Positions 1-64,000 are shown, counted from the stretch's first letter. The stretch: 64,000 nucleotides of DNA from Thermoleophilaceae bacterium (GCA_036378175.1 DASUWY010000079.1:1-64000), one strand, 5' to 3'. The notes: generated by a model not told the origin, from the sequence alone. Made by a program: numbers and translations.

Positions 1-1320
1 CGGGTCGATGATCACGGGGAGATAGAGCCGCTGCGGGTTCGCGCGGCTGAAGCCCGCGTTCTTGTCTCCCGACCACTGCATCGGCGTGCGCACGCCGTGG
101 CGGTCGCCCAGGTAGAAGTTGTCCCCCATCCCGATCTCGTCGCCGTAGTAGAGGACCGGCGAGCCGGGCAGCGAGAACATGATCGCGTGCATCAGCTCGA
201 TCTCGTCGCGGCCGTTGTCGAGCAGCGGAGCGAGCCGGCGGCGGATCCCGAGGTTGAGCTTCATGCGCGGGTCCTTCGCGTACTCGGAGTACATGTAGTC
301 GCGCTCCTCGTCGGTGACCATCTCGAGCGTGAGCTCGTCGTGGTTGCGGAGGAAGAGCCCCCACTGGCAGTTGTCCGGGATATGCGGAGTCTGCGCGAGG
401 ATCTCGTACATCGGCACCGCCTCCTCGCGGCGCACCGCCATGAACATGCGCGGCATCACCGGGAAGTGGAACGCCATGTGACATTCATCCCCGTCCCCGA
501 AGTACTGAACCACGTCGGCGGGCCACTGGTTGGCCTCGGCCAGCAGCACCCGGTCCGGATAGTTCTCGTCTATCTCCTTGCGGATGCGCTTGAGGTAGTC
601 GTGGGTCTCCGGCAGGTTCTCGCAGTTGGTGCCCTCGCGTTCGAAGAGATACGGCACGGCGTCGAGCCTGAAGCCGTCCAGGCCGAGGTCGAGCCAGAAG
701 CGCAGCACGTCGAGCATCGCCTGCTGCACCTCGGGGTTGTCGTAGTTGAGGTCCGGCTGGTGGGAGAAGAAGCGGTGCCAGTAGTAGGCGCCCGCCACCG
801 GGTCCCAGGTCCAGTTGGAGGACTCGGTGTCCACGAAGATGACGCGGGCGTCCTGGTAGCGCTCGTCGGTGTCCGACCACACGTAGAAGTCGCGCTCGGG
901 CGAGCCCGCCGGCGCCTGCCGTGCGCGCTGGAACCACGGGTGATCGCTTGAGGTGTGGTTCATCACGAGGTCCGCGATCACGCGGATGCGGCGCGCATGG
1001 GCGGCGTCGATGAACTCGTGCACGTCGTCAACGGTGCCGTAGTCCGGGTGCACCTTCGTGAAGTCCGCGATGTCGTAGCCGCCGTCGCGCAGCGGCGAGT
1101 TGTAGAAGGGCAGGAGCCAGATGCAGTCGATGCCGAGCCACTGGAGGTAGTCGAGCTTCTCCGTGAGCCCGCGGAAGTCGCCCGAGCCATCGCCGTTGCC
1201 GTCGAAGAAGCCTCGGATGTGGATCTCATAGAACACCGCGCTCTTGAACCAGAGCGGCTCCGCCTCGAACCACTGGCGGGTCTGGGCCTGCGCCGTGCTG
1301 GGCTGCTGAAGCGTGGCCAT
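1..1320 (-). CDS. treS: Trehalose synthase TreS (maltose alpha-D-glucosyltransferase), cut by the window edge
   Basis: A GH13 enzyme that interconverts maltose and trehalose in the cytoplasm. 440 N-terminal residues are visible and the frame stays open to position 1, so the C-terminus lies outside the window. The (beta/alpha)8 motifs are clear: the predicted nucleophile is Asp220 in [11 protein letters not shown], the acid/base is Glu262 in LLAEANQW, and the transition-state Asp is in [11 protein letters not shown]. The start is the ATG at 1320, six bases after the glgE stop, so the two are probably co-transcribed. In the known GlgE pathway TreS supplies maltose that a maltokinase phosphorylates for GlgE; that kinase would be expected to the left. 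Family assignment is secure. Confidence 0.96.
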
Positions 1321-1325
1321 CCGCG

Positions 1326-3287
1326 TCAGCTCTCCACGCACACGATGTGCGCCTGCCTCACGCCGGGCTCGAGGCGCACGTAGTTCTGCCCGATGCGCCA
1401 CTGGTAGCGCTCGTCCGTGAGGAGGTCGTGCGCGGTGAAGCTGGGCGGCAGGCCGAGGTGCGCGGGGACCACCGCCAGGCCCTCCTGCGCCTGGAACGGA
1501 TCGATGTTCACCACGCACACAACCGTGTTGCCGGGCGACTGCTTGGCGTAGGCGATCAGCGCCTCGTTGGCGGTGTCGAGGAACGTGACGTTCGAGAGCT
1601 CCTGCAGCGCCGGGTTGGCACGGCGGATCTCGTTCACCCGCTTGATCATCGGCAGCAGCGGCCCGTCGAGCTTGCGCTTCTTCACCTCGTACTTCTCTGA
1701 GTCGAGGTACTCCTCGGAGCCCTCGCGCACCGCCGTGTTCTCGAAGTTTTCGTAGCCCGAGTAGAGCCCGTAGCTCGGGCTGAGCGTGGCGGCGAGCACG
1801 AGCCGCGCCTCGAAGGCCGCCGGGCCGCCGTGCTGGAGGTAGGCGTGGAGGATGTCGGGCGTGTTTGCGAAGAAGTTCGGCCGGAAGTACTCCTGCTCGC
1901 CCGAGTACGCCAGTTCGGACACGTACTCGCTGAGCTCCCAGCGCGAGTTCTTCCAGGTGAAGTAGGTATAGGACTGGCTGAAGCCGAGCTTGCCCAGATG
2001 GCGCATCACGGCGCGGCGCGTGAACGCCTCAGCCAGGAACACCACGTCGCGGTCCTGCTTGTGAACCTCGCGGATGAGCCACTCCCAGAACGGGAACGGC
2101 TTGGTGTGCGGGTTGTCCACCCGGAACACCTTCACGCCGCAGTCCACCCACTGGAGCATCACCTTGCGCAGCGCCTCCCACAGGCCGCGCCAGTCCTCGG
2201 ACTCCCAGTTCACGTTGTAGATGTCCTGGTAGCGCTTGGGCGGGTTCTCGGCGTACTTGAGCGTGCCGTCCGGGCGGCGGTGGAACCACTCTGGATGCTC
2301 GGTGAGCCACGGGTGATCGGCCGAGCACTGGATCGCGAAGTCGAGCGCCACGTCCATGCCCAGCTCCGCCGCCGAGCTCGCGAGTGACCGCACGTCGTCG
2401 AGCGTGCCGAGGTCGGGATGCACCGCGTCGTGGCCGCCGCTCTCGTCGCCGATCGCCCAGGGGGATCCCGGGTCCTTCTTCTTCGCCACGAGGGCGTTGT
2501 TGCGCCCCTTGCGGTTGGTGTGGCCGATCGGGTGGATCGGGGGCAGGTACACCACGTCGAAGCCGAGGTCGGCGAGCTTCGGAAGTGCCTTCTCCACTCC
2601 CTTGAGGCCGCCCCACGAGCGCGGGAAGAGCTCGTACCAGGCGCCGAACTTCGCGCGCACTCTGTCCACCTCGATGCGCAGCGGCTCAGGCAGGGTGGCG
2701 TCGCCGTGGCGCTCCTCGTGGCGCTCGATCGCCTCGAACAGCTCCGGGCCGAGCACGAGGTCGTGCTTGGCGCTCTCCGGGATGGCGGGATTCTCGAGCT
2801 CGGCAAGCGCGTGCTCGATCAGCTGGCGGTCGGCCTCGTCCTTCGCCCGGCCCGCGGCGTCGCGAAGAAGCACGATCCCCTCCGACAGCTCGCCCGCCAG
2901 ATCGCTCTGGCCGGCAATGATCTTGCGCTCCAGCTCGTCGCGCCAGGTGGCGAAGCGGTCAGTCCACGCCTCGATCGTGAACTGCCAGCCCCCCTGACGG
3001 TCCACCTGGAACGCACCTTCCCAGCGCACGCCGTCGAGATGGCGGTCGATCGGGGCGAGCGGCGCCTCGCGCCAGCGTCTCTCGCCGGGCCCGCGGTAGC
3101 GCGCCACGGCGCGGATGATGTCGTGGCCGTCGCGGAAGATGTCCGCGGACACGGTCACCGTGTCGCCCACCACTCGTTTCGCGGGATACCGTCCGCCGTC
3201 CACCGCGGGACTCGGATATTGGATCTGGAGCCGCGGAGGCGGTTGCGTGCTGGACGGAACGGGCACGACTGAGGTCGAAGTATCCAC
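1326..3287 (-). CDS. glgE: GlgE, alpha-1,4-glucan:maltose-1-phosphate maltosyltransferase
   Basis: GH13_3 enzyme that transfers maltosyl units from maltose-1-phosphate to the non-reducing end of alpha-glucan. With the GTG start at 3287 it is 653 residues, normal for GlgE. The predicted nucleophile is Asp391 ([10 protein letters not shown]) and the acid/base Glu420 (VFLAEAF); their spacing of 29 equals that of the characterised Streptomyces coelicolor enzyme (D394/E423, from memory). The N-terminal segment with YPAKRVVGD matches the usual start of the family. The frame stays open far upstream, but that part is antisense to malQ. No clear ribosome binding site is seen; a second GTG at 3266 is possible. 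treS follows directly. Confidence 0.95.
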
Positions 3288-3296
3288 CTGACGCTC

Positions 3297-4547
3297 GTGC
3301 AAAACACATCCGCCCGCCTGCCGCGATCGAGCGGCGTCCAACTTCACCCGACGTCGCTCGCCAGCGGGCGGCTCGATCGCGACGCTTACCGCTTCGTCGA
3401 TTGGCTGGCAGATGCGGGGCAAACGTGGTGGCAGATGCTGCCGCTCGGCCCGCCCGACCGGCACCGTTCGCCGTACAAGGCGCGCTCGGCGTTCGCCTGC
3501 TGGCCCGGGCTGCTGGCGAACCCTCGCGCGCGTGTGACGAGCGAGGAGGAGCTCGACTTCCGCGAGCGGCACGCGTACTGGATCGGCGACTGGGAGCGAC
3601 TCGCCGGGCGCGGCTCTGTGGCGGACCAGGTGCGCTTCGAGCGGGAGTGGACGGCTCTGCGGTCGTACGCGCGAGACCGCGGGGTGCGCCTGTTCGGCGA
3701 CATCCCGATCTACGTGGCGGAGGGCAGTTCGGACTTCCTGGCACATCGCGAGCTCTTCCAGCGCGGCGTGGTGGCGGGCGCGCCGCCCGACGCCTACACG
3801 GACAAGGGGCAGCTCTGGGGCAACCCGCTGTACGACTGGCCGGCGCTGCGGCGGCGGCGCTACCGCTGGTGGGTGGAGCGACTGCGGCGCTCGTTCGAGC
3901 TGTTCGACCTCGTGCGCATCGACCACTTCCGCGGCTTCGTGGCGTACTGGGCGGTGCCGGAGGGCGCGCGCACCGCGAGGGAGGGGAGCTTCCGGCGCGG
4001 GCCTGGGCGCGCCGTGTTCGATGCGGCGTACCGGGAGCTCGGGTCCGACCTCCCGATCGTGGCCGAGGACCTCGGCGTGATCACCCCGCCGGTGGAGCGG
4101 CTGCGGGACTCGCTCGGGCTGCCCGGAATGGTGGTGATCCAGTTCGGCTTCGAGCCGGACGAGCCGCGCTCCGTGCACCGGCTCGAGAACCACGAGGAGA
4201 ACCGGATCGTGTACACGGGCACGCACGATCACGACACGGCGCGCGGGTGGTTCGAGTCGCTTTCGCCCGGGCGCCGGGCGCTGGTGGACGAGGAGCTGGC
4301 CGCGCGCGGTATTCGCGAGCGCCAGCCTTGGTGGGCGCTGATCCGGCTCGCTTTCTCCTCGCCCGCGCGCGTGGCGATGGTGCAGGCGCAGGATGTGCTC
4401 GGGCTCGGGAGCGAGGCGCGGATGAACGATCCGGCGCGCGCGAGCGGTCAGTGGCGGTGGAAGCTTTCGCCGGGGGCCTTGAACGTGAGGCTGGCGCGCA
4501 AGCTGCGGGAAGTCACCGGCGAAGCCGAACGCTTACGGCAGCAGTAA
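3297..4547 (+). CDS. malQ: 4-alpha-glucanotransferase (amylomaltase, GH77)
   Basis: Cytoplasmic disproportionating enzyme moving maltooligosaccharide segments between 1,4-glucans. The 416 residues open with the GH77 block SSGVQLHPTSL and continue with LFGDIPIYV, GQLWGNPLYDW, the nucleophile Asp209 in VRIDHFRGF, the acid/base Glu257 in IVAEDLG and the late THDHDTARGW block. It is somewhat shorter than the roughly 500-residue bacterial average, but all catalytic blocks are present. The GTG start at 3297 is only 9 bases from the divergent glgE GTG, leaving no free promoter space; the first codons of one or both genes may therefore double as promoter. Context fits alpha-glucan turnover with glgE and glgP. 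Confidence 0.94.
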   Translation: MQNTSARLPRSSGVQLHPTSLASGRLDRDAYRFVDWLADAGQTWWQMLPLGPPDRHRSPYKARSAFACWPGLLANPRARVTSEEELDFRERHAYWIGDWERLAGRGSVADQVRFEREWTALRSYARDRGVRLFGDIPIYVAEGSSDFLAHRELFQRGVVAGAPPDAYTDKGQLWGNPLYDWPALRRRRYRWWVERLRRSFELFDLVRIDHFRGFVAYWAVPEGARTAREGSFRRGPGRAVFDAAYRELGSDLPIVAEDLGVITPPVERLRDSLGLPGMVVIQFGFEPDEPRSVHRLENHEENRIVYTGTHDHDTARGWFESLSPGRRALVDEELAARGIRERQPWWALIRLAFSSPARVAMVQAQDVLGLGSEARMNDPARASGQWRWKLSPGALNVRLARKLREVTGEAERLRQQ

Positions 4548-4592
4548 GCGTCGGTCGGGGGGCTGTCCCACCTAGGTGTTGTGTGGCAACAG

Positions 4593-5330
4593 CTAGTTGG
4601 GATGGCGGCCGGCCACTCCCCGGATGAACGCGGAGCGCGCGCTCACCTTGAGGTGCCGGTAGGCGTAGGTGGCGTCGCCGCGCAGACGCTTCCAGCGCGT
4701 CGTCTCGTAGCTGATCAGCGTGGACGGCCGCACGGCGGGCTCGACGCCGTCACGCGCGAGCACGTCGAGGGCGCGTTCCGCTATGGCGATCTGCCCGAAC
4801 GCGGTCGGATGCACGTGGTCGGCCATCACGAGGTTGCGCGCCCCGAAGTCGCTCAGGTCGAGCACGAGCGCGCCGGTGTCCGAAGCCGCGCTGCACACAA
4901 CCGCGTTCAGGTCTCGCACCTTCTCCCCCGCGCGCGGCCGGCCGAGGTCGAGCGGCGCCGTTAGCGCCAGCACGCGCTCGCAGCGGCCGGCCAGGAACCC
5001 GATCGCCTCGCGGAAGGCGGCCTCGAACGCGGGCGCGTCCCACTCGACCGCGCGAACGTCGTTCACCCCGATGTAGAGGCAGCCGAGCTCGTAGCGCGCA
5101 TCGGGACGCGGGGAGCGCCGGCGGAAGGCCGGGATCTGCTCGCCCACCACGTCCGCCACTCGCGCGCCATCGGTGGCGTAGCCCGTGTACGGCAGGCCCA
5201 GCCCGCGCGCCACCCACTGCGCCCAGGACTGGAGCGCCACGCCCCACTGGAGCTCGCCGCCACCATTGGTGATCGAGTCGCCGAACGCGAGCACACCCAG
5301 CGTGCATGAGGTATCGCCATTCGCGCCCAA
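4593..5330 (-). CDS. SGNH/GDSL-family esterase or lipase
   Basis: A 245-residue SGNH hydrolase. Block I is LAFGDSITNGGG with predicted nucleophile Ser19, block III is GVND (Asn90), and block V is DHVHPTAFG with Asp171 and His174. There is no signal peptide, so it is probably cytoplasmic. The longest supported start is a TTG at 5330, because no ATG lies in frame before block I; a GTG a few codons before the GDS motif would be too close to the first strand. It is inserted between malQ and glgP, head-to-head with glgP (49 bases apart). Substrate cannot be predicted; a role in polysaccharide deacylation is only a guess from context. Confidence 0.85.
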   Translation of the reverse strand: MGANGDTSCTLGVLAFGDSITNGGGELQWGVALQSWAQWVARGLGLPYTGYATDGARVADVVGEQIPAFRRRSPRPDARYELGCLYIGVNDVRAVEWDAPAFEAAFREAIGFLAGRCERVLALTAPLDLGRPRAGEKVRDLNAVVCSAASDTGALVLDLSDFGARNLVMADHVHPTAFGQIAIAERALDVLARDGVEPAVRPSTLISYETTRWKRLRGDATYAYRHLKVSARSAFIRGVAGRHPN

Positions 5331-5379
5331 AACGAGCCGCCAGGGTAGCCCGCGACCCGACTTCGCGATAATCCCGCGC

Positions 5380-7527
5380 GTGAGGGACGGGCGGCCTGAT
5401 CTAGAACGCGCTGCGGCCGAACTGGCCGAGCGGATTCCCGATCCGCTCGAGCCGCTCGCGCGGCTCGCCTACAACTACCGCTGGAGCTGGCACCCCGACG
5501 GCCCGTCGCTCTTCCGCGACGTGGACCGGCACCGGTGGAAGCAGTGCGGCCAGAACCCGGTGCGCCTGCTCGAGGAGGCGCCGATGCCGTCGCTCCACCG
5601 TGCCGCGGCCGACGGCTGGCTGCTCGAGCGCGCAGCGCGGCTCGAGGCGGACGTGCAGGCGGATCTCGAGCGGCCGTGGAGCGACGACTTCGAATGGGAC
5701 AGGCCGGTCGCGTTCTTCTGCGCCGAGTACGGCATCCACGTGTCGCTCCCCGTCTACTCCGGGGGCCTCGGCGCGCTCGCCGGCGACTTCGTGAAGGAGG
5801 CGTCGGACCGCGCGCTGCCGTTCGTGGCCGTCGGCCTGATGTACCGGCAGGGCTACTTCCGGCAGCGCATCGACGCATCCGGCTGGCAGCACGAGTACTG
5901 GGTCGACACCGATCCGGACCGCCTGCCGGCCGCGCTCGTCACCGGAGAGGACGGCTCGCCCGTGACGATCGAGGTGCCCGTGGCGCAGCGCCAGGTCCTC
6001 GTTCAGATCTGGCGCGTGGAGGTGGGGCGCGTGCCGCTCTTCCTGCTCGACGCGGACCTTCCCGAGAACAGCCTCATGGACCGCTGGATCAGCTCGCGTC
6101 TCTACGTGGGCGATCCCGGTACCCGGCTCGCCCAGTACATCGTGCTCGGCGTGGGCGGCGTGCGCGCGCTGCGGGCGCTCGGGATCCGGCCGAGCACCCT
6201 CCACCTGAACGAGGGGCACGCCGCGTGGGCGCCGCTCGAGGTCGCGCGCGAGGAGGTGGCGGGCGGCGCCGCGCTCGGAGATGCGATCGAGTCGGCCCGC
6301 GCGCAGACCGTGTTCACCACCCACACGCCGGTGCCCGCGGGCAACGACACGTACCCCGCCGATCAGGTGGCGCAGGAGATTCAGCAACTCGCCGCCGAAC
6401 TCGACGTCGACGCGTCCGAGATCATCAGGCTTGGCCGCACCCATCAGGACGACGAGCACGAGCCCTTCGGAGTCACGCAGTTCGCGCTCAGGAACAGTCA
6501 CGCCGCCGGCGGCGTGAGCCGGCGCCACGGCCAGGTGGCGCGCGACATGTGGCGCGAGCTGTGGCCCGGCACTCCGGTGGAGAACGTGCCGATCAAGCAC
6601 GTGACGAACGGCGTGCACATCCCAACCTGGGTGGGCGGCCCGATGCGGGAGCTGCTCGACCGCCACCTTGGCGAGGACTGGCTCGACCGTGCGGACGATC
6701 CCGCCACCTGGGAGGTGGTGGACTCGATCCCTGACGAGGAACTTTGGGACGTGCGCTGCCGCCAGCGTGCCGCGCTCGTGGACTTCGCCCGCGCCCGGAG
6801 CGTGGCGGACCGCTTGGGCCGCAACGACCTGCCGAGCTACGTCGAGGCAGCCGTGCGCACGTTCGATCCGGACGCGCTCACTCTCGGCTTCGCGCGCCGA
6901 GCCGCCACGTACAAGAGGCTCCTGCTGCTGGGCCACGACCCGGAGCGCACGCTCGCGCTGCTCGGCGGCGACCGCCCCGTACAGGTGCTGCTCGCCGGCA
7001 AGGCGCACCCGCGGGACGACGAGGCCAAGGGCGCGCTGCAGGCGCTCTTCCACCTCAAGGGCGCGCCCGTGGTGGGCGAGCGGGTGATCTTCCTCGACGA
7101 CTATGACCTCGCCACGGGCGCCTGGCTGACCCAGGGCTGCGACGTGTGGCTCAACCTGCCGCGGCCCCCGCTCGAGGCCAGCGGCACGAGCGGCATGAAG
7201 TCCGTGATGAACGGCGGCCTTCAGCTCAGCGTGCTCGACGGCTGGTGGGCGGAGGGCTACGACGGCTCGAACGGCTGGGCGCTGTCCGGGGACGTGGAGC
7301 ACGACCACGCGGCGCAGGACGCGCGGCACGCGGCGGAGCTCTACAGGGTGCTCGAGGAGGAAGTGGTGCCGACGTTCTACGACCGCAACGAGAACGGCAT
7401 CCCCGGCGCCTGGCTCGAACGCATGCGCGACTCGCTGCGCACTCTCGGGCCGCGCTTCTCCGCGAGCCGGATGCTGGCGGAGTACTCGGCGGGCGCATAC
7501 CGCCCGCGCGCAGTTGTGGACCGTTAG
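5380..7527 (+). CDS. glgP: Alpha-glucan (glycogen) phosphorylase, short form
   Basis: PLP-dependent GT35 enzyme releasing glucose-1-phosphate from glycogen or maltodextrin. From the GTG at 5380 it has 715 residues, typical of the short bacterial subfamily, which starts with the LAYNYRWSWHPD block seen here. The PLP-lysine motif SGTSGMK is present (Lys607), followed by MNGGLQLSVLDGWW, and the substrate/phosphate region HLNEGHAAW lies in the middle. An open frame continues upstream to 5185, but that part overlaps the divergent SGNH gene and lacks family similarity. Together with malQ and glgE it gives a synthesis-and-breakdown set for alpha-glucan. Confidence 0.94.
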   Translation: MRDGRPDLERAAAELAERIPDPLEPLARLAYNYRWSWHPDGPSLFRDVDRHRWKQCGQNPVRLLEEAPMPSLHRAAADGWLLERAARLEADVQADLERPWSDDFEWDRPVAFFCAEYGIHVSLPVYSGGLGALAGDFVKEASDRALPFVAVGLMYRQGYFRQRIDASGWQHEYWVDTDPDRLPAALVTGEDGSPVTIEVPVAQRQVLVQIWRVEVGRVPLFLLDADLPENSLMDRWISSRLYVGDPGTRLAQYIVLGVGGVRALRALGIRPSTLHLNEGHAAWAPLEVAREEVAGGAALGDAIESARAQTVFTTHTPVPAGNDTYPADQVAQEIQQLAAELDVDASEIIRLGRTHQDDEHEPFGVTQFALRNSHAAGGVSRRHGQVARDMWRELWPGTPVENVPIKHVTNGVHIPTWVGGPMRELLDRHLGEDWLDRADDPATWEVVDSIPDEELWDVRCRQRAALVDFARARSVADRLGRNDLPSYVEAAVRTFDPDALTLGFARRAATYKRLLLLGHDPERTLALLGGDRPVQVLLAGKAHPRDDEAKGALQALFHLKGAPVVGERVIFLDDYDLATGAWLTQGCDVWLNLPRPPLEASGTSGMKSVMNGGLQLSVLDGWWAEGYDGSNGWALSGDVEHDHAAQDARHAAELYRVLEEEVVPTFYDRNENGIPGAWLERMRDSLRTLGPRFSASRMLAEYSAGAYRPRAVVDR

Positions 7528-7553
7528 CGGGCTCGAGGCCTGGGCGCCTATCG

Positions 7554-8159
7554 CTAGAGGAGACTTCCGATGCCGTGCGCTGCGGCGCGGCCGAGGATGA
7601 TCTCGAGCAGCACGCCCGCGCCGCCCAGGGCGAGGGCGACGAATACGAACGCGATGTCCTCGAGCAGCACCCCCAGTGACAGGATCACGACTCCCAGGGA
7701 GGGCAGCGTGTCGAGCCCCGTGAACGGCGGCGCCAGGAACGCGCCAACCGTGAGCACGGCAACGAGCACGCCGAAGACGGCGTTGCTCAGCCGATGATTG
7801 AACAGCGGGCGCAGGCGCGGCCGCGAGAAGCGCTCGAGCCAGCGGATGATCTTCATGAGGCGAGTGAGGAACGCCCGCTGCTTGTCCCCCACGAGCTGGA
7901 TGCGGCACCAACGCTGCGGCAGCCAGATCTCGTCGCGGCCCACTATGAGCTGCAACGCGAGCAGCACGGCGATGATCTCGAACACGTGGGTGGCGCCGCC
8001 GGTGGGCAGCGGAAGCGCCGGCACCCCGAGCAGCAGGATGAACAGCAGCGCGAAGCTCTTCTCCTCGAACAGGTCGACGATGCTGCCGACCGTCTTGTCG
8101 CCGTCGCTGTCGAGCCAGCGCTCGAGTTGCACGCTGACGGGCTGGGGAGGCGCGGGCAA
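7554..8159 (-). CDS. ExoD-family (exopolysaccharide synthesis ExoD-like) membrane protein
   Basis: A 201-residue integral membrane protein with the ExoD family pattern: an N-terminal soluble stretch (GSIVDLFEEKSFALLFILLLGVP), the conserved LPLPTGG loop, a positively charged middle region and two further hydrophobic hairpins. ExoD in Rhizobium was linked to exopolysaccharide production and alkali tolerance; the molecular role is unknown. The TTG at 8159 is the outermost start. A TATAGT hexamer on the minus strand (8174-8169) lies about 9 bases upstream, which would fit a leaderless or near-leaderless transcript. It converges on glgP and is divergent from the VOC gene. Confidence 0.8.
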   Translation of the reverse strand: MPAPPQPVSVQLERWLDSDGDKTVGSIVDLFEEKSFALLFILLLGVPALPLPTGGATHVFEIIAVLLALQLIVGRDEIWLPQRWCRIQLVGDKQRAFLTRLMKIIRWLERFSRPRLRPLFNHRLSNAVFGVLVAVLTVGAFLAPPFTGLDTLPSLGVVILSLGVLLEDIAFVFVALALGGAGVLLEIILGRAAAHGIGSLL

Positions 8160-8220
8160 AGTCCGCCCACTATAAGTTGGAGTTGCCTCGCGTCACAGCG
8201 GCATCCGAAAGGAGATCCCC

Positions 8221-9000
8221 ATGCCCGAGTACGCACCCGGAACCCCCTCCTGGGTTGACCTGTCCTCATCGGATCCAGATGCTTCGGCGGCCTTCTACGG
8301 CGAGCTGATGGGCTGGAAGCCCGCGGAAACCGGGCCTTCGGACGAGACGGGCGGCTACCGCATGTTCCAGTACGAGGGGAAGAACGTCGGCGGACTGATG
8401 GGACACATGCAGGAGGGCCAGCCCACAGCGTGGTCCACCTACATCAGCGTGACCGACGCCGATGAGACGGCGAGCAAGGTCCAGGATGCCGGCGGAAGCG
8501 TGATCGTCGAACCGATGGACGTGCTCGACATCGGTCGGATGGCGGTGTTCAGCGATCCCACCGGAGCCGTGTTCGGGGTCTGGCAGCCGAAGAGCTTCAA
8601 GGGCGCCGACCTGGTGAACGAGCCGGGATCGGTGTGCTGGAACGAGGTGCTCACCCGCGACGCGGACACGGACAAGCCGTTCTATCAGCAGGTGTTCGGC
8701 TGGACGGCTGGCCGCCCACAGTTCGAGGGCGCGCCCGACACCTACACGGTGTGGGAGATCGACGGCCGCCCGGTGGGCGGCATGATGCAGATGTCGGACG
8801 AGTACTTCCCTGCCGACGTGCCGCCGCACTGGTCGGTGTGCTTCGCCGTGAATGATGCGGACGCCACCGTGGCGAAAGCGCGCGAGCTGGGCGCGACGAT
8901 CACGAACGAGCCGATGGACATGCCGATCGGCCGCTTCGCCGGGATCATCGACCCTCAGGGCGCGTCGTTCGCGATCATGCAGCCGGCTTGGAGCGCCTAA
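8221..9000 (+). CDS. Two-domain VOC (glyoxalase/bleomycin-resistance-like) protein
   Basis: A 259-residue protein with two consecutive VOC modules of about 120 residues, each containing the betaalphabetabetabeta fold pattern (residues about 5-120 and 130-256). Strong ribosome binding site AAAGGAG 6 bases before the ATG. The pattern of PGTPSWVDLSS at the start and IIDPQGASFAIMQP at the end is common in actinobacterial two-domain VOC proteins of unknown activity. Catalytic metal ligands cannot be assigned safely. Its stop overlaps by 4 bases the stop of the convergent thiolase. No signal peptide, so cytoplasmic. Confidence 0.88.
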   Translation: MPEYAPGTPSWVDLSSSDPDASAAFYGELMGWKPAETGPSDETGGYRMFQYEGKNVGGLMGHMQEGQPTAWSTYISVTDADETASKVQDAGGSVIVEPMDVLDIGRMAVFSDPTGAVFGVWQPKSFKGADLVNEPGSVCWNEVLTRDADTDKPFYQQVFGWTAGRPQFEGAPDTYTVWEIDGRPVGGMMQMSDEYFPADVPPHWSVCFAVNDADATVAKARELGATITNEPMDMPIGRFAGIIDPQGASFAIMQPAWSA

Positions 9001-10151
9001 GCCGCGCGCAGGATCAGCGCGTAGCCCTGGCCGCCGCCGCCGCAGAGCGTGGCGGCGCCGTACTCCACCCCGCGGCGCCGCATCTCGTGCACGAGCGTGA
9101 CCGCCATTCGCGCTCCGGTGGAGCCGAGCGCGTGCCCCAGCGCCACCGAATTCCCGTTCAGGTTGACGATGTCCTCGCTCAGCCCGAGCATGCGCGTGGC
9201 GTGCAGCGCCACCGACGCGAACGCCTCGTTTATCTCCACCACGCCCAGATCGCCCGCTTCCAACCCGGCCTTGCCGAGCGCCTGTTGGAGGGCGATGGCG
9301 GGCACCGTGTGGAGATAGGCGAAGCGCTCGGCGCACATACCGCTCGCCACGATCTCCGCCAGCGGCTCGATGCCAAGCTCATGCGCGCGCTCGGGGCTCA
9401 TCACCGTTACGGCGGCGGCGCCGTCCGAGAGCTGTGAGGCGTTGCCGGCCGTGATCGTCCCGCCGGGCGCGAACGCCGGCGGAAGCTCGGCGAGCGACTC
9501 TAGGGTGGTGTCCGCCCTGATGCCCTCGTCCTGCTCCAGCACCTCGAGAGCAACCATCTCCTCCGCGGAGCGGCCGCTGTCGCGCGCCTCCGCGGCGCGC
9601 CGGTGCGAGCGTGCCGCCCACTCGTCCTGTTCCTCGCGCGCGATGCCGAGCTCGTCGTTCACCTCGTCCGACGACTCGCCCATGTGCTGCCCGGTGAACG
9701 TGGACCAGAGCCCGTCGTAGATCATCGCGTCCACCACATCGGCGGCCCCGAGCCGGGCGCCCCAGCGCGCCTTGCGCAGGAGGTACGGCGCGTTGGTCAT
9801 CGACTCCATCCCGCCCGCCACGGCCGTGCCGATCTCGCCGAGGCGGATGAGCTGGTCGGCGTACGCGATCGCGGTGAGGCTCGAGAGGCACACGTTGTTG
9901 AGCGTGATGGCCGGAACCTCCTTCGGGAGCCCGGCGGCCACCGCGGCCTGGCGCGAGCTGATCTGCCCCGTGCCCGCCTGCACCACATGACCCATCACCA
10001 CGTGGTCGATCTCGTCCGCGGGCACGCCCGCGCGATCCACCGCCTCGCGAATCGCCACCGCTCCGAGGTCCACGGCCGCACACGAGCGCAGGCCGCCGCC
10101 GAACTTCCCGACCGGGGTCCTGACCGCAGAAGTTATGACCGAGCGATTCAT
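8997..10151 (-). CDS. Acetyl-CoA C-acetyltransferase (thiolase)
   Basis: A 384-residue thiolase that condenses or cleaves acyl-CoA and acetyl-CoA. All catalytic elements are visible: Cys88 (NNVCLSSLTAI) for acyl transfer, the NEAFA block, His340 in GHALGSTGARM and Cys370 in LCGGGGQG. Length is normal for biosynthetic-type thiolases. It stands alone between a VOC gene and a divergent flavin oxidoreductase, so context does not say whether it serves beta-oxidation or acetoacetyl-CoA synthesis. It could process CoA products of the catabolic locus to the right, but that is inference. Convergent 4-base overlap with the VOC gene. Confidence 0.94.
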   Translation of the reverse strand: MNRSVITSAVRTPVGKFGGGLRSCAAVDLGAVAIREAVDRAGVPADEIDHVVMGHVVQAGTGQISSRQAAVAAGLPKEVPAITLNNVCLSSLTAIAYADQLIRLGEIGTAVAGGMESMTNAPYLLRKARWGARLGAADVVDAMIYDGLWSTFTGQHMGESSDEVNDELGIAREEQDEWAARSHRRAAEARDSGRSAEEMVALEVLEQDEGIRADTTLESLAELPPAFAPGGTITAGNASQLSDGAAAVTVMSPERAHELGIEPLAEIVASGMCAERFAYLHTVPAIALQQALGKAGLEAGDLGVVEINEAFASVALHATRMLGLSEDIVNLNGNSVALGHALGSTGARMAVTLVHEMRRRGVEYGAATLCGGGGQGYALILRAA

Positions 10152-10195
10152 GGCTGGCGAAGGCCGTCAGACCGAGTGTAAGGTCGGCTTCGAGG

Positions 10196-11359
10196 ATGGA
10201 GACTCAGCTGTTGGTGATCGGCGCCGGGCCCTATGCGCTCTCCACCGCGGCGCTCGCGCGGGAGAGCGGCATCGACACGGTGATCCTCGGACGCCCGATG
10301 GGCTTCTGGCGCGAGCACATGCCCGCGGGGATGTTCCTGCGGTCCGGCCCGGACTGGCACCTCGATGGCGGCGGCGTCCACACGCTCGAGGCGTACCTGC
10401 ACGAGCGTCAGATCCGCCCCGACGAGGTGGACCCGATCCCGATCGAGCTCTTCCTCGATTACGCAGACTGGTTCAGGGAGCTGAAGGGGCTCGATGTGCG
10501 CGCGGACTTCGTGACCCGTCTCGAGAAGACGAATGGACGTTTCGACGCCACGCTCGAGAGCGGCGAGCATGTAGTGGCGGACGCCGTCGTGGCAGCGCCG
10601 GGCGTCCGCCACTACGCCTGTCTGCCCGAATGGGCGGCTTCGCTACCGCCCGATTGCGCGGCGCACACCTGCGACCTCGTGAGTTTCGACGACGTTGCCG
10701 GGGCGCGCGTGCTGATCGTCGGCGGCAGGCAGAGCGCGTACGAGTGGGCGGCGCTCATCGGTGAGCACGGCGCGGAGCGGATCGACGTGGTGCACCGGCA
10801 CGACGTGCCGCGCTTCGAGCGTGTGAGCTGGCGCTTCGTGGACGCTCACGTGGAGCGGACGCTGAACGTGCCCGGCTACTGGCGCAAGCTGCCGAAGGAG
10901 GAGCAGGATGCCATCGCCCGCCGCTTCTGGGAGGTGGGGCGGCTCACGCTCGAGCAGTGGCTCACGCCGCGTCTCGACCCGAAGCGCGTGCACCGCCGGC
11001 CGGGCACCGAGGTGGTGGAGGCGGGCTGCCGTGACGGCGACCCGATGCGGATCACGCTGTCCGACTCAACACGCCTTGAAGTGGACCGTGTGGTGTTCGC
11101 GTGCGGATACCGCGCCGACCTGCAGGGCGTGCCGTATCTCGAGGGCGTGATCGACCGGGTGGAGCTGGCGGACGGCTTCCCGGTGCTCGACGAGTCGTTC
11201 CAGACCACGCTCGACGGCCTCTACGTCAGCGGCTTCTCCGCCACGAGGGACTTCGGCCCGTTCTTCGGGTTTGTGAAGGGATCGCCCGCGGCGGCCACGC
11301 TGATCGTGCGGGATGTGATCGCACCGGCCCGGCAGCCGTCGTCAGCGCACAGCGTCTGA
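10196..11359 (+). CDS. FAD/NAD(P)-binding oxidoreductase, flavin-monooxygenase-like
   Basis: A 387-residue protein with an N-terminal FAD Rossmann motif GAGPYAL (residues 9-15), a second nucleotide motif VLIVGGRQSAYEWA mid-sequence for NAD(P)H, and a late FACGYRADL block. This layout is that of class B flavin monooxygenase-like or SidA/Trk-like oxidoreductases. The typical FxGxxxHxxxW Baeyer-Villiger fingerprint is not evident, so I do not call the reaction. Start is the ATG at 10196. Its 3' end overlaps the convergent SDR by 18 bases. Substrate unknown. Confidence 0.82.
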   Translation: METQLLVIGAGPYALSTAALARESGIDTVILGRPMGFWREHMPAGMFLRSGPDWHLDGGGVHTLEAYLHERQIRPDEVDPIPIELFLDYADWFRELKGLDVRADFVTRLEKTNGRFDATLESGEHVVADAVVAAPGVRHYACLPEWAASLPPDCAAHTCDLVSFDDVAGARVLIVGGRQSAYEWAALIGEHGAERIDVVHRHDVPRFERVSWRFVDAHVERTLNVPGYWRKLPKEEQDAIARRFWEVGRLTLEQWLTPRLDPKRVHRRPGTEVVEAGCRDGDPMRITLSDSTRLEVDRVVFACGYRADLQGVPYLEGVIDRVELADGFPVLDESFQTTLDGLYVSGFSATRDFGPFFGFVKGSPAAATLIVRDVIAPARQPSSAHSV

Positions 11360-12082
11360 GAGCGCCTTCGCGGCGGCACCTCCCGAGAACCCGCCGTCCA
11401 CCGGAATGTCCGCTCCGCTGATGAAGCTCGACTCTTCCGACATCAGGAAGACCATCAGCCCGGCCACATCGTCCACCTCGCCGGCGCGGCCGAGCGGCGT
11501 CAGGCTCACGTTGGCGCCCCGGAACGCCGGGGGCGCGGTACGCGTCATCGCCGTGTCGATGTAGCCGGGGTGCACCGCGTTCACGCGGATGCCGCGTGAC
11601 CCGAGCTCGGTGGCCGCGCAATGCGTCAGCCCGCGCAGCGCCCACTTGCTGGCCGTGTAGGCGGCCGTGTAGTGGCCGGTGAGCGCCGCGACGGACCCCA
11701 CGTTGACTATCGACGCACCTCTGCGCATCAACGGAAGCAGCGCCTGGATCCCCAGCATCGCGCCGGTCACGTTCACCGCCAGCACCCGGTTCCAGTCGTC
11801 CAACTCCACATCGCCGAGCCTCACTCGGCTCGTGATCCCCGCGTTGTTGATCAGCCCGTCCACGCGGCCGAAGCTCGCATCGACCCAGTCGGCGAGCTCT
11901 CGCCAGCTGCCTGGATCGGTTACGTCGAGCCGCCGCGGGTGGAGTGCTTCGTCGTCGATCTGCTTCACGTCCGCTGCCACCACCGTCGCGCCCTCTGACG
12001 CAAGGGCGAGCGCCTCCGCCCGCCCCTGGCCCTGAGCCGCGCCGCTCACGACGATCACTCGGCCCTCGAGCTTGCCGGTCAT
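11342..12082 (-). CDS. Short-chain dehydrogenase/reductase (SDR)
   Basis: A 246-residue classical SDR, NAD(P)-dependent oxidoreductase of alcohols or ketones. Visible motifs: cofactor loop GAAQGQG (14-20), NNAG (79-82), and the catalytic Ser130, Tyr142 and Lys146 (YTASK). Asp38 after the second strand suggests NAD preference. Start ATG at 12082 follows the MetE-like gene's stop by 10 bases, and upstream open frame is antisense-like sequence without SDR similarity. It is the last gene of the minus-strand series that begins with the ABC transporter, so it probably acts on the imported compound or a derivative. Confidence 0.92.
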   Translation of the reverse strand: MTGKLEGRVIVVSGAAQGQGRAEALALASEGATVVAADVKQIDDEALHPRRLDVTDPGSWRELADWVDASFGRVDGLINNAGITSRVRLGDVELDDWNRVLAVNVTGAMLGIQALLPLMRRGASIVNVGSVAALTGHYTAAYTASKWALRGLTHCAATELGSRGIRVNAVHPGYIDTAMTRTAPPAFRGANVSLTPLGRAGEVDDVAGLMVFLMSEESSFISGADIPVDGGFSGGAAAKALSDAVR

Positions 12083-12092
12083 GCGCGCCGGC

Positions 12093-13256
12093 TCAGTGGC
12101 CCCAAACGCGGTCCGCCACCCGCGCGACGAGCTCGAGCTTGCGCCACTGCGTGTCCTCGTCCACATCGTTGCCGCCGGCCTCGGAGGCGAAGCCGCACTG
12201 CGGGCAGAGCGCCAGCTGCGAGACGTCGAGGTAGCGCCCGGCCTCCTCGAGGTGCTGCAGCAGCACGTCCTCGGACTCGAGCGCCGGGTTCTTCGTCGAG
12301 ACGATCCCCATGCCCACCACCGGCCCCTCCGGCACATGGCGCAGCGCCGAGTAATCGCCCATGCGGGAGGTGTCGTCCCACTCGACGAGGAACGAGTCGT
12401 ACGGCAGCGAGAAGAACGCCTCGGCCACGGGGTCGAGCGAGCCGCTGACCATGTACATGCCGCGCAGGTTGCCGCGGCAGAGGTGGATCGCGGTGCGGAC
12501 GTGGTCGGGAAGACCCTGCACGATCATCGTGTCCGCCATCACCGAGCCCTGGAGCATCTGGTCGAGGTCCGCGCCCATCGCCTTCATCTGGGCGCTGAAC
12601 TGCGGGTCCGCGATCAGCGGATAGGCGGGGTAGTCGAGCTGGATGTACGTGGCGCCGGCCGCCACGGCCTCGTCGATCAGCTCCCGCAGGATCTGGAGGG
12701 AATGGCCCGCCATCTCCTCGAAGCTCGAGTAGACCTTGTCCGTGACGCCGGGGCGGAACATCATCGGGTTCGCGATCGAGGACGCCGCCGGGAAGGTCAC
12801 CTTCACCGGTCGCTCGGTGAGCCCAGCGACGTACTCCGCCTCGGTCGCGCCGGGGCTGGCGATCTTCTCGAGGCGCTCCGCCACGATCGGCCGCCCCTCC
12901 ACCTCGAGCGTCTCCCCGCTGTCGTTGCGGAAGGTGATCTTCTGCTCGTGGTTCGGCGCGAACCCGCGCACCGCCTGGTCGAACGAGCCCATGAAGAACA
13001 CGCGTCGGAACTCGCCGTCGGTGACGCAGTCGAGACCCGCCGCCTCCTGCTTGGCCACCGCATCGCGGATGCACTCGTCCTCGATTTCGCGCAGCGCGGC
13101 CTGGTTGGCCTGCGCGAAGTCGAGGCTCGCGTCCGTCGGCCGCGCCTCGTCCATCGAGAACGACGACACCTGCGAGATCGCGTCAAGCAGCCGCTTGGGC
13201 CTCAGCAGGCTCCCGACGTGCTCCGCGCGCGGGACTGTGCGAGTGGCAGTTGTCAT
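12093..13256 (-). CDS. Cobalamin-independent methionine-synthase-like (MetE C-terminal family) zinc methyltransferase
   Basis: A 387-residue single-barrel relative of the MetE catalytic domain, lacking the MetE N-terminal half. The zinc site is recognisable: His258 and Cys260 in AIHLCRGNLRG and Cys354 in ALCPQCGF, with Glu292 a candidate fourth ligand. In MetE this zinc activates the homocysteine thiol. Stand-alone core proteins are known either as methionine synthases or as methyltransferases of other substrates. It starts 3 bases after the binding-protein gene stop, within the ABC-transporter gene series, which argues for a catabolic or transport-linked role over housekeeping methionine synthesis. 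Methyl donor and acceptor are not predictable. Confidence 0.85.
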   Translation of the reverse strand: MTTATRTVPRAEHVGSLLRPKRLLDAISQVSSFSMDEARPTDASLDFAQANQAALREIEDECIRDAVAKQEAAGLDCVTDGEFRRVFFMGSFDQAVRGFAPNHEQKITFRNDSGETLEVEGRPIVAERLEKIASPGATEAEYVAGLTERPVKVTFPAASSIANPMMFRPGVTDKVYSSFEEMAGHSLQILRELIDEAVAAGATYIQLDYPAYPLIADPQFSAQMKAMGADLDQMLQGSVMADTMIVQGLPDHVRTAIHLCRGNLRGMYMVSGSLDPVAEAFFSLPYDSFLVEWDDTSRMGDYSALRHVPEGPVVGMGIVSTKNPALESEDVLLQHLEEAGRYLDVSQLALCPQCGFASEAGGNDVDEDTQWRKLELVARVADRVWGH

Positions 13257-13259
13257 CGA

Positions 13260-14558
13260 TCACCCCACCGGTGCCGGGTTGTTGAAGAAGTCGTTGATGA
13301 AGCTCGACGGCATGAAGCTCTGCGGATCGCCGGACACCGTTCCCGGCGTGGTGATGCTCCAGGTCGGCTCCGACCAGTCGGCCAGGTTCGCATCCGTGAT
13401 CACCGGGTTCTCGGCGACGAGGGTGTTGAGCTTCACGCCCTGCCCGGCCAGCATTCGCATGGCCACCTCGTGCAGTGCACGCGCCGCGGGCACCGGCGGC
13501 AGGCTTGTGGAAGAGGCGTGATAGCTCGACTGGTTCTGGCGCCAGTAGCCGAGGAAGCCCTTGTCCATGCCCACCTCGGCGAATGGCGGGATCGGCCGGC
13601 CCGTCTGCTTGAACGCCTGCAGCGTGCCGACGCTCTCGCCCGCCAGTGTGGTCACCCCGTCGATCTTCTGCGGGTGCGTGGCCAGGTACTTGAGGGTCTC
13701 CGACTTGGCGCCGCTCTCGGAGAACGCGCCGTAGATCTCGCCGCCCACCTTCATGCCGGGGCAGCTCTTGATCGCGTTGTCCCAGCCCTCGTTGGTCTGG
13801 TTGTCCACCGCCGCGCCCGCGAGTGCGCGTACCTCCACGACGTTGCCCTTACCGCCCATCAGCTTGGTCACGTACGACATCGTGGTGGCGGCATCGAGAT
13901 AGTTGTTGCCGTCCACGTTCACGGCGCCGTCGACCGGCACCGGGCTGAGCAGCGTGACGGTGGGGATCCCGGCGGCCTTGGCTCGCTGCACCGGGCCGTC
14001 GAACGAGTCCTGCGAGGGCGTCTCGAGGATGATCAGATCCGGGTGCGCCTGAACCAGCTGGTTGTACTGCTGGAGCTGCTGCCCGATGTCGATGTTGCTG
14101 CCGGTGGTCTTGATGATCACCTGCTTGACGTTCTTGTCCTGGCCGAAGTCCTTCTTGATCGAGTTGACTATCTGGACCTGAAAGTCGCTCACCAGCTGGG
14201 CCCAGGAGACGGCGATTGTGTACGGGCCGGGATGCGAGGGCTTCCAGTTCGCCCATGCGCTCTTCAACACCTTGACGGTGCTCTGCGGGAAGTCCGCGTA
14301 GCCACCGAGCGCCTGCTTGTGGGCGGCGTCGAGCCCGGCGATCACTCCGTCTGGATCGGCGGGCTGCTTGGCGGAGAAGCTGCCGCAGCCGGACGCCGGC
14401 GGCTTCCAGTTGGCTGCGAAGGCGGGGATCTTGGCGCCGCCCGAGCTGCTGCCGCTGCTCGAGCTGCCGCTGCCGCCGCAGGCCGCGACGAGGATCGTGG
14501 TGGACGCGACGGCAAGCGCCGTCAAGAGCTGAGTTGTTCTGGTGCGCATGTGGTTCAT
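13260..14558 (-). CDS. Sugar-type ABC transporter substrate-binding lipoprotein
   Basis: A 432-residue periplasmic-binding-protein-like lipoprotein (type I fold). It has a signal sequence with lipobox LVAAC, giving predicted lipidation at Cys27, followed by a Gly/Ser-rich linker. The middle contains the GIPTVTLLSPV and DGNNYLDAA segments typical of the ribose/CUT2 binding family, but the family usually has about 320-370 residues, so this one is long. Start ATG at 14558 (another ATG at 14549). It belongs to the ATPase and permeases at 15092-18496 but is separated from them by a small secreted-protein gene and a strong hairpin. Ligand unknown; neighbours suggest an aromatic or glycosidic compound. 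Confidence 0.88.
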   Translation of the reverse strand: MNHMRTRTTQLLTALAVASTTILVAACGGSGSSSSGSSSGGAKIPAFAANWKPPASGCGSFSAKQPADPDGVIAGLDAAHKQALGGYADFPQSTVKVLKSAWANWKPSHPGPYTIAVSWAQLVSDFQVQIVNSIKKDFGQDKNVKQVIIKTTGSNIDIGQQLQQYNQLVQAHPDLIILETPSQDSFDGPVQRAKAAGIPTVTLLSPVPVDGAVNVDGNNYLDAATTMSYVTKLMGGKGNVVEVRALAGAAVDNQTNEGWDNAIKSCPGMKVGGEIYGAFSESGAKSETLKYLATHPQKIDGVTTLAGESVGTLQAFKQTGRPIPPFAEVGMDKGFLGYWRQNQSSYHASSTSLPPVPAARALHEVAMRMLAGQGVKLNTLVAENPVITDANLADWSEPTWSITTPGTVSGDPQSFMPSSFINDFFNNPAPVG

Positions 14559-14568
14559 CGCTTGGGCA

Positions 14569-14600
14569 AAAGGGGCCGAGCGTCCTGGCTCGGCCCCTTT
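14569..14600 (-). terminator. Rho-independent terminator or attenuator hairpin just upstream of the binding-protein gene
   Basis: A perfect 12-bp inverted repeat (14569-14580 pairs with 14589-14600) with an 8-base loop. Read on the minus strand the stem ends CCCCUUUU, so it has a short U tract. It lies 11 bases after the stop of the small secreted-protein gene and ends 11 bases before the binding-protein ATG, inside the transporter gene series. Confidence 0.75.
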
Positions 14601-14610
14601 CACTTGCTCC

Positions 14611-15024
14611 CTAGTACCTGGCGGTTCCCTTGTAACGGAAGGTGCCGGTGGAGAGCTTTCCGGCGAACGTGCCCTTGCCGGTGATGCCCTTGTACTTGCC
14701 GGTGCCGGACCCCTTCACGATCCTCCAGGTGCCCTTGGCATCGTTGGCGGCGCCGGTGGTGCCGTGACCTATCAGCGTGAACTTGCCGGCACCGCACTTC
14801 CAGTGCTGGGTGGTATTCGGAATCACCAGCTTGCCGGTCATCTTGCAGGTGCCGAAGGGTGAGCCCTTGTAGGTGGAATGCACCTTGATCCCGCTCGTGC
14901 CGCCGTGACCGAGCATGTTCACCTTGTGCGACGACTTCGCGAACGCGGTGGCTACGAACGCTGTGACGAGCAGCGCGCAGAGCGCGCAGAGCAGCAGCAC
15001 GAGGCTGCGAGTCTTCCCTCTCAC
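14611..15024 (-). CDS. Small secreted protein of unknown function in the ABC operon
   Basis: A 137-residue protein with a classical signal peptide (charged MRGKTR, a Leu/Ala core to about residue 28, AFA cleavage site). The mature part is Gly/Thr/Lys-rich with alternating strand-like segments (GKYKGITGKGTFAGK, GTFRYKGTARY), resembling small beta-barrel proteins such as allene-oxide-cyclase-like or DUF3224-type folds; this is an impression only. Two cysteines (GTCKMTG, HWKCGAG) could form a disulphide. The GTG start has a strong GGAGGAG site. It sits between permease and binding protein, an unusual place for an extra exported protein. Function unknown. Confidence 0.75.
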   Translation of the reverse strand: MRGKTRSLVLLLCALCALLVTAFVATAFAKSSHKVNMLGHGGTSGIKVHSTYKGSPFGTCKMTGKLVIPNTTQHWKCGAGKFTLIGHGTTGAANDAKGTWRIVKGSGTGKYKGITGKGTFAGKLSTGTFRYKGTARY

Positions 15025-15091
15025 GTGATCTCCTCCAGTGAGGTTGTGTGCGCGTGCGCACGGTTGGTTCGGGCCGACGGCGTCTGCCTCA

Positions 15092-16066
15092 TCAGATCGT
15101 GTCCCTCAGCCGGCGATCGCGGCCGTAACCGGCCACGACGATGAGGATCAGCACGCCGAAGATGATCTGCTGGTCGGCGGTGTCGTAGCCGTGGCCGACC
15201 AGGATGGTTGTGAGCTCGGTGAGGATGAGCGCGCCGAGCACCGTGTGGGTGTAGTCGCCGCGCGCGCCCATGATGGTGGTGCCGCCGACGATGACGGCGG
15301 TGAGCCCCTGGAACAGGTACGGGTCGCCGAGCGTCTGGTCCGCACCCGAGAAGCCGGCCAGCAGCACGCCGACGATCGCCGAGCAGACGGCACTCGCCGC
15401 GAACACCACGGTCCACACGCGGGCCGTGTTCACGCGCGCTAGATCCGCGGCGCGCGGATTGGCCCCGGTGGCGTAGAGCCTGCGCCCCGGCACGGTGCGG
15501 TGCAGAACGAGGCCGGCGAGGATCGCGACCATCGCCCAGATCACCACCACCGGGCTGATGCTCACGCCGAAGGTGGTGCCGGTCGGCGACGTGAGGTTCG
15601 ATAGGAAGGTCGGTGCCGAGCCCGTGAGCTTCCCGCCCGTCCACGCGAGACAGCCGCCGGACGCGAGCGCGCCCATGCCGAGAGTGACGATCAGCGGCTG
15701 GATCCGGTAGCGGTGACAGATCCAGCCGCTGATCGCGCCCATCGCCGCGGCGAGCACGAGGATCACCGCGAACGCGGGCACGAAGGCCCAGTGGTGTGTT
15801 CCGCAAAGCTGGCTGACGAGGATCGCGCCGGCCACGATGAAGCCGGGAATCGACAGGTCGAGCCCGCCGACGATCATCACGATCGTCTGACCGAGCGCCG
15901 CGAGTCCAAGCAGCGAAGCGAGAACGAGCATCGAGCGGACGCTGGTGCTCGCGGAGAAGCCGCTGATGGTCGCGGCCCCGTAGACGAACAGCGCGATGAG
16001 CGCCACCAGTTGCAACACCGGGGCGCGCCGCTGTACACGCCCGATCGTGGCCGCGGCGGCGCTCAT
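15092..16066 (-). CDS. ABC transporter permease, ribose/xylose (CUT2/RbsC) type
   Basis: A 324-residue inner-membrane permease of the BPD_transp_2 family with about 9-10 hydrophobic segments. The family block MIVGGLDLSIPGFIV near residue 70 and ATGANPRAADLARV plus GVLLAGFSGADQ later are diagnostic of RbsC-like proteins. ATG at 16066 overlaps the upstream permease stop by 4 bases (ATGA) and has a GGAGGGAG ribosome binding site, so translation is coupled. The open frame extends upstream, but that part is out-of-frame antisense-like sequence. It forms a permease heterodimer with the preceding gene. Confidence 0.92.
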   Translation of the reverse strand: MSAAAATIGRVQRRAPVLQLVALIALFVYGAATISGFSASTSVRSMLVLASLLGLAALGQTIVMIVGGLDLSIPGFIVAGAILVSQLCGTHHWAFVPAFAVILVLAAAMGAISGWICHRYRIQPLIVTLGMGALASGGCLAWTGGKLTGSAPTFLSNLTSPTGTTFGVSISPVVVIWAMVAILAGLVLHRTVPGRRLYATGANPRAADLARVNTARVWTVVFAASAVCSAIVGVLLAGFSGADQTLGDPYLFQGLTAVIVGGTTIMGARGDYTHTVLGALILTELTTILVGHGYDTADQQIIFGVLILIVVAGYGRDRRLRDTI

Positions 16067-17028
16067 GCGGTCTCCCTCCTGAGCCCCGGCCGCAGCGTCA
16101 TCAGCCGGGCGCCCACCACCACGCCGGCCACGAGCATCCCGCCGTACACCACGCTGTTCCAGGTGGGCGGCACGTTCACCGCCGAGAGCAGGGTCTGCAT
16201 CAGATAGATCGCGAAAGCCCCGAGCGCCGAGCCCAGGAGCCCACCCCGGCCGCCGCCGAGAACGGTGCCGCCGAGCGCCACGCCCGCCAGCGCGATCAGC
16301 GTGTACTGGGCCGCGCTCGCCGCCTGGCTGGACTGCACGAGAGCGGTGAGCGCGATGCCGCCCACGGCTGCGAACAAGCCGCCCAGCGAGTAGGCGACGA
16401 TGCGCGTGGCGGTGACGTCCACGCCCGCCGAGAACGCGGTGCTCTGGTTGCCGCCCACGGCGAAGAGCTGGCGGTGGTACGAGGTGCGGCTGAGCACGAG
16501 CCACACGGCGGCCGGGACGAGGATGGTGATGAGCGCGCCGGGGAAGAACCACACCTTGTCGCCGAGGTGCGTGGTCCAGTTGCCGGGCGGCGTGGGCCGG
16601 GGGCTGGCGCCGAACTTGAGGTTCAGCCCGATCAGGATGAAGAAGGTGCAGAGCGTGGCGATCACGGGCTGGTAGCGGAGCGTCGTAACGAGCACTCCGT
16701 TCACGGCGCCGATCCCCGCTCCGATCAGGAGGATCAGCGGCACGGCCGCCCAGCCGGACTCGAGCCCGTGCGGGAAGAACTTGTGGACGAGCAGGACGTT
16801 GCAGAACACCACGAGCGGACCCGCGGAGAGGTCGAGCCCGCCGCCGCCCGAGAGGATCGAAGGCGTGGACGCCATCGCCACGATCGCGAGCGGCGCGAAC
16901 GACGCCAGCTCCTGCGGCCAGTTGCCCGGCTTGCCGAAGCTCGGCTCGGCGATGATGTTCGCCACGAGCAGCGCGAGCGAGAGCAGCAGCGCGAATCCGA
17001 ACGGCCGGCTGCGCAGGAGCTCACGCAC
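16063..17028 (-). CDS. ABC transporter permease, ribose/xylose (CUT2/RbsC) type, partner subunit
   Basis: A 321-residue permease homologous to its neighbour, with about 9 membrane segments, the SGGGGLDLSAGPLVV block (family LDLSVG motif) and FAVGGNQSTAFSAGV. A GTG start at 17028 overlaps the ATPase stop by 8 bases, and its own stop overlaps the next permease start by 4. Two different permeases in tandem match CUT2 systems that use a heterodimeric channel. Loop CDS features give no ligand information. Confidence 0.92.
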   Translation of the reverse strand: MRELLRSRPFGFALLLSLALLVANIIAEPSFGKPGNWPQELASFAPLAIVAMASTPSILSGGGGLDLSAGPLVVFCNVLLVHKFFPHGLESGWAAVPLILLIGAGIGAVNGVLVTTLRYQPVIATLCTFFILIGLNLKFGASPRPTPPGNWTTHLGDKVWFFPGALITILVPAAVWLVLSRTSYHRQLFAVGGNQSTAFSAGVDVTATRIVAYSLGGLFAAVGGIALTALVQSSQAASAAQYTLIALAGVALGGTVLGGGRGGLLGSALGAFAIYLMQTLLSAVNVPPTWNSVVYGGMLVAGVVVGARLMTLRPGLRRETA

Positions 17029-18496
17029 GCGCAGGCTCCCCGAAGAACGCCGACACGAGGGCCTGGCGGCTGAGACGAGCGCGGGGGAGCTCGCAGAAGA
17101 TCGACCCCTCCCGGAACACGATGACCCGGTCCATCAGCTCGACGTGCTCGTCGAGCTCCGACGAGAGCATCACCACGCCGACGCCCTGCGCCGTCAGCTC
17201 GGCGAGCAGCGCGTACAGGTCGCGCTTGGCGCCGAGGTCCACGCCGCGGGTGGGGTCGTTCAGGAGGAGCACCTGCGGATCGGTGGCGAGCCAGCGCGCC
17301 ATCACGACCTTCTGCTGGTTGCCACCGGACAGCGTGGTGACCTGGTCCTCGGGATCGCCCATCGTGATCCGAAGCCGCTCGGCGTAGCGGGCCAGCCTCG
17401 CGCGCGTGCGCGTGTGCGAGATCAGCCCGCGGCGCACATCCTGCGAGAGCGTCGGAAGCGCGAAGTTCTCGCGTACGGACTTGGACTCGAAGAGGCCCTC
17501 GGCGCGACGCTCTCGCGGAACGTAGGCGGCGCGCACGCCGGCCTCGTGGCCGGCGCGCCAAAGCTCCTTGAGGAACTCGTCCTGGCCGTGGCCCTCGAGC
17601 CCCGCGAGGCCGATCATCTCGCCCGCGCGCACATCCAGGCCGCCGTGGCGGAGCAGCGTCTCGCCCGGCTCCCGCCGCGCCGCCTCGTCGCGGGCGGCGG
17701 CGGGCGCCAGGTGATCCGCACCCGTCATGAGCCGCACCAGCTCCTCGCTTGTGGCCTGGCCGCGCTCGAGCGTGGCGACCGTCTCGCCGGAGCGCATCAC
17801 CGTGCAGCGGTCTCCCACCTCGCCGATCTCGTCCATGCGGTGCGAGATGAAGATCACGCCCACTCCCTCCGCGGCGAGGCGGCGGAGGATCGCGAATAGG
17901 CGGTCGCGCGTGGCCACGTCGAGCGCCGAGGTGGCCTCGTCGAGAATCAGGATGCGCGGGTTGCGCACGAGCGCCCTGGCGATGCAGCACGCCTGGCGGT
18001 CCGACAGCGAGAGCGCCTCGGCGGGCAGGTCGAGCGGGGGAGCCGCGCCGAGCAGCTCGGACAGCACCGTGGTGGCGCGCTCGCGCTTGGTGGCGGAGGG
18101 GGTGCGATCGCGGAACAGGCCATCGGTGCCCACCCACACGTTCTCGAGCACCGACCTCGGCTCCACCACCAGCACCTCCTGGAACACCGTCGCCACACCG
18201 GCGCGCATCGACTCCTTCGGGGTGGCCAGGTGATCCACCGTCGTGTGGCCCACGGTGATCTGGCCGCTGTCCGGCCGGTGTACCCCCGCCAGCAGCTTGA
18301 CGAGAGTGCTCTTGCCCGAGCCGTTCTCGCCCACGATCGCGTGGATCTCGCCCGCGCGAACCTCGATTGACGCGGACCGGAGCGCCTGCGTGGCGCCGAA
18401 AGCCTTTGCGGCGTCAGTGACGCGGAGGGCCACCTGCTGAGCCGGCGCGGACGTCCGATCGTTGTCGGCGGAACGCTCCGCCGCAGGCTGAAGCAA
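17021..18496 (-). CDS. Sugar ABC transporter ATP-binding protein, double-domain (RbsA type)
   Basis: A 491-residue fused tandem ATPase. Domain 1 has Walker A GENGSGKST (56-64) and Walker B RILILDEAT, but its signature is degenerate (LSLSDRQ where LSGGQ is expected). Domain 2 has a degenerate Walker A (GLEGHGQDE), a good signature LSGGNQQK and Walker B VLLLNDPT. A degenerate second Walker A is normal for RbsA proteins. The TTG start at 18496 is supported by an excellent GGAGGAGGAG site 9 bases upstream. It is the first gene of the transporter operon and divergent from the TetR gene, with three dyad repeats between them. Confidence 0.93.
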   Translation of the reverse strand: MLQPAAERSADNDRTSAPAQQVALRVTDAAKAFGATQALRSASIEVRAGEIHAIVGENGSGKSTLVKLLAGVHRPDSGQITVGHTTVDHLATPKESMRAGVATVFQEVLVVEPRSVLENVWVGTDGLFRDRTPSATKRERATTVLSELLGAAPPLDLPAEALSLSDRQACCIARALVRNPRILILDEATSALDVATRDRLFAILRRLAAEGVGVIFISHRMDEIGEVGDRCTVMRSGETVATLERGQATSEELVRLMTGADHLAPAAARDEAARREPGETLLRHGGLDVRAGEMIGLAGLEGHGQDEFLKELWRAGHEAGVRAAYVPRERRAEGLFESKSVRENFALPTLSQDVRRGLISHTRTRARLARYAERLRITMGDPEDQVTTLSGGNQQKVVMARWLATDPQVLLLNDPTRGVDLGAKRDLYALLAELTAQGVGVVMLSSELDEHVELMDRVIVFREGSIFCELPRARLSRQALVSAFFGEPARA

Positions 18497-18546
18497 CAGA
18501 AACTTCTCCTCCTCCGAAGGTCCGGGCCGGCCGTCCGGCCTACCTA

Positions 18547-18564
18547 GAACTCGAAGGCCGATTC
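18547..18564. promoter_or_regulatory. Candidate TetR operator, copy 1
   Basis: GAACTCGAAG followed by GCCGATTC: left half-site GAACTCGAA with the TCGAAG-N5-TTC core shared with four other sites; the right half is the weakest of the set. It lies about 50 bases upstream of the ABC ATPase start. Confidence 0.55.
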
Positions 18565-18574
18565 GCCGCTACAC

Positions 18575-18597
18575 GAACTCGAAGTTGGATTCTAATC
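18575..18597. promoter_or_regulatory. Candidate TetR operator, copy 2
   Basis: Left half GAACTCGAAG, then five spacer bases and TTCTAATC as right half (GATTAGAA when reversed). Same TCGAAG-N5-TTC core as copies 1 and 3-5. Central in the TetR/ABC-transporter divergent region, 28 bases after copy 1. Confidence 0.6.
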
Positions 18598-18651
18598 ACG
18601 GCTGAAAAGTGCTGTCAAGACGGTCTTTAGGATTCACCTCGGCCATGGGCA

Positions 18652-18676
18652 GAATTTCGAAGATGTGTTCTAATTC
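18652..18676. promoter_or_regulatory. Candidate TetR operator, copy 3 (best dyad)
   Basis: The clearest inverted repeat of the set: GAATTTCGAA on the left and TTCTAATTC on the right (reverse GAATTAGAA), about 25 bases in all. It ends 6 bases before the TetR ATG, where no ribosome binding site is visible, so a bound repressor would cover the regulator's own start region. Confidence 0.65.
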
Positions 18677-18682
18677 GGACTG

Positions 18683-19384
18683 ATGGCCAAACGCGCCACA
18701 GCCCAGCCGAGCTCCGAGCCTCTGATCCGCCCACCGCTTCAGCGGCGCAGCCAGGAGTCGCTCGAACGCGTGCTTCAGGCGGGCGCCGAACTGCTGCTCG
18801 AGGTCGGCTACGAGGGCTTCACGCTCCAGGAGGTGAGCAAGCGCTCGGGTGTCTCGATCGGCTCGATCTACGCCCGCGCACCGAGCAAGGAAGCGCTGGT
18901 GCTCGCCATCTACGACAGGGAGATGGCCAAGGTGTCCGCGGCCAACGAGCGCCTGCGGGAGACCGCCCAGCTCGAGGGGTTGAAGGGCCGCGAGCTGATC
19001 ATCGCGCTCGTGGACCTGATGGCCCGGAGCACTCTCGAGCACGCGGGCATCCTGCGCGTGTTCATGTACCGCGCGCTGATCGATCCGGAGATCTGGCAGC
19101 GCGGGTCCGATCGCTCCACGGAGCTTTCGCGGGCGTTCGAGGAGGCTCTGCTCGAGCACAGGGACGAGCTCAACCACCCCGACCCGGAGCTGGCGATCGA
19201 CGTCGCCTTCCGCATGGTCTACTGCACGCTCGTTCGCCGCGTGTCACACGGCGACAACTTCGAGTCGCAGCGCCCGCTCAGTGACGAGGACCTGATCCGC
19301 GAGCTGGGCGAGGCGGCCGCGGACTACCTGCTGGCGCCCGAGCTGCCGCGCCAGCGCCGCAAGCCGGCCCAGCGCAAGCGCTAG
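18683..19384 (+). CDS. TetR/AcrR-family transcriptional regulator
   Basis: A 233-residue one-component regulator. The N-terminal helix-turn-helix covers about residues 28-75 (ESLERVLQAGAELLLEVGYEGFTLQEVSKRSGVS broken into helices, then IGSIYARAPSKEAL), followed by an all-helical ligand domain and a basic Arg/Lys tail. TetR proteins usually repress their neighbours until a small ligand binds. It is divergent from the ABC operon and convergent (4-base overlap) with the dioxygenase. Three dyads in its upstream region and two more at the divergent catabolic promoters make it the likely regulator of the whole locus. The ATG at 18683 has no Shine-Dalgarno sequence, so a leaderless transcript is possible. 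Confidence 0.92.
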   Translation: MAKRATAQPSSEPLIRPPLQRRSQESLERVLQAGAELLLEVGYEGFTLQEVSKRSGVSIGSIYARAPSKEALVLAIYDREMAKVSAANERLRETAQLEGLKGRELIIALVDLMARSTLEHAGILRVFMYRALIDPEIWQRGSDRSTELSRAFEEALLEHRDELNHPDPELAIDVAFRMVYCTLVRRVSHGDNFESQRPLSDEDLIRELGEAAADYLLAPELPRQRRKPAQRKR

Positions 19385-20379
19385 CTGCGCGAAACCGGGT
19401 TGGCGGTGTAGTCCACCTCGGCGGCCGCGCGGCCGCGCGCGCCCGGAGGGATGGGGACCATGTGCACCGCCGGCATCTGGATCTCGGTCCGGTAGGTGTT
19501 GTTCGGACCGTCCTCGATCCCCCACCGCACCGGCTCCCAGTCCGGGACGTAGTTGCGGTAGCCGCCCGAGTTCAGCTCGTAGCGCAGGCCAGCAGGGTCA
19601 CGGAAGTAGAGGTAGTTCTGCTCGCCGATGCCGTGCTGGCCGGGCCCGAAGTCGATGTCGTAGCCGTGCTCGACGAGGAAGGTGGCGCCCTTCGTCAGGT
19701 CGTGGTTCGTCTCCACCCAGTAGGCGAGGTGGTGGTGCCTGCCCGGGATGCCGTCGAAGTCCTGCACGAGGCCGAGGTCATGCGACTTCTCGTTGGTGCT
19801 GTTCACGCTGAAGAGCCACGGCGCTCCGGGCGCGGGCTCGATGTACGCCATCGTGCGGAAGCCGAGCACCTCGTGGTACCAACCGCTCTGGTCGCGGACG
19901 TCCGGCGTGGTGACGGTGAGGTGGTCCACCATGCGCACGGCGATGCCGCGCGAGCCGGCACGCTGCGGACGGTCCGGCAGCGGCGACTCCTCGCCCTCAG
20001 GCGCCGCCGCTCGCTCCACTTCCCAGACGAGCTCCAGCGTGTGCCCGCCCGGTCCCACGAAGCGGTAGGCGCGGCCATGTCCCACCGACGAGTCGATCCA
20101 TTCCCCCGTCGACCCGGCGGCCTCGACCCTGCGGACAGCCTCGTCGAGCTGCTCAGGGCCGTCAGTGCGCCATGCGGCGTGCGCGATACCGGGCTCGTCG
20201 GCCGCGGTGAGGATCAGGCTGTGGGCGTAGTAGTCGCCCCAGCAGCGCAGGTACACGGAGTCGCCGGCCTCCTCCACGACATCGAGGCCGAGAACGTCCA
20301 CCGCGAACTGCACAGACTCGGCCAGCGACGGCGTTAGCAGTTCGACGTGCACGAGCTGTGACAGCAGGCGGTAGGGCAT
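19381..20379 (-). CDS. Extradiol (catechol 2,3-dioxygenase-like) ring-cleavage dioxygenase, VOC superfamily
   Basis: A 332-residue two-domain type I extradiol dioxygenase, which would open a catechol-like ring next to its two hydroxyls using Fe(II) and O2. Candidate metal ligands in the C-terminal domain are His153 (MVDHLTV), His217 (in GRHHHLAYWV) and Glu268 (LRYELNSGG), with spacing like catechol 2,3-dioxygenases. The N-terminal domain (LVHVELLTPSL) is the inactive repeat. ATG at 20379 has a GAGAGGAA ribosome binding site. It is divergent from the second MetE-like gene across a region with a candidate operator. Confidence 0.88.
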   Translation of the reverse strand: MPYRLLSQLVHVELLTPSLAESVQFAVDVLGLDVVEEAGDSVYLRCWGDYYAHSLILTAADEPGIAHAAWRTDGPEQLDEAVRRVEAAGSTGEWIDSSVGHGRAYRFVGPGGHTLELVWEVERAAAPEGEESPLPDRPQRAGSRGIAVRMVDHLTVTTPDVRDQSGWYHEVLGFRTMAYIEPAPGAPWLFSVNSTNEKSHDLGLVQDFDGIPGRHHHLAYWVETNHDLTKGATFLVEHGYDIDFGPGQHGIGEQNYLYFRDPAGLRYELNSGGYRNYVPDWEPVRWGIEDGPNNTYRTEIQMPAVHMVPIPPGARGRAAAEVDYTANPVSRS

Positions 20380-20408
20380 TGGCGGTTCCTCTCTCCGGTC
20401 TTGTTGCA

Positions 20409-20454
20409 GAAATGAAACACGAATTTGCGTTCGAAGTCCAGTTCGGGTTCAATG
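20409..20454 (+). repeat. 46-bp repeat, copy A (inverted relative to copy at 25136-25181)
   Basis: The first 36 bases (20409-20444) are identical to the minus strand of 25181-25146; two mismatches follow and then 8 more identical bases. It lies in the 80-base divergent region between the dioxygenase and the MetE-like gene and contains candidate operator copy 4. Confidence 0.9.
20430..20450. promoter_or_regulatory. Candidate TetR operator, copy 4
   Basis: TTCGAAG, five bases, then TTC, two bases and GTTC, giving the TCGAAG-N5-TTC core and a right half-site GAACCCGAA when reversed. It lies 51 bases from the dioxygenase start and 9 bases before the MetE-like start. Confidence 0.6.
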
Positions 20455-20459
20455 CGCGA

Positions 20460-21533
20460 ATGATCGAGTCACGCCGCGGCGACGTGCTGCTGGTCGGCAG
20501 CCTCCCCTTCGACACCGCAGAGGACGCCATCAGCGCCGCGGCGGAGCACCTCGGCGACCACCTGCCGGCGATGGGCGACGGTGAGGTGGGCCTCCGCAAG
20601 CTCTGGATCGGCTTCCTGCCGATGACGATCTACTCCAAGCATCCGGCGCTCGAGACCCTGCGCGCCCCGGAGGGCGGGGTTCCGAAGCCACACCACTCGG
20701 ACGTCTATGAGGCGGCCTTCCTGTTCGGCATCAGGCCGGGCCAGAAACTCCGGTTCGAGACCACTGGGTACGGACCCATCGCGGTCGAGTCCTACGGGGT
20801 GTTCAAGCGGCTGCGCGACCGGGGCGAGGTCCCCGAGGGTGTTCGCTTCCAGGTGACCTTCCCGGGCACCGGCAGCGCCATCTCGTACTTCTTCCGCGAG
20901 GAGGACTGGCCCGCGGCACACGCCGCCTACCACGACGCCATCCGGCGCGACATCGGGCTGATCCTCGAGCACGTACCGGCGTCCGAGCTGCAGTTCCAGT
21001 TCGATCTCGCGCAGGAGTTCGTGGACATGGCTTCCGGGGACGCGAAGGGCATTGCGGACTGGCCGGCGGCAACGCTCGAGGAGAAGATCCAGCGCCACGC
21101 CTCCACCCTGCCGGAGATGACGCGGGCGGTGCCCGAAGAGGCGCGCCTCGGCTTCCACTGGTGCTACGGCACGTGGGGCGGCTGGCCGATGAAGGACATG
21201 GCGGACCTCGGCCTCTGCGTGCGGATGACGAGAGAGGCGGTGGCGCGCGTGGACCGGCACGTGGACTACGTGCACATGCCGGCGCTCAAGCACCCGCAGC
21301 CCGAGTTCTTCGCGCCGCTCGCCGACTTGAACGGCGCGGACGTGGACGTGTATCTCGGGATCATCCATCACACGGACGGCGTCGATGGGTTCAGCGAGCG
21401 GATGACGATGGCGCGCCGGTACCGCGAGCGCTTCGGCATTGGATCGGTGTGCGGCTACGGCCGCGTGGACCCCGCGGAGTTGCCCCAGATCCTTGCCGTG
21501 CACCGCGATTGCGCGGCGGCGCTCCGCGCATAG
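20460..21533 (+). CDS. MetE-like (UROD/MetE superfamily) zinc methyltransferase, second copy in the locus
   Basis: A 357-residue single-barrel protein. A MetE-type zinc site is visible: His233 and Cys235 in GFHWCYGTWG and Cys331 in SVCGYGR, matching the HxC and late-Cys pattern of the MetE catalytic domain. It differs greatly from the MetE-like protein at 12093-13256, so the two are not a recent duplication. The start is uncertain: ATG at 20460 is preferred, because the in-frame upstream ATG at 20412 lies inside a repeat whose other copy is non-coding. Divergent from the ring-cleavage dioxygenase and followed 30 bases later by a flavin monooxygenase. A demethylating or methyl-accepting role in catabolism is inference. 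Confidence 0.8.
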   Translation: MIESRRGDVLLVGSLPFDTAEDAISAAAEHLGDHLPAMGDGEVGLRKLWIGFLPMTIYSKHPALETLRAPEGGVPKPHHSDVYEAAFLFGIRPGQKLRFETTGYGPIAVESYGVFKRLRDRGEVPEGVRFQVTFPGTGSAISYFFREEDWPAAHAAYHDAIRRDIGLILEHVPASELQFQFDLAQEFVDMASGDAKGIADWPAATLEEKIQRHASTLPEMTRAVPEEARLGFHWCYGTWGGWPMKDMADLGLCVRMTREAVARVDRHVDYVHMPALKHPQPEFFAPLADLNGADVDVYLGIIHHTDGVDGFSERMTMARRYRERFGIGSVCGYGRVDPAELPQILAVHRDCAAALRA

Positions 21534-21563
21534 CGCCATGGCCGACTCGATGCTGGTGGTCGC

Positions 21564-22667
21564 ATGAGGGCGCTCATCGTGGGAGGCGGGCCAGCGGGCC
21601 TGTGCGCGGCGATCGCGCTCGCGCGCGAGGGAGTGGAGTGCAACATCGTCGAGCTGTCCACGGACTGGCGGCCCGCGGGGGTGGGCATCGGCCTCCAGAG
21701 TCCGCCGCTGCGGGCCACCAAGGCGCTCGGCCTCTTCCACGAGATCGTGGAGATCGGCCGCCCGCAGCCCGAGGTCGTCATCGCGCGCGCCGACGGCGAG
21801 CAGGTGGGCTCGATGCCGCAGGTGAACGTGAACGATCCGGGCGACCCGCCCTTCGTGAACATGAGTCGCATCGCTCTTCACGAACTGCTCGCCCGAGCGG
21901 CGGAACGGCACGGCGTGCGGGTGCGGCTGGGCATGAGCGTAGAAGCGCTCGACGGCGCGCAGGTCAGGTTGAGCGATGGCAGCGTGGAGCAGTACGACCT
22001 CGTGGTCGGCGCGGACGGCCTGCATTCGCGGGTACGGGAGCTCGCCCTGCCCCACGCGCCCACGCCGGAGTACGCCGGCCAGGTGATCTGGCGTCTCGGT
22101 GCGCGCTGTCCGGAGGGTCTGACCCGCTACACGATGATGATCGCCGGACCACACCGGATCGGCCTCGTGCCGCTCCCCTGTGACGATCTCTACCTCTGGA
22201 TGCTCGACAGCACGCTGCCGCCGGAGCGCCCGCCGCGCGAGCAGCTGCTCGGCCTCTTCCACGAGCGGATGGCGTCCTACGGCGGCTTCGCGCCTGCGGT
22301 GGCGGAACAGGCCACCGATCCCGAGCAGCTCGACTTCCGCGCTCTGCACTGGCTGCTCGTGCCGCCGCCGTGGCACCGCGGCCGCGTGGTGCTGATCGGC
22401 GATGCGGTGCACACCACCACGCCGCACATGGCGTTCGGCGCCGGCATCGCGATCGAGGACGCGGTGGTGCTGGGCGAGCTCGTTCGCGAGGGAGTGCCGG
22501 CGGAGGAGCTCGGCGACCGCCTGGTGGCGCGCCGCTTCGAGCGCTGCCGCGTGGTGGTGGAGGGCTCGCTTCAGCTCTCGCGCTGGGAGCAGGAGGGCGG
22601 GCCGCCGAATCCGAGGGCGCCCGAGCTCATCGGAGCGGCAATGGCCAAGCTGGCCGAGCCGATCTAG
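21564..22667 (+). CDS. FAD-dependent aromatic-ring monooxygenase (PHBH fold), 1
   Basis: A 367-residue class A flavin monooxygenase of the p-hydroxybenzoate-hydroxylase type, which adds a hydroxyl ortho or para to an existing one using NADPH and O2. Motifs: GGGPAGL at residues 7-13 for FAD, DLVVGADGLHSRVR (the DG motif) and VVLIGDAVHTTTPHMAFG (the GD motif). ATG at 21564 follows the MetE-like gene by 30 bases on the same strand, so they are probably co-transcribed. It converges with a 4-base stop overlap on the cupin gene. It could supply the diol for the extradiol dioxygenase. Confidence 0.93.
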   Translation: MRALIVGGGPAGLCAAIALAREGVECNIVELSTDWRPAGVGIGLQSPPLRATKALGLFHEIVEIGRPQPEVVIARADGEQVGSMPQVNVNDPGDPPFVNMSRIALHELLARAAERHGVRVRLGMSVEALDGAQVRLSDGSVEQYDLVVGADGLHSRVRELALPHAPTPEYAGQVIWRLGARCPEGLTRYTMMIAGPHRIGLVPLPCDDLYLWMLDSTLPPERPPREQLLGLFHERMASYGGFAPAVAEQATDPEQLDFRALHWLLVPPPWHRGRVVLIGDAVHTTTPHMAFGAGIAIEDAVVLGELVREGVPAEELGDRLVARRFERCRVVVEGSLQLSRWEQEGGPPNPRAPELIGAAMAKLAEPI

Positions 22668-23176
22668 TCCAGCTGTTGCGAGAACAGGTGCTCGAGCGCC
22701 TCAGCCGGGAGCCGCTCGCGCACCTCGTTCGTGAACTTCCCGTCGATCAGGATGAACGCGATGCGCGTGACCGAGTCCGTGCGGTTCTCCCACGCGTGAT
22801 CGGTGCCGCGCTGCACCACCACATCGCCGGGCCCGAGGCGCGTCTCGGAGCCGTCGTCCAGTATCAGATGGATCTCGCCCTCGAGCAGGATCCCGCAGTC
22901 CACGGACTCCGTGCGGTGCATGGGCGACGCCGCGTGCGGGTTGATGTCGACGATCCTGATCACCGTTCCATTTGGATCCGGCGGCGTGCGCAGCGGGCGG
23001 GCGGTGGGATCCGCCGGCTCCTCAGGTCTTATCGGCGCCGGGGTCTCCCCCGTGCTCCATATCTCGTGGAACACCGCGCTCGGTATCGCGTGGCTCTTCG
23101 GTACCGGGCCGTCCGACAGGACCACCGAGCGGCCCGCCGCGTCGTGACCTGTGACCACGCGTCGTGGAACAGCCAT
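22664..23176 (-). CDS. Small cupin-domain protein
   Basis: A 170-residue single cupin. The two conserved motifs are present: HRTESVDCGILLEGE (motif 1, metal-binding His/Glu) and GDVVVQRGTDHAWENR (motif 2). It begins 2 bases after the flavin monooxygenase stop, so it is translationally coupled to it. Small cupins of this kind in aromatic-degradation operons act as dioxygenases, isomerases or ligand sensors; the sequence does not decide which. No signal peptide. Confidence 0.88.
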   Translation of the reverse strand: MAVPRRVVTGHDAAGRSVVLSDGPVPKSHAIPSAVFHEIWSTGETPAPIRPEEPADPTARPLRTPPDPNGTVIRIVDINPHAASPMHRTESVDCGILLEGEIHLILDDGSETRLGPGDVVVQRGTDHAWENRTDSVTRIAFILIDGKFTNEVRERLPAEALEHLFSQQLD

Positions 23177-23178
23177 GC

Positions 23179-24309
23179 TCAAATCGGCGCCATGGCGGCC
23201 ATCGTCACCTCGGTGCGGAGCTCCGTCGGATTGACGGGCAGCGAGTGGTCGATCTCCCAGCGGCCGATCGTCTCCGAGCCCTCCACGATCATCTTGCAGC
23301 GGTCGTAGCGGCGCTCCATGTATGCGTCGAGTGCGGCGTCGAGCGACTGATCGCCCGAGAGCTCCTGCGAGAGCACGATGCCATCCTCGATCGCCTGCGC
23401 GGCGCCCTGGCCACAGTGGGGCGAGGTGGCGTGGGCGGCGTCACCGATGAGCACCACCCGCCCGCGGTGCCAGGGCGGCGGCACCAGCACGTTCTCCACC
23501 GGCCGGTACACCACGCCCTCGTCGTCCGCCACCAGCTCGCGATGCTCGGCCACCAGGCCCCCGAACTGCTGCAGCCGCTCGCGGTACACCTCCGCGATTC
23601 CCCTGGTGGGCAGCTTGAGCGGCTCACCCTCCGGCGGCTTCTCGATGGTGAGCATGTACATCAGGTCGTCGGCAAGCGGCACGAAGCCGGCGGTGCCGGT
23701 GGCACCGATGTACACCCAGATCTTCTCGAGCCCCTCGATGCGCGGGAGGTTGTAGCGCCAGCACACCTGGCCCGTGAACTTGGCGTGCGGCGCGTCCGGG
23801 AACACGCTCTGGCGCACCTGTGAGTAGAGGCCGTCGGCGCCCACCACCAGGTCGTACTCGCGCGTATCGCCGTCCGTGAACTGCACAGTGACGCCGTCGC
23901 CGTGATCCTCGAGCGAGGTGAACGTGACGCCGGTGCGCACGTCCGCGCCCGAGTCGAGCGTGTGTGTTTGGAGGATGTTGTGAAGGCGCGGGCGTGTGAT
24001 GCCGTTGCCGGGCGGGAGCCCCTCAACGAGCGGTGGCCAGTCGTTGTCGGCCAGCTCGGTCTGGCCGTCGGCCAGCCAGGTGCGATCGCCCACGATCTGA
24101 TGGCCCTGCGCCACCGCCTCCTTCGCCAGGCCAAGCTCGTTCAGGGCGCGCAGCGCGTTGCCCGGCTGGATGATCCCGACGCCGTACACGTCCCACGCCG
24201 GGTTCTTCTCCACCATGTCCACCGCGAAGCCGGCGCGCCGCATCGCGATGGTGGTGCAGAGGCCGCCGATGCCACCCCCCACCACGAGGATCTTCTGAAC
24301 GTGGGTCAT
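23179..24309 (-). CDS. FAD-dependent aromatic-ring monooxygenase (PHBH fold), 2
   Basis: A 376-residue class A flavin monooxygenase related to the one at 21564-22667 but clearly distinct. Motifs: GGGIGGL near residue 11 for FAD, DLVVGADGLYSQVR and VVLIGDAAHATSPHCGQG. Such enzymes include salicylate and 6-hydroxynicotinate hydroxylases. It lies between the cyclase gene (43 bases upstream) and the cupin (2 bases downstream) in a minus-strand operon driven from the 25118-25206 divergent region. Two ring hydroxylases in one locus suggest either two successive hydroxylations or two substrates. Confidence 0.93.
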   Translation of the reverse strand: MTHVQKILVVGGGIGGLCTTIAMRRAGFAVDMVEKNPAWDVYGVGIIQPGNALRALNELGLAKEAVAQGHQIVGDRTWLADGQTELADNDWPPLVEGLPPGNGITRPRLHNILQTHTLDSGADVRTGVTFTSLEDHGDGVTVQFTDGDTREYDLVVGADGLYSQVRQSVFPDAPHAKFTGQVCWRYNLPRIEGLEKIWVYIGATGTAGFVPLADDLMYMLTIEKPPEGEPLKLPTRGIAEVYRERLQQFGGLVAEHRELVADDEGVVYRPVENVLVPPPWHRGRVVLIGDAAHATSPHCGQGAAQAIEDGIVLSQELSGDQSLDAALDAYMERRYDRCKMIVEGSETIGRWEIDHSLPVNPTELRTEVTMAAMAPI

Positions 24310-24352
24310 CCCGTCTCCTTCACGTTGATGCCGGACCTCGAAGCCGTGGCCA

Positions 24353-25117
24353 TCAGGAGCTGTCCTCGACCAGCGCCACCACGCGCGCGGGCGCGGCGCT
24401 CGCGCCCTTGATCTTCAGCGGGAAGCAGGCGACGGTGAAGCCGGTTCGCGGCAGCGCCCCGAGGTTGGTGAGGCGCTCGATCTGCGAGTAGGGCAGGTCG
24501 CACTGGTGCGCGGACCAGAGAATTCCCTTCTCGTCGCGCGCCATCGCCTCCTTGGCCTGCCGGTCGAGCGGCGCGTCCCAGCCCCAGGCATCGATGCCCA
24601 TCACGCGCACCCCGTAGTCGAACAGCCAGCGCGTGGCCTCTGCGGTCACGCCCGGGCCGCGCCACATGAAGTCACGCTCGTGGTAGAAGGCGTCGCGCCC
24701 AGAATGCACGAGCACGATGTGGCCGGGCGAGAGCTCGTGGCCCGCGTCCGCGATGCCGCGCTCCATGTCCTCGCGCGTGAGAGCGTCCCCGTCCTCGCGC
24801 CGGGTGGCGTCCACCACCACGCCCGGGCCGAAGAACCAGTCGAGCGGCAGCTCGTCGATGGTCTCGGCGGGCGAGCCGCCGATCTCCGAGTTGTAGTGCC
24901 ACGGCGCGTCGAGATGGGTTGTGGCGTGGGTGCCGATCGAGAGGCGCTCGCCGGCCGGACCCTCCTCGTTGCGCAGGAGCCGCCGCGGGATGCCGAGCAG
25001 CTTCTCGAACTCCCCGGCACCCTCCTCGTGGCTGCCGTACGACACGTCGGTGCGCAGGAAATCCGGCGTCCCCTCGGGCGACGGCTCGATCCAGTGCGAC
25101 AGGTCGATGATGTTCAC
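24353..25117 (-). CDS. Cyclase-family metal-dependent hydrolase (kynurenine-formamidase-like)
   Basis: A 254-residue protein of the cyclase/KynB family of Mn or Zn hydrolases, which split amides, lactams or lactones (kynurenine formamidase, isatin hydrolase). It starts with NIIDLSHWIEPSPEG, where D and H are typical, and has the metal motif TTHLDAPWHY. I choose GTG at 25117 because GGAGGGAG lies just upstream; the ATG at 25138 has no ribosome binding site. First gene of the operon with the flavin monooxygenase and cupin. Its role is probably hydrolysis of a ring-derived lactone or amide. Confidence 0.85.
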   Translation of the reverse strand: MNIIDLSHWIEPSPEGTPDFLRTDVSYGSHEEGAGEFEKLLGIPRRLLRNEEGPAGERLSIGTHATTHLDAPWHYNSEIGGSPAETIDELPLDWFFGPGVVVDATRREDGDALTREDMERGIADAGHELSPGHIVLVHSGRDAFYHERDFMWRGPGVTAEATRWLFDYGVRVMGIDAWGWDAPLDRQAKEAMARDEKGILWSAHQCDLPYSQIERLTNLGALPRTGFTVACFPLKIKGASAAPARVVALVEDSS

Positions 25118-25135
25118 TCCAGCTCCCTCCGCCGC

Positions 25136-25181
25136 CATTGAACTAGAACTGGACTTCGAACGCAAATTCGTGTTTCATTTC
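25136..25181 (-). repeat. 46-bp repeat, copy B (inverted relative to copy at 20409-20454)
   Basis: The minus strand from 25181 to 25146 is identical to 20409-20444, and 25143-25136 matches 20447-20454. Here the frame corresponding to copy A hits an in-frame TAG, so the conservation is not for protein coding. It lies between the divergent cyclase and FAH genes. Confidence 0.9.
25140..25160. promoter_or_regulatory. Candidate TetR operator, copy 5
   Basis: Minus-strand TTCGAAG, five bases, TTC, TA, GTTC: the same core as copies 1-4 with right half GAACTAGAA when reversed. It is 23 bases upstream of the cyclase GTG and 47 bases from the FAH start on the other strand. Confidence 0.62.
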
Positions 25182-25206
25182 GCTACTCGGAGAGGAGGAG
25201 CTGTTC

Positions 25207-26136
25207 ATGCGCGTCGCCAGAATTGAGCTCGAGGGCTCGCCGGTCACAGCCATCGTCGAAGCGGACGCGGTCCGGCCGCTGCCAGGAGTCGGGGTACTCG
25301 AGCTCCTCACCGGCGGGTCGGCCGAGGCGGAGGCAGGCTCGCCCATCCCGCTGAGCGACGTCCGCCTGCTCTCCCCGATCGAGCCGGCGTCGGTGCGCGA
25401 CTTCTCGGTGTTCGAGCAGCACGGCGAGGGCGCGAGCATGGCGCTCGGCGGGCCGGACGCCAAGGTGCAGGACGCGTGGTACGAGCGGCCGGCCTTCTAC
25501 TTCTCCAACCCCCACGCGACCACGGGGCCGGGCGACGCGATCGAGCCACCTGCCGAGTCCACCGGTCTGGACCTCGAGCTCGAGGTGGCCGTGGTGATCG
25601 GCCGGCGCGCCAGGAACGTCTCGGTGGAGGAGGCCGAAGCGTGCATCGTCGGCTACACGATCTTCAACGACTGGTCGGAGCGCGCGCTCTCGGCACAGGA
25701 GGCGCGCCTGCCATTCGGCTTCCACAAGGCCAAGGACTTCGCCAACACGTTCGGCCCGTGGATCGTCACCCCCGACGAGCTCGAGCAGTACCGTGACGGC
25801 GACCGTCTGAACCTGCGCATGACCGCCTACGTGAACGGAACCGAGATCGGAGGCGACACGCTGGCCAGCATGGCCTGGAGCTTCCCCGAGCTCGTGCACT
25901 TCGCGGCGCGCGGCGCTTGGATCGCGCCGGGTGACGTGATCGGCAGCGGCACCTGCGGCGGTGGCTGCCTGTTCGAGCTGTGGGGCCGCAACCAGGCGCA
26001 GGAGCCGCCGCCACTCAAGCCGGGCGATGAGGTTCGCCTGGAGGTCGAGGGGATCGGCGCGCTCACCAACACGGTGGGCGAGTTCCAGCCCGACCTCCCG
26101 GCGCTGCCGCCGGCTCGGAGCCGCGCACGCGCGTGA
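25207..26136 (+). CDS. Fumarylacetoacetate-hydrolase (FAH) family protein, 1
   Basis: A 309-residue FAH-superfamily enzyme; family members hydrolyse or isomerise or decarboxylate beta-dicarbonyl ring-cleavage products with Mg or Mn. The metal region is visible: LDLELEVAVVIG supplies acidic ligands and TIFNDWSER the Asp, followed by the substrate block FGFHKAKDFANTFGPWIV. Strong GGAGGAG site before ATG 25207. First of three overlapping genes (next starts inside its stop), so it is translationally coupled to the second FAH protein and the amidohydrolase. It is divergent from the cyclase operon over candidate operator 5. Confidence 0.92.
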   Translation: MRVARIELEGSPVTAIVEADAVRPLPGVGVLELLTGGSAEAEAGSPIPLSDVRLLSPIEPASVRDFSVFEQHGEGASMALGGPDAKVQDAWYERPAFYFSNPHATTGPGDAIEPPAESTGLDLELEVAVVIGRRARNVSVEEAEACIVGYTIFNDWSERALSAQEARLPFGFHKAKDFANTFGPWIVTPDELEQYRDGDRLNLRMTAYVNGTEIGGDTLASMAWSFPELVHFAARGAWIAPGDVIGSGTCGGGCLFELWGRNQAQEPPPLKPGDEVRLEVEGIGALTNTVGEFQPDLPALPPARSRARA

Positions 26137-27077
26137 CCCGCTTCGCGTTCGGGACCTTTGCCGCCGCGGACGGCGAGCCGTTCTCAGGGCTCGTCGTCGA
26201 CGAGCGGGTGCACGACCTCCGGCCGGAGTTCGCGGACACGCTCTCGATGCTGCAGGACTGGGACGCGTCGCTCGCGCGACTGCGCGAGCTGGCCGGCTCG
26301 CCGCCTGGCGACGGCGTCGCACTTGAGGACCTTCGGCCGCTCCCCCCGGTCCACCCGTCCGGCCAGGTGCTCTGCGGCGGGGCCAACTACCACAAGCACC
26401 TGCACCAGATGGTGGTGGCGCACCTCAGGCGCGAGGGCGACACGCGGCCGGCCGACGAGCTGCACGCCGAGGCCGTGGAGGTGGCCGCGCGGCGATCGCG
26501 CGAGGAGGACCCGTTCATCTTCGCGGGCCTGCCGAGCGCGCTGTGCGGCGCGCGCGACGACGTCGTGTTGTGGGGCCCGGGCACCGAGCACGACTGGGAG
26601 CTCGAGCTGGCCGTCGTGCTCGGGCGAGGCGGACGCGACATCCCGGAGGACGAGGCGCTGGCACACGTGGCGGGCTACACGATGGCGAACGACGTGAGCA
26701 CGCGCGACGTGATGTTCCGCCCCGGCTTCCCGATGACGGACTTCCTGATGACCAAGATGCGGCCCACGTTCTTCCCCACCGGTCCGTACATCGTTCCCAC
26801 GGAGTTCGTGCCCGACTATCGCGCCCTGCGGATCACGCTGAAGGTGAACGGCGAGCCGATGCAGGACGAGGGCATCGACGACATCATCCACGGCGTCGAG
26901 CAGCTCGTGTCCTACGCGTCGCGAGTGGTCGAGCTGCGTGCCGGCGATCTTCTGCTCACGGGCTCGCCGGCCGGAAACGCGGCGCATCACGGCGGCCGGT
27001 GGCTCGTGCCCAGCGACGTGATGGAGGGCGAGATCACAGGCCTCGGCATCCAGCGCAACAGGTGCGTGGCGCCCTGA
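26133..27077 (+). CDS. Fumarylacetoacetate-hydrolase (FAH) family protein, 2
   Basis: A 314-residue FAH-family protein with the blocks LCGGANYHKHL, WELELAVVLGRGGRD, GYTMANDVSTRDV and LLLTGSPAGNA, which hold the acidic metal ligands and the oxyanion region. The GTG start at 26133 overlaps the first FAH gene by 4 bases. The two FAH proteins share fold but little detailed sequence, so each may do a different step, for example isomerisation or decarboxylation and C-C hydrolysis, or they form a heteromer as in 2-hydroxyhepta-2,4-diene-1,7-dioate enzymes. Confidence 0.9.
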   Translation: MTRFAFGTFAAADGEPFSGLVVDERVHDLRPEFADTLSMLQDWDASLARLRELAGSPPGDGVALEDLRPLPPVHPSGQVLCGGANYHKHLHQMVVAHLRREGDTRPADELHAEAVEVAARRSREEDPFIFAGLPSALCGARDDVVLWGPGTEHDWELELAVVLGRGGRDIPEDEALAHVAGYTMANDVSTRDVMFRPGFPMTDFLMTKMRPTFFPTGPYIVPTEFVPDYRALRITLKVNGEPMQDEGIDDIIHGVEQLVSYASRVVELRAGDLLLTGSPAGNAAHHGGRWLVPSDVMEGEITGLGIQRNRCVAP

Positions 27078-28009
27078 TGCGCATCGACGCTCACGCCCAC
27101 GTGATCCCGCAGGCGTACGTGGACGCCATCCCGGCACCGGGCGGCAACCTGCCTAAGCCACCAGCGATGAGCGCGGGGGACCTGCTCGCAATGATGGACC
27201 GCTACGCAATCGACGCCGCGGTGATCTCCACCGGGCCGCCCGGCGCGTTCTTCGGCGACCAGCCGCGCGCCAACGAGATAGCCCGCCTGGCCAACGAACT
27301 GATCGCGGGCGCGGTGCGCGACAACCCCGGCAGATTCGCCGGGCTAGCCGTGCTGCCGCTCCCGGACCCGGACGCCGCGCTCGCGGAGCTTGCGCACGCC
27401 CTCGATGTCATGGCGTTCGACGGTGTTCTCCTCCTCAGCCATGTGGCCGGCACATACCTGGGCGACCCGTTGTGGGAGCCGCTGTACGCCGAGCTCGACC
27501 GGCGCGGCGCCTACGTGTTCCTGCACCCCACCGTGCCGGCGAACGGCGTGGTGCTCCCGCACCCGGGCTGGCTGTACGAGTTTCCATTCGACACCACGCG
27601 CGCGCTCGCGAACCTCATCTACAGCGGCACGTTTGAGCGCTACCTCAACATCCGCTGGCAGATCGCGCACCTGGGCGGCGCGACCACGGTGCTCGCCGAT
27701 CGCATTGGTTCGCTCGCCGCTCGCGAGCCGGAGAAGGCGGAGGCGGCACCCGCCGGTGCGCTCGAGTACCTGTCGCGGCTCTATTACGACACCGGCCTCG
27801 CGAACCACGAGCTCCCCTACCGCACCGCGACGATGCTCGCCCCGGCCGAGCACATCGTGTTCGGCACGGACTGGCCGTACCTCGCGATGCCCGATGAGCC
27901 TGAGGATCCGGCGCCTGGACTCGCCTTCCTCGGTGACGAGGAGCGGGCGGCGCTCGATGCCGGCAACATCGCAGCCCTTGTCCCCCGGCTGGCCGCCAAG
28001 GAGGGGTGA
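27077..28009 (+). CDS. ACMSD-like amidohydrolase (decarboxylase family), 1
   Basis: A 310-residue amidohydrolase-2 family TIM barrel. Metal ligands follow the aminocarboxymuconate-semialdehyde decarboxylase pattern: HAH at residues 5-7 (MRIDAHAHVIP), the FLHPTVP His, QIAHLGG His and the late FGTDWPY Asp. Family members are non-oxidative decarboxylases of aromatic or muconate acids, and some are hydrolases. Its ATG shares one base with the stop of the second FAH gene (TGATG), so the three enzymes are made together and probably act on consecutive intermediates. A related protein lies at 50169-51158. Confidence 0.9.
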   Translation: MRIDAHAHVIPQAYVDAIPAPGGNLPKPPAMSAGDLLAMMDRYAIDAAVISTGPPGAFFGDQPRANEIARLANELIAGAVRDNPGRFAGLAVLPLPDPDAALAELAHALDVMAFDGVLLLSHVAGTYLGDPLWEPLYAELDRRGAYVFLHPTVPANGVVLPHPGWLYEFPFDTTRALANLIYSGTFERYLNIRWQIAHLGGATTVLADRIGSLAAREPEKAEAAPAGALEYLSRLYYDTGLANHELPYRTATMLAPAEHIVFGTDWPYLAMPDEPEDPAPGLAFLGDEERAALDAGNIAALVPRLAAKEG

Positions 28010-28085
28010 TGAGGAGTCGATATTCGAGAATGACGAGCTGAGCTGCGCGCGGGCTCACACCCCTTCGTTATCGTCCCGCCGCGGG

Positions 28086-29456
28086 ATGAGGCGCCTCACG
28101 ATCGCGGCGGCGATGTACGCCGCGCTTGCTCTTGCTCTTGCTCTTGCCGCGCCGGCTCGCGCGGTCACGTTCCACGATGGTCACGGCCTCCAGGTCCTGT
28201 CCGTCAAGCAGGTCGATACTCGCCTCGTCGCGCTGAAGGTGCGGACGGCCGCGCTGCCTGACCTGGCCAACGTCTACATCCTGCTTCCACCCGGCTACGA
28301 CGCGACGCGCCCCTACCCCGTCCTCTACCTCCTGCACGGCACGCGCGGCACGGCCTCCGACTGGACGGTCACGGGCCACGCCGAACAGGTGATCGGGGAC
28401 AGGCAGCTCATCACCGTGATGCCCGACATCGCGCTGAACGACGGGGGCGGCGGCTGGTGCAGCGACTGGCCGAACGGCGCCCAGAGCTGGGAGACGTTCC
28501 ACATCCACCAGCTCGTGCCCTGGGTCGACTCCAACCTGCGCACGATCCGGAGCCGCGCCGGGCGCGCCATCGCCGGGCTATCGCAGGGCGGCTTCTGCTC
28601 GCTGAGCTACGCGGCGCGCCATCCCGACCTCTTCGGCACCGCGCTCGGCTACTCGGGCGCGCCCGACATCTACTACGACCCCGACGCCCGCGCCGGCGCG
28701 CAGGCTGTGATCAACGCCACCGAGGTCGGGCTGGACCACCTGGCGCCGAACACCTTCTTCGGCGACCCGCTGACGAATGGCATCAACTGGGCCGCGCACG
28801 ATCCCGCCACGCTCGCCGAGAACCTGCGGGCGACCCGCATCTACATGTACTGGGGCAACGGACAGCCGGGGCCGTATGACAGCCCCGGTACGTCGCTCCT
28901 CGGCGCCAGCGGCATCGAGGCGATGATCTGGCGCGACAACAACGACTTCGAGGCGCGCCTGCACTCGCTCGGGATCCCGGCCCACTTCGACGACTACGGC
29001 CCGGGTACGCATTCGTGGCCGTACTGGACGCGCGACCTGAGCTGGTCGATCGACAAGGTGATGTCGGGCTTCGCAGACCCGCAGCCGGCGCCGTCGCCGT
29101 TCACCTACACGAGCGCCGATGGCCGCTACGCGGTGTACGGCTGGCGCGTGGCGATGCACAGGACAGCGAGGGAGTTCTCGACGCTGAAGGCGGCACGCCG
29201 CGGCTTCTCGCTCGCGGGCAGCGGCTCCGCCACCGTCACAACGGCGCCGCTCTACCGGCCGGGCGCGCGCTACCGGGTCACGGTGTTCGGTGACCGAGTG
29301 ATGAGGCACACCCTGCGCATCAGGGCCGGCCGCGCCGCGCGGCTGCGGATTCCCGTGACGCTGGGACCGTCCAATCCGTACCAGCAGGACACCGCCCAGG
29401 CGGAGGCCACCGGCACCGCCGTCTACACCTCGTCTGTGAGAATCAGACGGCGATGA
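28086..29456 (+). CDS. Secreted alpha/beta-hydrolase esterase (esterase D/antigen 85-like) with extra C-terminal domain
   Basis: A 456-residue exported esterase. The signal peptide (about residues 1-27) contains an ALALALALAA run coded by a near-perfect hexamer repeat. The catalytic Ser is in AGLSQGGF and the His in YGPGTHSWPYW, giving a normal Figure-1-esterase fold of roughly 320 residues; VYILLPPGYDATRPYPVLYLLHG is the typical N-terminal strand. About 110 further residues form a beta-rich tail without recognised family. It follows the amidohydrolase after 76 bases and overlaps the next gene by 4. It may release the imported compound from an ester outside the cell. Confidence 0.88.
   Translation: MRRLTIAAAMYAALALALALAAPARAVTFHDGHGLQVLSVKQVDTRLVALKVRTAALPDLANVYILLPPGYDATRPYPVLYLLHGTRGTASDWTVTGHAEQVIGDRQLITVMPDIALNDGGGGWCSDWPNGAQSWETFHIHQLVPWVDSNLRTIRSRAGRAIAGLSQGGFCSLSYAARHPDLFGTALGYSGAPDIYYDPDARAGAQAVINATEVGLDHLAPNTFFGDPLTNGINWAAHDPATLAENLRATRIYMYWGNGQPGPYDSPGTSLLGASGIEAMIWRDNNDFEARLHSLGIPAHFDDYGPGTHSWPYWTRDLSWSIDKVMSGFADPQPAPSPFTYTSADGRYAVYGWRVAMHRTAREFSTLKAARRGFSLAGSGSATVTTAPLYRPGARYRVTVFGDRVMRHTLRIRAGRAARLRIPVTLGPSNPYQQDTAQAEATGTAVYTSSVRIRRR
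28125..28148 (+). repeat. Hexamer tandem repeat in the esterase signal peptide
   Basis: Three perfect CTTGCT units and one with a final C, encoding alternating Leu and Ala in the hydrophobic core. Loss or gain of units would keep the reading frame and alter the core length. Confidence 0.8.
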
Positions 29457-30877
29457 GCGAGCCGCGGATCACACCCGGCAGCCGCGCTCAGATCGGCCGC
29501 CTGAATTCCCTGATCGTCGCCGCCATATGGCGCGCCGCCGGCACCGAGCGGCCGCCCAATCTGTTCACCACCCTGGCGCGGCATCGACGCCTGTTCCGCG
29601 CGTGGCTTCGCTTCGGCGGCGCGCTGATGCCGCGCGGAAAGCTGCGGCGCGTGGATACCGAGCTCGTGATTCTCCGCGTGGCACACAACACCCGCGCGGA
29701 GTACGAGCGCCGCCATCACGAGCGGCTCGGACGCGAGAGCGGGCTGAGCGACGACCAGATCGCCGCCATCGATCGCGACGACGCTTCTGGCGCGACCTGG
29801 AGCGCGCGCCAGCGGCTCCTGCTCAAGGCCGCCGACGAGCTGCACCTGCTGCGCGACCTGTCGGATGATCTCTGGGCGGAGCTGCGCGGGGAATTCTCCG
29901 ACGAGGAGCTGATCGAGCTGTGCATGCTCGTCGGCCACTACGAGATGCTCGCCATGACGATCGCCAGCCTCCGCGTGCAGCCGGACGAGCAGCGCAGCCG
30001 CTCCCCGCGGAGCGAGGGCGAGAGCCTCGAGGGACGCCGCGTGCTGATCACGGGCGCCGCGCGCGGCATCGGCGCCGCCACGGCGCGCCGGCTGCACGAA
30101 CGCGGCGCGAAGGTTGTGCTCGCCGGCATCGAACCCGAACTCCTCGGCCGCGTGGCGGCGGACTGCGGCAACGCGCTCGCCGTGGTGTGCGACGTGCGCG
30201 ACCGCGAGCAGGTGGAGGGCGCCGTGGAGGCAGCGGTGCAGAAGCTCGGCGGGCTCGACGTGGTGATCGCCAACGCCGGCGTGGCCGCGCAGCTGCCGAT
30301 CCTCGGAGGCAATCCCGAGGTGTTCGAGCGCACGATTGAGGTGAACCTGCTCGGCGTGTACTACACGCTGCGGGCGGCCGCGCCCCACATCGCGCACGAG
30401 CGTGGCTACGCGCTCGCGATCTCCTCGCTCGCCGCCGCCGTGCACGCGCCGCTGCTCGGCGCGTACAGCGCGTCGAAGGCGGGAGTGGAGGCGCTGGCGG
30501 ACACGCTTCGGATCGAGCTGGACTCCACGGGCGCGCGCGTGGGAGTGGCGTACTTCGCTCAGCTCGAGACCGACATGACGCGTCGCGGCTTCGGCACGCA
30601 TGCCGCCGAGGAGATGAGCGCCGCGTCCGGGCCGTTCGACCGGGTCACGCCGCTCGAGGTGGGCGTGAACGCGATCGTGCGCGGGATCGAGCGGCGCTCG
30701 CGCCAGGTGGTGGCGCCCAGCTGGGTGGCCGCCGTCCTCCCGCTGCGGATGCTCGCGCAGCGCGCGGTCGATCGCGCGTCGCAGCGAGGGCTCCGGCGCG
30801 CGCTCGAGATCGCCCGCGAAGAGGACGCGCCGCTCACCACCAGCCTTGACGCACGGCAGACCGCCTCGCGCGCCTGA
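29453..30877 (+). CDS. Fusion of a carboxymuconolactone-decarboxylase-like domain with a short-chain dehydrogenase
   Basis: A 474-residue two-domain protein. Residues about 35-175 match the CMD/AhpD fold (TELVILRVAHNTRAEYERRHHERL), without the CxxC of AhpD peroxidases. A Ser/Arg-rich linker (178-192) leads to a complete classical SDR: TGAARGIG (200-207), NAG (274-276) and Ser325, Tyr338 and Lys342 (YSASK). The ATG overlaps the esterase stop by 4 bases, so it is translationally coupled. The pairing suggests that the two activities use one substrate, but neither is predictable. It ends the plus-strand series 25207-30877. Confidence 0.88.
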   Translation: MSEPRITPGSRAQIGRLNSLIVAAIWRAAGTERPPNLFTTLARHRRLFRAWLRFGGALMPRGKLRRVDTELVILRVAHNTRAEYERRHHERLGRESGLSDDQIAAIDRDDASGATWSARQRLLLKAADELHLLRDLSDDLWAELRGEFSDEELIELCMLVGHYEMLAMTIASLRVQPDEQRSRSPRSEGESLEGRRVLITGAARGIGAATARRLHERGAKVVLAGIEPELLGRVAADCGNALAVVCDVRDREQVEGAVEAAVQKLGGLDVVIANAGVAAQLPILGGNPEVFERTIEVNLLGVYYTLRAAAPHIAHERGYALAISSLAAAVHAPLLGAYSASKAGVEALADTLRIELDSTGARVGVAYFAQLETDMTRRGFGTHAAEEMSAASGPFDRVTPLEVGVNAIVRGIERRSRQVVAPSWVAAVLPLRMLAQRAVDRASQRGLRRALEIAREEDAPLTTSLDARQTASRA

Positions 30878-30882
30878 GCGGC

Positions 30883-32448
30883 TCAGCCCATGGCCATCTC
30901 GGCAGCCTCGGAGGCCACCGGGTCCGGCCGGCGCATCATCCGTGACGAGACGAAGAAGCCGAGCAGGCTGGCGAGAAGCGGAACGCCGAGCGCCACCTGC
31001 AGGGCGAGCGGCCGCGCATCCGTGTTGATGCGGATGATCTCGTCCTGCACCCTCGGCGACTCGTGCGCGAGCTGCTCCTTGAGCTGGGTGTTGCTCATCA
31101 CCTGCGCATCGTGCTCGAGCGCGTCACTCACCTGGTTCTGGACGCGGGCCGGCAGGACCGTGCTGTCCTGAGCCTCTTGCGTGAACGCGATCGACAGCGT
31201 GGCGAGCATGATCGCGCCGGCGAAGGCGAGGCCGAAGGACAGGCCGAAGGATCCCGCCGCCGAGTTCACCCCGGCGGCCTCGCTCACCCGCTCGTTCGAG
31301 ATGGGCGAGAGCGTGTAGTTGTTGAGCTGCGACACGAGCAGGCCCAGCCCCGCCCCGGCGAGGATGAGCGGCACCACGAGTGCCCAGCCGGAATGCGCCC
31401 GCGGAACCACCAGGATGAGAACCACGAGTCCGACGATCAGTGCGATCCAGCCGGCGCGGATCACACCGGCGGGGCGCCGCCGGCCCGCCCGCTTACCAGC
31501 GAGGACAGCCATGCCGAACATCGTGAGCGAGAGCGGCGCGAGCGTCAGACCGGTCTGAAGCGCGTTGTACTCCAGCACCATCTGCAGGAAGATCGGAAGG
31601 GCGATCATCGCCCCTCCGAGGGCGATGTTCTGCAGCATCTGGGACGAGATCCCAAGCCGGAACAGATCGTGCTTGAAGAGGCCGGGATCGAGGAGGGTGG
31701 GCTTGCCTTCGCGCTTGCGCCGAACGAGCCAGCGGGCGAGCGAGCCCAGGCCCACCAGCCCCACCGCGATCAGGAGACCCACGAACTCGCCGCCCTCCTG
31801 CCAGACGAGGATGCCGATCACCACGCCGGCCATGCCCACTGCCGACAGCAGCGCGCCCACCACGTCCACACCGCGAGGCCCGGTGTACGGCACATCGCGG
31901 ATGAGCTTCAGGCCACTCAGCACGACGATGATCACCACGTCCTCCATGAGGAACCCCACCCGCCACGACAGGAAGGTGGTGAGGAAACCGCCGAGCAGCG
32001 GCCCGACAGCGGCCGCAATGGCCGCCGCCGCGCCGACCAGCGCGTACGCCTTCTTCTGCGCGTCGCCCTCGAAGTTGCCGTGGATCAGCGACTGCATCGC
32101 GGGCAGGAGCAGCGAGGCGCCGAAGCCGCCGATGATCGCCCAGAACACGATGATCGCCGTGAGGCTCTGGGCGAGGGCCATCGCGAGCGCGCCGAGCGCG
32201 TAACCGAGCAGGCCGAGCACGAAGGCCCGCTTGCGGCCGATGAGATCGCCCACCTTGCTGCCGATCAGGATGAACGCGGCCGACACAAGCGCCTCGAGCG
32301 CGATGGCGCTCTGCACGCCACTGACGGTGGTGCCGAGGTCCTCCACCACCTTCGCGATCGACACGTTCATCAGCGACGTGTCGACCACGAGCACGAACAT
32401 CGCCATGGCCAGCAGCACCGCCAGGCGGCGGCTGGATCCCTCGCTCAT
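30883..32448 (-). CDS. DHA2-type major facilitator (drug:H+ antiporter, 14 TM)
   Basis: A 521-residue membrane protein with about 14 hydrophobic segments. Motif A (GSKVGDLIGRKRAF) lies between TM2 and TM3, and motif C-like PLLGGFLTT in TM5, both typical of proton-driven exporters. The family exports drugs or metabolites, though some members import. An extracellular loop of about 60 residues (near 420-480) precedes the last helix. It is convergent with the CMD-SDR gene (5 bases apart), so its link to the catabolic locus is positional only. Substrate unknown. Confidence 0.92.
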   Translation of the reverse strand: MSEGSSRRLAVLLAMAMFVLVVDTSLMNVSIAKVVEDLGTTVSGVQSAIALEALVSAAFILIGSKVGDLIGRKRAFVLGLLGYALGALAMALAQSLTAIIVFWAIIGGFGASLLLPAMQSLIHGNFEGDAQKKAYALVGAAAAIAAAVGPLLGGFLTTFLSWRVGFLMEDVVIIVVLSGLKLIRDVPYTGPRGVDVVGALLSAVGMAGVVIGILVWQEGGEFVGLLIAVGLVGLGSLARWLVRRKREGKPTLLDPGLFKHDLFRLGISSQMLQNIALGGAMIALPIFLQMVLEYNALQTGLTLAPLSLTMFGMAVLAGKRAGRRRPAGVIRAGWIALIVGLVVLILVVPRAHSGWALVVPLILAGAGLGLLVSQLNNYTLSPISNERVSEAAGVNSAAGSFGLSFGLAFAGAIMLATLSIAFTQEAQDSTVLPARVQNQVSDALEHDAQVMSNTQLKEQLAHESPRVQDEIIRINTDARPLALQVALGVPLLASLLGFFVSSRMMRRPDPVASEAAEMAMG

Positions 32449-32503
32449 ACAAGGATCGTCGTGGCCCGGAGTCCTTCCGGCATCGCCCGAAGAGGGTGAG
32501 GCC

Positions 32504-33787
<1,284 letters not shown>

Positions 33788-33823
33788 TGCAGCATTCTCG
33801 CCCACCCGGTGAGGGGGCGAACG

Positions 33824-35527
33824 ATGCAGCTCAACGAACCGACGAACCGAGGCTTTGCCCGCTTCGTCCCGGCCGCGGGCTGGCTGTCCGGCTACGACCG
33901 AAGCTGGCTGCGAACAGATCTGATCGCGGGCGTGGCGGTAACGGCGCTGGTGGTGCCGAAGAATCTCGGCTACGCCGAGATCGCGGGCGTGCCGGTGCAG
34001 AACGGGCTGTACGCGGCCGCCGCGGGGGCGATCCTGTACGCGCTCTTCTGCACCTCCCGGCAGATCTCCACCGGCCCGAGCTCGTCCCTCGCCGCCGTGG
34101 CGGGAGGCGCGGTGCTGGCCACCGAGCTGGGTGGAAAGGACGCCGCGCAGCTCGTGGCCGCGATCACGCTCGCCACCGGGCTGCTGTTCCTGCTCGTCGC
34201 GGTCTTCAGGCTGGGGTGGATCGCTCAGTTCCTGTCGAAGGCGGTGATCACCGGATTCCTGGCGGGCGCCGCCGTGGATGTGGTGATCGGTGAGCTGCCC
34301 AAGCTCACCGGCACGTCGTCCAAAGGTGACAACGCATGGCGAGAGTTCGGCACCTGGGTCGGATCGCTGGGCGACGTGCATGGGACGACGCTGCTCGTGG
34401 GCGGACTGTCGCTCGGGCTGATCCTCGCCCTGCGTTTCGCCGCCCCGGCGGTACCGGGCGCGCTGGTGCTCGTGGCCGGCGGGCTGGTGGCGTCCGGCCT
34501 GTTCGACCTCGCCTCCCACGGCGTTGCCGTTGTGGGGCACGTGCCGCGCGGCCTGCCCTCGCCCGAGCTGCCCGCCTGGAGCGTGATCAAGGACCACTAC
34601 GCCACGATCGCCATCGCCGCAGCCGCGCTCCTGCTCATCGGCTTCTCCCAGACGGCGGGCGACGCCCGCGCGTTCGCCGCCCGCCACGACTATCGCATCG
34701 ACGTCAACCAGGAGTCGATCGCACAGGGAGTGGCGAACGTGGGCGCCGGCGTGTTCCAGGGAATGCCGGTTTCCACGAGCCTCTCGGCCAGCTCGCTGAA
34801 CGAGGCCGCGGGCGCGCGAACGCCGGTCGCGTCGCTCGCCACCGGGGGGCTCGTGATCGCGACGCTGATCGTGCTCGCCCCTGTGTTCTCGCACCTCCCG
34901 AAAGCGGTCCTCGGAGCGGTGATCATCGACGCTGTTGTCTTCGGGATGATCGACATTCCGGAGCTGCGCCGCCTCTTCCGTGTCACGCGCTTCGACTTCT
35001 GGGTCGCGATGGCCGCGATCGTGGGCGTGCTCTCCGCTGGAGTGCTCGCGGGCGTGGTGATCGGGGTCGCGCTCTCGCTCATCTGGCTGATCTATGTGGC
35101 CACCCGGCCCGGCATCCCGCTGCTCGGCCGCGAGCCCGGCACCCAGGTGTTCCGCGACCTCCACGAGAACCCCGACGACGAGACGTTCCCCGGCATCACC
35201 GTTCTGCGCCTCGACGGAGGTCTCTTCTTCGCCACAGCCGAGGCGCTGGAGGATCGGGTGCGCTCGCTCATTGAGAACGGTGGCGAACAGCGCGCGCTCG
35301 TGCTCGATCTGGAGGGCGTGAACTTCGTGGACTCCCAGGGCAGCGCAAAGCTCGCGGAGCTGCACCGGCTCGCGGAGGCCGGCGGGATCGCGCTGCGCCT
35401 CGCGAGGGTCAAGCCGAGCGTAATGTCGGTGCTGATCGCCGATGGCATTGTCAACCTTGTCGGCGCCGAGCGCATCCATGGCAACGTGCACCGTGCGGTG
35501 GAAGGACAACTCGCGGAGATGACCTGA
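33824..35527 (+). CDS. SulP-family anion transporter with STAS domain
   Basis: A 567-residue transporter of sulfate, bicarbonate or other anions. The membrane domain covers about residues 20-410 (GVAVTALVVPKNLGYAEIAGVP near TM1-2, FQGMPVSTSLSASSLNEAAGA later), followed by a cytoplasmic STAS domain (about 440-560) with LDLEGVNFVDSQGSAKL. ATG at 33824 has a GAGGGGG site. The next gene starts 8 bases after its stop, so they form an operon. The anion cannot be told from sequence; there are no cysteine-metabolism or carbonic-anhydrase genes nearby. Confidence 0.94.
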   Translation: MQLNEPTNRGFARFVPAAGWLSGYDRSWLRTDLIAGVAVTALVVPKNLGYAEIAGVPVQNGLYAAAAGAILYALFCTSRQISTGPSSSLAAVAGGAVLATELGGKDAAQLVAAITLATGLLFLLVAVFRLGWIAQFLSKAVITGFLAGAAVDVVIGELPKLTGTSSKGDNAWREFGTWVGSLGDVHGTTLLVGGLSLGLILALRFAAPAVPGALVLVAGGLVASGLFDLASHGVAVVGHVPRGLPSPELPAWSVIKDHYATIAIAAAALLLIGFSQTAGDARAFAARHDYRIDVNQESIAQGVANVGAGVFQGMPVSTSLSASSLNEAAGARTPVASLATGGLVIATLIVLAPVFSHLPKAVLGAVIIDAVVFGMIDIPELRRLFRVTRFDFWVAMAAIVGVLSAGVLAGVVIGVALSLIWLIYVATRPGIPLLGREPGTQVFRDLHENPDDETFPGITVLRLDGGLFFATAEALEDRVRSLIENGGEQRALVLDLEGVNFVDSQGSAKLAELHRLAEAGGIALRLARVKPSVMSVLIADGIVNLVGAERIHGNVHRAVEGQLAEMT

Positions 35528-35535
35528 CTCAGGGC

Positions 35536-36648
35536 ATGAGCGACGCGCCGACAGGCACCCTCGGCGACCGTGTTGAGCAGGCCATCGAGCGCCACGCCGA
35601 CACGGCGGCCGAGATCGAGCGCGGCGCAAGCCAGAAGCCGCACCGGCTCCGCCGCAACATCATCTGGCTGAGCGTCACCGGCATCTCGCTGTACCTCGTG
35701 TTCCCATCCCTGGTGGACACGTTCAGCTCATGGCGTCAGATCACGCGCTTCTCGCCCCTATGGCTCCTCGTGATGTTCGGGCTCCAGGTGGGCTCGATGG
35801 CGTGCCTCTGGGATCTGCAGCGCATCGCGCTGCATGCGCCGCGCTGGAAGCCGGTGATCTCCGCCCAGTTGGCGAGCAACGCGCTGTCGAACATCGCACC
35901 CGGCGGCGGCCCGGTGGGAGCCACTCTCCAGTACCGCCTGCTTGTGCAGAGCGGGCTGCCGGGACCGTCCACCGCCGCCGCGCTCACGGCCGTGAACGTG
36001 CTCACCTTCGCCGTGGTGCTCGCCCTGCCGGTGCTGGCGATCCCGAGCCTGATCCGCGGCGCGGTGGACCGCAACCTGCTCGAGGCGGGGATCGCGGCCA
36101 TCGTGGTGTTCGCGGTGGTTGCCGGCCTCGGGGCTCTGTTCCTCACCACCGACGGGCCACTCGAGTGGATCGGGCGCGTGGTGCAGCGCGCACGAAACCG
36201 GATCCGGCCGAAGTCCGAACCGCTCCATGAGCTGCCGGCACGCCTGCTGCGCGAGCGCGACCTCATCCTCCGGACGCTCGGCCCGCACTGGAAGCGAGCG
36301 CTTGCGGACAGCGTGGGACGCTGGCTGCTCGACTACGGGTCGCTGCTCGCGGCGCTTGCGGCAATCGGCTCGCACCCGCGGCCCAGCCTCGTGCTGATCG
36401 CCTTCTGTGCCGCCCGTGCCCTCTCGAACATCCCGGTCACGCCGGGAGGGCTCGGCTTCGTGGAAGCCGGGTTGACTGCGCTACTCGTGCTGGCCGGCGT
36501 GAAGGCGGGTGACGCCGTGATCGTCACCTTCGCCTACCGGCTCTTCTCCTACTGGCTGCCGCTCCCGTTCGGGATCCTGGGCTACGCCCTCGCGCCTCGC
36601 GCACGAACGGAAAGCGGGGCCACGCCCGTGCGCGGCCCCGCCACCTGA
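35536..36648 (+). CDS. Lysylphosphatidylglycerol-synthase-type transmembrane (UPF0104/LPG_synthase_TM) protein
   Basis: A 370-residue membrane protein with about 8 helices and the family features: TRFSPLWLLVMFGLQVGSMA broken into helix 2, SNIAPGGGPVGATLQYRLL and NIPVTPGGLGFVEAGLTALL. It corresponds to the membrane part of MprF-like proteins without the catalytic domain. Relatives act as lipid flippases or in cell-envelope lipid metabolism. It is co-transcribed with the SulP gene. An 8-bp GC-rich hairpin occupies its last codons. Confidence 0.85.
   Translation: MSDAPTGTLGDRVEQAIERHADTAAEIERGASQKPHRLRRNIIWLSVTGISLYLVFPSLVDTFSSWRQITRFSPLWLLVMFGLQVGSMACLWDLQRIALHAPRWKPVISAQLASNALSNIAPGGGPVGATLQYRLLVQSGLPGPSTAAALTAVNVLTFAVVLALPVLAIPSLIRGAVDRNLLEAGIAAIVVFAVVAGLGALFLTTDGPLEWIGRVVQRARNRIRPKSEPLHELPARLLRERDLILRTLGPHWKRALADSVGRWLLDYGSLLAALAAIGSHPRPSLVLIAFCAARALSNIPVTPGGLGFVEAGLTALLVLAGVKAGDAVIVTFAYRLFSYWLPLPFGILGYALAPRARTESGATPVRGPAT
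36614..36641 (-). terminator. Likely terminator for the ClpE-type gene, inside the 3' end of the convergent gene
   Basis: Perfect inverted repeat GCGGGGCC/GGCCCCGC (36614-36621 with 36634-36641) with a 12-base loop. On the minus strand it lies 10 bases after the unfoldase stop and is followed by TTTCC, giving a weak rho-independent terminator. Its position inside the last codons of the plus-strand gene means both convergent transcripts cross it. Confidence 0.55.
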
Positions 36649-36650
36649 AT

Positions 36651-38846
36651 TCACACAGCGAGCGCCACCGTGCCGTCCTCCGCGAGCCCGGCGCGCACGC
36701 CGGTGCCGGTAGCCACACGGCCATCGAGGATCGCCCGGGTGAGCTCCTTCTCGAGCGTCCGGCGCACGTGCCGCTTGAGCGGCCGCGCCCCGAACTCCTC
36801 GTCGAAGCCGTCCTGCGCCAGGCGCGCGATCAGCTCGTCGCTCACCTCGAGCGTCACGCCGTGCTCGTCGAAGAGCCGCTCGCCAACGCGCTCCACCACC
36901 AGCCGGCAGATCTCCTCCACCTGCTGCGGTGAGAGCGCCTCGAAGGTCACGATCTCGTCGATCCGGTTGAGGAACTCCGGCAGGAACGCCCGCTTGGCGG
37001 CCGCCTGCATCCGCTCATCGCCGCTCTCCACCGAGTCGGCGCCCGTGCTGAAGCCGATCGGCCGCTTGGCCCGGCCCGCGCCGAGGTTGGATGTCATCGC
37101 GATCACCGTGTTGGTGAAATCGACGGTGCGTCCCTCGCCGTCGGTGAGCCGGCCGTCGTCCAGCACCTGCAGCAGCACGTTCCACACCTCCGGGTGCGCC
37201 TTCTCGATCTCGTCGAGAAGGATCACGGAGTACGGACGCCTGCGGACGGGCTCGGTGAGCTGGCCGCCGTCGCCGTAGCCGACGTATCCCGGAGGCGAGC
37301 CGATCAGGCGCGCCACCGTGTGCGGCTCGCGGTACTCGGACATGTCGATCCGGACGAGTGCCTTCTCGGTGGCGAACAGGCGCTCGGCCAGAGCCTTCAC
37401 CAGCTCGGTCTTGCCAACGCCGGTCGGGCCGAGGAACAGGAAGCTGCCGAGCGGCTGGTCGCCGTCGGAGAGTCCTGCCCGCGCGCGCCGGACCGTGTCC
37501 GCCACGAGCTCGACTGCCTTGTCCTGGCCGACCACGCGCCGGTGGAGATCCTCCTCGAGCGTGTTCAGGCGCTCGAGCTCACCCTCCACGAGCTCGCCCA
37601 CCGGGATGCCGGTGCGGCCGGAGATCACCTGAGCCACATCCGTCTCGCAGACCGTGATCGCGCCGCTCGCGTCCGGCCGTTCGCCATCGGCGCACGGCGA
37701 CTGGGTGAGCTCTTCGATGCGCGACTCGATCTCCATGATCGTCTCGCGCAGCTCCGCCGCCCGCTCGTAGTTCTCCTCGTCCACGGCCGCGTCCTTCTCG
37801 GCGTGCGACTCGGCGAGCCGCGCGTGCAGAGCCTTCAGCTCGCCACCCGAGCCGCCCGCCCGGAGGCGCAGGCGCGCGGCCGCCTGGTCGATCAGGTCGA
37901 TCGCCTTGTCCGGCAGCTGCTGGTCGGTGACGTAGCGGTCCGAGAGCCGGGCCGCCGCCTCAATCGCCTCGTCGGAGATCGCCACGGCGTGGTGCTCCTC
38001 GTACGCGCTGCGCAGACCTTGGAGGATCGCGACGGTCTCCTCCACCGACGGCTCCTCCACGAGCACCGGCGAGAAGCGCCGGGCCAGCGCGCCGTCCCGC
38101 TCGATCTTGCGGAACTCGGCGAGCGTGGTGGCGCCGACCATGCTCAGGTCGCCGCGGGTGAGCGCGGGCTTGAGCATGTTCGCGGCGTCCATCGAGCCCT
38201 CGGGCGAGCCGGCGCCGAGCACCGTGTGCAGCTCGTCCACGAACAGGATCACCTCGCCGTTCGAGCTCGCCACCTCCTCGAGCGCCGCCTTCAGCCGCTG
38301 CTCGAACTGGCCGCGGAACTGGCTGCCGGCCACCATCCCGGCGAGGTCGAGCGCGACGAGCCGCGCGCCCTGAAGGCGCTCGGGCACGTCACCCTCGGCG
38401 ATGCGCCGGGCGAGGCCCTCCGCGATCGCCGTCTTGCCGACCCCGGGCTCGCCGATCAGTACCGCGTTGTTCTTGCGCCGCCGGGCGAGGATCTCCACCG
38501 TCTGCTCGATCTCCTCGTCGCGCCCGATCACAGGGTCGATGCGGCCCTGGAGGGCCTCCGCCGTGAGATCGCGCCCGAACTGGTCGAGCGCGGGGGTGCC
38601 TGAGCGCTGCCTGGGCGGCCGCTCACGCACCGCCTGGCCGCCGGCCGCGCCCATCGGGCCGAGGCCGGACATGCCCATCATGCCGCCGAGGGGCCCAAGT
38701 CCGCGCTGCTGCCCGGCTGCCTCCTCGGCACAGACGCCGCAGAGAGAGGCGCTGCCGGTCGTGCCGCCGCTCACAAAGCGGACGTTCACGACCGCGGGCC
38801 GTTCCCCACAGACGTCGCAAAGCTGATTCTGATGCTGGTTTTCCAT
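36651..38846 (-). CDS. clpE: ClpE-type AAA+ unfoldase (Clp protease ATP-binding subunit)
   Basis: A 731-residue Hsp100 protein. An N-terminal zinc-finger with CxxC pairs (Cys10/13 and Cys36/39) replaces the usual Clp-N repeats, then a Gly/Met-rich linker, AAA-1 ([16 protein letters not shown]), a UVR-type coiled segment ([15 protein letters not shown]), AAA-2 ([23 protein letters not shown]) and the D2-small domain. RPIGFS provides an IGF-like loop for ClpP docking. This layout is that of firmicute ClpE. A GGGAG site precedes ATG 38846. It likely unfolds damaged proteins for ClpP. No ClpP gene lies in the window. Confidence 0.93.
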
Positions 38847-38937
38847 GTACTCCCTAGTCCTCGATCTAAGTCTTGGACACTGAGATTAGCTATCAAAACC
38901 AGCAGCGCACAGGGGTAGTTCGAGCCTTTATTCGGGG

Positions 38938-39666
38938 CTAATGAAGCGAGCCCGCATCAGGTCGCGGGGTCCTGTCGGCGAGCACCGCGCCAAGCCGCTC
39001 CGCGTACCACTCCAGCATGAGAAGGTCACGCCGCTGCGGCCGGTGAGCCCGGCGGAAGTGGGTGGAGATCATCCCGCGCAGATCGCCGGCCGGGCCCAGC
39101 ACCGGTGTGGACTGCACCGCCTGGAAACCCGATGCCGCGGCGATCTCGCCGTGCGCCGCGAAGGCCGGGTCGTGCCGCACGTCGGCGATCACGGTCTGCG
39201 CGCCACGCTGCGCCGCCCTTCCGCATACGGACGAGTCGTCGTCCACCACCGCGAAATGCTCGAGGAACTCGGCATCGAACCCGTGAGCGAAGGCGATGCG
39301 CAGCCTGGTGCTGCCTCGATGGCTCAGCTGGATGTTGCCGAGGTCGCCTCCCACGAATGACATGGCGGCGTCCAGCGCCTCCTCGAACAGCAGGCGCCGC
39401 TCGGGGTAGGCGCGAAGCCTCTCGCTGCGAGCGTGCATCCGTCGCGCGGCGGCCGGCTCGTCCAGCGTCAGGCGAATTCGTGCGCCGAACTGCTCGGCCC
39501 GCCGCGCCTGTTGAACTCTTCCCTGCGCCCGCAGCAGGGTTGCCGAGGACAGCTGGGCCGCTTCCAGCCGCTCGAGCAGGTTTCTCATCCGTGGCGTGGG
39601 GGCCGCCGGGGCGAGACCCGCCAGAGTCTCGCCCACCTCGGCCGACGCCACTGTCCGCTTGCGCAC
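38938..39666 (-). CDS. GAF-domain protein
   Basis: A GAF sensor-like protein of about 242 residues. The N-terminal third is helical and charged (RNLLERLEAAQ and following), and the GAF domain occupies about residues 95-235 (FEEALDAAMSFVGGDLGNIQL, VSTPVLG-like segment VQSTPVLGPAGDLRGMIS). No HTH, ANTAR, kinase or cyclase domain is attached, so it may be a regulator acting through a partner. Start uncertain: GTG 39666 with GAAGG upstream is preferred, and an in-frame TTG at 39720 directly after the preceding stop is possible. It may be co-transcribed with the hydrolase 5-60 bases upstream. Confidence 0.75.
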   Translation of the reverse strand: MRKRTVASAEVGETLAGLAPAAPTPRMRNLLERLEAAQLSSATLLRAQGRVQQARRAEQFGARIRLTLDEPAAARRMHARSERLRAYPERRLLFEEALDAAMSFVGGDLGNIQLSHRGSTRLRIAFAHGFDAEFLEHFAVVDDDSSVCGRAAQRGAQTVIADVRHDPAFAAHGEIAAASGFQAVQSTPVLGPAGDLRGMISTHFRRAHRPQRRDLLMLEWYAERLGAVLADRTPRPDAGSLH

Positions 39667-39724
39667 GTGCGCTGCCTTCTTCGCGAAGTCCGGAGGTGGA
39701 TCGTCCCTCCCGGACCTCAAACGT

Positions 39725-41986
39725 TCAAGCGCCGGGTTGGTTCACATATGGCTGGTAGTCCCGGCAGGGCTCGCCGCGCAGGCCCGGGCAGGGCGGCAGC
39801 CCCGCGGACACGCCCACGCCGGGCACCACCGGCAGGATGAGGCTCGACGGCATCTGCTTGGAGTGCGCGATCGCCACGCTGGCGGTCCCGCTCGGGTCGG
39901 TCTCGCCGAACGACCAGATCGGCTGGTCGCCGTTCGGCGCCGTGATGGTCACGCGGATGCGCGAGCCGGCGCGGTAGACGTGGCCCTCGTAGTAGAGCGG
40001 GATCGTCACCTCGGTGAACCTGTTCGCCGGCATCGGCGAGACGTCCGAGGCCCGCAGGCTCAGCACCGGCTCGAGCAGGGTGCTCTTCGTCGCGTCGAGC
40101 TTGCGCTCGTTGGCGCGCACCCAGCCTCCCTGCACGAACGTCTCCTTGCCGTCCGGGCGCACCTCGCTGATGGTGGCCTGCAGGTCCACGTTCGGCGTGG
40201 ACGAGCGCACCCACGCGTGGATGGCGCCGGCGCCGATCACCGTGGTGTCGGTCTTCAGCGGGCTCGACACGTACGACGCCGCGCTCCCGGCGGGCGGCTG
40301 CTGCCACTGGTACGGCGGTGTGGCTGTCCAGAGCCCATTCGTGCCCGAGCCCGTGTCACCGGTGAAGTCGGTGAGCGGTCGCGCGTGGGCGTCCCATGTG
40401 AACACGTCCGCGCTCGAGCCGCCCGGCGCGGCGCCGGCCAGCGCGCCTCCGCGTGAGAGGTACCAGTAGCGCGCGCTCGTGCCCGGGATCGGGAAGCTCG
40501 GCCACGACTGCTCGAAGGCTGGCTGCGGGTAGCCCGGCTGCGAGCCGGCGCCGTTGTCGAACAGCACGCGGATCGCCGGCAGCTGCTCGAAGGCCGCGAG
40601 CGCGCCCGCGTAGGTGGGTTGCAGCTGGATCGGGTCGGGCGGGATGGTCACGCCCGTGATGCCCATCGCCGCCTGGTAGATCACCGGCGCCGCGGGGTGT
40701 ATGGCCGCACACGTGACCGCGGGCGCCTGCTGTGCGACGTAGAGGGACAGGAAGTCACACCATCGGTTGTAGGTCTGGGGATCGAGGGAGTCCACGTGCG
40801 TGCCGTTCGTGAACGTGAACCACTTGCGCTGCGTCCCGCTGAAGTGCTCGGCGAGATCGGGGCAGTGGCCGCCGGTCTGCTCGTCGGTCCACTGGCAGGC
40901 CATGAACGTCGGCACGTTGATCTTGTCGACGAACGTGATCGGCGCGAGCGGATCCGCCACCGACGGCACGTAGTGGTCGTTCGCGCGGATCTTCTGCATC
41001 AGGTCCACGGCCTCGCCGTGCAGCGCCTGGTTGTCCTGGCAGGTGGTGTCGCCCTGCTGGATGCGCTGGTAGGCCCACGCCTGGCCGCCGTCCGGTGACG
41101 CGGGCAGGGCGTCGTGGATGCGCTCCTGCGCCCACGCCACGGCGAAGCCGGTGTTGAGGATGCCGCCGGGGTAGAGCGTGGTCTGCGTGTTGTCGATCAC
41201 CGACAGCGGCGAGATGGCCGCCAGGCTGGGCGGCTGCTCCTGCGCGGTGAACAGCTGGCTGATGCCTCCGTACGAGATGCCCATCATCCCCACCTTGTGG
41301 TGCAGGACCCAGGGCTGGCGCGCGATCGTCTCGATCACGTCGTAGCCGTCGAGGTTCTGGAGCGGCTCGAAGAAGTCGTACGCGCCGCCCGAGCAGCCGG
41401 TGCCGCGCATGTTCACGTCCACCACCGTGAAGCCCATGAGGTTGGCGAGGATCGAGATGCCGTTCTGCGGCCCGGCGGGGTCTGCGTAGCCGTAGCCGGA
41501 GTACTCGATGAGCGTCGGGTGCTGGCCGGCGTCCACGTTCGGGATCTGGATCCCTGCCGGCAGCGGCACGGCCTTCGCCACGTCCTGCGGCGGGTGCACG
41601 TAGATCGCGAGCTTCGTGCCGTCGCGCGTGGTGAGGTAGCCGTAGCCGCTCGAGGGGATCGACTGGTTGTAGATGTCGGTGCTCGGCGGCGTGGGGTCGT
41701 TCGAGAGGACGGTGAGCGGACCCGACTCGGTGCCGTCGGTCGCCCGCACGCGGTAGCCGTCCCCGGGGGTGACGTTGCGGAAGAGAAGTCCGCCCTGCGC
41801 GTCCGCCTGCTGGGTGGCCACCGTGTTCCCGGAGGGGTCGAGCAAGGACATCTGCTCGCTCGGCGCGAGCCCGGTCACGTACACCTGCTCGGCGCTGCCG
41901 TGCGCGCTGAACTCAGCGGCGCCTGCTGCCGACGTCATGAACACAAGGGCCAGCAGCCCCGCGCAAAGCACAGCGAAAAGTCGCAT
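39725..41986 (-). CDS. Secreted CocE/NonD-family (X-Pro dipeptidyl-peptidase-like) hydrolase
   Basis: A 753-residue exported serine hydrolase. Signal peptide at residues 1-22 (LFAVLCAGLLALVFMTSAAGA). After about 90 residues of beta domain comes an alpha/beta-hydrolase fold with VDVNMRGTGCSGG, the nucleophile in MGISYGGISQ and a candidate His in NGTHVDSLDP; the C-terminal jelly-roll domain starts near residue 530. This is the layout of cocaine esterase and Xaa-Pro peptidases. ATG 41986 is preceded by GGGGG. It is divergent from the molybdenum hydroxylase genes (133 bases). Natural substrate unknown. Confidence 0.9.
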   Translation of the reverse strand: MRLFAVLCAGLLALVFMTSAAGAAEFSAHGSAEQVYVTGLAPSEQMSLLDPSGNTVATQQADAQGGLLFRNVTPGDGYRVRATDGTESGPLTVLSNDPTPPSTDIYNQSIPSSGYGYLTTRDGTKLAIYVHPPQDVAKAVPLPAGIQIPNVDAGQHPTLIEYSGYGYADPAGPQNGISILANLMGFTVVDVNMRGTGCSGGAYDFFEPLQNLDGYDVIETIARQPWVLHHKVGMMGISYGGISQLFTAQEQPPSLAAISPLSVIDNTQTTLYPGGILNTGFAVAWAQERIHDALPASPDGGQAWAYQRIQQGDTTCQDNQALHGEAVDLMQKIRANDHYVPSVADPLAPITFVDKINVPTFMACQWTDEQTGGHCPDLAEHFSGTQRKWFTFTNGTHVDSLDPQTYNRWCDFLSLYVAQQAPAVTCAAIHPAAPVIYQAAMGITGVTIPPDPIQLQPTYAGALAAFEQLPAIRVLFDNGAGSQPGYPQPAFEQSWPSFPIPGTSARYWYLSRGGALAGAAPGGSSADVFTWDAHARPLTDFTGDTGSGTNGLWTATPPYQWQQPPAGSAASYVSSPLKTDTTVIGAGAIHAWVRSSTPNVDLQATISEVRPDGKETFVQGGWVRANERKLDATKSTLLEPVLSLRASDVSPMPANRFTEVTIPLYYEGHVYRAGSRIRVTITAPNGDQPIWSFGETDPSGTASVAIAHSKQMPSSLILPVVPGVGVSAGLPPCPGLRGEPCRDYQPYVNQPGA

Positions 41987-42119
41987 CGACACGTACCCCC
42001 CGGTCGTCCGTTCCCGCAGGTAACTCAAGCAAAGGTGCGCACCCGAATGTCGCAGTTGATTTCGGCGCGACGGAGCTATACGGTGCCGGGCCTTGAGTCG
42101 TTCCGGCTGAGGGAGGCCA

Positions 42120-44444
42120 GTGACGGCAGGGGAAGTCGGCGAGCGCGGGATCACGCGTCGCCGCATGGTGGGGTATCTGATTGCGGCGCCCACGGTGGTG
42201 GCGGCCGCACGCTTCGGCCTGGTCACCGAGCAGGCGAAGGCCGCCGGCATTCCGACGGTCCAGCCGGTGGATCACTACGACCTGAGCGACATCCTCACCG
42301 AGGCGGCGCTGCCGACGATGCCGCTGCTCAAGGTCACGGTGAATTCGGATGGCAGCGCGTCGTTCGAGCTGCCGCGCGCGGAGGTGGGTCAGGGGATCAC
42401 CACCGCCTCCGCGATGACGATTGCCGACGAGATGGACTTGCCGCTCGACAGGGTGCACGTGACGCTCGCGGACGCCCGGCCCGAGCTCGTGTGGAACCAG
42501 CTCACCGGTGGCTCGAACTCGATGCACGCGCTCTACGAGCCGCTGCGCGTGGCGGCCGCGGTGGCGCGCGGCCAGCTCGTGCAGGCCGCGGCGGACGAGC
42601 TGAACGTGCTCGCCCCGCAGCTGTCTGTGAAGAGCGGAGTGGTGACCGCGCCGGATGGCCGCTCGCTGTCATTCGCGGACCTCACCCAGAAGGCGGCGGT
42701 GTCCAAGGCCACCGCGGTCACTCCCAAGCTGAAGGCGGCGTCCGCCCAGACGATCGTCGGCACCGAGCAGCGCAGGGTCGACGCGCTCGCGGCGGTGACC
42801 GGGCGCAAGCAGTTCGCCATGGACCTCCAGGTCCCGGACGCGCTGCCCACGATGCTCTGCCGCCCGCCGACGATCAACGGGAGGGCCCTCGCGGTCCACA
42901 ACCTGAGCGCCGTGAAGGCGATGCCGGGCGTGACCGACGTGGCGATCGTCGAGCACAACCAGTTCGTGCAGGGCGGCGTGGCGGTGCGCGCGAAGACGTT
43001 CGGCCAGTGCATCGACGCAGTGCGCGCGCTCGAGGTGAAGTGGGCGCCCGGGCCCGTGGACGGCAAGTCGGACGCCGACGTGCTCGCCGACCTCGAGAAG
43101 AACGAGCTGCCGCTCACGCCGAAGCTCCCCGGCACCACGATCGAGGAGGTCTTCACCTTCCACTTCCGCCCCGGCGACCCGCTCGAGACCAACTGCGCCG
43201 TTGCCGACGTGCGGGGCGGAAGCGCCGAGATCTGGTCCTCATTGAAGTCGCCGATCTGGGCCAAGGAGCAGATCGCCGCGAGCCTCGGCATCCCGCTCGA
43301 CAGGACCACCGTGCACGTGGTGGAGGGCGGCGGCTCGTTCGGGCGCCACCTCTTTTGCGACGCAGCCTTCGAGGCGGCCTGGATCTCCAAGCAACTCGGC
43401 AAGCCGGTGAAGCTGATGTGGCACCGCACGGACAGCTTCCGCCACGGCCGCGCTCACCCGATGGCCACCTCGCGCGTGCGCATCACCCACGCGGGCGGCA
43501 ACGTGCTCGCCTACGACCAGCGGCACACGAGCGTGGCTACCGACTTCACCCAGGGAATCGGCGAGCTGCTCAGCTCGATGGACCAGAGCCTGCCGAAGCA
43601 GAACTCGCTGCAGTTCTCGCAGACGGTGTTCATGCTCACGGCCAACGTGCCGTACAACTTCGGCAGCGTCTCGCAGCTGCTGAACGAGATCTACGACTTC
43701 AATACGTTCAACACGAGCAGCGTGCGGAACGTGTACAGCCCCAACGTGACCACGGCCACCGAGCTGATGGTTGACCGTCTTGCGCAGTCGATGGGGAAGG
43801 ATCCGCTCGCGCTTCGTCGGGAATTCGTGCGCGACGAGCGTCTGGCCGCGGTGCTGGACAAGGTGGCGTCAGCCGGCAGCTGGGGACGGCCGATGCCACC
43901 CGGTACCGCCCAGGGCGTGGCCATCCACAAGGAATACAAGGGCGCGTCCGCCTGCATTGCGGAGATCGACTGCCGGCCGGAGACCGTGAACCGCAAGGTC
44001 CGCGACGGCTACACGGGGCCGCGGGTGACCAGGGTGGTGTTCGTGGTGGACGTGGGGCTGCCGATCAACCCGCTCGGCCTCAGGGCCCAGATGATGGGCG
44101 GGATCATGGACGGCATCGCGCAGGTGCTGTCGTATGGCCTGCACCTCGAGAAGGGCGCATATCTCGAGGGAAGCTGGGACAACGCCTTCTACACGCGGCA
44201 ATGGAACGTCCCGCCCGAGGTGGACGTGATCGTGATGCCGCCCACCACCGGAAAGGCGGGCGGCGCCGGCGAGTTCGGCGTGGGCACCTCGATGGCCGCG
44301 GTGGCCTGCGCGTACGCGCGCGCCACCGGCAGAACGCCCACGAGCTTCCCGGTGAACCACGACGGGCCACTCGGCTTCGAGCCCTATCCCACGTCGCCGC
44401 CGATCCCGCAGTCCCCCACGAACGATCTGGAGCTCGCCGGCTAG
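42120..44444 (+). CDS. Molybdopterin-binding subunit of an aldehyde-oxidase/isoquinoline-1-oxidoreductase-type hydroxylase (IorB-like)
   Basis: A 774-residue xanthine-dehydrogenase-family large subunit that hydroxylates aldehydes or N-heterocycles with water. The N-terminus has a twin-arginine signal (RRRMVGYLIAAPTVVAAA), so the folded enzyme is exported. MoCo-binding blocks PRAEVGQGITTA, GGGSFGRHLF and the catalytic-Glu region AGGAGEFGVGTS are present. The GTG start at 42120 has GGGAGG upstream. The 2Fe-2S subunit starts on the next base after its stop. No FAD subunit is near, as in IorAB-type enzymes that pass electrons to cytochromes. Confidence 0.92.
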   Translation: MTAGEVGERGITRRRMVGYLIAAPTVVAAARFGLVTEQAKAAGIPTVQPVDHYDLSDILTEAALPTMPLLKVTVNSDGSASFELPRAEVGQGITTASAMTIADEMDLPLDRVHVTLADARPELVWNQLTGGSNSMHALYEPLRVAAAVARGQLVQAAADELNVLAPQLSVKSGVVTAPDGRSLSFADLTQKAAVSKATAVTPKLKAASAQTIVGTEQRRVDALAAVTGRKQFAMDLQVPDALPTMLCRPPTINGRALAVHNLSAVKAMPGVTDVAIVEHNQFVQGGVAVRAKTFGQCIDAVRALEVKWAPGPVDGKSDADVLADLEKNELPLTPKLPGTTIEEVFTFHFRPGDPLETNCAVADVRGGSAEIWSSLKSPIWAKEQIAASLGIPLDRTTVHVVEGGGSFGRHLFCDAAFEAAWISKQLGKPVKLMWHRTDSFRHGRAHPMATSRVRITHAGGNVLAYDQRHTSVATDFTQGIGELLSSMDQSLPKQNSLQFSQTVFMLTANVPYNFGSVSQLLNEIYDFNTFNTSSVRNVYSPNVTTATELMVDRLAQSMGKDPLALRREFVRDERLAAVLDKVASAGSWGRPMPPGTAQGVAIHKEYKGASACIAEIDCRPETVNRKVRDGYTGPRVTRVVFVVDVGLPINPLGLRAQMMGGIMDGIAQVLSYGLHLEKGAYLEGSWDNAFYTRQWNVPPEVDVIVMPPTTGKAGGAGEFGVGTSMAAVACAYARATGRTPTSFPVNHDGPLGFEPYPTSPPIPQSPTNDLELAG

Positions 44445-44927
44445 ATGCCCACTCACACCTTCATCCTCAACGGCAAGCAGGTGAGCGTGGATGCCGAGGA
44501 CGACGTGCGGCTCCTCTGGGTGCTGCGCGACCTCTTGGGCGTGACCGGCCCGAAGTACGGCTGCGGCCTCGGCGTGTGCAAGGCGTGCACGAGCCACATC
44601 AACGGCAGGGCGTTCAACCCGTGCTCGGTGCCGGTCTCTGACATCAAGCCGAGCGACGAGATCACGACGATCGAGGGGCTGGCCGCAACCTCTGGGCAGG
44701 ATCTGCATCCGATGCAGCAGGCCTGGCTCGACATCGACGTGGCCCAGTGCGGCTACTGCCAGCCGGGGCAGATCATGGAGGCCGTGGCGCTCGTGAAGGA
44801 GGCGAAGGCGGCCGGCCGCGAGATCACGGACGCCGACCTCGACGGCATCCGGAACGTCTGCCGCTGCGGCACCTATCCGCGCATCCGCGAGGCCATCAGG
44901 CAGGGCGCGGCCAACATGCCTGCTTAG
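44445..44927 (+). CDS. 2Fe-2S subunit of the exported molybdenum hydroxylase (IorA-like)
   Basis: A 160-residue electron-transfer subunit with two [2Fe-2S] clusters. Ligands of the plant-ferredoxin-type cluster are Cys40, Cys45, Cys48 and Cys60; the helical-bundle cluster uses Cys102, Cys105, Cys139 and Cys141 (CGYCQPGQ, CRCGTYPRIREAI). It has no signal of its own and would be carried out by the Tat signal of the large subunit. The ATG follows the large-subunit stop without a gap. Confidence 0.95.
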   Translation: MPTHTFILNGKQVSVDAEDDVRLLWVLRDLLGVTGPKYGCGLGVCKACTSHINGRAFNPCSVPVSDIKPSDEITTIEGLAATSGQDLHPMQQAWLDIDVAQCGYCQPGQIMEAVALVKEAKAAGREITDADLDGIRNVCRCGTYPRIREAIRQGAANMPA

Positions 44928-44935
44928 AGCGCATT

Positions 44936-44953
44936 TCGGTCGTTTCCGACCGA
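44936..44953 (+). terminator. Hairpin after the molybdenum-hydroxylase genes
   Basis: Perfect 7-bp stem TCGGTCG/CGACCGA with a 4-base TTTC loop, 8 bases after the 2Fe-2S subunit stop. No U tract follows, so it may be a processing or partial termination signal more than a true rho-independent terminator. Confidence 0.4.
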
Positions 44954-44987
44954 TCCCGCTCCTACCTTGCTCGGCCCCGTGACGAGC

Positions 44988-46613
44988 ATGCAGACAGCTC
45001 CCGCCCGCGCCCGCGCCCTCCCTTCGTGGCCCGATGGGCGGCCGCTGCGCGCCTGGCAGCGGGAGGCGCTCGATGCCGTGGCCGCCCACTCGGGGAACAG
45101 CTTCCTCGCCTCCGCCACGCCCGCCGCGGGGAAGACCACCTTTGGTCTGCGATTGGCGTACGACATGGTTGCGAGCGGCCGTGTGGAGCGGGTGGTGGTG
45201 GCGGCACCCACCACGCACATCTGCCGCCAGTGGTCGGCTGACGCGGCGCGTTACGGGCTCGACCTCGAGCCCAACCGGCCCAACGCCGAGGGCCCCGAAC
45301 CGCGGGACCGGCATGGGCTGGCGGTCACGTACCAGACGATCGCGGCGGGCCCGCGCGTGCACGCCCGCGCGGCGCGGCGGCCCACGCTGCTGATCGCGGA
45401 TGAGCCGCACCACATGGGCGACCACGCCGCGTGGGGCACTCGCGCGCGGGAGGCGTTCGGCGGGGCGGTGTTCCGGCTGCTTCTGTCCGGCACGCCCTTT
45501 CGCTCGGACAGGTCGCCCATCCCGTGGGTGACCTATGACGAGGACGGCGTGAGCATCGCCGACTACAGCTACGGCTACTCGCGGGCGCTGCTCGACGGCG
45601 TCTGCCGCCCAATCGCGTTCCACCCCTACGACGGGGAGATGGAATGGCGAGCAGACGGACGGCTGCGCCGCGCGACGTTCGAGCAGGTGCTGCCGCGAGC
45701 GGAGGCCGCGCGCAGGCTGCGCACCGCCCTCGATCCCGCGGGCGACTGGATGGGCCAAGTGCTGCGCGAGGCGGACGCCACGCTGTCGCGCGTGCGCGCG
45801 GACGGCCATCCTGCCGCGGGAGGGCTCGTGGTGGCATCCGACCAAGACCACGCTCGCGCGATCGCGGCGCGGCTTGCGTCGGTGGCGGGCGAGACGCCCG
45901 AGATCGTGATGAGCGACGAGCCGGAGGCCAGCGCTCGGATTGCGGCGTTCTCCGCGTCAGGGCGGCGCTGGCTCGTGTCTGTCCTGATGGTGTCCGAGGG
46001 CGTGGACATCCCGCGCCTGCGCGTGGGCGTGTATGCCACCGCGGCGCGCACCGAGCTGTTCTTCCGCCAGGTGGTGGGGCGCTTCGTGCGCCGCACGCCG
46101 GCGCCCTCTCGGCAGATGAGCTACCTGCTCCTGCCGGCCGACGAGCGGCTCAAGCGGCTGGCGCTGCAAATAGAGGAGGAGCGGCGGCACGCCATTGAGC
46201 TCGGGGCGGCCGAGGACGGCGAGGTGGTGGAGCCTGAGCTGCCGCCGGAGCGCGGCGCCGCCGGCGAGCGGTTCGAGGCGCTCAGCTCGACCGCCGCGGA
46301 GCTCGCGGGCGAGATCTACACGGAGACGACCCTGCAGCTCTTTCCCACGGACGATCCTCCGGCGAGCCCGGCACGCGTGCGCGCCCCCGCTCCGCCACCA
46401 GCGCCTGAGCCCGAGCCTGAAACGGCGTCCGCCGCGCGCCGCCGGCTGCGGGGCGAGCGCTCGCGGCTCGCCGCGCTCGTGGCGCGCAAGACGGGCGAGC
46501 CACACTCGGCGGTCCACGCGCGCATCAACCGCGCAACCGGCGTGACCAGCGTGGGCGCCGCCACGCGGGAGCAGCTCGAGAAGGGGAACCGGTTGCTGGC
46601 GGGGGAGTTGTAG
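44988..46613 (+). CDS. DEAD/DEAH-like superfamily 2 helicase
   Basis: A 541-residue SF2 ATPase. Motif I is ATPAAGKTTF, motif II is ADEPHHMGDHA (a DEPH box), motif III LLSGTPFRSD and motif VI QVVGRFVRRT, with VSEGVDIPRLRV as motif V. From about residue 430 there is a Pro/Ala/Glu-rich linker and a short basic C-terminal module (RGERSRLAALVARKTGEPHSAVHARIN) that could bind nucleic acid. Start is uncertain: ATG 44988 is chosen over GTG 44979 and TTG 44967; none has a good ribosome binding site. The role, DNA repair or defence or RNA work, is not decided by the neighbours. Confidence 0.88.
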   Translation: MQTAPARARALPSWPDGRPLRAWQREALDAVAAHSGNSFLASATPAAGKTTFGLRLAYDMVASGRVERVVVAAPTTHICRQWSADAARYGLDLEPNRPNAEGPEPRDRHGLAVTYQTIAAGPRVHARAARRPTLLIADEPHHMGDHAAWGTRAREAFGGAVFRLLLSGTPFRSDRSPIPWVTYDEDGVSIADYSYGYSRALLDGVCRPIAFHPYDGEMEWRADGRLRRATFEQVLPRAEAARRLRTALDPAGDWMGQVLREADATLSRVRADGHPAAGGLVVASDQDHARAIAARLASVAGETPEIVMSDEPEASARIAAFSASGRRWLVSVLMVSEGVDIPRLRVGVYATAARTELFFRQVVGRFVRRTPAPSRQMSYLLLPADERLKRLALQIEEERRHAIELGAAEDGEVVEPELPPERGAAGERFEALSSTAAELAGEIYTETTLQLFPTDDPPASPARVRAPAPPPAPEPEPETASAARRRLRGERSRLAALVARKTGEPHSAVHARINRATGVTSVGAATREQLEKGNRLLAGEL

Positions 46614-46698
46614 GGAGGGGGAGGCCGGAGGGTTTTGGCCTCGTTTGCGCTCCGACCGCCGCTGGTTCAGCGCGTGGCGGACGGGTATGCGCGCGTAG

Positions 46699-47820
46699 GT
46701 GGGTGCTGTTGCTGCGGTTGATGAGTGGGATGCGCTTGTGCCGGAGGGCAACGCGCCCCTCAGGCACGGATTTCTGAGTGCGTGGGAGCACGTTGAGTTG
46801 CGTGGACTGCGTCCGCGCTCGCTCGCTGCCCACTCCGATGGCCGCGCTGTGGCTGCGCTGCCGGGCCGCTTCTACGACATGGATCTGCCCGCGATGGCCG
46901 CGCCGCTCGTTGCGCCTGCGGCCGATGTGGTGAGGCGGCTGTGGCCAGGCTTCCTCTTCGCGCGCACGTACGAGATCGGTAGCGCCACGCCGCTGGTGAA
47001 TCCGTTCCTCGGCGATGCGGGCGCGCTGATTGCTCCGGCCGTCGAGGCGGCTGAGCGCGGAGGGGCGCAGTTTGTGGTGGTGCAGAACTTCGCCTCTCCG
47101 GGCGGTCCGGCCCGCGAGCTGCTTGCGCCCTTCGGGTTCACTTGCGTGCCGATCCCGCCCACGGCGGTGATCGACCTTCCGTACGACTGCTTCGACGACT
47201 ACCTCGCGGCGATGCGGCGCCGCTATCGCCGCCGCGCGCGCGAGACGCTTCAGCAATCCGAGGAACTGCGTGCGGAGCACGTGCCTGACTTCGAGGAGCC
47301 GGCGGACGAGCTGGCCCGGTTGTGGCGAGTGGTGTACCACCGCGCCGGCGAGGCCAAGCGCGAGATCTACACGCCCGCCTTCTTCCGCGAGGCGGCAAAG
47401 CTCGAGGAGGTGAGCGTGCTGCTGATGCGCAGGCGCGACGGGTCGATCGCCTCGTTCGCCCTGCTTCTCGCCGACGGGCCGTGGCTGTGGTTCCTCCAGT
47501 GCGGGTTCGAGGAGGAGGCGGGCAGGCAGGAGGGCGCGTACTTCCGGCTGCTGTACGAGGTCATCCGCTTTGGGATCGAGAACGGCTTCGAGCAGGTGGA
47601 CCTGGGACCGACCACGCTCGAGCCGAAGCTCTACGCGGGAGCGGTGCCGGTGCCGCTGTTCGCATGGGTCAGGCCGCGCCGGCGCGCGCTCCAGCGCGTC
47701 CTTCGCGCCGTTGCCGCCCGCGGCCTGATCACCGCGCCAGAGGCCGCGCCGCACCACGTGTTCAAGGACGCGCCTCCCTCGGCGGCAGAGCTCGTCCGCC
47801 GCCGAGGACTACCTCTCTAA
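46699..47820 (+). CDS. GNAT/FemAB-like acyltransferase (BioF2-like acetyltransferase domain)
   Basis: A 373-residue protein resembling the double-GNAT FemAB/BioF2 family. Two half-domains are suggested (about 1-170 and 180-330); the second contains the typical MRRRYRRRARETLQQSEEL helix, the YTPAFFREAA segment and a beta-strand pattern ending DLGPTTLEPKLYAGA. Proteins of this type transfer amino-acyl or acyl groups to cell-wall, lipid or small-molecule acceptors. GTG start at 46699. It lies 22 bases before terC on the same strand. Acceptor not predictable. Confidence 0.8.
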   Translation: MGAVAAVDEWDALVPEGNAPLRHGFLSAWEHVELRGLRPRSLAAHSDGRAVAALPGRFYDMDLPAMAAPLVAPAADVVRRLWPGFLFARTYEIGSATPLVNPFLGDAGALIAPAVEAAERGGAQFVVVQNFASPGGPARELLAPFGFTCVPIPPTAVIDLPYDCFDDYLAAMRRRYRRRARETLQQSEELRAEHVPDFEEPADELARLWRVVYHRAGEAKREIYTPAFFREAAKLEEVSVLLMRRRDGSIASFALLLADGPWLWFLQCGFEEEAGRQEGAYFRLLYEVIRFGIENGFEQVDLGPTTLEPKLYAGAVPVPLFAWVRPRRRALQRVLRAVAARGLITAPEAAPHHVFKDAPPSAAELVRRRGLPL

Positions 47821-47842
47821 AGCCGCCAATAGCCTCCAGGCG

Positions 47843-48847
47843 GTGGACTCGCTAGACGTCACCGCCCTCGCCTGGGCCGCCACCATCGCCGCGATCGTGC
47901 TCCTGCTGGCGCTCGACTTCGTGATGACCGGGCGGCGGCCGCACGCCGTGGGCTTCCGCGAGGCGGTGGGCTGGTCGGTCTTCTACATCGCCGTAGCGCT
48001 GGCGTTCGGCGTGGTGTTCGGCATGATCGCCGGCTGGCACTTCGGCGCGCAGTACTTCGCCGGCTACGCGGTGGAGAAGAGCCTGTCGGTGGACAACCTG
48101 TTCGTGTTCGTGATCATCATGAGCACCTTCGCGGTGCCCGCCGAGCACCAGAAGAAGGCGCTCACCATCGGCATCGTGGCGGCGCTCGTGCTGAGGGCGC
48201 TGTTCATCCTGCTGGGCGCGGCGCTCCTCAACGCGTTCTCGCTGATGTTCCTGGTGTTCGGGCTGCTGCTCCTGGCCACCGCCGTGCAGCTCTACCGGCA
48301 TCGCGACGAGGACCCGTCGATCGAGGACAACGTGCTGGTGACCGTGGCCCGGCGCGTGCTGCCGCTCAGCGACCACTACGACGGCGGGCGCCTCGTCACG
48401 CGCGCCGGTGGCCGCCGCGCGCTCACCCCGCTGTTTCTCGTCCTGATCGCTATCGGCAGCACCGACGTGGTGTTCGCGCTCGACTCGATCCCCGCCGTGT
48501 TCGGCGTCACGCGCGAGGCGTACATCGTGTTCGCGGCTAACGCCTTCGCCCTGCTCGGGCTGCGCGCCCTCTACTTCCTCGTCACCGGCCTGCTCGACCG
48601 CCTCGTGTTCCTGTCCACGGGTCTCGCGGTGGTGCTCGCCTTCATCGGAATCAAGCTGGTCCTGCACTACCTGCACACCCAGAACAGCTCGATTCCCGAG
48701 ATATCGATCGGCCTCTCGCTCGCGGTGATCGCCGTGGTGCTGGCAATCACGGTGGCCGCGAGCGTGATCAAGACGCGACGCGATCCGTCCGCGCGTGCTC
48801 ACGCCGGAGCGCTGCGTGAGCAGCGCGACGAGGCGACTCTGCGTTAG
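47843..48847 (+). CDS. TerC/Alx-family integral membrane protein
   Basis: A 334-residue membrane protein with 9 or so helices. The TerC hallmarks are present: EKSLSVDNLFVFVIIM in the first third and IGSTDVVFALDSIPAVFGVT in the second, both with acidic residues inside helices that in Alx/TerC proteins act in Mn2+ efflux or metal loading of exported proteins. GTG start at 47843. No manganese riboswitch fits in the 22 bases upstream. Stop overlaps by 4 bases with the convergent NDH-2 gene. Confidence 0.93.
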   Translation: MDSLDVTALAWAATIAAIVLLLALDFVMTGRRPHAVGFREAVGWSVFYIAVALAFGVVFGMIAGWHFGAQYFAGYAVEKSLSVDNLFVFVIIMSTFAVPAEHQKKALTIGIVAALVLRALFILLGAALLNAFSLMFLVFGLLLLATAVQLYRHRDEDPSIEDNVLVTVARRVLPLSDHYDGGRLVTRAGGRRALTPLFLVLIAIGSTDVVFALDSIPAVFGVTREAYIVFAANAFALLGLRALYFLVTGLLDRLVFLSTGLAVVLAFIGIKLVLHYLHTQNSSIPEISIGLSLAVIAVVLAITVAASVIKTRRDPSARAHAGALREQRDEATLR

Positions 48848-50172
48848 CGGCCGCCCGCCTCGGCGCCCGTGATCAGCCTCGCGCCGCGGCCGCGCGTGAC
48901 GAAGCTGAAGCCCCAGCGGAGGAGCACGAGCAGCCGGTTCTGGAAACCGATCAGATAGAAGATGTGGACGCCCAGCCAGAGCAGCCACGCGAGCGGGCCG
49001 CTGACGCGTACGAAGTTGAGGTCCGCCACGGCGCGGGCGCGGCCGATCGTGGCGAGGTTGCCCTTGTCGCGGTAGTGGAACGGCGGGGTCTCGCGGCCGG
49101 CCACGCGGTTGGCGATCAGGCGTCCGGCGTAGCGGCCCTGCTGGATCGCCACGGGCGCCACCCCGGGGAGCTGCTGTACCTCGCCGCCCGCGCCGCGCAC
49201 GCGCACCATGTCGCCAAGCGCGATCACCTCGGGATGTCCTGGGAGCGTGAGGTCGCTCTCCACCGTCACGCGGCCCGCGCGGTCCGGCTCGGCGCCCACA
49301 GCGCTCGCGAGCTGCCCCGCAAGCGCGGACGCCCGAACGCCGGCGGCCCAGATGACCGTGCTGGCGGGCAGGTACTCGGAGTTGTCCTCGCGCTGGAGCG
49401 TGACGCCGGCCGGATCGACGCCCACCACGGCGCTGCGCAGCATGGTCGTCACGCCGAGCTGCGCAAGCGCGCGCTCCGCCTTGGCGGACAGCGAGGGCGG
49501 GAAGCCGGACAGCACACGCTCCCCCGCCTCCACGAGCACGATCCGCGCCTCCCGTGGGTCGATCGCGCGGAAGTCGCGCCGCAGCGTGTCCCGCGCCATC
49601 TCGCCGATCTGGCCCGCCATCTCCACCCCGGTCGGGCCGGCGCCCACCACCACGAACGTCAACTCCGCGCGTCGCGCGTCCGGATCCGGCTCGAGCTCCG
49701 CCTTCTCGAACGCGTTCAGGATCCGCGAGCGAGTCTCTAGCGCGCTCTCGAGCGACTTCACCTCGGGAGCGAAATCGCCCCACTCGTCGTGCCCGAAGTA
49801 TGAGTACGCGGAGCCGCCGGCCACCACGAGCGAGTCGTAGGCGAGCGTTTCCGGCGTGCGCGCGCCCCCCACGGAATCAAGCCTCACCTCGCGCGCGTTC
49901 AGATCGAATCCCGTCACCTCGGCCAGCATCACGCGCACGTTCTTCGCCCGGTGAAACAGCGCCCGCAGCGGGTAGGCGACCTCGCCCGGAGACAGCGCGC
50001 CCGTGGCCACCTGGTAGGTGAGCGGCTGGAAGAGGTGGAAATTGCGGCGGTCCACGAGCGTCACCTCCACCGGAGCGCCCGCGAGGCGCTTCACCGCCTG
50101 AATGCCACCAAAGCCGCCGCCCACCACCACAACGCGGTGGCGTGCCGGCACGGGTGTCGCTTGGCTGCTCAT
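48844..50172 (-). CDS. Type II NADH:quinone oxidoreductase (NDH-2-like)
   Basis: A 442-residue two-dinucleotide-fold flavoprotein moving electrons from NADH to quinone at the inner face of the membrane without proton pumping. FAD motif GGGFGG (18-23), NADH motif VVVGAGPTGVEMAG, the quinone-site-like PGVAPVAIQQG and a C-terminal amphipathic/hydrophobic anchor (LLWLGVHIFYLIGFQNRL) are all seen. Its ATG overlaps the amidohydrolase stop by 4 bases, so it is translated with it. A general pyridine-nucleotide oxidoreductase in the same family is possible. Confidence 0.9.
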   Translation of the reverse strand: MSSQATPVPARHRVVVVGGGFGGIQAVKRLAGAPVEVTLVDRRNFHLFQPLTYQVATGALSPGEVAYPLRALFHRAKNVRVMLAEVTGFDLNAREVRLDSVGGARTPETLAYDSLVVAGGSAYSYFGHDEWGDFAPEVKSLESALETRSRILNAFEKAELEPDPDARRAELTFVVVGAGPTGVEMAGQIGEMARDTLRRDFRAIDPREARIVLVEAGERVLSGFPPSLSAKAERALAQLGVTTMLRSAVVGVDPAGVTLQREDNSEYLPASTVIWAAGVRASALAGQLASAVGAEPDRAGRVTVESDLTLPGHPEVIALGDMVRVRGAGGEVQQLPGVAPVAIQQGRYAGRLIANRVAGRETPPFHYRDKGNLATIGRARAVADLNFVRVSGPLAWLLWLGVHIFYLIGFQNRLLVLLRWGFSFVTRGRGARLITGAEAGGR

Positions 50173-51158
50173 CGACCCGAGGCGAGGCGCGGGAACAGCG
50201 CCTTGGCGTTCTCGCCCTCGATTGCGGGAAGACTGTCATGGCCCGCAAGCACTTGAAGCCCCTCGATGGTCATCTTCATGCCCACCTCCTGAGCCATCGG
50301 GAAGTCGGTGCCGAGCAGGATGTGCCCGGGCCGGGCCAGCTCCAGGAGATCGCCGAACACCGTCGGCGTGGCGGAGAGAGCGGTGTCGTAGTAGAGGCCC
50401 GTGAGCATCGAGCGCGCCTGCGCGAGCGCCTCCCCGAGCAGGTGCTGCAGCTCGGCGGGCGACGGCGGCGCCGTGCTCGCGCGCCTGACGCGGGCGAGTA
50501 TCGGCCCGCGGTCGACGATCCGGTCATGCAGGAAGGGAACTGCGCCGCCGGCGTGGGAGAGGATGAGCTTCAGGTTCGGGTGGCGCTTGAGCGTGGCGGA
50601 CACGACGAGGCCGGCCGCCGCGCGGGTGGTGTCGAACACGAACTCGAGCAGCGAGGGCTCGAGCCCGGGAACCGGCGAGACCGCGCTGGTGGGGTGCACG
50701 TGGGCCACCGCGCCGCGCCGGTCGAGTTCAGCGAACAGGGGGTCGAGGCGCGGATCGCCCAGGTAAACGCCCGCGTGGTTCGAGAGCAGGCCGACGCCGT
50801 CCGCGCCCAGCACGTCCAGCGCATACGCGATCTCCGCGAGCGCTCCCTCCACGTCGGGCAGCGGCAGCACGGCGAGCAGCCCGAAGCGCTCGGGGGAGGC
50901 GGCCACGCATTCGGCTCCGAACTCGTTCAGCGAGCGCGCAACGTCGCGCGCGAGCGCGCGGTCGCCGAACTGGAGGGGAACGGGCACGGACAGCAGTGCC
51001 GCGTCGATCTCATAGCGGTCCATCATCGCGAGCGACTCCTCGGGCAGCCAGGCCGACGAGAGGGCGGCACCGCCCACCTGCTCGGCTCCCACGCGCCGAA
51101 GCTCCTCAACGAGCCTCGGCGTGAAGAAGTGGTGGTGGACGTCAATACGCGCGCACAT
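50169..51158 (-). CDS. ACMSD-like amidohydrolase (decarboxylase family), 2
   Basis: A 329-residue amidohydrolase-2 protein related to the one at 27077-28009. Metal ligands: HHH at the N-terminus (RIDVHHHFFTP), HVHPTS, ILSHAGG and LGTDFPM. ATG at 51158 overlaps the DHA2 transporter 3' end by 17 bases and its stop overlaps the NDH-2 start by 4, so transporter, amidohydrolase and NDH-2 form one minus-strand operon. A non-oxidative decarboxylase of an aromatic acid is the likeliest activity, but hydrolases occur in the family. Confidence 0.9.
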   Translation of the reverse strand: MCARIDVHHHFFTPRLVEELRRVGAEQVGGAALSSAWLPEESLAMMDRYEIDAALLSVPVPLQFGDRALARDVARSLNEFGAECVAASPERFGLLAVLPLPDVEGALAEIAYALDVLGADGVGLLSNHAGVYLGDPRLDPLFAELDRRGAVAHVHPTSAVSPVPGLEPSLLEFVFDTTRAAAGLVVSATLKRHPNLKLILSHAGGAVPFLHDRIVDRGPILARVRRASTAPPSPAELQHLLGEALAQARSMLTGLYYDTALSATPTVFGDLLELARPGHILLGTDFPMAQEVGMKMTIEGLQVLAGHDSLPAIEGENAKALFPRLASGR

Positions 51159-52701
51159 CCGAGAGCTGTCCCTTCGAGGCAAGGCTGGGCTCATCCACGC
51201 GCACCTCGATGTCGCGCTGATGCACAAGGACGAGGGACACGATCGCCCCGGCGAGGCTGATGGCGGCGGCGATCCAGAGGATGCGGTCGAAGCCGCTCAC
51301 GAACGCGACGTGGAGCGCATCGGCCACCGGCGCGCGAAGCGACGGCGGGAGCGAGTGGAGGACGTCCGCCGGGTTTCCGGTGGCGGCCTGGTGCGCTATC
51401 GCCTGGCGATGAGCGCCGAGCTGCGGGCCGAGCTGCGCGAGCCGCTCCCCAAGGACCTCATGGACGCGACTCTGGAAGATCGCGCCCAGCGCCGCGATCC
51501 CGGCGGCGATGCCCACCTGCCGCGCCGTGTTGTTCACCCCGGAGCCCACGCCGGCCTTCTCCTCCGGCACGGTCCCGATCGCGGCGGAGGCGAGCGGCGG
51601 GTTGGTGAGTCCGGAGCCCGCGCCCGCGACGATGAATCCGGCGAGCAACGCGGTCCAGCCCGAGCTGGGGCTGACCAGCGTCATGAGCGCGAGCCCCGCC
51701 GCCACGAGCCCCAGGCCGGCTGCGAGCAGCAGCCGGATCGGCACGTGCGACGAGAGCTTGCCCGCCGCGGGCGCCACCAGCAGCACGAGCAGCGTGAGCG
51801 GCAGGAAGCGCAGCCCCGCCTGGAACGCCGAATAGCCGAGGATGCCCTGCAGGTAGAGCGTGATGTAGAGCAGCATCGAGAAGAGCGACGCGGCAAGCGC
51901 GATCGCTCCCAGCGAGGCGCCGACCACCGCGGGCCGCCGCAACAGGCCCAGCTCGAGCATCGGGTCCCGGCGGACGCGCTCGATCCCGACGAACGCGACG
52001 AGCAGCACGGCGGCCGCGGCGAACGCCGTGACCACGCCCGTGCTCGACCAGCCGTCCGGGTTGCCGCGAATCAGCGCATACACGAGCGCGAACAGCGCGC
52101 CGCTGAACGCCACGGCGCCCGGCCAGTCGGGGCGCACCTTCCGCCGCCGCGTCTCGGCCACCTTCGCCAGCACGAGCCACAGCGTGAGCGCGCCGATCGG
52201 CACGTTGACGATGAACACCCAGCGCCAGTTGATGCCCGTGGTGAGCGCGCCGCCGATCAGCGGCCCCACCGCCACCGAGGCGCCAGCCGTCGCGCCCCAG
52301 ATCCCGAGCGCAGTGCCGCGCTCACGCCCGCGGAACTCCTGGGCGATGAGCGCGAGCGAGGTGGCGAACATTGCCGCGCCCCCGATCCCCTGCACCGCGC
52401 GGCAGATGTTGAGAAACAGCGGATCGGACGCGAGGCCGCACAGGAGCGATGACACCGAGAAGATCGCGAGCCCGCCCGCGAACACCGTGCGGTGTCCGAG
52501 CAGGTCGCCGAGCGAACCGCTCACGAGCATCAGCGCCGCCAGCGACACCGCGTAGGCGTCGATCGTCCACTGCAGGTCCGAGAACGAAGCGCCGAGGTCG
52601 CTTGCGATGCTCGGCAGCGCCACGTTCACGATTGTGATGTCGAGCAGCAGCATGAGCATCCCGAGGCAGACCGCCAGCAACGTCCACCACTTGCGTTCCA
52701 T
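51142..52701 (-). CDS. DHA2-type major facilitator (EmrB/QacA-like, 14 TM)
   Basis: A 519-residue transporter with about 14 helices. Motif DITIVNVALPSI in TM1 and GSLGDLLGHRTVF (motif A) are characteristic of the EmrB/QacA subfamily, and VGPLIGGALTT is motif C. A GGAGGTG site lies 5 bases before ATG 52701. It heads the operon with the amidohydrolase and NDH-2. Export of a toxic compound or uptake of the amidohydrolase substrate are both possible. Confidence 0.93.
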   Translation of the reverse strand: MERKWWTLLAVCLGMLMLLLDITIVNVALPSIASDLGASFSDLQWTIDAYAVSLAALMLVSGSLGDLLGHRTVFAGGLAIFSVSSLLCGLASDPLFLNICRAVQGIGGAAMFATSLALIAQEFRGRERGTALGIWGATAGASVAVGPLIGGALTTGINWRWVFIVNVPIGALTLWLVLAKVAETRRRKVRPDWPGAVAFSGALFALVYALIRGNPDGWSSTGVVTAFAAAAVLLVAFVGIERVRRDPMLELGLLRRPAVVGASLGAIALAASLFSMLLYITLYLQGILGYSAFQAGLRFLPLTLLVLLVAPAAGKLSSHVPIRLLLAAGLGLVAAGLALMTLVSPSSGWTALLAGFIVAGAGSGLTNPPLASAAIGTVPEEKAGVGSGVNNTARQVGIAAGIAALGAIFQSRVHEVLGERLAQLGPQLGAHRQAIAHQAATGNPADVLHSLPPSLRAPVADALHVAFVSGFDRILWIAAAISLAGAIVSLVLVHQRDIEVRVDEPSLASKGQLSDVRAY

Positions 52702-52764
52702 CAGGGCACCTCCGGGGAGTCGTTCATTTCGTCCCTCACATTGGCGCGAGCGCCCGCTGCTCGC

Positions 52765-52779
52765 ACCGGTGAAATCGCC
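52765..52779. promoter_or_regulatory. Direct-repeat candidate operator, copy 1
   Basis: ACCGGTGAAATCGCC, 63 bases upstream of the DHA2 transporter start. One mismatch to the copy 79 bases further right. ACCGGT is itself palindromic. Confidence 0.45.
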
Positions 52780-52843
52780 AGTCTTCTCAGGCGCCGGCAG
52801 CGCCGATCCGGCGCGGGGAGCGCTCCATCGCCGGGCCATCCGA

Positions 52844-52858
52844 ACCGGTGAGATCGCC
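52844..52858. promoter_or_regulatory. Direct-repeat candidate operator, copy 2
   Basis: ACCGGTGAGATCGCC, followed by GGTGCGAGC, which is the reverse complement of the bases just before and within copy 1. The combined direct and inverted arrangement suggests a regulator site or a looped structure. Confidence 0.45.
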
Positions 52859-53014
52859 GGTGCGAGCGCACGCGGCGCGAGCGATCGTTGGCGGCATGGG
52901 TCTGCGTCGCTTCCCCCTCTCCCCGATGCAGCCCGCGGCGCGGGCCGCGGCGCGCCAGCCCAGTCGCGCCGCCGCCCGCGCCTCTTCCAACTCAGGCGAG
53001 CCCAGGAGGCGAAC

Positions 53015-53983
53015 ATGAAGGTCTTCGTTGCAGGTGCCACCGGAGCGATCGGGAAGCGGCTCGTGCCGCGGCTCGTGGCTGGCGGCCACGAGGTGGTGGC
53101 GATGACACGCTCGCCCGCGAAGGCGCGCGATCTGCTGGCCGCGGGCGCCGAGCCCACCGTTGCGGACGGGCTTGACCGCGTGGCCGTGATGCAGGCCGTG
53201 ATGAGAGCCGAGCCCGAAGCCGTGATCCACGAGATGACCTCGCTCAGCGGCGTGACGAGCCTCAGGAACTTCGACAGGTCGTTCGCGATGACCAACCGGC
53301 TGCGCACGGAGGGCACCGACCACCTGCTCGAGGCCGCGATCGCCACGGGTGCCCGGCGGTTCATCGCGCAGAGCTACGGCAACTGGTACGCCGGGCGCGG
53401 AACGGGCCCGAAGAGCGAGGACGACCCCCTCATCCTCGTCCCGCCGAAGAAGCAGCAGCGGTCATTCAAGGCGGTCCGGCACCTCGAGCGGGTGGTGCTC
53501 GGCGCCGACGAGCTCACCGGCGTGGTGCTGCGCTACGGCAACCTCTACGGCCCGGGAACGTCGGCCGCGCCCGACGGGGAGTTCGCGCCGCTCCTTCGCA
53601 AGCGCCTGTTCCCGATCGTGGGCGACGGCGGCGGCGTGTCCTCCTTCCTGCACGTGGACGATGCCGCCACCGCGACGATCGCCGCGCTCGAGCGTGCCGA
53701 GGCCGGCATCTACAACGTGGCGGACGACGATCCCGCCCCCGTGTCCGAATGGCTGCCCGAGTTGGCGCGCGCTCTACATGCCCCGCCGCCCCGGCACGTG
53801 CCGGTGTTCATTGGCCGCATGCTGGCCGGAGAGGTGGGCGTCTCGCTGATGACAAAGGTCAATGGCGCTTCGAACGCGAAGGCCAAGCGGAAGCTCGGTT
53901 GGAACCTCCTCTACCCGACGTGGCGGGAGGGCTTCCGGTCCGGCCTCAGCGGCGTGCCGGTGGACGACTACGCGCAGGCGTAG
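53015..53983 (+). CDS. NAD-dependent epimerase/dehydratase (extended SDR)
   Basis: A 322-residue extended SDR with N-terminal cofactor motif GATGAIG (residues 7-13), a SYGNWYAGRG region where the Tyr and a nearby Lys of the catalytic set may lie, and the substrate block RYGNLYGPG. AGGAGG lies 7 bases before ATG 53015. Family members epimerise or dehydrate nucleotide sugars or reduce other carbonyls. The canonical YxxxK could not be placed with certainty, so the activity may differ from the classical family. Convergent with the LuxR regulator (6 bases between stops). Confidence 0.85.
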   Translation: MKVFVAGATGAIGKRLVPRLVAGGHEVVAMTRSPAKARDLLAAGAEPTVADGLDRVAVMQAVMRAEPEAVIHEMTSLSGVTSLRNFDRSFAMTNRLRTEGTDHLLEAAIATGARRFIAQSYGNWYAGRGTGPKSEDDPLILVPPKKQQRSFKAVRHLERVVLGADELTGVVLRYGNLYGPGTSAAPDGEFAPLLRKRLFPIVGDGGGVSSFLHVDDAATATIAALERAEAGIYNVADDDPAPVSEWLPELARALHAPPPRHVPVFIGRMLAGEVGVSLMTKVNGASNAKAKRKLGWNLLYPTWREGFRSGLSGVPVDDYAQA

Positions 53984-53989
53984 CGCCGC

Positions 53990-56773
53990 TCACGGCCTCG
54001 ACGCAAGCGACGGGGAGCCGCGTTCCGCGGCCTCCTCGTCGCCGTCGAGGTCGAGCCCGGCGAGCTGCATCCGGGAGGAGATGTCCAGCTTGCGGAACAC
54101 GTTGCGCAGGTGAAAGTCGATCGTCCGCGGGCTGAGGATCAGGTGGGCGGCCACCTCGCGGTTCGTCATGCCCTGGGCCACGAGGCGCGCGATCTGAAGC
54201 TCCTGCGGTGTCAGGTCGTCGCGGGTGGAGGGTTCTCTCCGCCGCGCGGTCTGGCCGCTGGCGCGCAGCTCAGTCCGCGCCCGCGCCGCCCACAGCTCGG
54301 CCCGAAGCGTCTCGAACGTGTCGAGCGCAAGGCGCAGGTGCTCGCGGGCCTCCACGCGGCGACGCGCCCGGCGCAGGAACTCGCCGAACGCGAGCTGGGT
54401 GCGCGCGCGCTCGAACGGCCGGCCCCCGGTGCTGTGGAAGTCGAGGGCCGTGGTGAAGAGCCGCTCCGCGTCCGCATTGTCCCCCGCGAGCAGGGCTCGG
54501 CAGTGCGACGCGGCGCCGAGCGCCCAGCCGGCGCCGTTCGGCGTGGCCCACGCCTCGAATGGCGCGAGCCACTCCCGGGCGAGCTCCGGCTCCCCGGCCC
54601 GCACTGCGGCTTCCACCCGGTCGAGCCCCGCCCAGAGCGTGACCGGCGGCCGCGTGATCTCGCGCGCGCCGATGAGCGCCGCCTCCGCCGCGCCGCGTCC
54701 CAGCTCGAGCTGAAGGAGCGCCCAGCGCGCCGTCTGCTCCACGTGGAAGAGACGGCGGGCGGCCGCGAGCTCGCGACCCTCGGCCGCCAGCGAGCGGCAG
54801 CTCTCCTCGTCGCCGCGAAGGGCCGCCACGAGCGCGAGGTTGGAGAGGATGTGCCCCACCACCTGGCGCTGCCCCGCCTGCTCGGCGAGCTCGCGACCCT
54901 CGTTCAGCCCCGCCGCCGCCGAAGGCCAGCGGCCCATCCAGATTTCACTCAGCGCGTATCTCGGAATCGTCTGGGTGAGCAGCGTGAGCGCCCCACTCTC
55001 GCGTGTCTGCGCCGCGAGGCGGCCGTTGTAGCGGCTGGCGGCAAGATCGTCACCGAGGAAGAGGCCGCTCGCGCCGGCGAAGAGAAGCAATCCCGGGAAC
55101 ATGATCCCGGCGCTCGCGTCAGCATCGTCGGCGAGCGTGAGCGTTGCGCGCAGCTCCGCCGCGGCCTGCTCGTAGGCGCCCGCGAAGAACGCCCCCGCGC
55201 CTACGAGAAAGCGGGCCAGAAAGCGTGTGACGGGCGTATCCACGGCGGGGACCGCGGCCGAAGACTCGGCGATGGCCACCACGCGCTCGGGATCGCCCGC
55301 ATAGCCCGCGGCCGTGCTCGCGATGGCGAGCATGTACAGCGCCCGCTCGGAGTCCACCGGAGCCATCTCGCGCGCCCCGCGCACGAGCAGGTCGCATGCG
55401 TCCGCCGGCACGCCCACGTTCACCTCGATCAGGCCGCGCCAGCGGTCCAGCTCTGCCTGCTCGATCGGCTCGCGCGCATTCGGGCGCGCCCGGTCGAGCA
55501 GCACGAGCGCCCGCTCGAGCCGCCCTCCGAACCAGGCGCTCTCCACAGCGCCGGTGAGCAGCCGCAGCTGGTGGTGAGCCTCGCTCGTCATCGCGGCCGC
55601 ACGTTCGAAGGCGAGCGACGCCGCCACGAAGCCGCTGCGCTGGCGGGCTCTTTGGGCGGCATGCTCGAGCTCGTTCACCACATCCGCGTGCGGCTCGATC
55701 GATCCGGCGGCGCGGTGCCAGGCGCGCCTGTCCGCGTCCGACTCGTCCACGAGAACGTCCGCGAGCGCGCGATGGGCCGCCTGGCGCTTGGACAGCGGCG
55801 CGCCGTAGTAGACGGCGGAGCGGACAAGCGGGTGAGTGAACTCGAGTCGCCGCCCGTCGATCCTCACAAGCTCGGCCCGATCCGCCGCATCGAGCGCCTC
55901 GGCGCCGCTCCCCAGCTCCTCCGCGGCGGCGAGGATCGTGGCCAGCTCGCCGCTGTCGTCGGCGGCCGCCACGAGCAGGAGGATCTGCGTCTCCGCCGGC
56001 AGCTCCCGCACCCGCGCCAGGAAGGCGTGCTCCACGCGCGCGCTCACCGGCAGCGGGTCGAGCAGCGGCTCGGTGCCCGCGAGCTGTCCCTCACTGAGCA
56101 CGGACGAGAGCGTGAGCAGCGCGAGCGGGTTGCCGCCCGTCTCGGCGATCAGCCTCTCCCGCGCCTCCGGCGAGAGCGGTCGCCGGGCGTGACCGTCAAG
56201 CAGCTGTCCCGCGTCGTCCGGATGCAACCCGCCCACCCGCAGCTCGGGAAGACCTGGCCCCTCGAACGTACGCACATCGCCCTCGCGCGCCGCGAACACC
56301 ATCGCGATGCCCTCCGCGCCGAGGCGCCGCGCGGCGAACACAAGCGCCTCCGCCGACGCGTCATCGAGCCAGTGAGCGTCGTCCACCAGGCAGAGGAGTG
56401 GGCGCTCCTCCGCGGCCTCGGCAAGCAGACTCAGCACGCCGGCGGAAACGAGGAACCACTCATCGCGCGCGCCGGTCTCGAGCCCGAGCGCCCCGCGCAG
56501 GGCGCGCGCCTGCGGCTCCGGGAGCTTGTCGTGGTGGTGAAGCACGGGCCGCACGAGCTGGTGCAGGCCGGCGTAGGGCAACTGCGCTTCCGATTCCACG
56601 CCGCCGCCGCTGAGCACCGTCATCCCGGCCGCCCGCTCGCGAGCGTCATCGAGCAGGGCCGACTTGCCGACGCCGGCCTCGCCGCGAAGCACGAGAACCC
56701 CGCTCTGGCCTCCGCGGGCGCGATCGAGGAGCTCTGCGATCCGAGCCCGCTCCGCGTCTCTGCCGTAAAGCAT
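53990..56773 (-). CDS. Large AAA-LuxR (LAL-type) transcriptional regulator
   Basis: A 927-residue regulator. It begins with a STAND/AAA ATPase domain (Walker A GEAGVGKS at 31-38, Walker B-like LLCLVDDAHWLDD), continues with a long helical repeat region of tetratricopeptide-like character (about 380-840) and ends with a LuxR-type HTH (LTPQELQIARLVAQGMTNREVAAHL broken over the recognition helix, then SPRTIDFHLRNVFRKL). LAL regulators activate neighbouring catabolic or secondary-metabolism genes. ATG 56773 is the natural family start; the open frame reaches further upstream. It lies 64 bases after the alcohol dehydrogenase stop and could control the right-hand operon. Confidence 0.93.
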   Translation of the reverse strand: MLYGRDAERARIAELLDRARGGQSGVLVLRGEAGVGKSALLDDARERAAGMTVLSGGGVESEAQLPYAGLHQLVRPVLHHHDKLPEPQARALRGALGLETGARDEWFLVSAGVLSLLAEAAEERPLLCLVDDAHWLDDASAEALVFAARRLGAEGIAMVFAAREGDVRTFEGPGLPELRVGGLHPDDAGQLLDGHARRPLSPEARERLIAETGGNPLALLTLSSVLSEGQLAGTEPLLDPLPVSARVEHAFLARVRELPAETQILLLVAAADDSGELATILAAAEELGSGAEALDAADRAELVRIDGRRLEFTHPLVRSAVYYGAPLSKRQAAHRALADVLVDESDADRRAWHRAAGSIEPHADVVNELEHAAQRARQRSGFVAASLAFERAAAMTSEAHHQLRLLTGAVESAWFGGRLERALVLLDRARPNAREPIEQAELDRWRGLIEVNVGVPADACDLLVRGAREMAPVDSERALYMLAIASTAAGYAGDPERVVAIAESSAAVPAVDTPVTRFLARFLVGAGAFFAGAYEQAAAELRATLTLADDADASAGIMFPGLLLFAGASGLFLGDDLAASRYNGRLAAQTRESGALTLLTQTIPRYALSEIWMGRWPSAAAGLNEGRELAEQAGQRQVVGHILSNLALVAALRGDEESCRSLAAEGRELAAARRLFHVEQTARWALLQLELGRGAAEAALIGAREITRPPVTLWAGLDRVEAAVRAGEPELAREWLAPFEAWATPNGAGWALGAASHCRALLAGDNADAERLFTTALDFHSTGGRPFERARTQLAFGEFLRRARRRVEAREHLRLALDTFETLRAELWAARARTELRASGQTARRREPSTRDDLTPQELQIARLVAQGMTNREVAAHLILSPRTIDFHLRNVFRKLDISSRMQLAGLDLDGDEEAAERGSPSLASRP

Positions 56774-56837
56774 CTCCCGGAGAAGAAGATACGCCTCGAG
56801 CGCGTATGCGACCCGCAGCGACCCCGGCGCGCGAGCG

Positions 56838-57869
56838 CTAGGGGCTGAGCACCACCTTCGTCGCCTCACGCGCGTCGAACAGCTTGTAGGCGTCTGGCGC
56901 CTCATCGAGCGACATGCGGTGCGTGACCACGTCAGATGGCTTCATCACGCCCGCCTCGATGGTGGCGAGCAGCCGCTCGCGGTCACGCGTAGGGTCGCCG
57001 ATCGAGAAGCGCAGCGTGATCTCCTTCTCGAACATCAGCAGGTTGTTGAGCGGGTAGTCGGGCTCGAAGTGCGCGCCGATCACGGACACGATCCCCTGCG
57101 GCCGCACGAGCTCGAGGCTCGCGTCCAGGGCCGGCAGGACGCCCGCAGCCTCGATCACCGTGTCGGCGCCCATGCCGCCGGTGGCCGCCTGCACCGCGCT
57201 GGCGGCCTGATCCGGAGTGACCGCCGTCGCCCCGAAGTTCTCCGCGAGCGAACGGCGTTCAGGCACCCCGTCCACGGCGATCACCTCGCGCGCGATCCCG
57301 CGCGCCGACAGCACCGCCATCAGGCCCACCGTCCCGGCGCCCAGCACCACCACCACGTCGCCAAGCGCCACCTCGCCACGCCGCACGCCCGCGTAGCCGG
57401 TGGGCAGCATGTCCGCCAGGAACACGGCGTCGTCGTCGGACACGCCATCGGGGATCACGAGCAGCGAGCGGTTGGCGTTGGGTATACGCACGAGCTCCGC
57501 CTGGCCGCCCTCGAGCCGCGGATACACGCCCGAGTAGCCGAACAGCGCGCGCGTCTCGCACTGCGTCACGCGCCCGGCGCGGCAGTGCGGGCATGTGCCG
57601 TCGGAGATCATGCTCGTGTTCACCACGCGCTGGCCGGGCTTGACGAACGTCACGCCGTCGCCCACGGCCTCCACCACGCCCACGAACTCGTGGCCGAGCA
57701 CGGTGCCGCTCTCGAAGCCAGGCGTCATGCCGTGGTACGGGAACAGGTCTGCGCCACAGAGGGCGGTCTGCTTGACGCGAACGATCGCGTCACCGGGACC
57801 TGCCAGCTCGGGCTCGGCGACGTCATCCACGCGGAGATCCTCGGGTCCCATCAGGCGGACGGCTTTCAT
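56838..57869 (-). CDS. Zinc-dependent alcohol dehydrogenase (MDR family)
   Basis: A 343-residue medium-chain dehydrogenase. Catalytic zinc ligands are Cys38, His60 and Glu61 (GHEFVG); NAD motif is LGAGTVGLMA. The structural-zinc loop has only three cysteines (Cys93, Cys96, Cys104), with Asp90 where the first Cys normally stands. Start ATG 57869 overlaps the VOC gene stop by 4 bases. It is the last gene of the right-hand minus-strand operon and would oxidise an alcohol or reduce an aldehyde in that pathway. Confidence 0.93.
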   Translation of the reverse strand: MKAVRLMGPEDLRVDDVAEPELAGPGDAIVRVKQTALCGADLFPYHGMTPGFESGTVLGHEFVGVVEAVGDGVTFVKPGQRVVNTSMISDGTCPHCRAGRVTQCETRALFGYSGVYPRLEGGQAELVRIPNANRSLLVIPDGVSDDDAVFLADMLPTGYAGVRRGEVALGDVVVVLGAGTVGLMAVLSARGIAREVIAVDGVPERRSLAENFGATAVTPDQAASAVQAATGGMGADTVIEAAGVLPALDASLELVRPQGIVSVIGAHFEPDYPLNNLLMFEKEITLRFSIGDPTRDRERLLATIEAGVMKPSDVVTHRMSLDEAPDAYKLFDAREATKVVLSP

Positions 57870-58258
57870 GCGGGTTCCTCCAGCTCAACTAGATATCCAT
57901 CAGGGTCGATCGCGAAGCAGCGGTGGCCGCCCCACGGGGGCGAGTACGGCTCGGCCAGGAAGCGAACGCCGTCAGCCTTCAGCGCCTCATAGGCGTCGCG
58001 CACGCCGCTCATCTCGAGCACGAGCACGACCTGCAGCGAGGACGGATCCGCCGGGGCGTTCATCGTCACGCCCGGCCGGTCCTCGGCCGGATGTCCCTGC
58101 TCGGCAAGCGAGATGCGCGTGCCGGCGCAGGCAAGCGTGGCGTACGGCGGGTCGTCGTAGGTGGCCTCCACCTCGAACCCGAGCCGCTCCGAGTAGAACG
58201 CCACGGAGCGCTCCACGTTCGCCACCGCGAGGATCGCCCCAGCGCGCGAGACCTGCAT
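57866..58258 (-). CDS. Small VOC-family (glyoxalase-like) protein
   Basis: A 130-residue single VOC module with N-terminal GAILAVANVERSVAFYSERLGFEV and C-terminal FAIDPDGYLVELEEP, the glyoxalase-like pattern with a late Glu as possible metal ligand. It overlaps the SDR gene by one base and the alcohol dehydrogenase by four, so it is translated with them. It could be an isomerase, lyase or dioxygenase of a pathway intermediate. Confidence 0.88.
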   Translation of the reverse strand: MQVSRAGAILAVANVERSVAFYSERLGFEVEATYDDPPYATLACAGTRISLAEQGHPAEDRPGVTMNAPADPSSLQVVLVLEMSGVRDAYEALKADGVRFLAEPYSPPWGGHRCFAIDPDGYLVELEEPA

Positions 58259-58989
58259 CAGTCGCGAATGTGCCCGGCGTCGGCCACGATCACCTGGCCG
58301 GTGACCCAGCCGGACTCCTCTGAGGCGAGGAACGCCGCGGCCGGCGCGATGTCCTCCGCCTCCGCGTGCCGCGGGATCGCCTGCAGCGACTGCACGAAGT
58401 CGAACGCTTCCTTGTGCGGCGAGTTCAACGTGGCCGGTGAGCGCGTGATGCCGGGCGCCACAGCGTTGGCGGTGATGCCGTACTTCCCTAGCTCGGTGGC
58501 CAGGGCGCGGGTCAAGCCCACCACGCCGCCCTTGGCCGCCAGGTAGGGGCCCATGTTGGGCGTGCCGGCGAAGAACGCGTTGGACGCGATCAGGACGATG
58601 CGCCCGTAGCCCGCCTCGCGCATCGGCTTCTCAACCGCGCGCGACACGAGGTACGCGCCGTCGAGGTTCACCGAGATGATCTTGCGCCAGTAGTCGAAGT
58701 CGACGTCGTCCCAGGCCACGAAGGGCACGATCGCCGCGGCGTTCACGAGCACGTCCACCTTGCCGTGAGCCGACAGCGCCTCGTCCACCATCCGCTGGGC
58801 GTCCCCCTCCTTCGAGATGTCGATCTCCACCGCGGTCCCGCCCAGGGCGTCCGCGGTCTCCTTCGCGCCATCGCCCTGGATGTCGGCGGCGACGATCGTC
58901 GCGCCCTCGGACGCGAGCTTCTCGGCGATCGCCTTGCCGATGCCCTGCGCGGCGCCGGTGACGATCGCGACTCTGTTCTCAAACCTCAT
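58258..58989 (-). CDS. Short-chain dehydrogenase/reductase (SDR)
   Basis: A 243-residue classical SDR. Cofactor loop TGAAQGIG (11-18), Asp36 for NAD, and Ser136, Tyr149 and Lys153 as the catalytic set. The usual NNAG motif reads VNAAA here, a conservative change seen in some dehydrogenases. It lies 12 bases after the lactonase-like gene in the operon. Likely oxidises a hydroxyl group of an intermediate. Confidence 0.93.
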   Translation of the reverse strand: MRFENRVAIVTGAAQGIGKAIAEKLASEGATIVAADIQGDGAKETADALGGTAVEIDISKEGDAQRMVDEALSAHGKVDVLVNAAAIVPFVAWDDVDFDYWRKIISVNLDGAYLVSRAVEKPMREAGYGRIVLIASNAFFAGTPNMGPYLAAKGGVVGLTRALATELGKYGITANAVAPGITRSPATLNSPHKEAFDFVQSLQAIPRHAEAEDIAPAAAFLASEESGWVTGQVIVADAGHIRD

Positions 58990-59001
58990 TCAGCGGTCTC
59001 C

Positions 59002-59757
59002 TCAGGCGTAGTGATCGGGGGCGTGCTTGTAGGTGCCGTAGGCGTCCATGTCGTGCGTGAAGAACACCTCCGCGTCCCACTCCTTCACGAGCTGCTTCAC
59101 GCGCCGGATCGAGCGCACGCCGGCCACGGGGTCGTTGTGGAATCCGGCCTGCTGGTCGGCCGCGTAGGCCGCCGGCGTGTAGCTCACGTCCGCCATGAAC
59201 ATGAGCGGCCGGCGGCCGTCCATCTCGATGAGCATCGAGTAGTGGCCGATGGTGTGGCCCGGCGTGTAGAAGAGATGCACGCCGTCGGCAACGGAGAGGT
59301 CGCCGGACACCAGGTTGAACTTCGCGTCCGAGTGGTCCCAGGTGCGGTCGGCGTAGCCGAGCCGCTCGAACGGCTCAGGCGAGCGCGCCTCGCGGATCTC
59401 CAGCTCGTGCATCCACACGGTGGCGTTCGGGAGGAGCTTGTTGCCGCCGCAGTGGTCGAAGTGGAGGTGCGAGTTCACGAGCACGTCAACGTCCTCCGGC
59501 TTGAACCCGCACAGCTCGAGCTGCGCGGGCACGGTCTGCTGCTCGGTCTGCTCGGGCAGCTCGAACGGCAGGAACTCGTTCACCACGTCGATGTCGTAGC
59601 CCGAGTCGAACATGATCAGCCCGTCCGGGTGCTCCACGAGCACGCTGTAGACCGGGAAGCGCACCGGCGTCCCGCAGCCCACGTTCCAGGTGATGTGCGA
59701 CTGGTCGATCACGAGCGAGCCGCCGTCGAGCAGGCGCACCTTCGTTGCCTTGGCCAT
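59002..59757 (-). CDS. Metallo-beta-lactamase-fold lactonase (N-acyl-homoserine-lactonase-like)
   Basis: A 251-residue MBL-fold hydrolase with two metals. Ligands: His97, His99, Asp101 and His102 (HLHFDHCGG), His168 (TPGHTIGHYS), Asp190 (MADVSY) and His235 (THDMDAY). The pattern matches the AiiA-like lactonase family. Position inside a catabolic operon, 13 bases after the 3-hydroxyacyl-CoA dehydrogenase, argues for hydrolysis of a pathway lactone, with quorum quenching as a less likely alternative. Confidence 0.9.
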   Translation of the reverse strand: MAKATKVRLLDGGSLVIDQSHITWNVGCGTPVRFPVYSVLVEHPDGLIMFDSGYDIDVVNEFLPFELPEQTEQQTVPAQLELCGFKPEDVDVLVNSHLHFDHCGGNKLLPNATVWMHELEIREARSPEPFERLGYADRTWDHSDAKFNLVSGDLSVADGVHLFYTPGHTIGHYSMLIEMDGRRPLMFMADVSYTPAAYAADQQAGFHNDPVAGVRSIRRVKQLVKEWDAEVFFTHDMDAYGTYKHAPDHYA

Positions 59758-59769
59758 CGCGAGTCCTCT

Positions 59770-60690
59770 CTAGCTGAGTGCCTTGCGGACCGCCACGAGC
59801 TTGCCCGCACGCTCCTGCTGGAGCTGCTGCGCGAGCTCTGGCGTGTACTCGAAGAAGCCGCCGCCGGCCTTGATGCCGAGGCGTCCCTCGTCATGGAGCT
59901 TCTGGGCGGTGGAAGACACGCCCTTCTCGTCCGACAGGTCCTGGTTGAGGTAGCTCGCCACGCTCGTGTAGATGTCGAGCCCGGCGACGTCGAGCAGATG
60001 GATCGGCGGGATCACGGCGAGCTTGTAGCCGATGCCCCACTGCACGCAGAGGTCGAGTCCCTCTTCGTCGATCACGCCCTCGTCCACGAGGGCGAGGCAC
60101 TCGCGCATGATCGCGTAGAGCACGCGGTTCTCCACGAAGCCCGGTACCTCCTTCTTCAGCGTGACCGGGTGGTAGCCGATCCGGCGCGTGAGCTCCTCGA
60201 TCGTGCGGACGGCGTCGTCAGAGGTCTTCTCGCCGCGGATCACCTCGTTCATCGGGATCAGCGTCGGCGGGTTGGACCAGTGCCAGCCCACGAGCCGCTC
60301 GGGGTGCTGCATGCCCTCGGCCATCTTCGTGATCGGGATGCCGGAGGTGTTCGACGCGATGATCGCTTGGTCGGACACGTGCTGCTCAACGTCCGCGATC
60401 ACCTGCTGCTTGAGCTCGAGCTTCTCGGGCACAGCCTCCGCGATCACCTCGGCGCCCTCGAGCGCCTTGGCCAGATCGGGCTCGAAGCTCACGCCGCCGC
60501 CGTCCGAGGCCCCGGCACCAAGGCGGTCGAGCACGCCGTTTGCGATCTCGAGGCCGCCCTTGGCGCGCTCGAGTGCCTCGGAGCTCACGTCGTAGAGCGC
60601 CACCTGGATGCCGGCGCGAGCCAGTACCGCGCCCATGCCCGGCCCCATCGTTCCGGTGCCGAGAATGGTCGCGCGCGTTATCTCCGTCAT
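59770..60690 (-). CDS. 3-hydroxyacyl-CoA dehydrogenase (HBDH-like)
   Basis: A 306-residue NAD-dependent dehydrogenase of the 3-hydroxybutyryl-CoA type. NAD motif LGTGTMGPGMG (10-20), the catalytic His in VGWHWSNPP, SNTSGIPI and the dimer domain with PGFVENRVLYAIMREC. ATG at 60690 overlaps the molybdenum hydroxylase large-subunit stop by 4 bases. The substrate may be a 3-hydroxy acid derivative and need not be a CoA ester, since other beta-hydroxyacid dehydrogenases share this fold. Confidence 0.93.
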   Translation of the reverse strand: MTEITRATILGTGTMGPGMGAVLARAGIQVALYDVSSEALERAKGGLEIANGVLDRLGAGASDGGGVSFEPDLAKALEGAEVIAEAVPEKLELKQQVIADVEQHVSDQAIIASNTSGIPITKMAEGMQHPERLVGWHWSNPPTLIPMNEVIRGEKTSDDAVRTIEELTRRIGYHPVTLKKEVPGFVENRVLYAIMRECLALVDEGVIDEEGLDLCVQWGIGYKLAVIPPIHLLDVAGLDIYTSVASYLNQDLSDEKGVSSTAQKLHDEGRLGIKAGGGFFEYTPELAQQLQQERAGKLVAVRKALS

Positions 60691-62999
60691 GTCAGTTCCT
60701 CCGTGCTCTTGGGTTCAGAAAGGTCTTGCAGGCGCCGCCACACGCGCTCGGGCGTGAGCGGCAGCTCGGTGATGGGCACGCCGGCGTCGCCGAGCGCGTT
60801 CACGATCGCGGCGGGCACCGCGGCGAGCGCCCCCTCGCCGCAGCCCTTGGCGCCGTGCGGGCCGGGTCCGTCCTCGTTCTCCACCACGATCGAAGTCATC
60901 CGCTGCGGCAGGTCCTGGATGCGCGGCACGCGGTACTCGAGGAGGTTGTCGTTGATCAGCTCGCCGTCGCGGTAGACCATCTCCTCGAACATCGCGTTGC
61001 CGTAGCCCTGCATGAACGCGCCCTCGTCCTGGCGCTCCACCAGCTGCGGGTTGATCGCCCTGCCCACGTCCGCCACCGTGGCCGTCCGCAGCACGTTCAC
61101 CTGGCCGAGCTCGGGGTCCACCTCCACCTCGGCGGCGGCCACGCAAACCTCCCAGAACACCGGGCCCTCCGCGTACGAGCCGGAGTCGCCGCCGGTGGGA
61201 CGGACCTCGCCGCCCTCGATGATCTCCCCGCCGCTGAAGCCGAAGCGCTTGGCGATCACCTCGGGGAACTCCATCTGCTCGTCGCCGAAGGCGGCGCATC
61301 CGTCGCGCAGCTCGATCAGCTCGGGCGCCACGTCCCACACCTCGCAGGCGGTCTCGCGCAGCTTGGCGGCCACGGCGGCCGCGGCGTTCTGCACGGCCTT
61401 GCCGGCGAGCGTGGTGGAGCGGCTCGCGCCGGTGGAGCGGTCGTATGGGGTGAAGCGCGTGTCGGCGCCGAGCACCCGCACGCGATCACTCGAGGTGCCG
61501 AGCTCCTCGGCCGCGATCTGCGCCATCACCGTGCGCGGCCCCTGGCCCATCTCCGTGGTGCCCACGCTCACCTCCACCGAGCCGTCCGCCCGCATCCGGA
61601 CGGATGCTCGCGACACGGGGTGGGCGCCGGCCGCCAGCAGGCCCACGCTCACCCCTCGGCCCACGCGGGGACCCTTGGGATCGTCCCAGCCCACGGCGGC
61701 GGCGGCGCGCTCCACGTCGCCTATCAAGTCCGCGTCCAAGGGTTTGCCGGAGCCATCCGGGCGGACCGGCTCCCCTGGACGCAGCAGGTTGCGCCGGCGC
61801 ATCTCCAACGGGTCGATGCCTGCCCTGCGCGCAAGTTCGTCGAGCTGCGACTCGGCCACCCACTGCAGGTGCGTTGCGCCGAACGCGCGATACGAGCCGG
61901 AGGGCGCGGTGTTGCAGTACACGCACATCGCGTCGATGTCGACGGCGCGCCAGCGGTACGGGCCGGGCGCGGCGTCGGCCGCGGTGGCGGTTACGCGCGG
62001 GCCGTTGTCCATGTAGGCGCCGGTGTCGAGCCAGAAGCGCGACTCGCGGGTGAGGAGCGTGCCCTCGGCGTCCGCGGTGGTGCGCATCCAGCACCGCATG
62101 CCGTGCCGGCGCGAGGTGACCATCGACTCCTCCACGCGGTTCACGATCTTCACGGGCGCCCGGGCCTTGCGCGAGAGGGCCACCGTGAGCGGCTCCATCT
62201 TCGTGTACGACTTGGACCCGAAGCCGCCGCCGAGGTACGGCACCTGGATCCGCACCGCGCCGATCGGCAGGCCGAACAGGTCGGCGATCTCAGCCTGCAC
62301 GAGGAACGGGTGCTGGCAGCTCGCCCAGATCGCGATCTCCCCCGGCTTCCAGTCCGCGATCACCGAGTGCGTCTCCATCGCGTACTGGTAGACCGCCGGG
62401 AAGAGGTACTCGCCCTCGGTGACGAACGCCGCGCCGGCGGACTCGGCCGCCACGTCACCCGATTCGAGCCTGTAGCGGTAGCCGATGTTGCCGTCGCGTT
62501 CGCCGAGGTTGCCGAGCCCGTGGAAGAGGCCGGGACGGATCGGGCCCTCGTGGAGCAGGGGGGCCGAGGGGTCGAGCGCCTTGTCGATCGTGTCCACCAG
62601 CGGCAGCTCGTCGTACACGACCTCGATTGCCGCGAGCGCGGCCTCCGCGGTGGCCTCGTCCTCGGCGGCCACCGCCGCCACTGGCTCGCCGCTGAAGCGC
62701 ACGCGCTCGATCGCGATGATCGGGCGGTCCTTGATCGCGTGGCCGTAGTAGGGATCGATGTCGAGCAGGTCGCGCCCCACGAGCACCGCCGCCACGCCGG
62801 GCATCCGCTCGGCCGCCGACGTGTTGATCGAGACGATCTCGGCGTGCGGATGCTGCGAGCGCAGCACCCGGCCGTAGAGCATCCCGGGCACCTCCATGTC
62901 GCCCGTGAACATCGCCTCGCCCCGCAGCTTCTCGCGAGCGTCGAGCCGCGTGCGCGAGCGGCCCACCTCGCGCGTGCCGGTGCCGTTGACGACCGTCAA
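60687..62999 (-). CDS. Molybdopterin-binding large subunit of a xanthine-dehydrogenase-family hydroxylase
   Basis: A 770-residue large subunit. Blocks include KLRGEAMFTGDMEVPGMLYGR split over the N-terminal domain, GGGFGSKSYTKMEPL, YRAFGATHLQW, VGTTEMGQGPRTV and the catalytic-Glu region KGCGEGALAAVP. TTG at 62999 overlaps the 2Fe-2S gene stop by 4 bases; a GTG about 30 bases later is possible. No Tat signal, so cytoplasmic. The FAD subunit typical of three-subunit members is not in the window and may lie to the right. Confidence 0.93.
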   Translation of the reverse strand: MTVVNGTGTREVGRSRTRLDAREKLRGEAMFTGDMEVPGMLYGRVLRSQHPHAEIVSINTSAAERMPGVAAVLVGRDLLDIDPYYGHAIKDRPIIAIERVRFSGEPVAAVAAEDEATAEAALAAIEVVYDELPLVDTIDKALDPSAPLLHEGPIRPGLFHGLGNLGERDGNIGYRYRLESGDVAAESAGAAFVTEGEYLFPAVYQYAMETHSVIADWKPGEIAIWASCQHPFLVQAEIADLFGLPIGAVRIQVPYLGGGFGSKSYTKMEPLTVALSRKARAPVKIVNRVEESMVTSRRHGMRCWMRTTADAEGTLLTRESRFWLDTGAYMDNGPRVTATAADAAPGPYRWRAVDIDAMCVYCNTAPSGSYRAFGATHLQWVAESQLDELARRAGIDPLEMRRRNLLRPGEPVRPDGSGKPLDADLIGDVERAAAAVGWDDPKGPRVGRGVSVGLLAAGAHPVSRASVRMRADGSVEVSVGTTEMGQGPRTVMAQIAAEELGTSSDRVRVLGADTRFTPYDRSTGASRSTTLAGKAVQNAAAAVAAKLRETACEVWDVAPELIELRDGCAAFGDEQMEFPEVIAKRFGFSGGEIIEGGEVRPTGGDSGSYAEGPVFWEVCVAAAEVEVDPELGQVNVLRTATVADVGRAINPQLVERQDEGAFMQGYGNAMFEEMVYRDGELINDNLLEYRVPRIQDLPQRMTSIVVENEDGPGPHGAKGCGEGALAAVPAAIVNALGDAGVPITELPLTPERVWRRLQDLSEPKSTEELT

Positions 63000-63457
63000 G
63001 CCGCCACTTCCCCGATGTCTCGCGCAGCCTCGAGGATCGCGCGGTAGCCGGTGCAGCGGCAGAGGTTGCCGTCGAGCCCGTGCCGGATGTCCTCCTCCGT
63101 CTCGAGGTCGCCGGCGTCGCGCAGGGACTTCAGCGTGAGCAGGAAGCCGGGCGTGCAGAAGCCACACTGCACAGCCGCGTGCCGCTCAAAGGCGGACGCG
63201 TAGTGCTCGAACTCGGGGAGCTCTGAGAAGCCCTCGATCGTGAGCACTTCGCGCCCGGCCGCCTCGTGAGCGAGATACGTGCAGGCGCTCACCGGGCCGC
63301 CGTCCACGAGCACGGTGCAGCTCCCGCACACCTGCACGTCGCACGAGCGCTTGGCGCCGGTCAGGCGGAAGTGGTCGCGCAGCAGGTCGAGCAGCAGCGT
63401 GTTCGGCTCCGCCGGCGCGCTCACCTGCCTCCCGTTGAGCGTGAACTCAACAGTCAC
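62996..63457 (-). CDS. 2Fe-2S subunit of the xanthine-dehydrogenase-family hydroxylase
   Basis: A 153-residue electron-transfer subunit with eight cluster cysteines: Cys39, Cys44, Cys47 and Cys59 in the ferredoxin-like half, and Cys98, Cys101, Cys133 and Cys135 in the helical half (CGFCTPGF, CRCTGYRAI). GTG start at 63457 overlaps the aldolase stop by 4 bases and its own stop overlaps the large-subunit start. CoxS/XdhC-type small subunit. Confidence 0.95.
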   Translation of the reverse strand: MTVEFTLNGRQVSAPAEPNTLLLDLLRDHFRLTGAKRSCDVQVCGSCTVLVDGGPVSACTYLAHEAAGREVLTIEGFSELPEFEHYASAFERHAAVQCGFCTPGFLLTLKSLRDAGDLETEEDIRHGLDGNLCRCTGYRAILEAARDIGEVAA

Positions 63458-64000
63458 GACGGCATCCCCTCGTCAAGGCCCCCACGGCGCAGCGCCCTGA
63501 TCCACGCGTCCCAGTACTCGTCCGGGAAGCCCGACTGGTACTTGCGGGCGTGGATGGATTCCACAAGTCCGGCCGGGATCGGGCGCAGAGCGCCGTAGGC
63601 GGACGCCACGAACTGCAGCTGTGCGGCCTTCTCGAGCAGCACCGCCGTGAGCACCGCCCAGGGCGTGTCGCGCTCGGCCACCAGCACGCCGTGGTTGCGC
63701 AGCAGGATCACCGTGCCGTCGCCAAGTGCGTCGGCCACCTCCTTGCCCTGAGCGTCGCCCGTGATCAGGTCCGGCACACCCTCGTACGTCGCGATCCGAT
63801 CCGTGAACAGCACCGCGTCGTGCGTGAGCGTCTCGAGCCGCGCGTCCGTGGCGCCGAACGCCGTGGCGTACAGCGGGTGGCCGTGAATCACGCAGCGCAC
63901 GTCGGGGCGGCGCTTGTACACCTCGGTGTGCAGCACCGCCTCGAGGTGCATGTCCCTCGGGGCGTCGGCGAGGTCGGCGTGCACCGGGAACACGAGCACG
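63454..64000 (-). CDS. Class II aldolase/adducin-family protein, cut by the window edge
   Basis: The C-terminal 182 or so residues of a zinc-dependent class II aldolase-fold protein (fuculose-phosphate aldolase type). Two of the zinc-His motifs are visible, VIHGHPLYAT and LLRNHGVLV. The frame is open to the window end, so the true start lies beyond position 64000. It is the first visible gene of the operon that continues through position 56838. Activities in this fold include aldol cleavage and decarboxylation or dehydration of hydroxy acids. Confidence 0.9.
   Translation of the reverse strand, partial: VLVFPVHADLADAPRDMHLEAVLHTEVYKRRPDVRCVIHGHPLYATAFGATDARLETLTHDAVLFTDRIATYEGVPDLITGDAQGKEVADALGDGTVILLRNHGVLVAERDTPWAVLTAVLLEKAAQLQFVASAYGALRPIPAGLVESIHARKYQSGFPDEYWDAWIRALRRGGLDEGMPS

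Follow-up and report, generated by a model that had tools for sequence, protein, structure and literature searches.

Sequence comparisons indicate that the TetR-family protein whose gene starts at 18683 is very probably an autoregulated local repressor acting on seven dyads, which are located in three divergent gaps and would control six transcription units between 11.3 and 28.0 kb of the window, i.e., the whole 64,000-nucleotide stretch of Thermoleophilaceae bacterium DNA analyzed here.

Candidate operator sites in divergent promoter regions

A sequence-only reading of this DNA had described five sites that share the core TCGAAG-N5-TTC and had placed all of them in divergent promoter regions. 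Both statements held: each of the five was found where it had been located, with the core present in all, and gene starts read from ORFs put every site between divergent genes. The first gap (186 bp), between the ABC transporter ATPase gene (start 18496) and tetR (18683), contains sites 1–3; the second, between the VOC dioxygenase gene (20379) and a gene for a MetE-like protein (start about 20460), contains site 4; and the third, between the cyclase gene (start about 25117) and FAH1 (25207), contains site 5. By the ORF reading used, these three are the only divergent gaps in the 11.3–28.0 kb region, and every one of them has sites. The core occurs exactly 5 times in 64 kb, each time inside one of the three gaps.

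Candidate operators were scored with a matrix derived from relatives only. Site 1 (18547–18564, plus strand; GAACTCGAAGGCCGATTC), in which the right outer triplet is missing, ranked seventh (score 16.6 versus 12.4 for the best non-site); site 2 (18575–18597, plus; GAACTCGAAGTTGGATTCTAATC) ranked first (23.4); and site 3 (18652–18676, plus; GAATTTCGAAGATGTGTTCTAATTC), which stops 6 bp short of the tetR ATG, ranked second (21.7). Site 4, in the VOC dioxygenase/MetE-like gap (20415–20450, plus), is composed of the overlapping dyads AAACACGAATTTGCGTTCGAAGTC and GCGTTCGAAGTCCAGTTCGGGTTC (20.5 and 19.8), and site 5, in the cyclase/FAH1 gap (25140–25175, minus), likewise has two overlapping dyads (19.9 and 20.5); in both, the second dyad overlaps the first as GAA-N6-TTCGAA-N6-TTC. 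Thus, all five sites exist, and the number of dyads in them is seven. These seven (the five originally noticed and two additional overlapping dyads, one at site 4 and one at site 5) were exactly the top 7 positions of the 64 kb, with scores of 16.6–23.4 followed by 12.4. In 50 block shuffles of the window, the best score was 11.7 on average and 19.8 at maximum, and the fifth-best averaged 7.6; by this comparison site 1 alone would not stand, whereas the set of seven does.

Because both are located in a 46-bp segment that is present twice, in opposite orientation and at 96% identity (20409–20454 and 25136–25181), sites 4 and 5 are not independent of each other, and we treated them as a single promoter cassette that has been duplicated. 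A possible translation of the segment is MKHEFAFEVQF, which raised the question of whether the repeats are the product of chance or coding similarity, sites 4 and 5 being a duplicated coding start. The core is indeed found 38 times genome-wide, and at site 4 the longest reading frame includes the segment. At site 5, however, this frame meets TAG after 11 codons, right after VQF, which argues that the segment is conserved there as DNA and rules out a duplicated coding start as the full explanation of the two sites. In addition, the same dyad was found independently in promoters of relatives, and the relatives-only matrix separated the seven dyads from the next window position, even though the best of the 50 shuffled windows reached 19.8. 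We consider an origin by chance or coding similarity extremely improbable. Separately, the presence of one 46-bp promoter segment at two divergent promoters suggests that regulons can grow by copying of operator cassettes.

Form and specificity of the motif

The asymmetric core is an off-center slice of a symmetric motif, and its asymmetry is accidental. The underlying symmetric element, 12 bp long, is GAA-N6-TTC; outer GAA and TTC triplets are positioned 3 bp from it, which gives the full motif GAA-N3-GAA-N6-TTC-N3-TTC; three of the four triplets are intact in most sites. The half-site proposed before, GAAYTMGAA, describes part of the arms and fails for the rest, the left arm of site 3 being one base longer (GAATTTCGAA). 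The same geometry emerged from a de novo search for trinucleotide dyads of the type X-Nk-X' (64 triplets, spacing 0–20) that was restricted to promoter gaps of related genomes and left out the window: GAA-N6-TTC ranked first among 1344 dyads (14 seen versus 0.22 expected) and was present in 10 of 10 gaps, GAA-N12-TTC was second (10 seen), and GAA-N3-GAA was the dominant direct repeat in these gaps.

Pattern searches of the organism's own genome (4.29 Mb) allowed us to evaluate the expectation that hits would cluster at the same genes. As originally written, the core is too common to serve as a genome probe and is non-specific (38 copies versus 20 for a reversed control), but the strict motif GAAYNMGAAN6TTC has 9 copies, of which 5 are at the locus. 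Of the remaining four, three are within coding-like frames, including two in the same ABC-ATPase gene, and the fourth is on contig 17 in no recognized coding frame. A symmetric 12-letter pattern with two mismatches was also tried as a probe and rejected, as it matched 72 places versus 34 for the control and its best three matches were within coding-like frames.

Conservation in related genomes

Relatives of the TetR protein were scarce, being detected in 11 of 399 sampled genomes of the class, including the window's own. Four of these genomes were compared at the locus: G112 and G138, which represent one genus of the same order, G148 from the same order, and G320, taken as a member of Gaiellaceae. 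In all four, the TetR gene is located within or close to a rearranged group of genes for the cyclase, FAH, VOC dioxygenase, FAD monooxygenase and cupin proteins, and in most of them the group also includes SDR and ABC transporter genes. The fraction of strict motif matches found at the orthologous cluster was 5/7 in G112, 7/9 in G138 and 5/6 in G320, where two matches in G112, and likewise two in G138, represent a single near-perfect site counted once per strand; the density of matches outside the clusters predicts only ∼0.005–0.007 per cluster. Most cluster matches were in gaps, no more than about 160 bp from gene starts. Several were flagged as lying within an ORF only through the choice of the longest frame, and one match in G138 (position 10054) may be truly intragenic. 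Gene order around tetR is rearranged in these relatives, and the dyads nonetheless remain at promoters. Comparison of the sites in related genomes revealed the same dyad at orthologous catabolic and import genes of other genera.

The GAA-N6-TTC geometry is shared with the actinobacterial LexA (SOS) box, GAAC-N4-GTTC, and the promoter of this genome's own lexA has such a dyad, the canonical Gram-positive SOS box CGAACACATGTTCG (L147, position 1439). That box fits GAAC-N4-GTTC and lacks the outer GAA/TTC triplets; of the window dyads, 0/7 fit GAAC-N4-GTTC. Moreover, the genes next to the window dyads are import and catabolic genes, and the motif clusters with TetR and its distant homologues. It is thus highly unlikely that the dyads are LexA boxes.

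A further cluster was observed on contig 120 of G148 (L046). Two additional TetR paralogues are encoded in it alongside an FAD monooxygenase and a VOC dioxygenase, and its promoters have dyads of the GAATCCGAAT type.

The TetR protein and its link to the motif

The proposed repressor of the locus (233 aa; 18683–19384, plus strand) belongs to the TetR family by its N-terminal TetR_N helix-turn-helix (PF00440, 47.5 bits, cut-off 24) and has a TetR-type C-terminal ligand domain (PF17918, TetR_C_15, 30.3 bits, cut-off 26.8). An AlphaFold2 model predicts the nine-helix TetR fold (pLDDT 86), and the Foldseek matches listed were TetR-family proteins at 14–26% identity. The protein is not a member of the named NCBIfam TetR subfamilies (ScbR, KstR, AcuR and others): no NCBIfam equivalog scored above its cut-off, the best being ScbR (42.4 of 150 bits) and KstR (28.8 of 280 bits), with PsrA absent from the models listed.

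Conserved dyads adjoin tetR both here and in homologues. We examined 40 homologues, including the window's own, with about 25–55% identity from Actinomycetota, Planctomycetes, Proteobacteria and other groups, whose starts were extrapolated from alignments. At p<0.01 (mononucleotide shuffles), the 24-bp dyad pattern was present upstream of 13/40, compared with 1/40 downstream and 0/40 inside the gene; the motif scored had been shaped partly by the window and its close relatives, and most of the 40 are outside that set. The sole downstream match was the TetR-VOC promoter of G148, which is itself a further promoter of the cluster. Upstream of a Planctomycete homologue with 33% identity, the dyad is a perfect palindrome, GAATCAGAATCAAGATTCTGATTC, and perfect or near-perfect dyads precede Planctomycete and Deltaproteobacterial homologues that have different neighbor genes. 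Of all the evidence, these upstream dyads argue most strongly that the motif goes with the protein rather than with the pathway. The other 27 homologues had no dyad at p<0.01, several of them having near-variants with N5 spacing or changed outer triplets; more distant homologues need not share the operator. The TetR of the G148 locus (55% identical) has no dyad directly upstream; it is transcribed in the same direction as FAH1, and a dyad is present at the FAH1 promoter.

Assignment of the motif to this TetR draws on association, and an alternative is that the dyads are bound by some other local or global regulator, with TetR as a bystander. No other regulator gene was recognized among the ORFs of the 11.3–28.0 kb region, and the dyad accompanies TetR homologues into genomes with different neighbors, which makes a bystander role improbable. 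It has also been reported that the majority of the TetR-family genes studied are transcribed divergently from a neighboring gene and that those less than 200 bp away are the likeliest to regulate it (PMC3511530); the ABC/tetR gap of 186 bp is within this limit, and we counted it in favor of regulation of the neighbor by TetR. The regulon, proposed previously as probable, and its assignment to this TetR, offered there as an inference, are supported at the sequence level by dyads at orthologous genes and at tetR homologues down to ∼30% identity in other phyla.

In genome G000, contig 51 has two operator-like dyads, GAAGTCGAGGTCCGGTTCCGCTTA and GAATATGAACCACGGTTCCGTTTG, 35 bp apart at about 150760–150818 (L133, around 1501), close to where another TetR-like gene appears to start.

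Genes of the locus

Judging from gene direction and spacing, the locus is likely organized in six transcription units: ABC-to-SDR, tetR, VOC, MetE-FAD, cyclase-FAD-cupin and FAH-FAH-amidohydrolase. The first of these, on the minus strand, begins with a CUT2 sugar-type ABC transporter ATPase (17021–18496; Pfam ABC_tran), followed by two permease genes identified as ORFs (15092–17028), whose orthologues in the clusters of relatives are 50–71% identical, a periplasmic substrate-binding protein (13260–14603; Peripla_BP_4) with CUT2 sugar-binding proteins as its nearest, weakly related solved relatives, a MetE-like protein (12093–13256; Meth_synt_2 in Pfam) and, at the distal end, an SDR oxidoreductase (11342–12073), an ORF with orthologues in the clusters of relatives. 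Within this operon, 14611–15024 encodes a small protein of 137 aa that is probably secreted; related proteins are encoded in the ABC operons of both G112 and G138.

The VOC extradiol dioxygenase (19381–20379, minus) was assigned by profile matches and is closest to catechol 2,3-dioxygenase. Opposite to it are a second MetE-like protein (20460–21533, plus; start inferred) and an FAD-binding_3 monooxygenase (21564–22667, plus; Pfam). The former was called MetE-like in the sequence-only reading and by our reading of its sequence; it had no Pfam or NCBIfam match, and no relatives of it were found in the genome contigs searched. Two MetE-like proteins are thus encoded inside an aromatic catabolic locus. 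The next minus-strand unit includes a putative isatin-hydrolase-like cyclase/hydrolase (24353–25117), with a GTG start at 25117 suggested by the Shine-Dalgarno-like GGAGGGAG, an FAD-dependent aromatic hydroxylase (23179–24309; PRK06847 subfamily, above cut-off), whose best solved relative is tropone 2-monooxygenase and which is also near 6-hydroxynicotinate 3-monooxygenase, and a cupin (22664–23182; Pfam). Two FAH-family hydrolases (25207–27077, plus; NCBIfam), nearest to HpaG-type and related hydrolases, are followed by an amidohydrolase-like ORF (27068–28009, plus), which was assigned to its family by sequence reading and has a relative beside an FAH gene in G112. The likely pathway logic, read from these families, is that an aromatic ring would be hydroxylated, cleaved and then hydrolyzed. 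The tropone-2-monooxygenase-like enzyme beside an isatin-hydrolase-like cyclase offers a possible lead to the substrate.

Promoters and proposed mechanism

In the 18450–25300 region, where 0.3 sigma-70-like matches were expected, the only one found was the promoter of the ABC operon (18589–18618, minus; TTGACA, 18 nt, TAGAAT; 11/12 match). Its -10 hexamer is within the right arm of site 2, and site 1 is ∼25 bp downstream of the expected transcription start. The scan recognized no sigma-70-like promoter at sites 3, 4 and 5; near site 3, TCTAAT occupies a plausible -10 position for what may be a leaderless tetR message. Reading of the G112, G138 and G148 sequences also placed operators around promoters of the TTGACA type or after them.

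The comparisons show that the sites exist, are conserved and are linked to this TetR clade; binding, repression as the direction of control and an inducer are proposed as follows. A TetR dimer, or a pair of dimers, would bind GAA-N3-GAA-N6-TTC-N3-TTC and block RNA polymerase. On the ABC-operon promoter, occupancy of site 2 would cover the -10 element, site 1 being immediately downstream, and site 3, adjoining the tetR start, would mediate autoregulation. At sites 4 and 5, bound TetR would shut the promoters of VOC/MetE-FAD and of cyclase-FAD-cupin/FAH-FAH-amidohydrolase, respectively. TetR would be freed by an inducer, most likely either the compound that is imported or an early intermediate, so that the six units are switched on together. 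We favor repression by occlusion together with autoregulation because of the positions of site 2 on the -10 element and site 3 next to the tetR start. Activation is known for some TetR-family proteins and the direction of control is not readable from sequence, but the same positions speak for repression, and a TetR that binds these sites as an activator or dual regulator appears unlikely.

Comparison with known systems

Several features of the proposed repressor have precedents. PsrA, a Pseudomonas TetR-family repressor, has the operator GAAAC-N4-GTTTC and regulates its own gene through a site immediately upstream of the ATG (-28) (PMC13104628). The GAA-N6-TTC core spacing and the autoregulatory position are common to PsrA and the locus sites; in contrast, PsrA is tied to fatty-acid metabolism and its reported site is without outer GAA/TTC triplets 3 bp further out. 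No close sequence relation between PsrA and the locus TetR was seen in our analysis. TetR proteins of the QacR, Ms6564 and CgmR type are reported to bind as a pair of dimers (PMC4486848), and two occurrences of GAA-N12-TTC at a 6-bp offset would, judging from the spacing, suit two offset dimers. In TetR/TetA-type systems, the regulator is divergent from its target and operators are in the shared gap (PMC3511530). The locus has the same arrangement, and autoregulation is expected, but a single regulator seems to serve three separate divergent gaps, with six units, in this case. PheR, a repressor of phenanthrene catabolism, was considered and set aside because it is IclR-type, not TetR. In the open literature searched, we found no published regulon of this type.

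More tentatively, an unnamed multi-phylum TetR clade might share the four-triplet operator, bound by two dimers offset by 6 bp, in which case operators and regulons of its uncharacterized members would be predictable from sequence; we regard this as possible, with the balance somewhat against it. The present data provide a strongly supported operator for a TetR clade for which no characterized member was found in the literature searched. The operator positions also delimit which genes work jointly in this pathway of aromatic catabolism in Thermoleophilia. This delimited gene set narrows the search for the substrate and inducer, and the data offer a candidate repressor-operator pair for a biosensor.
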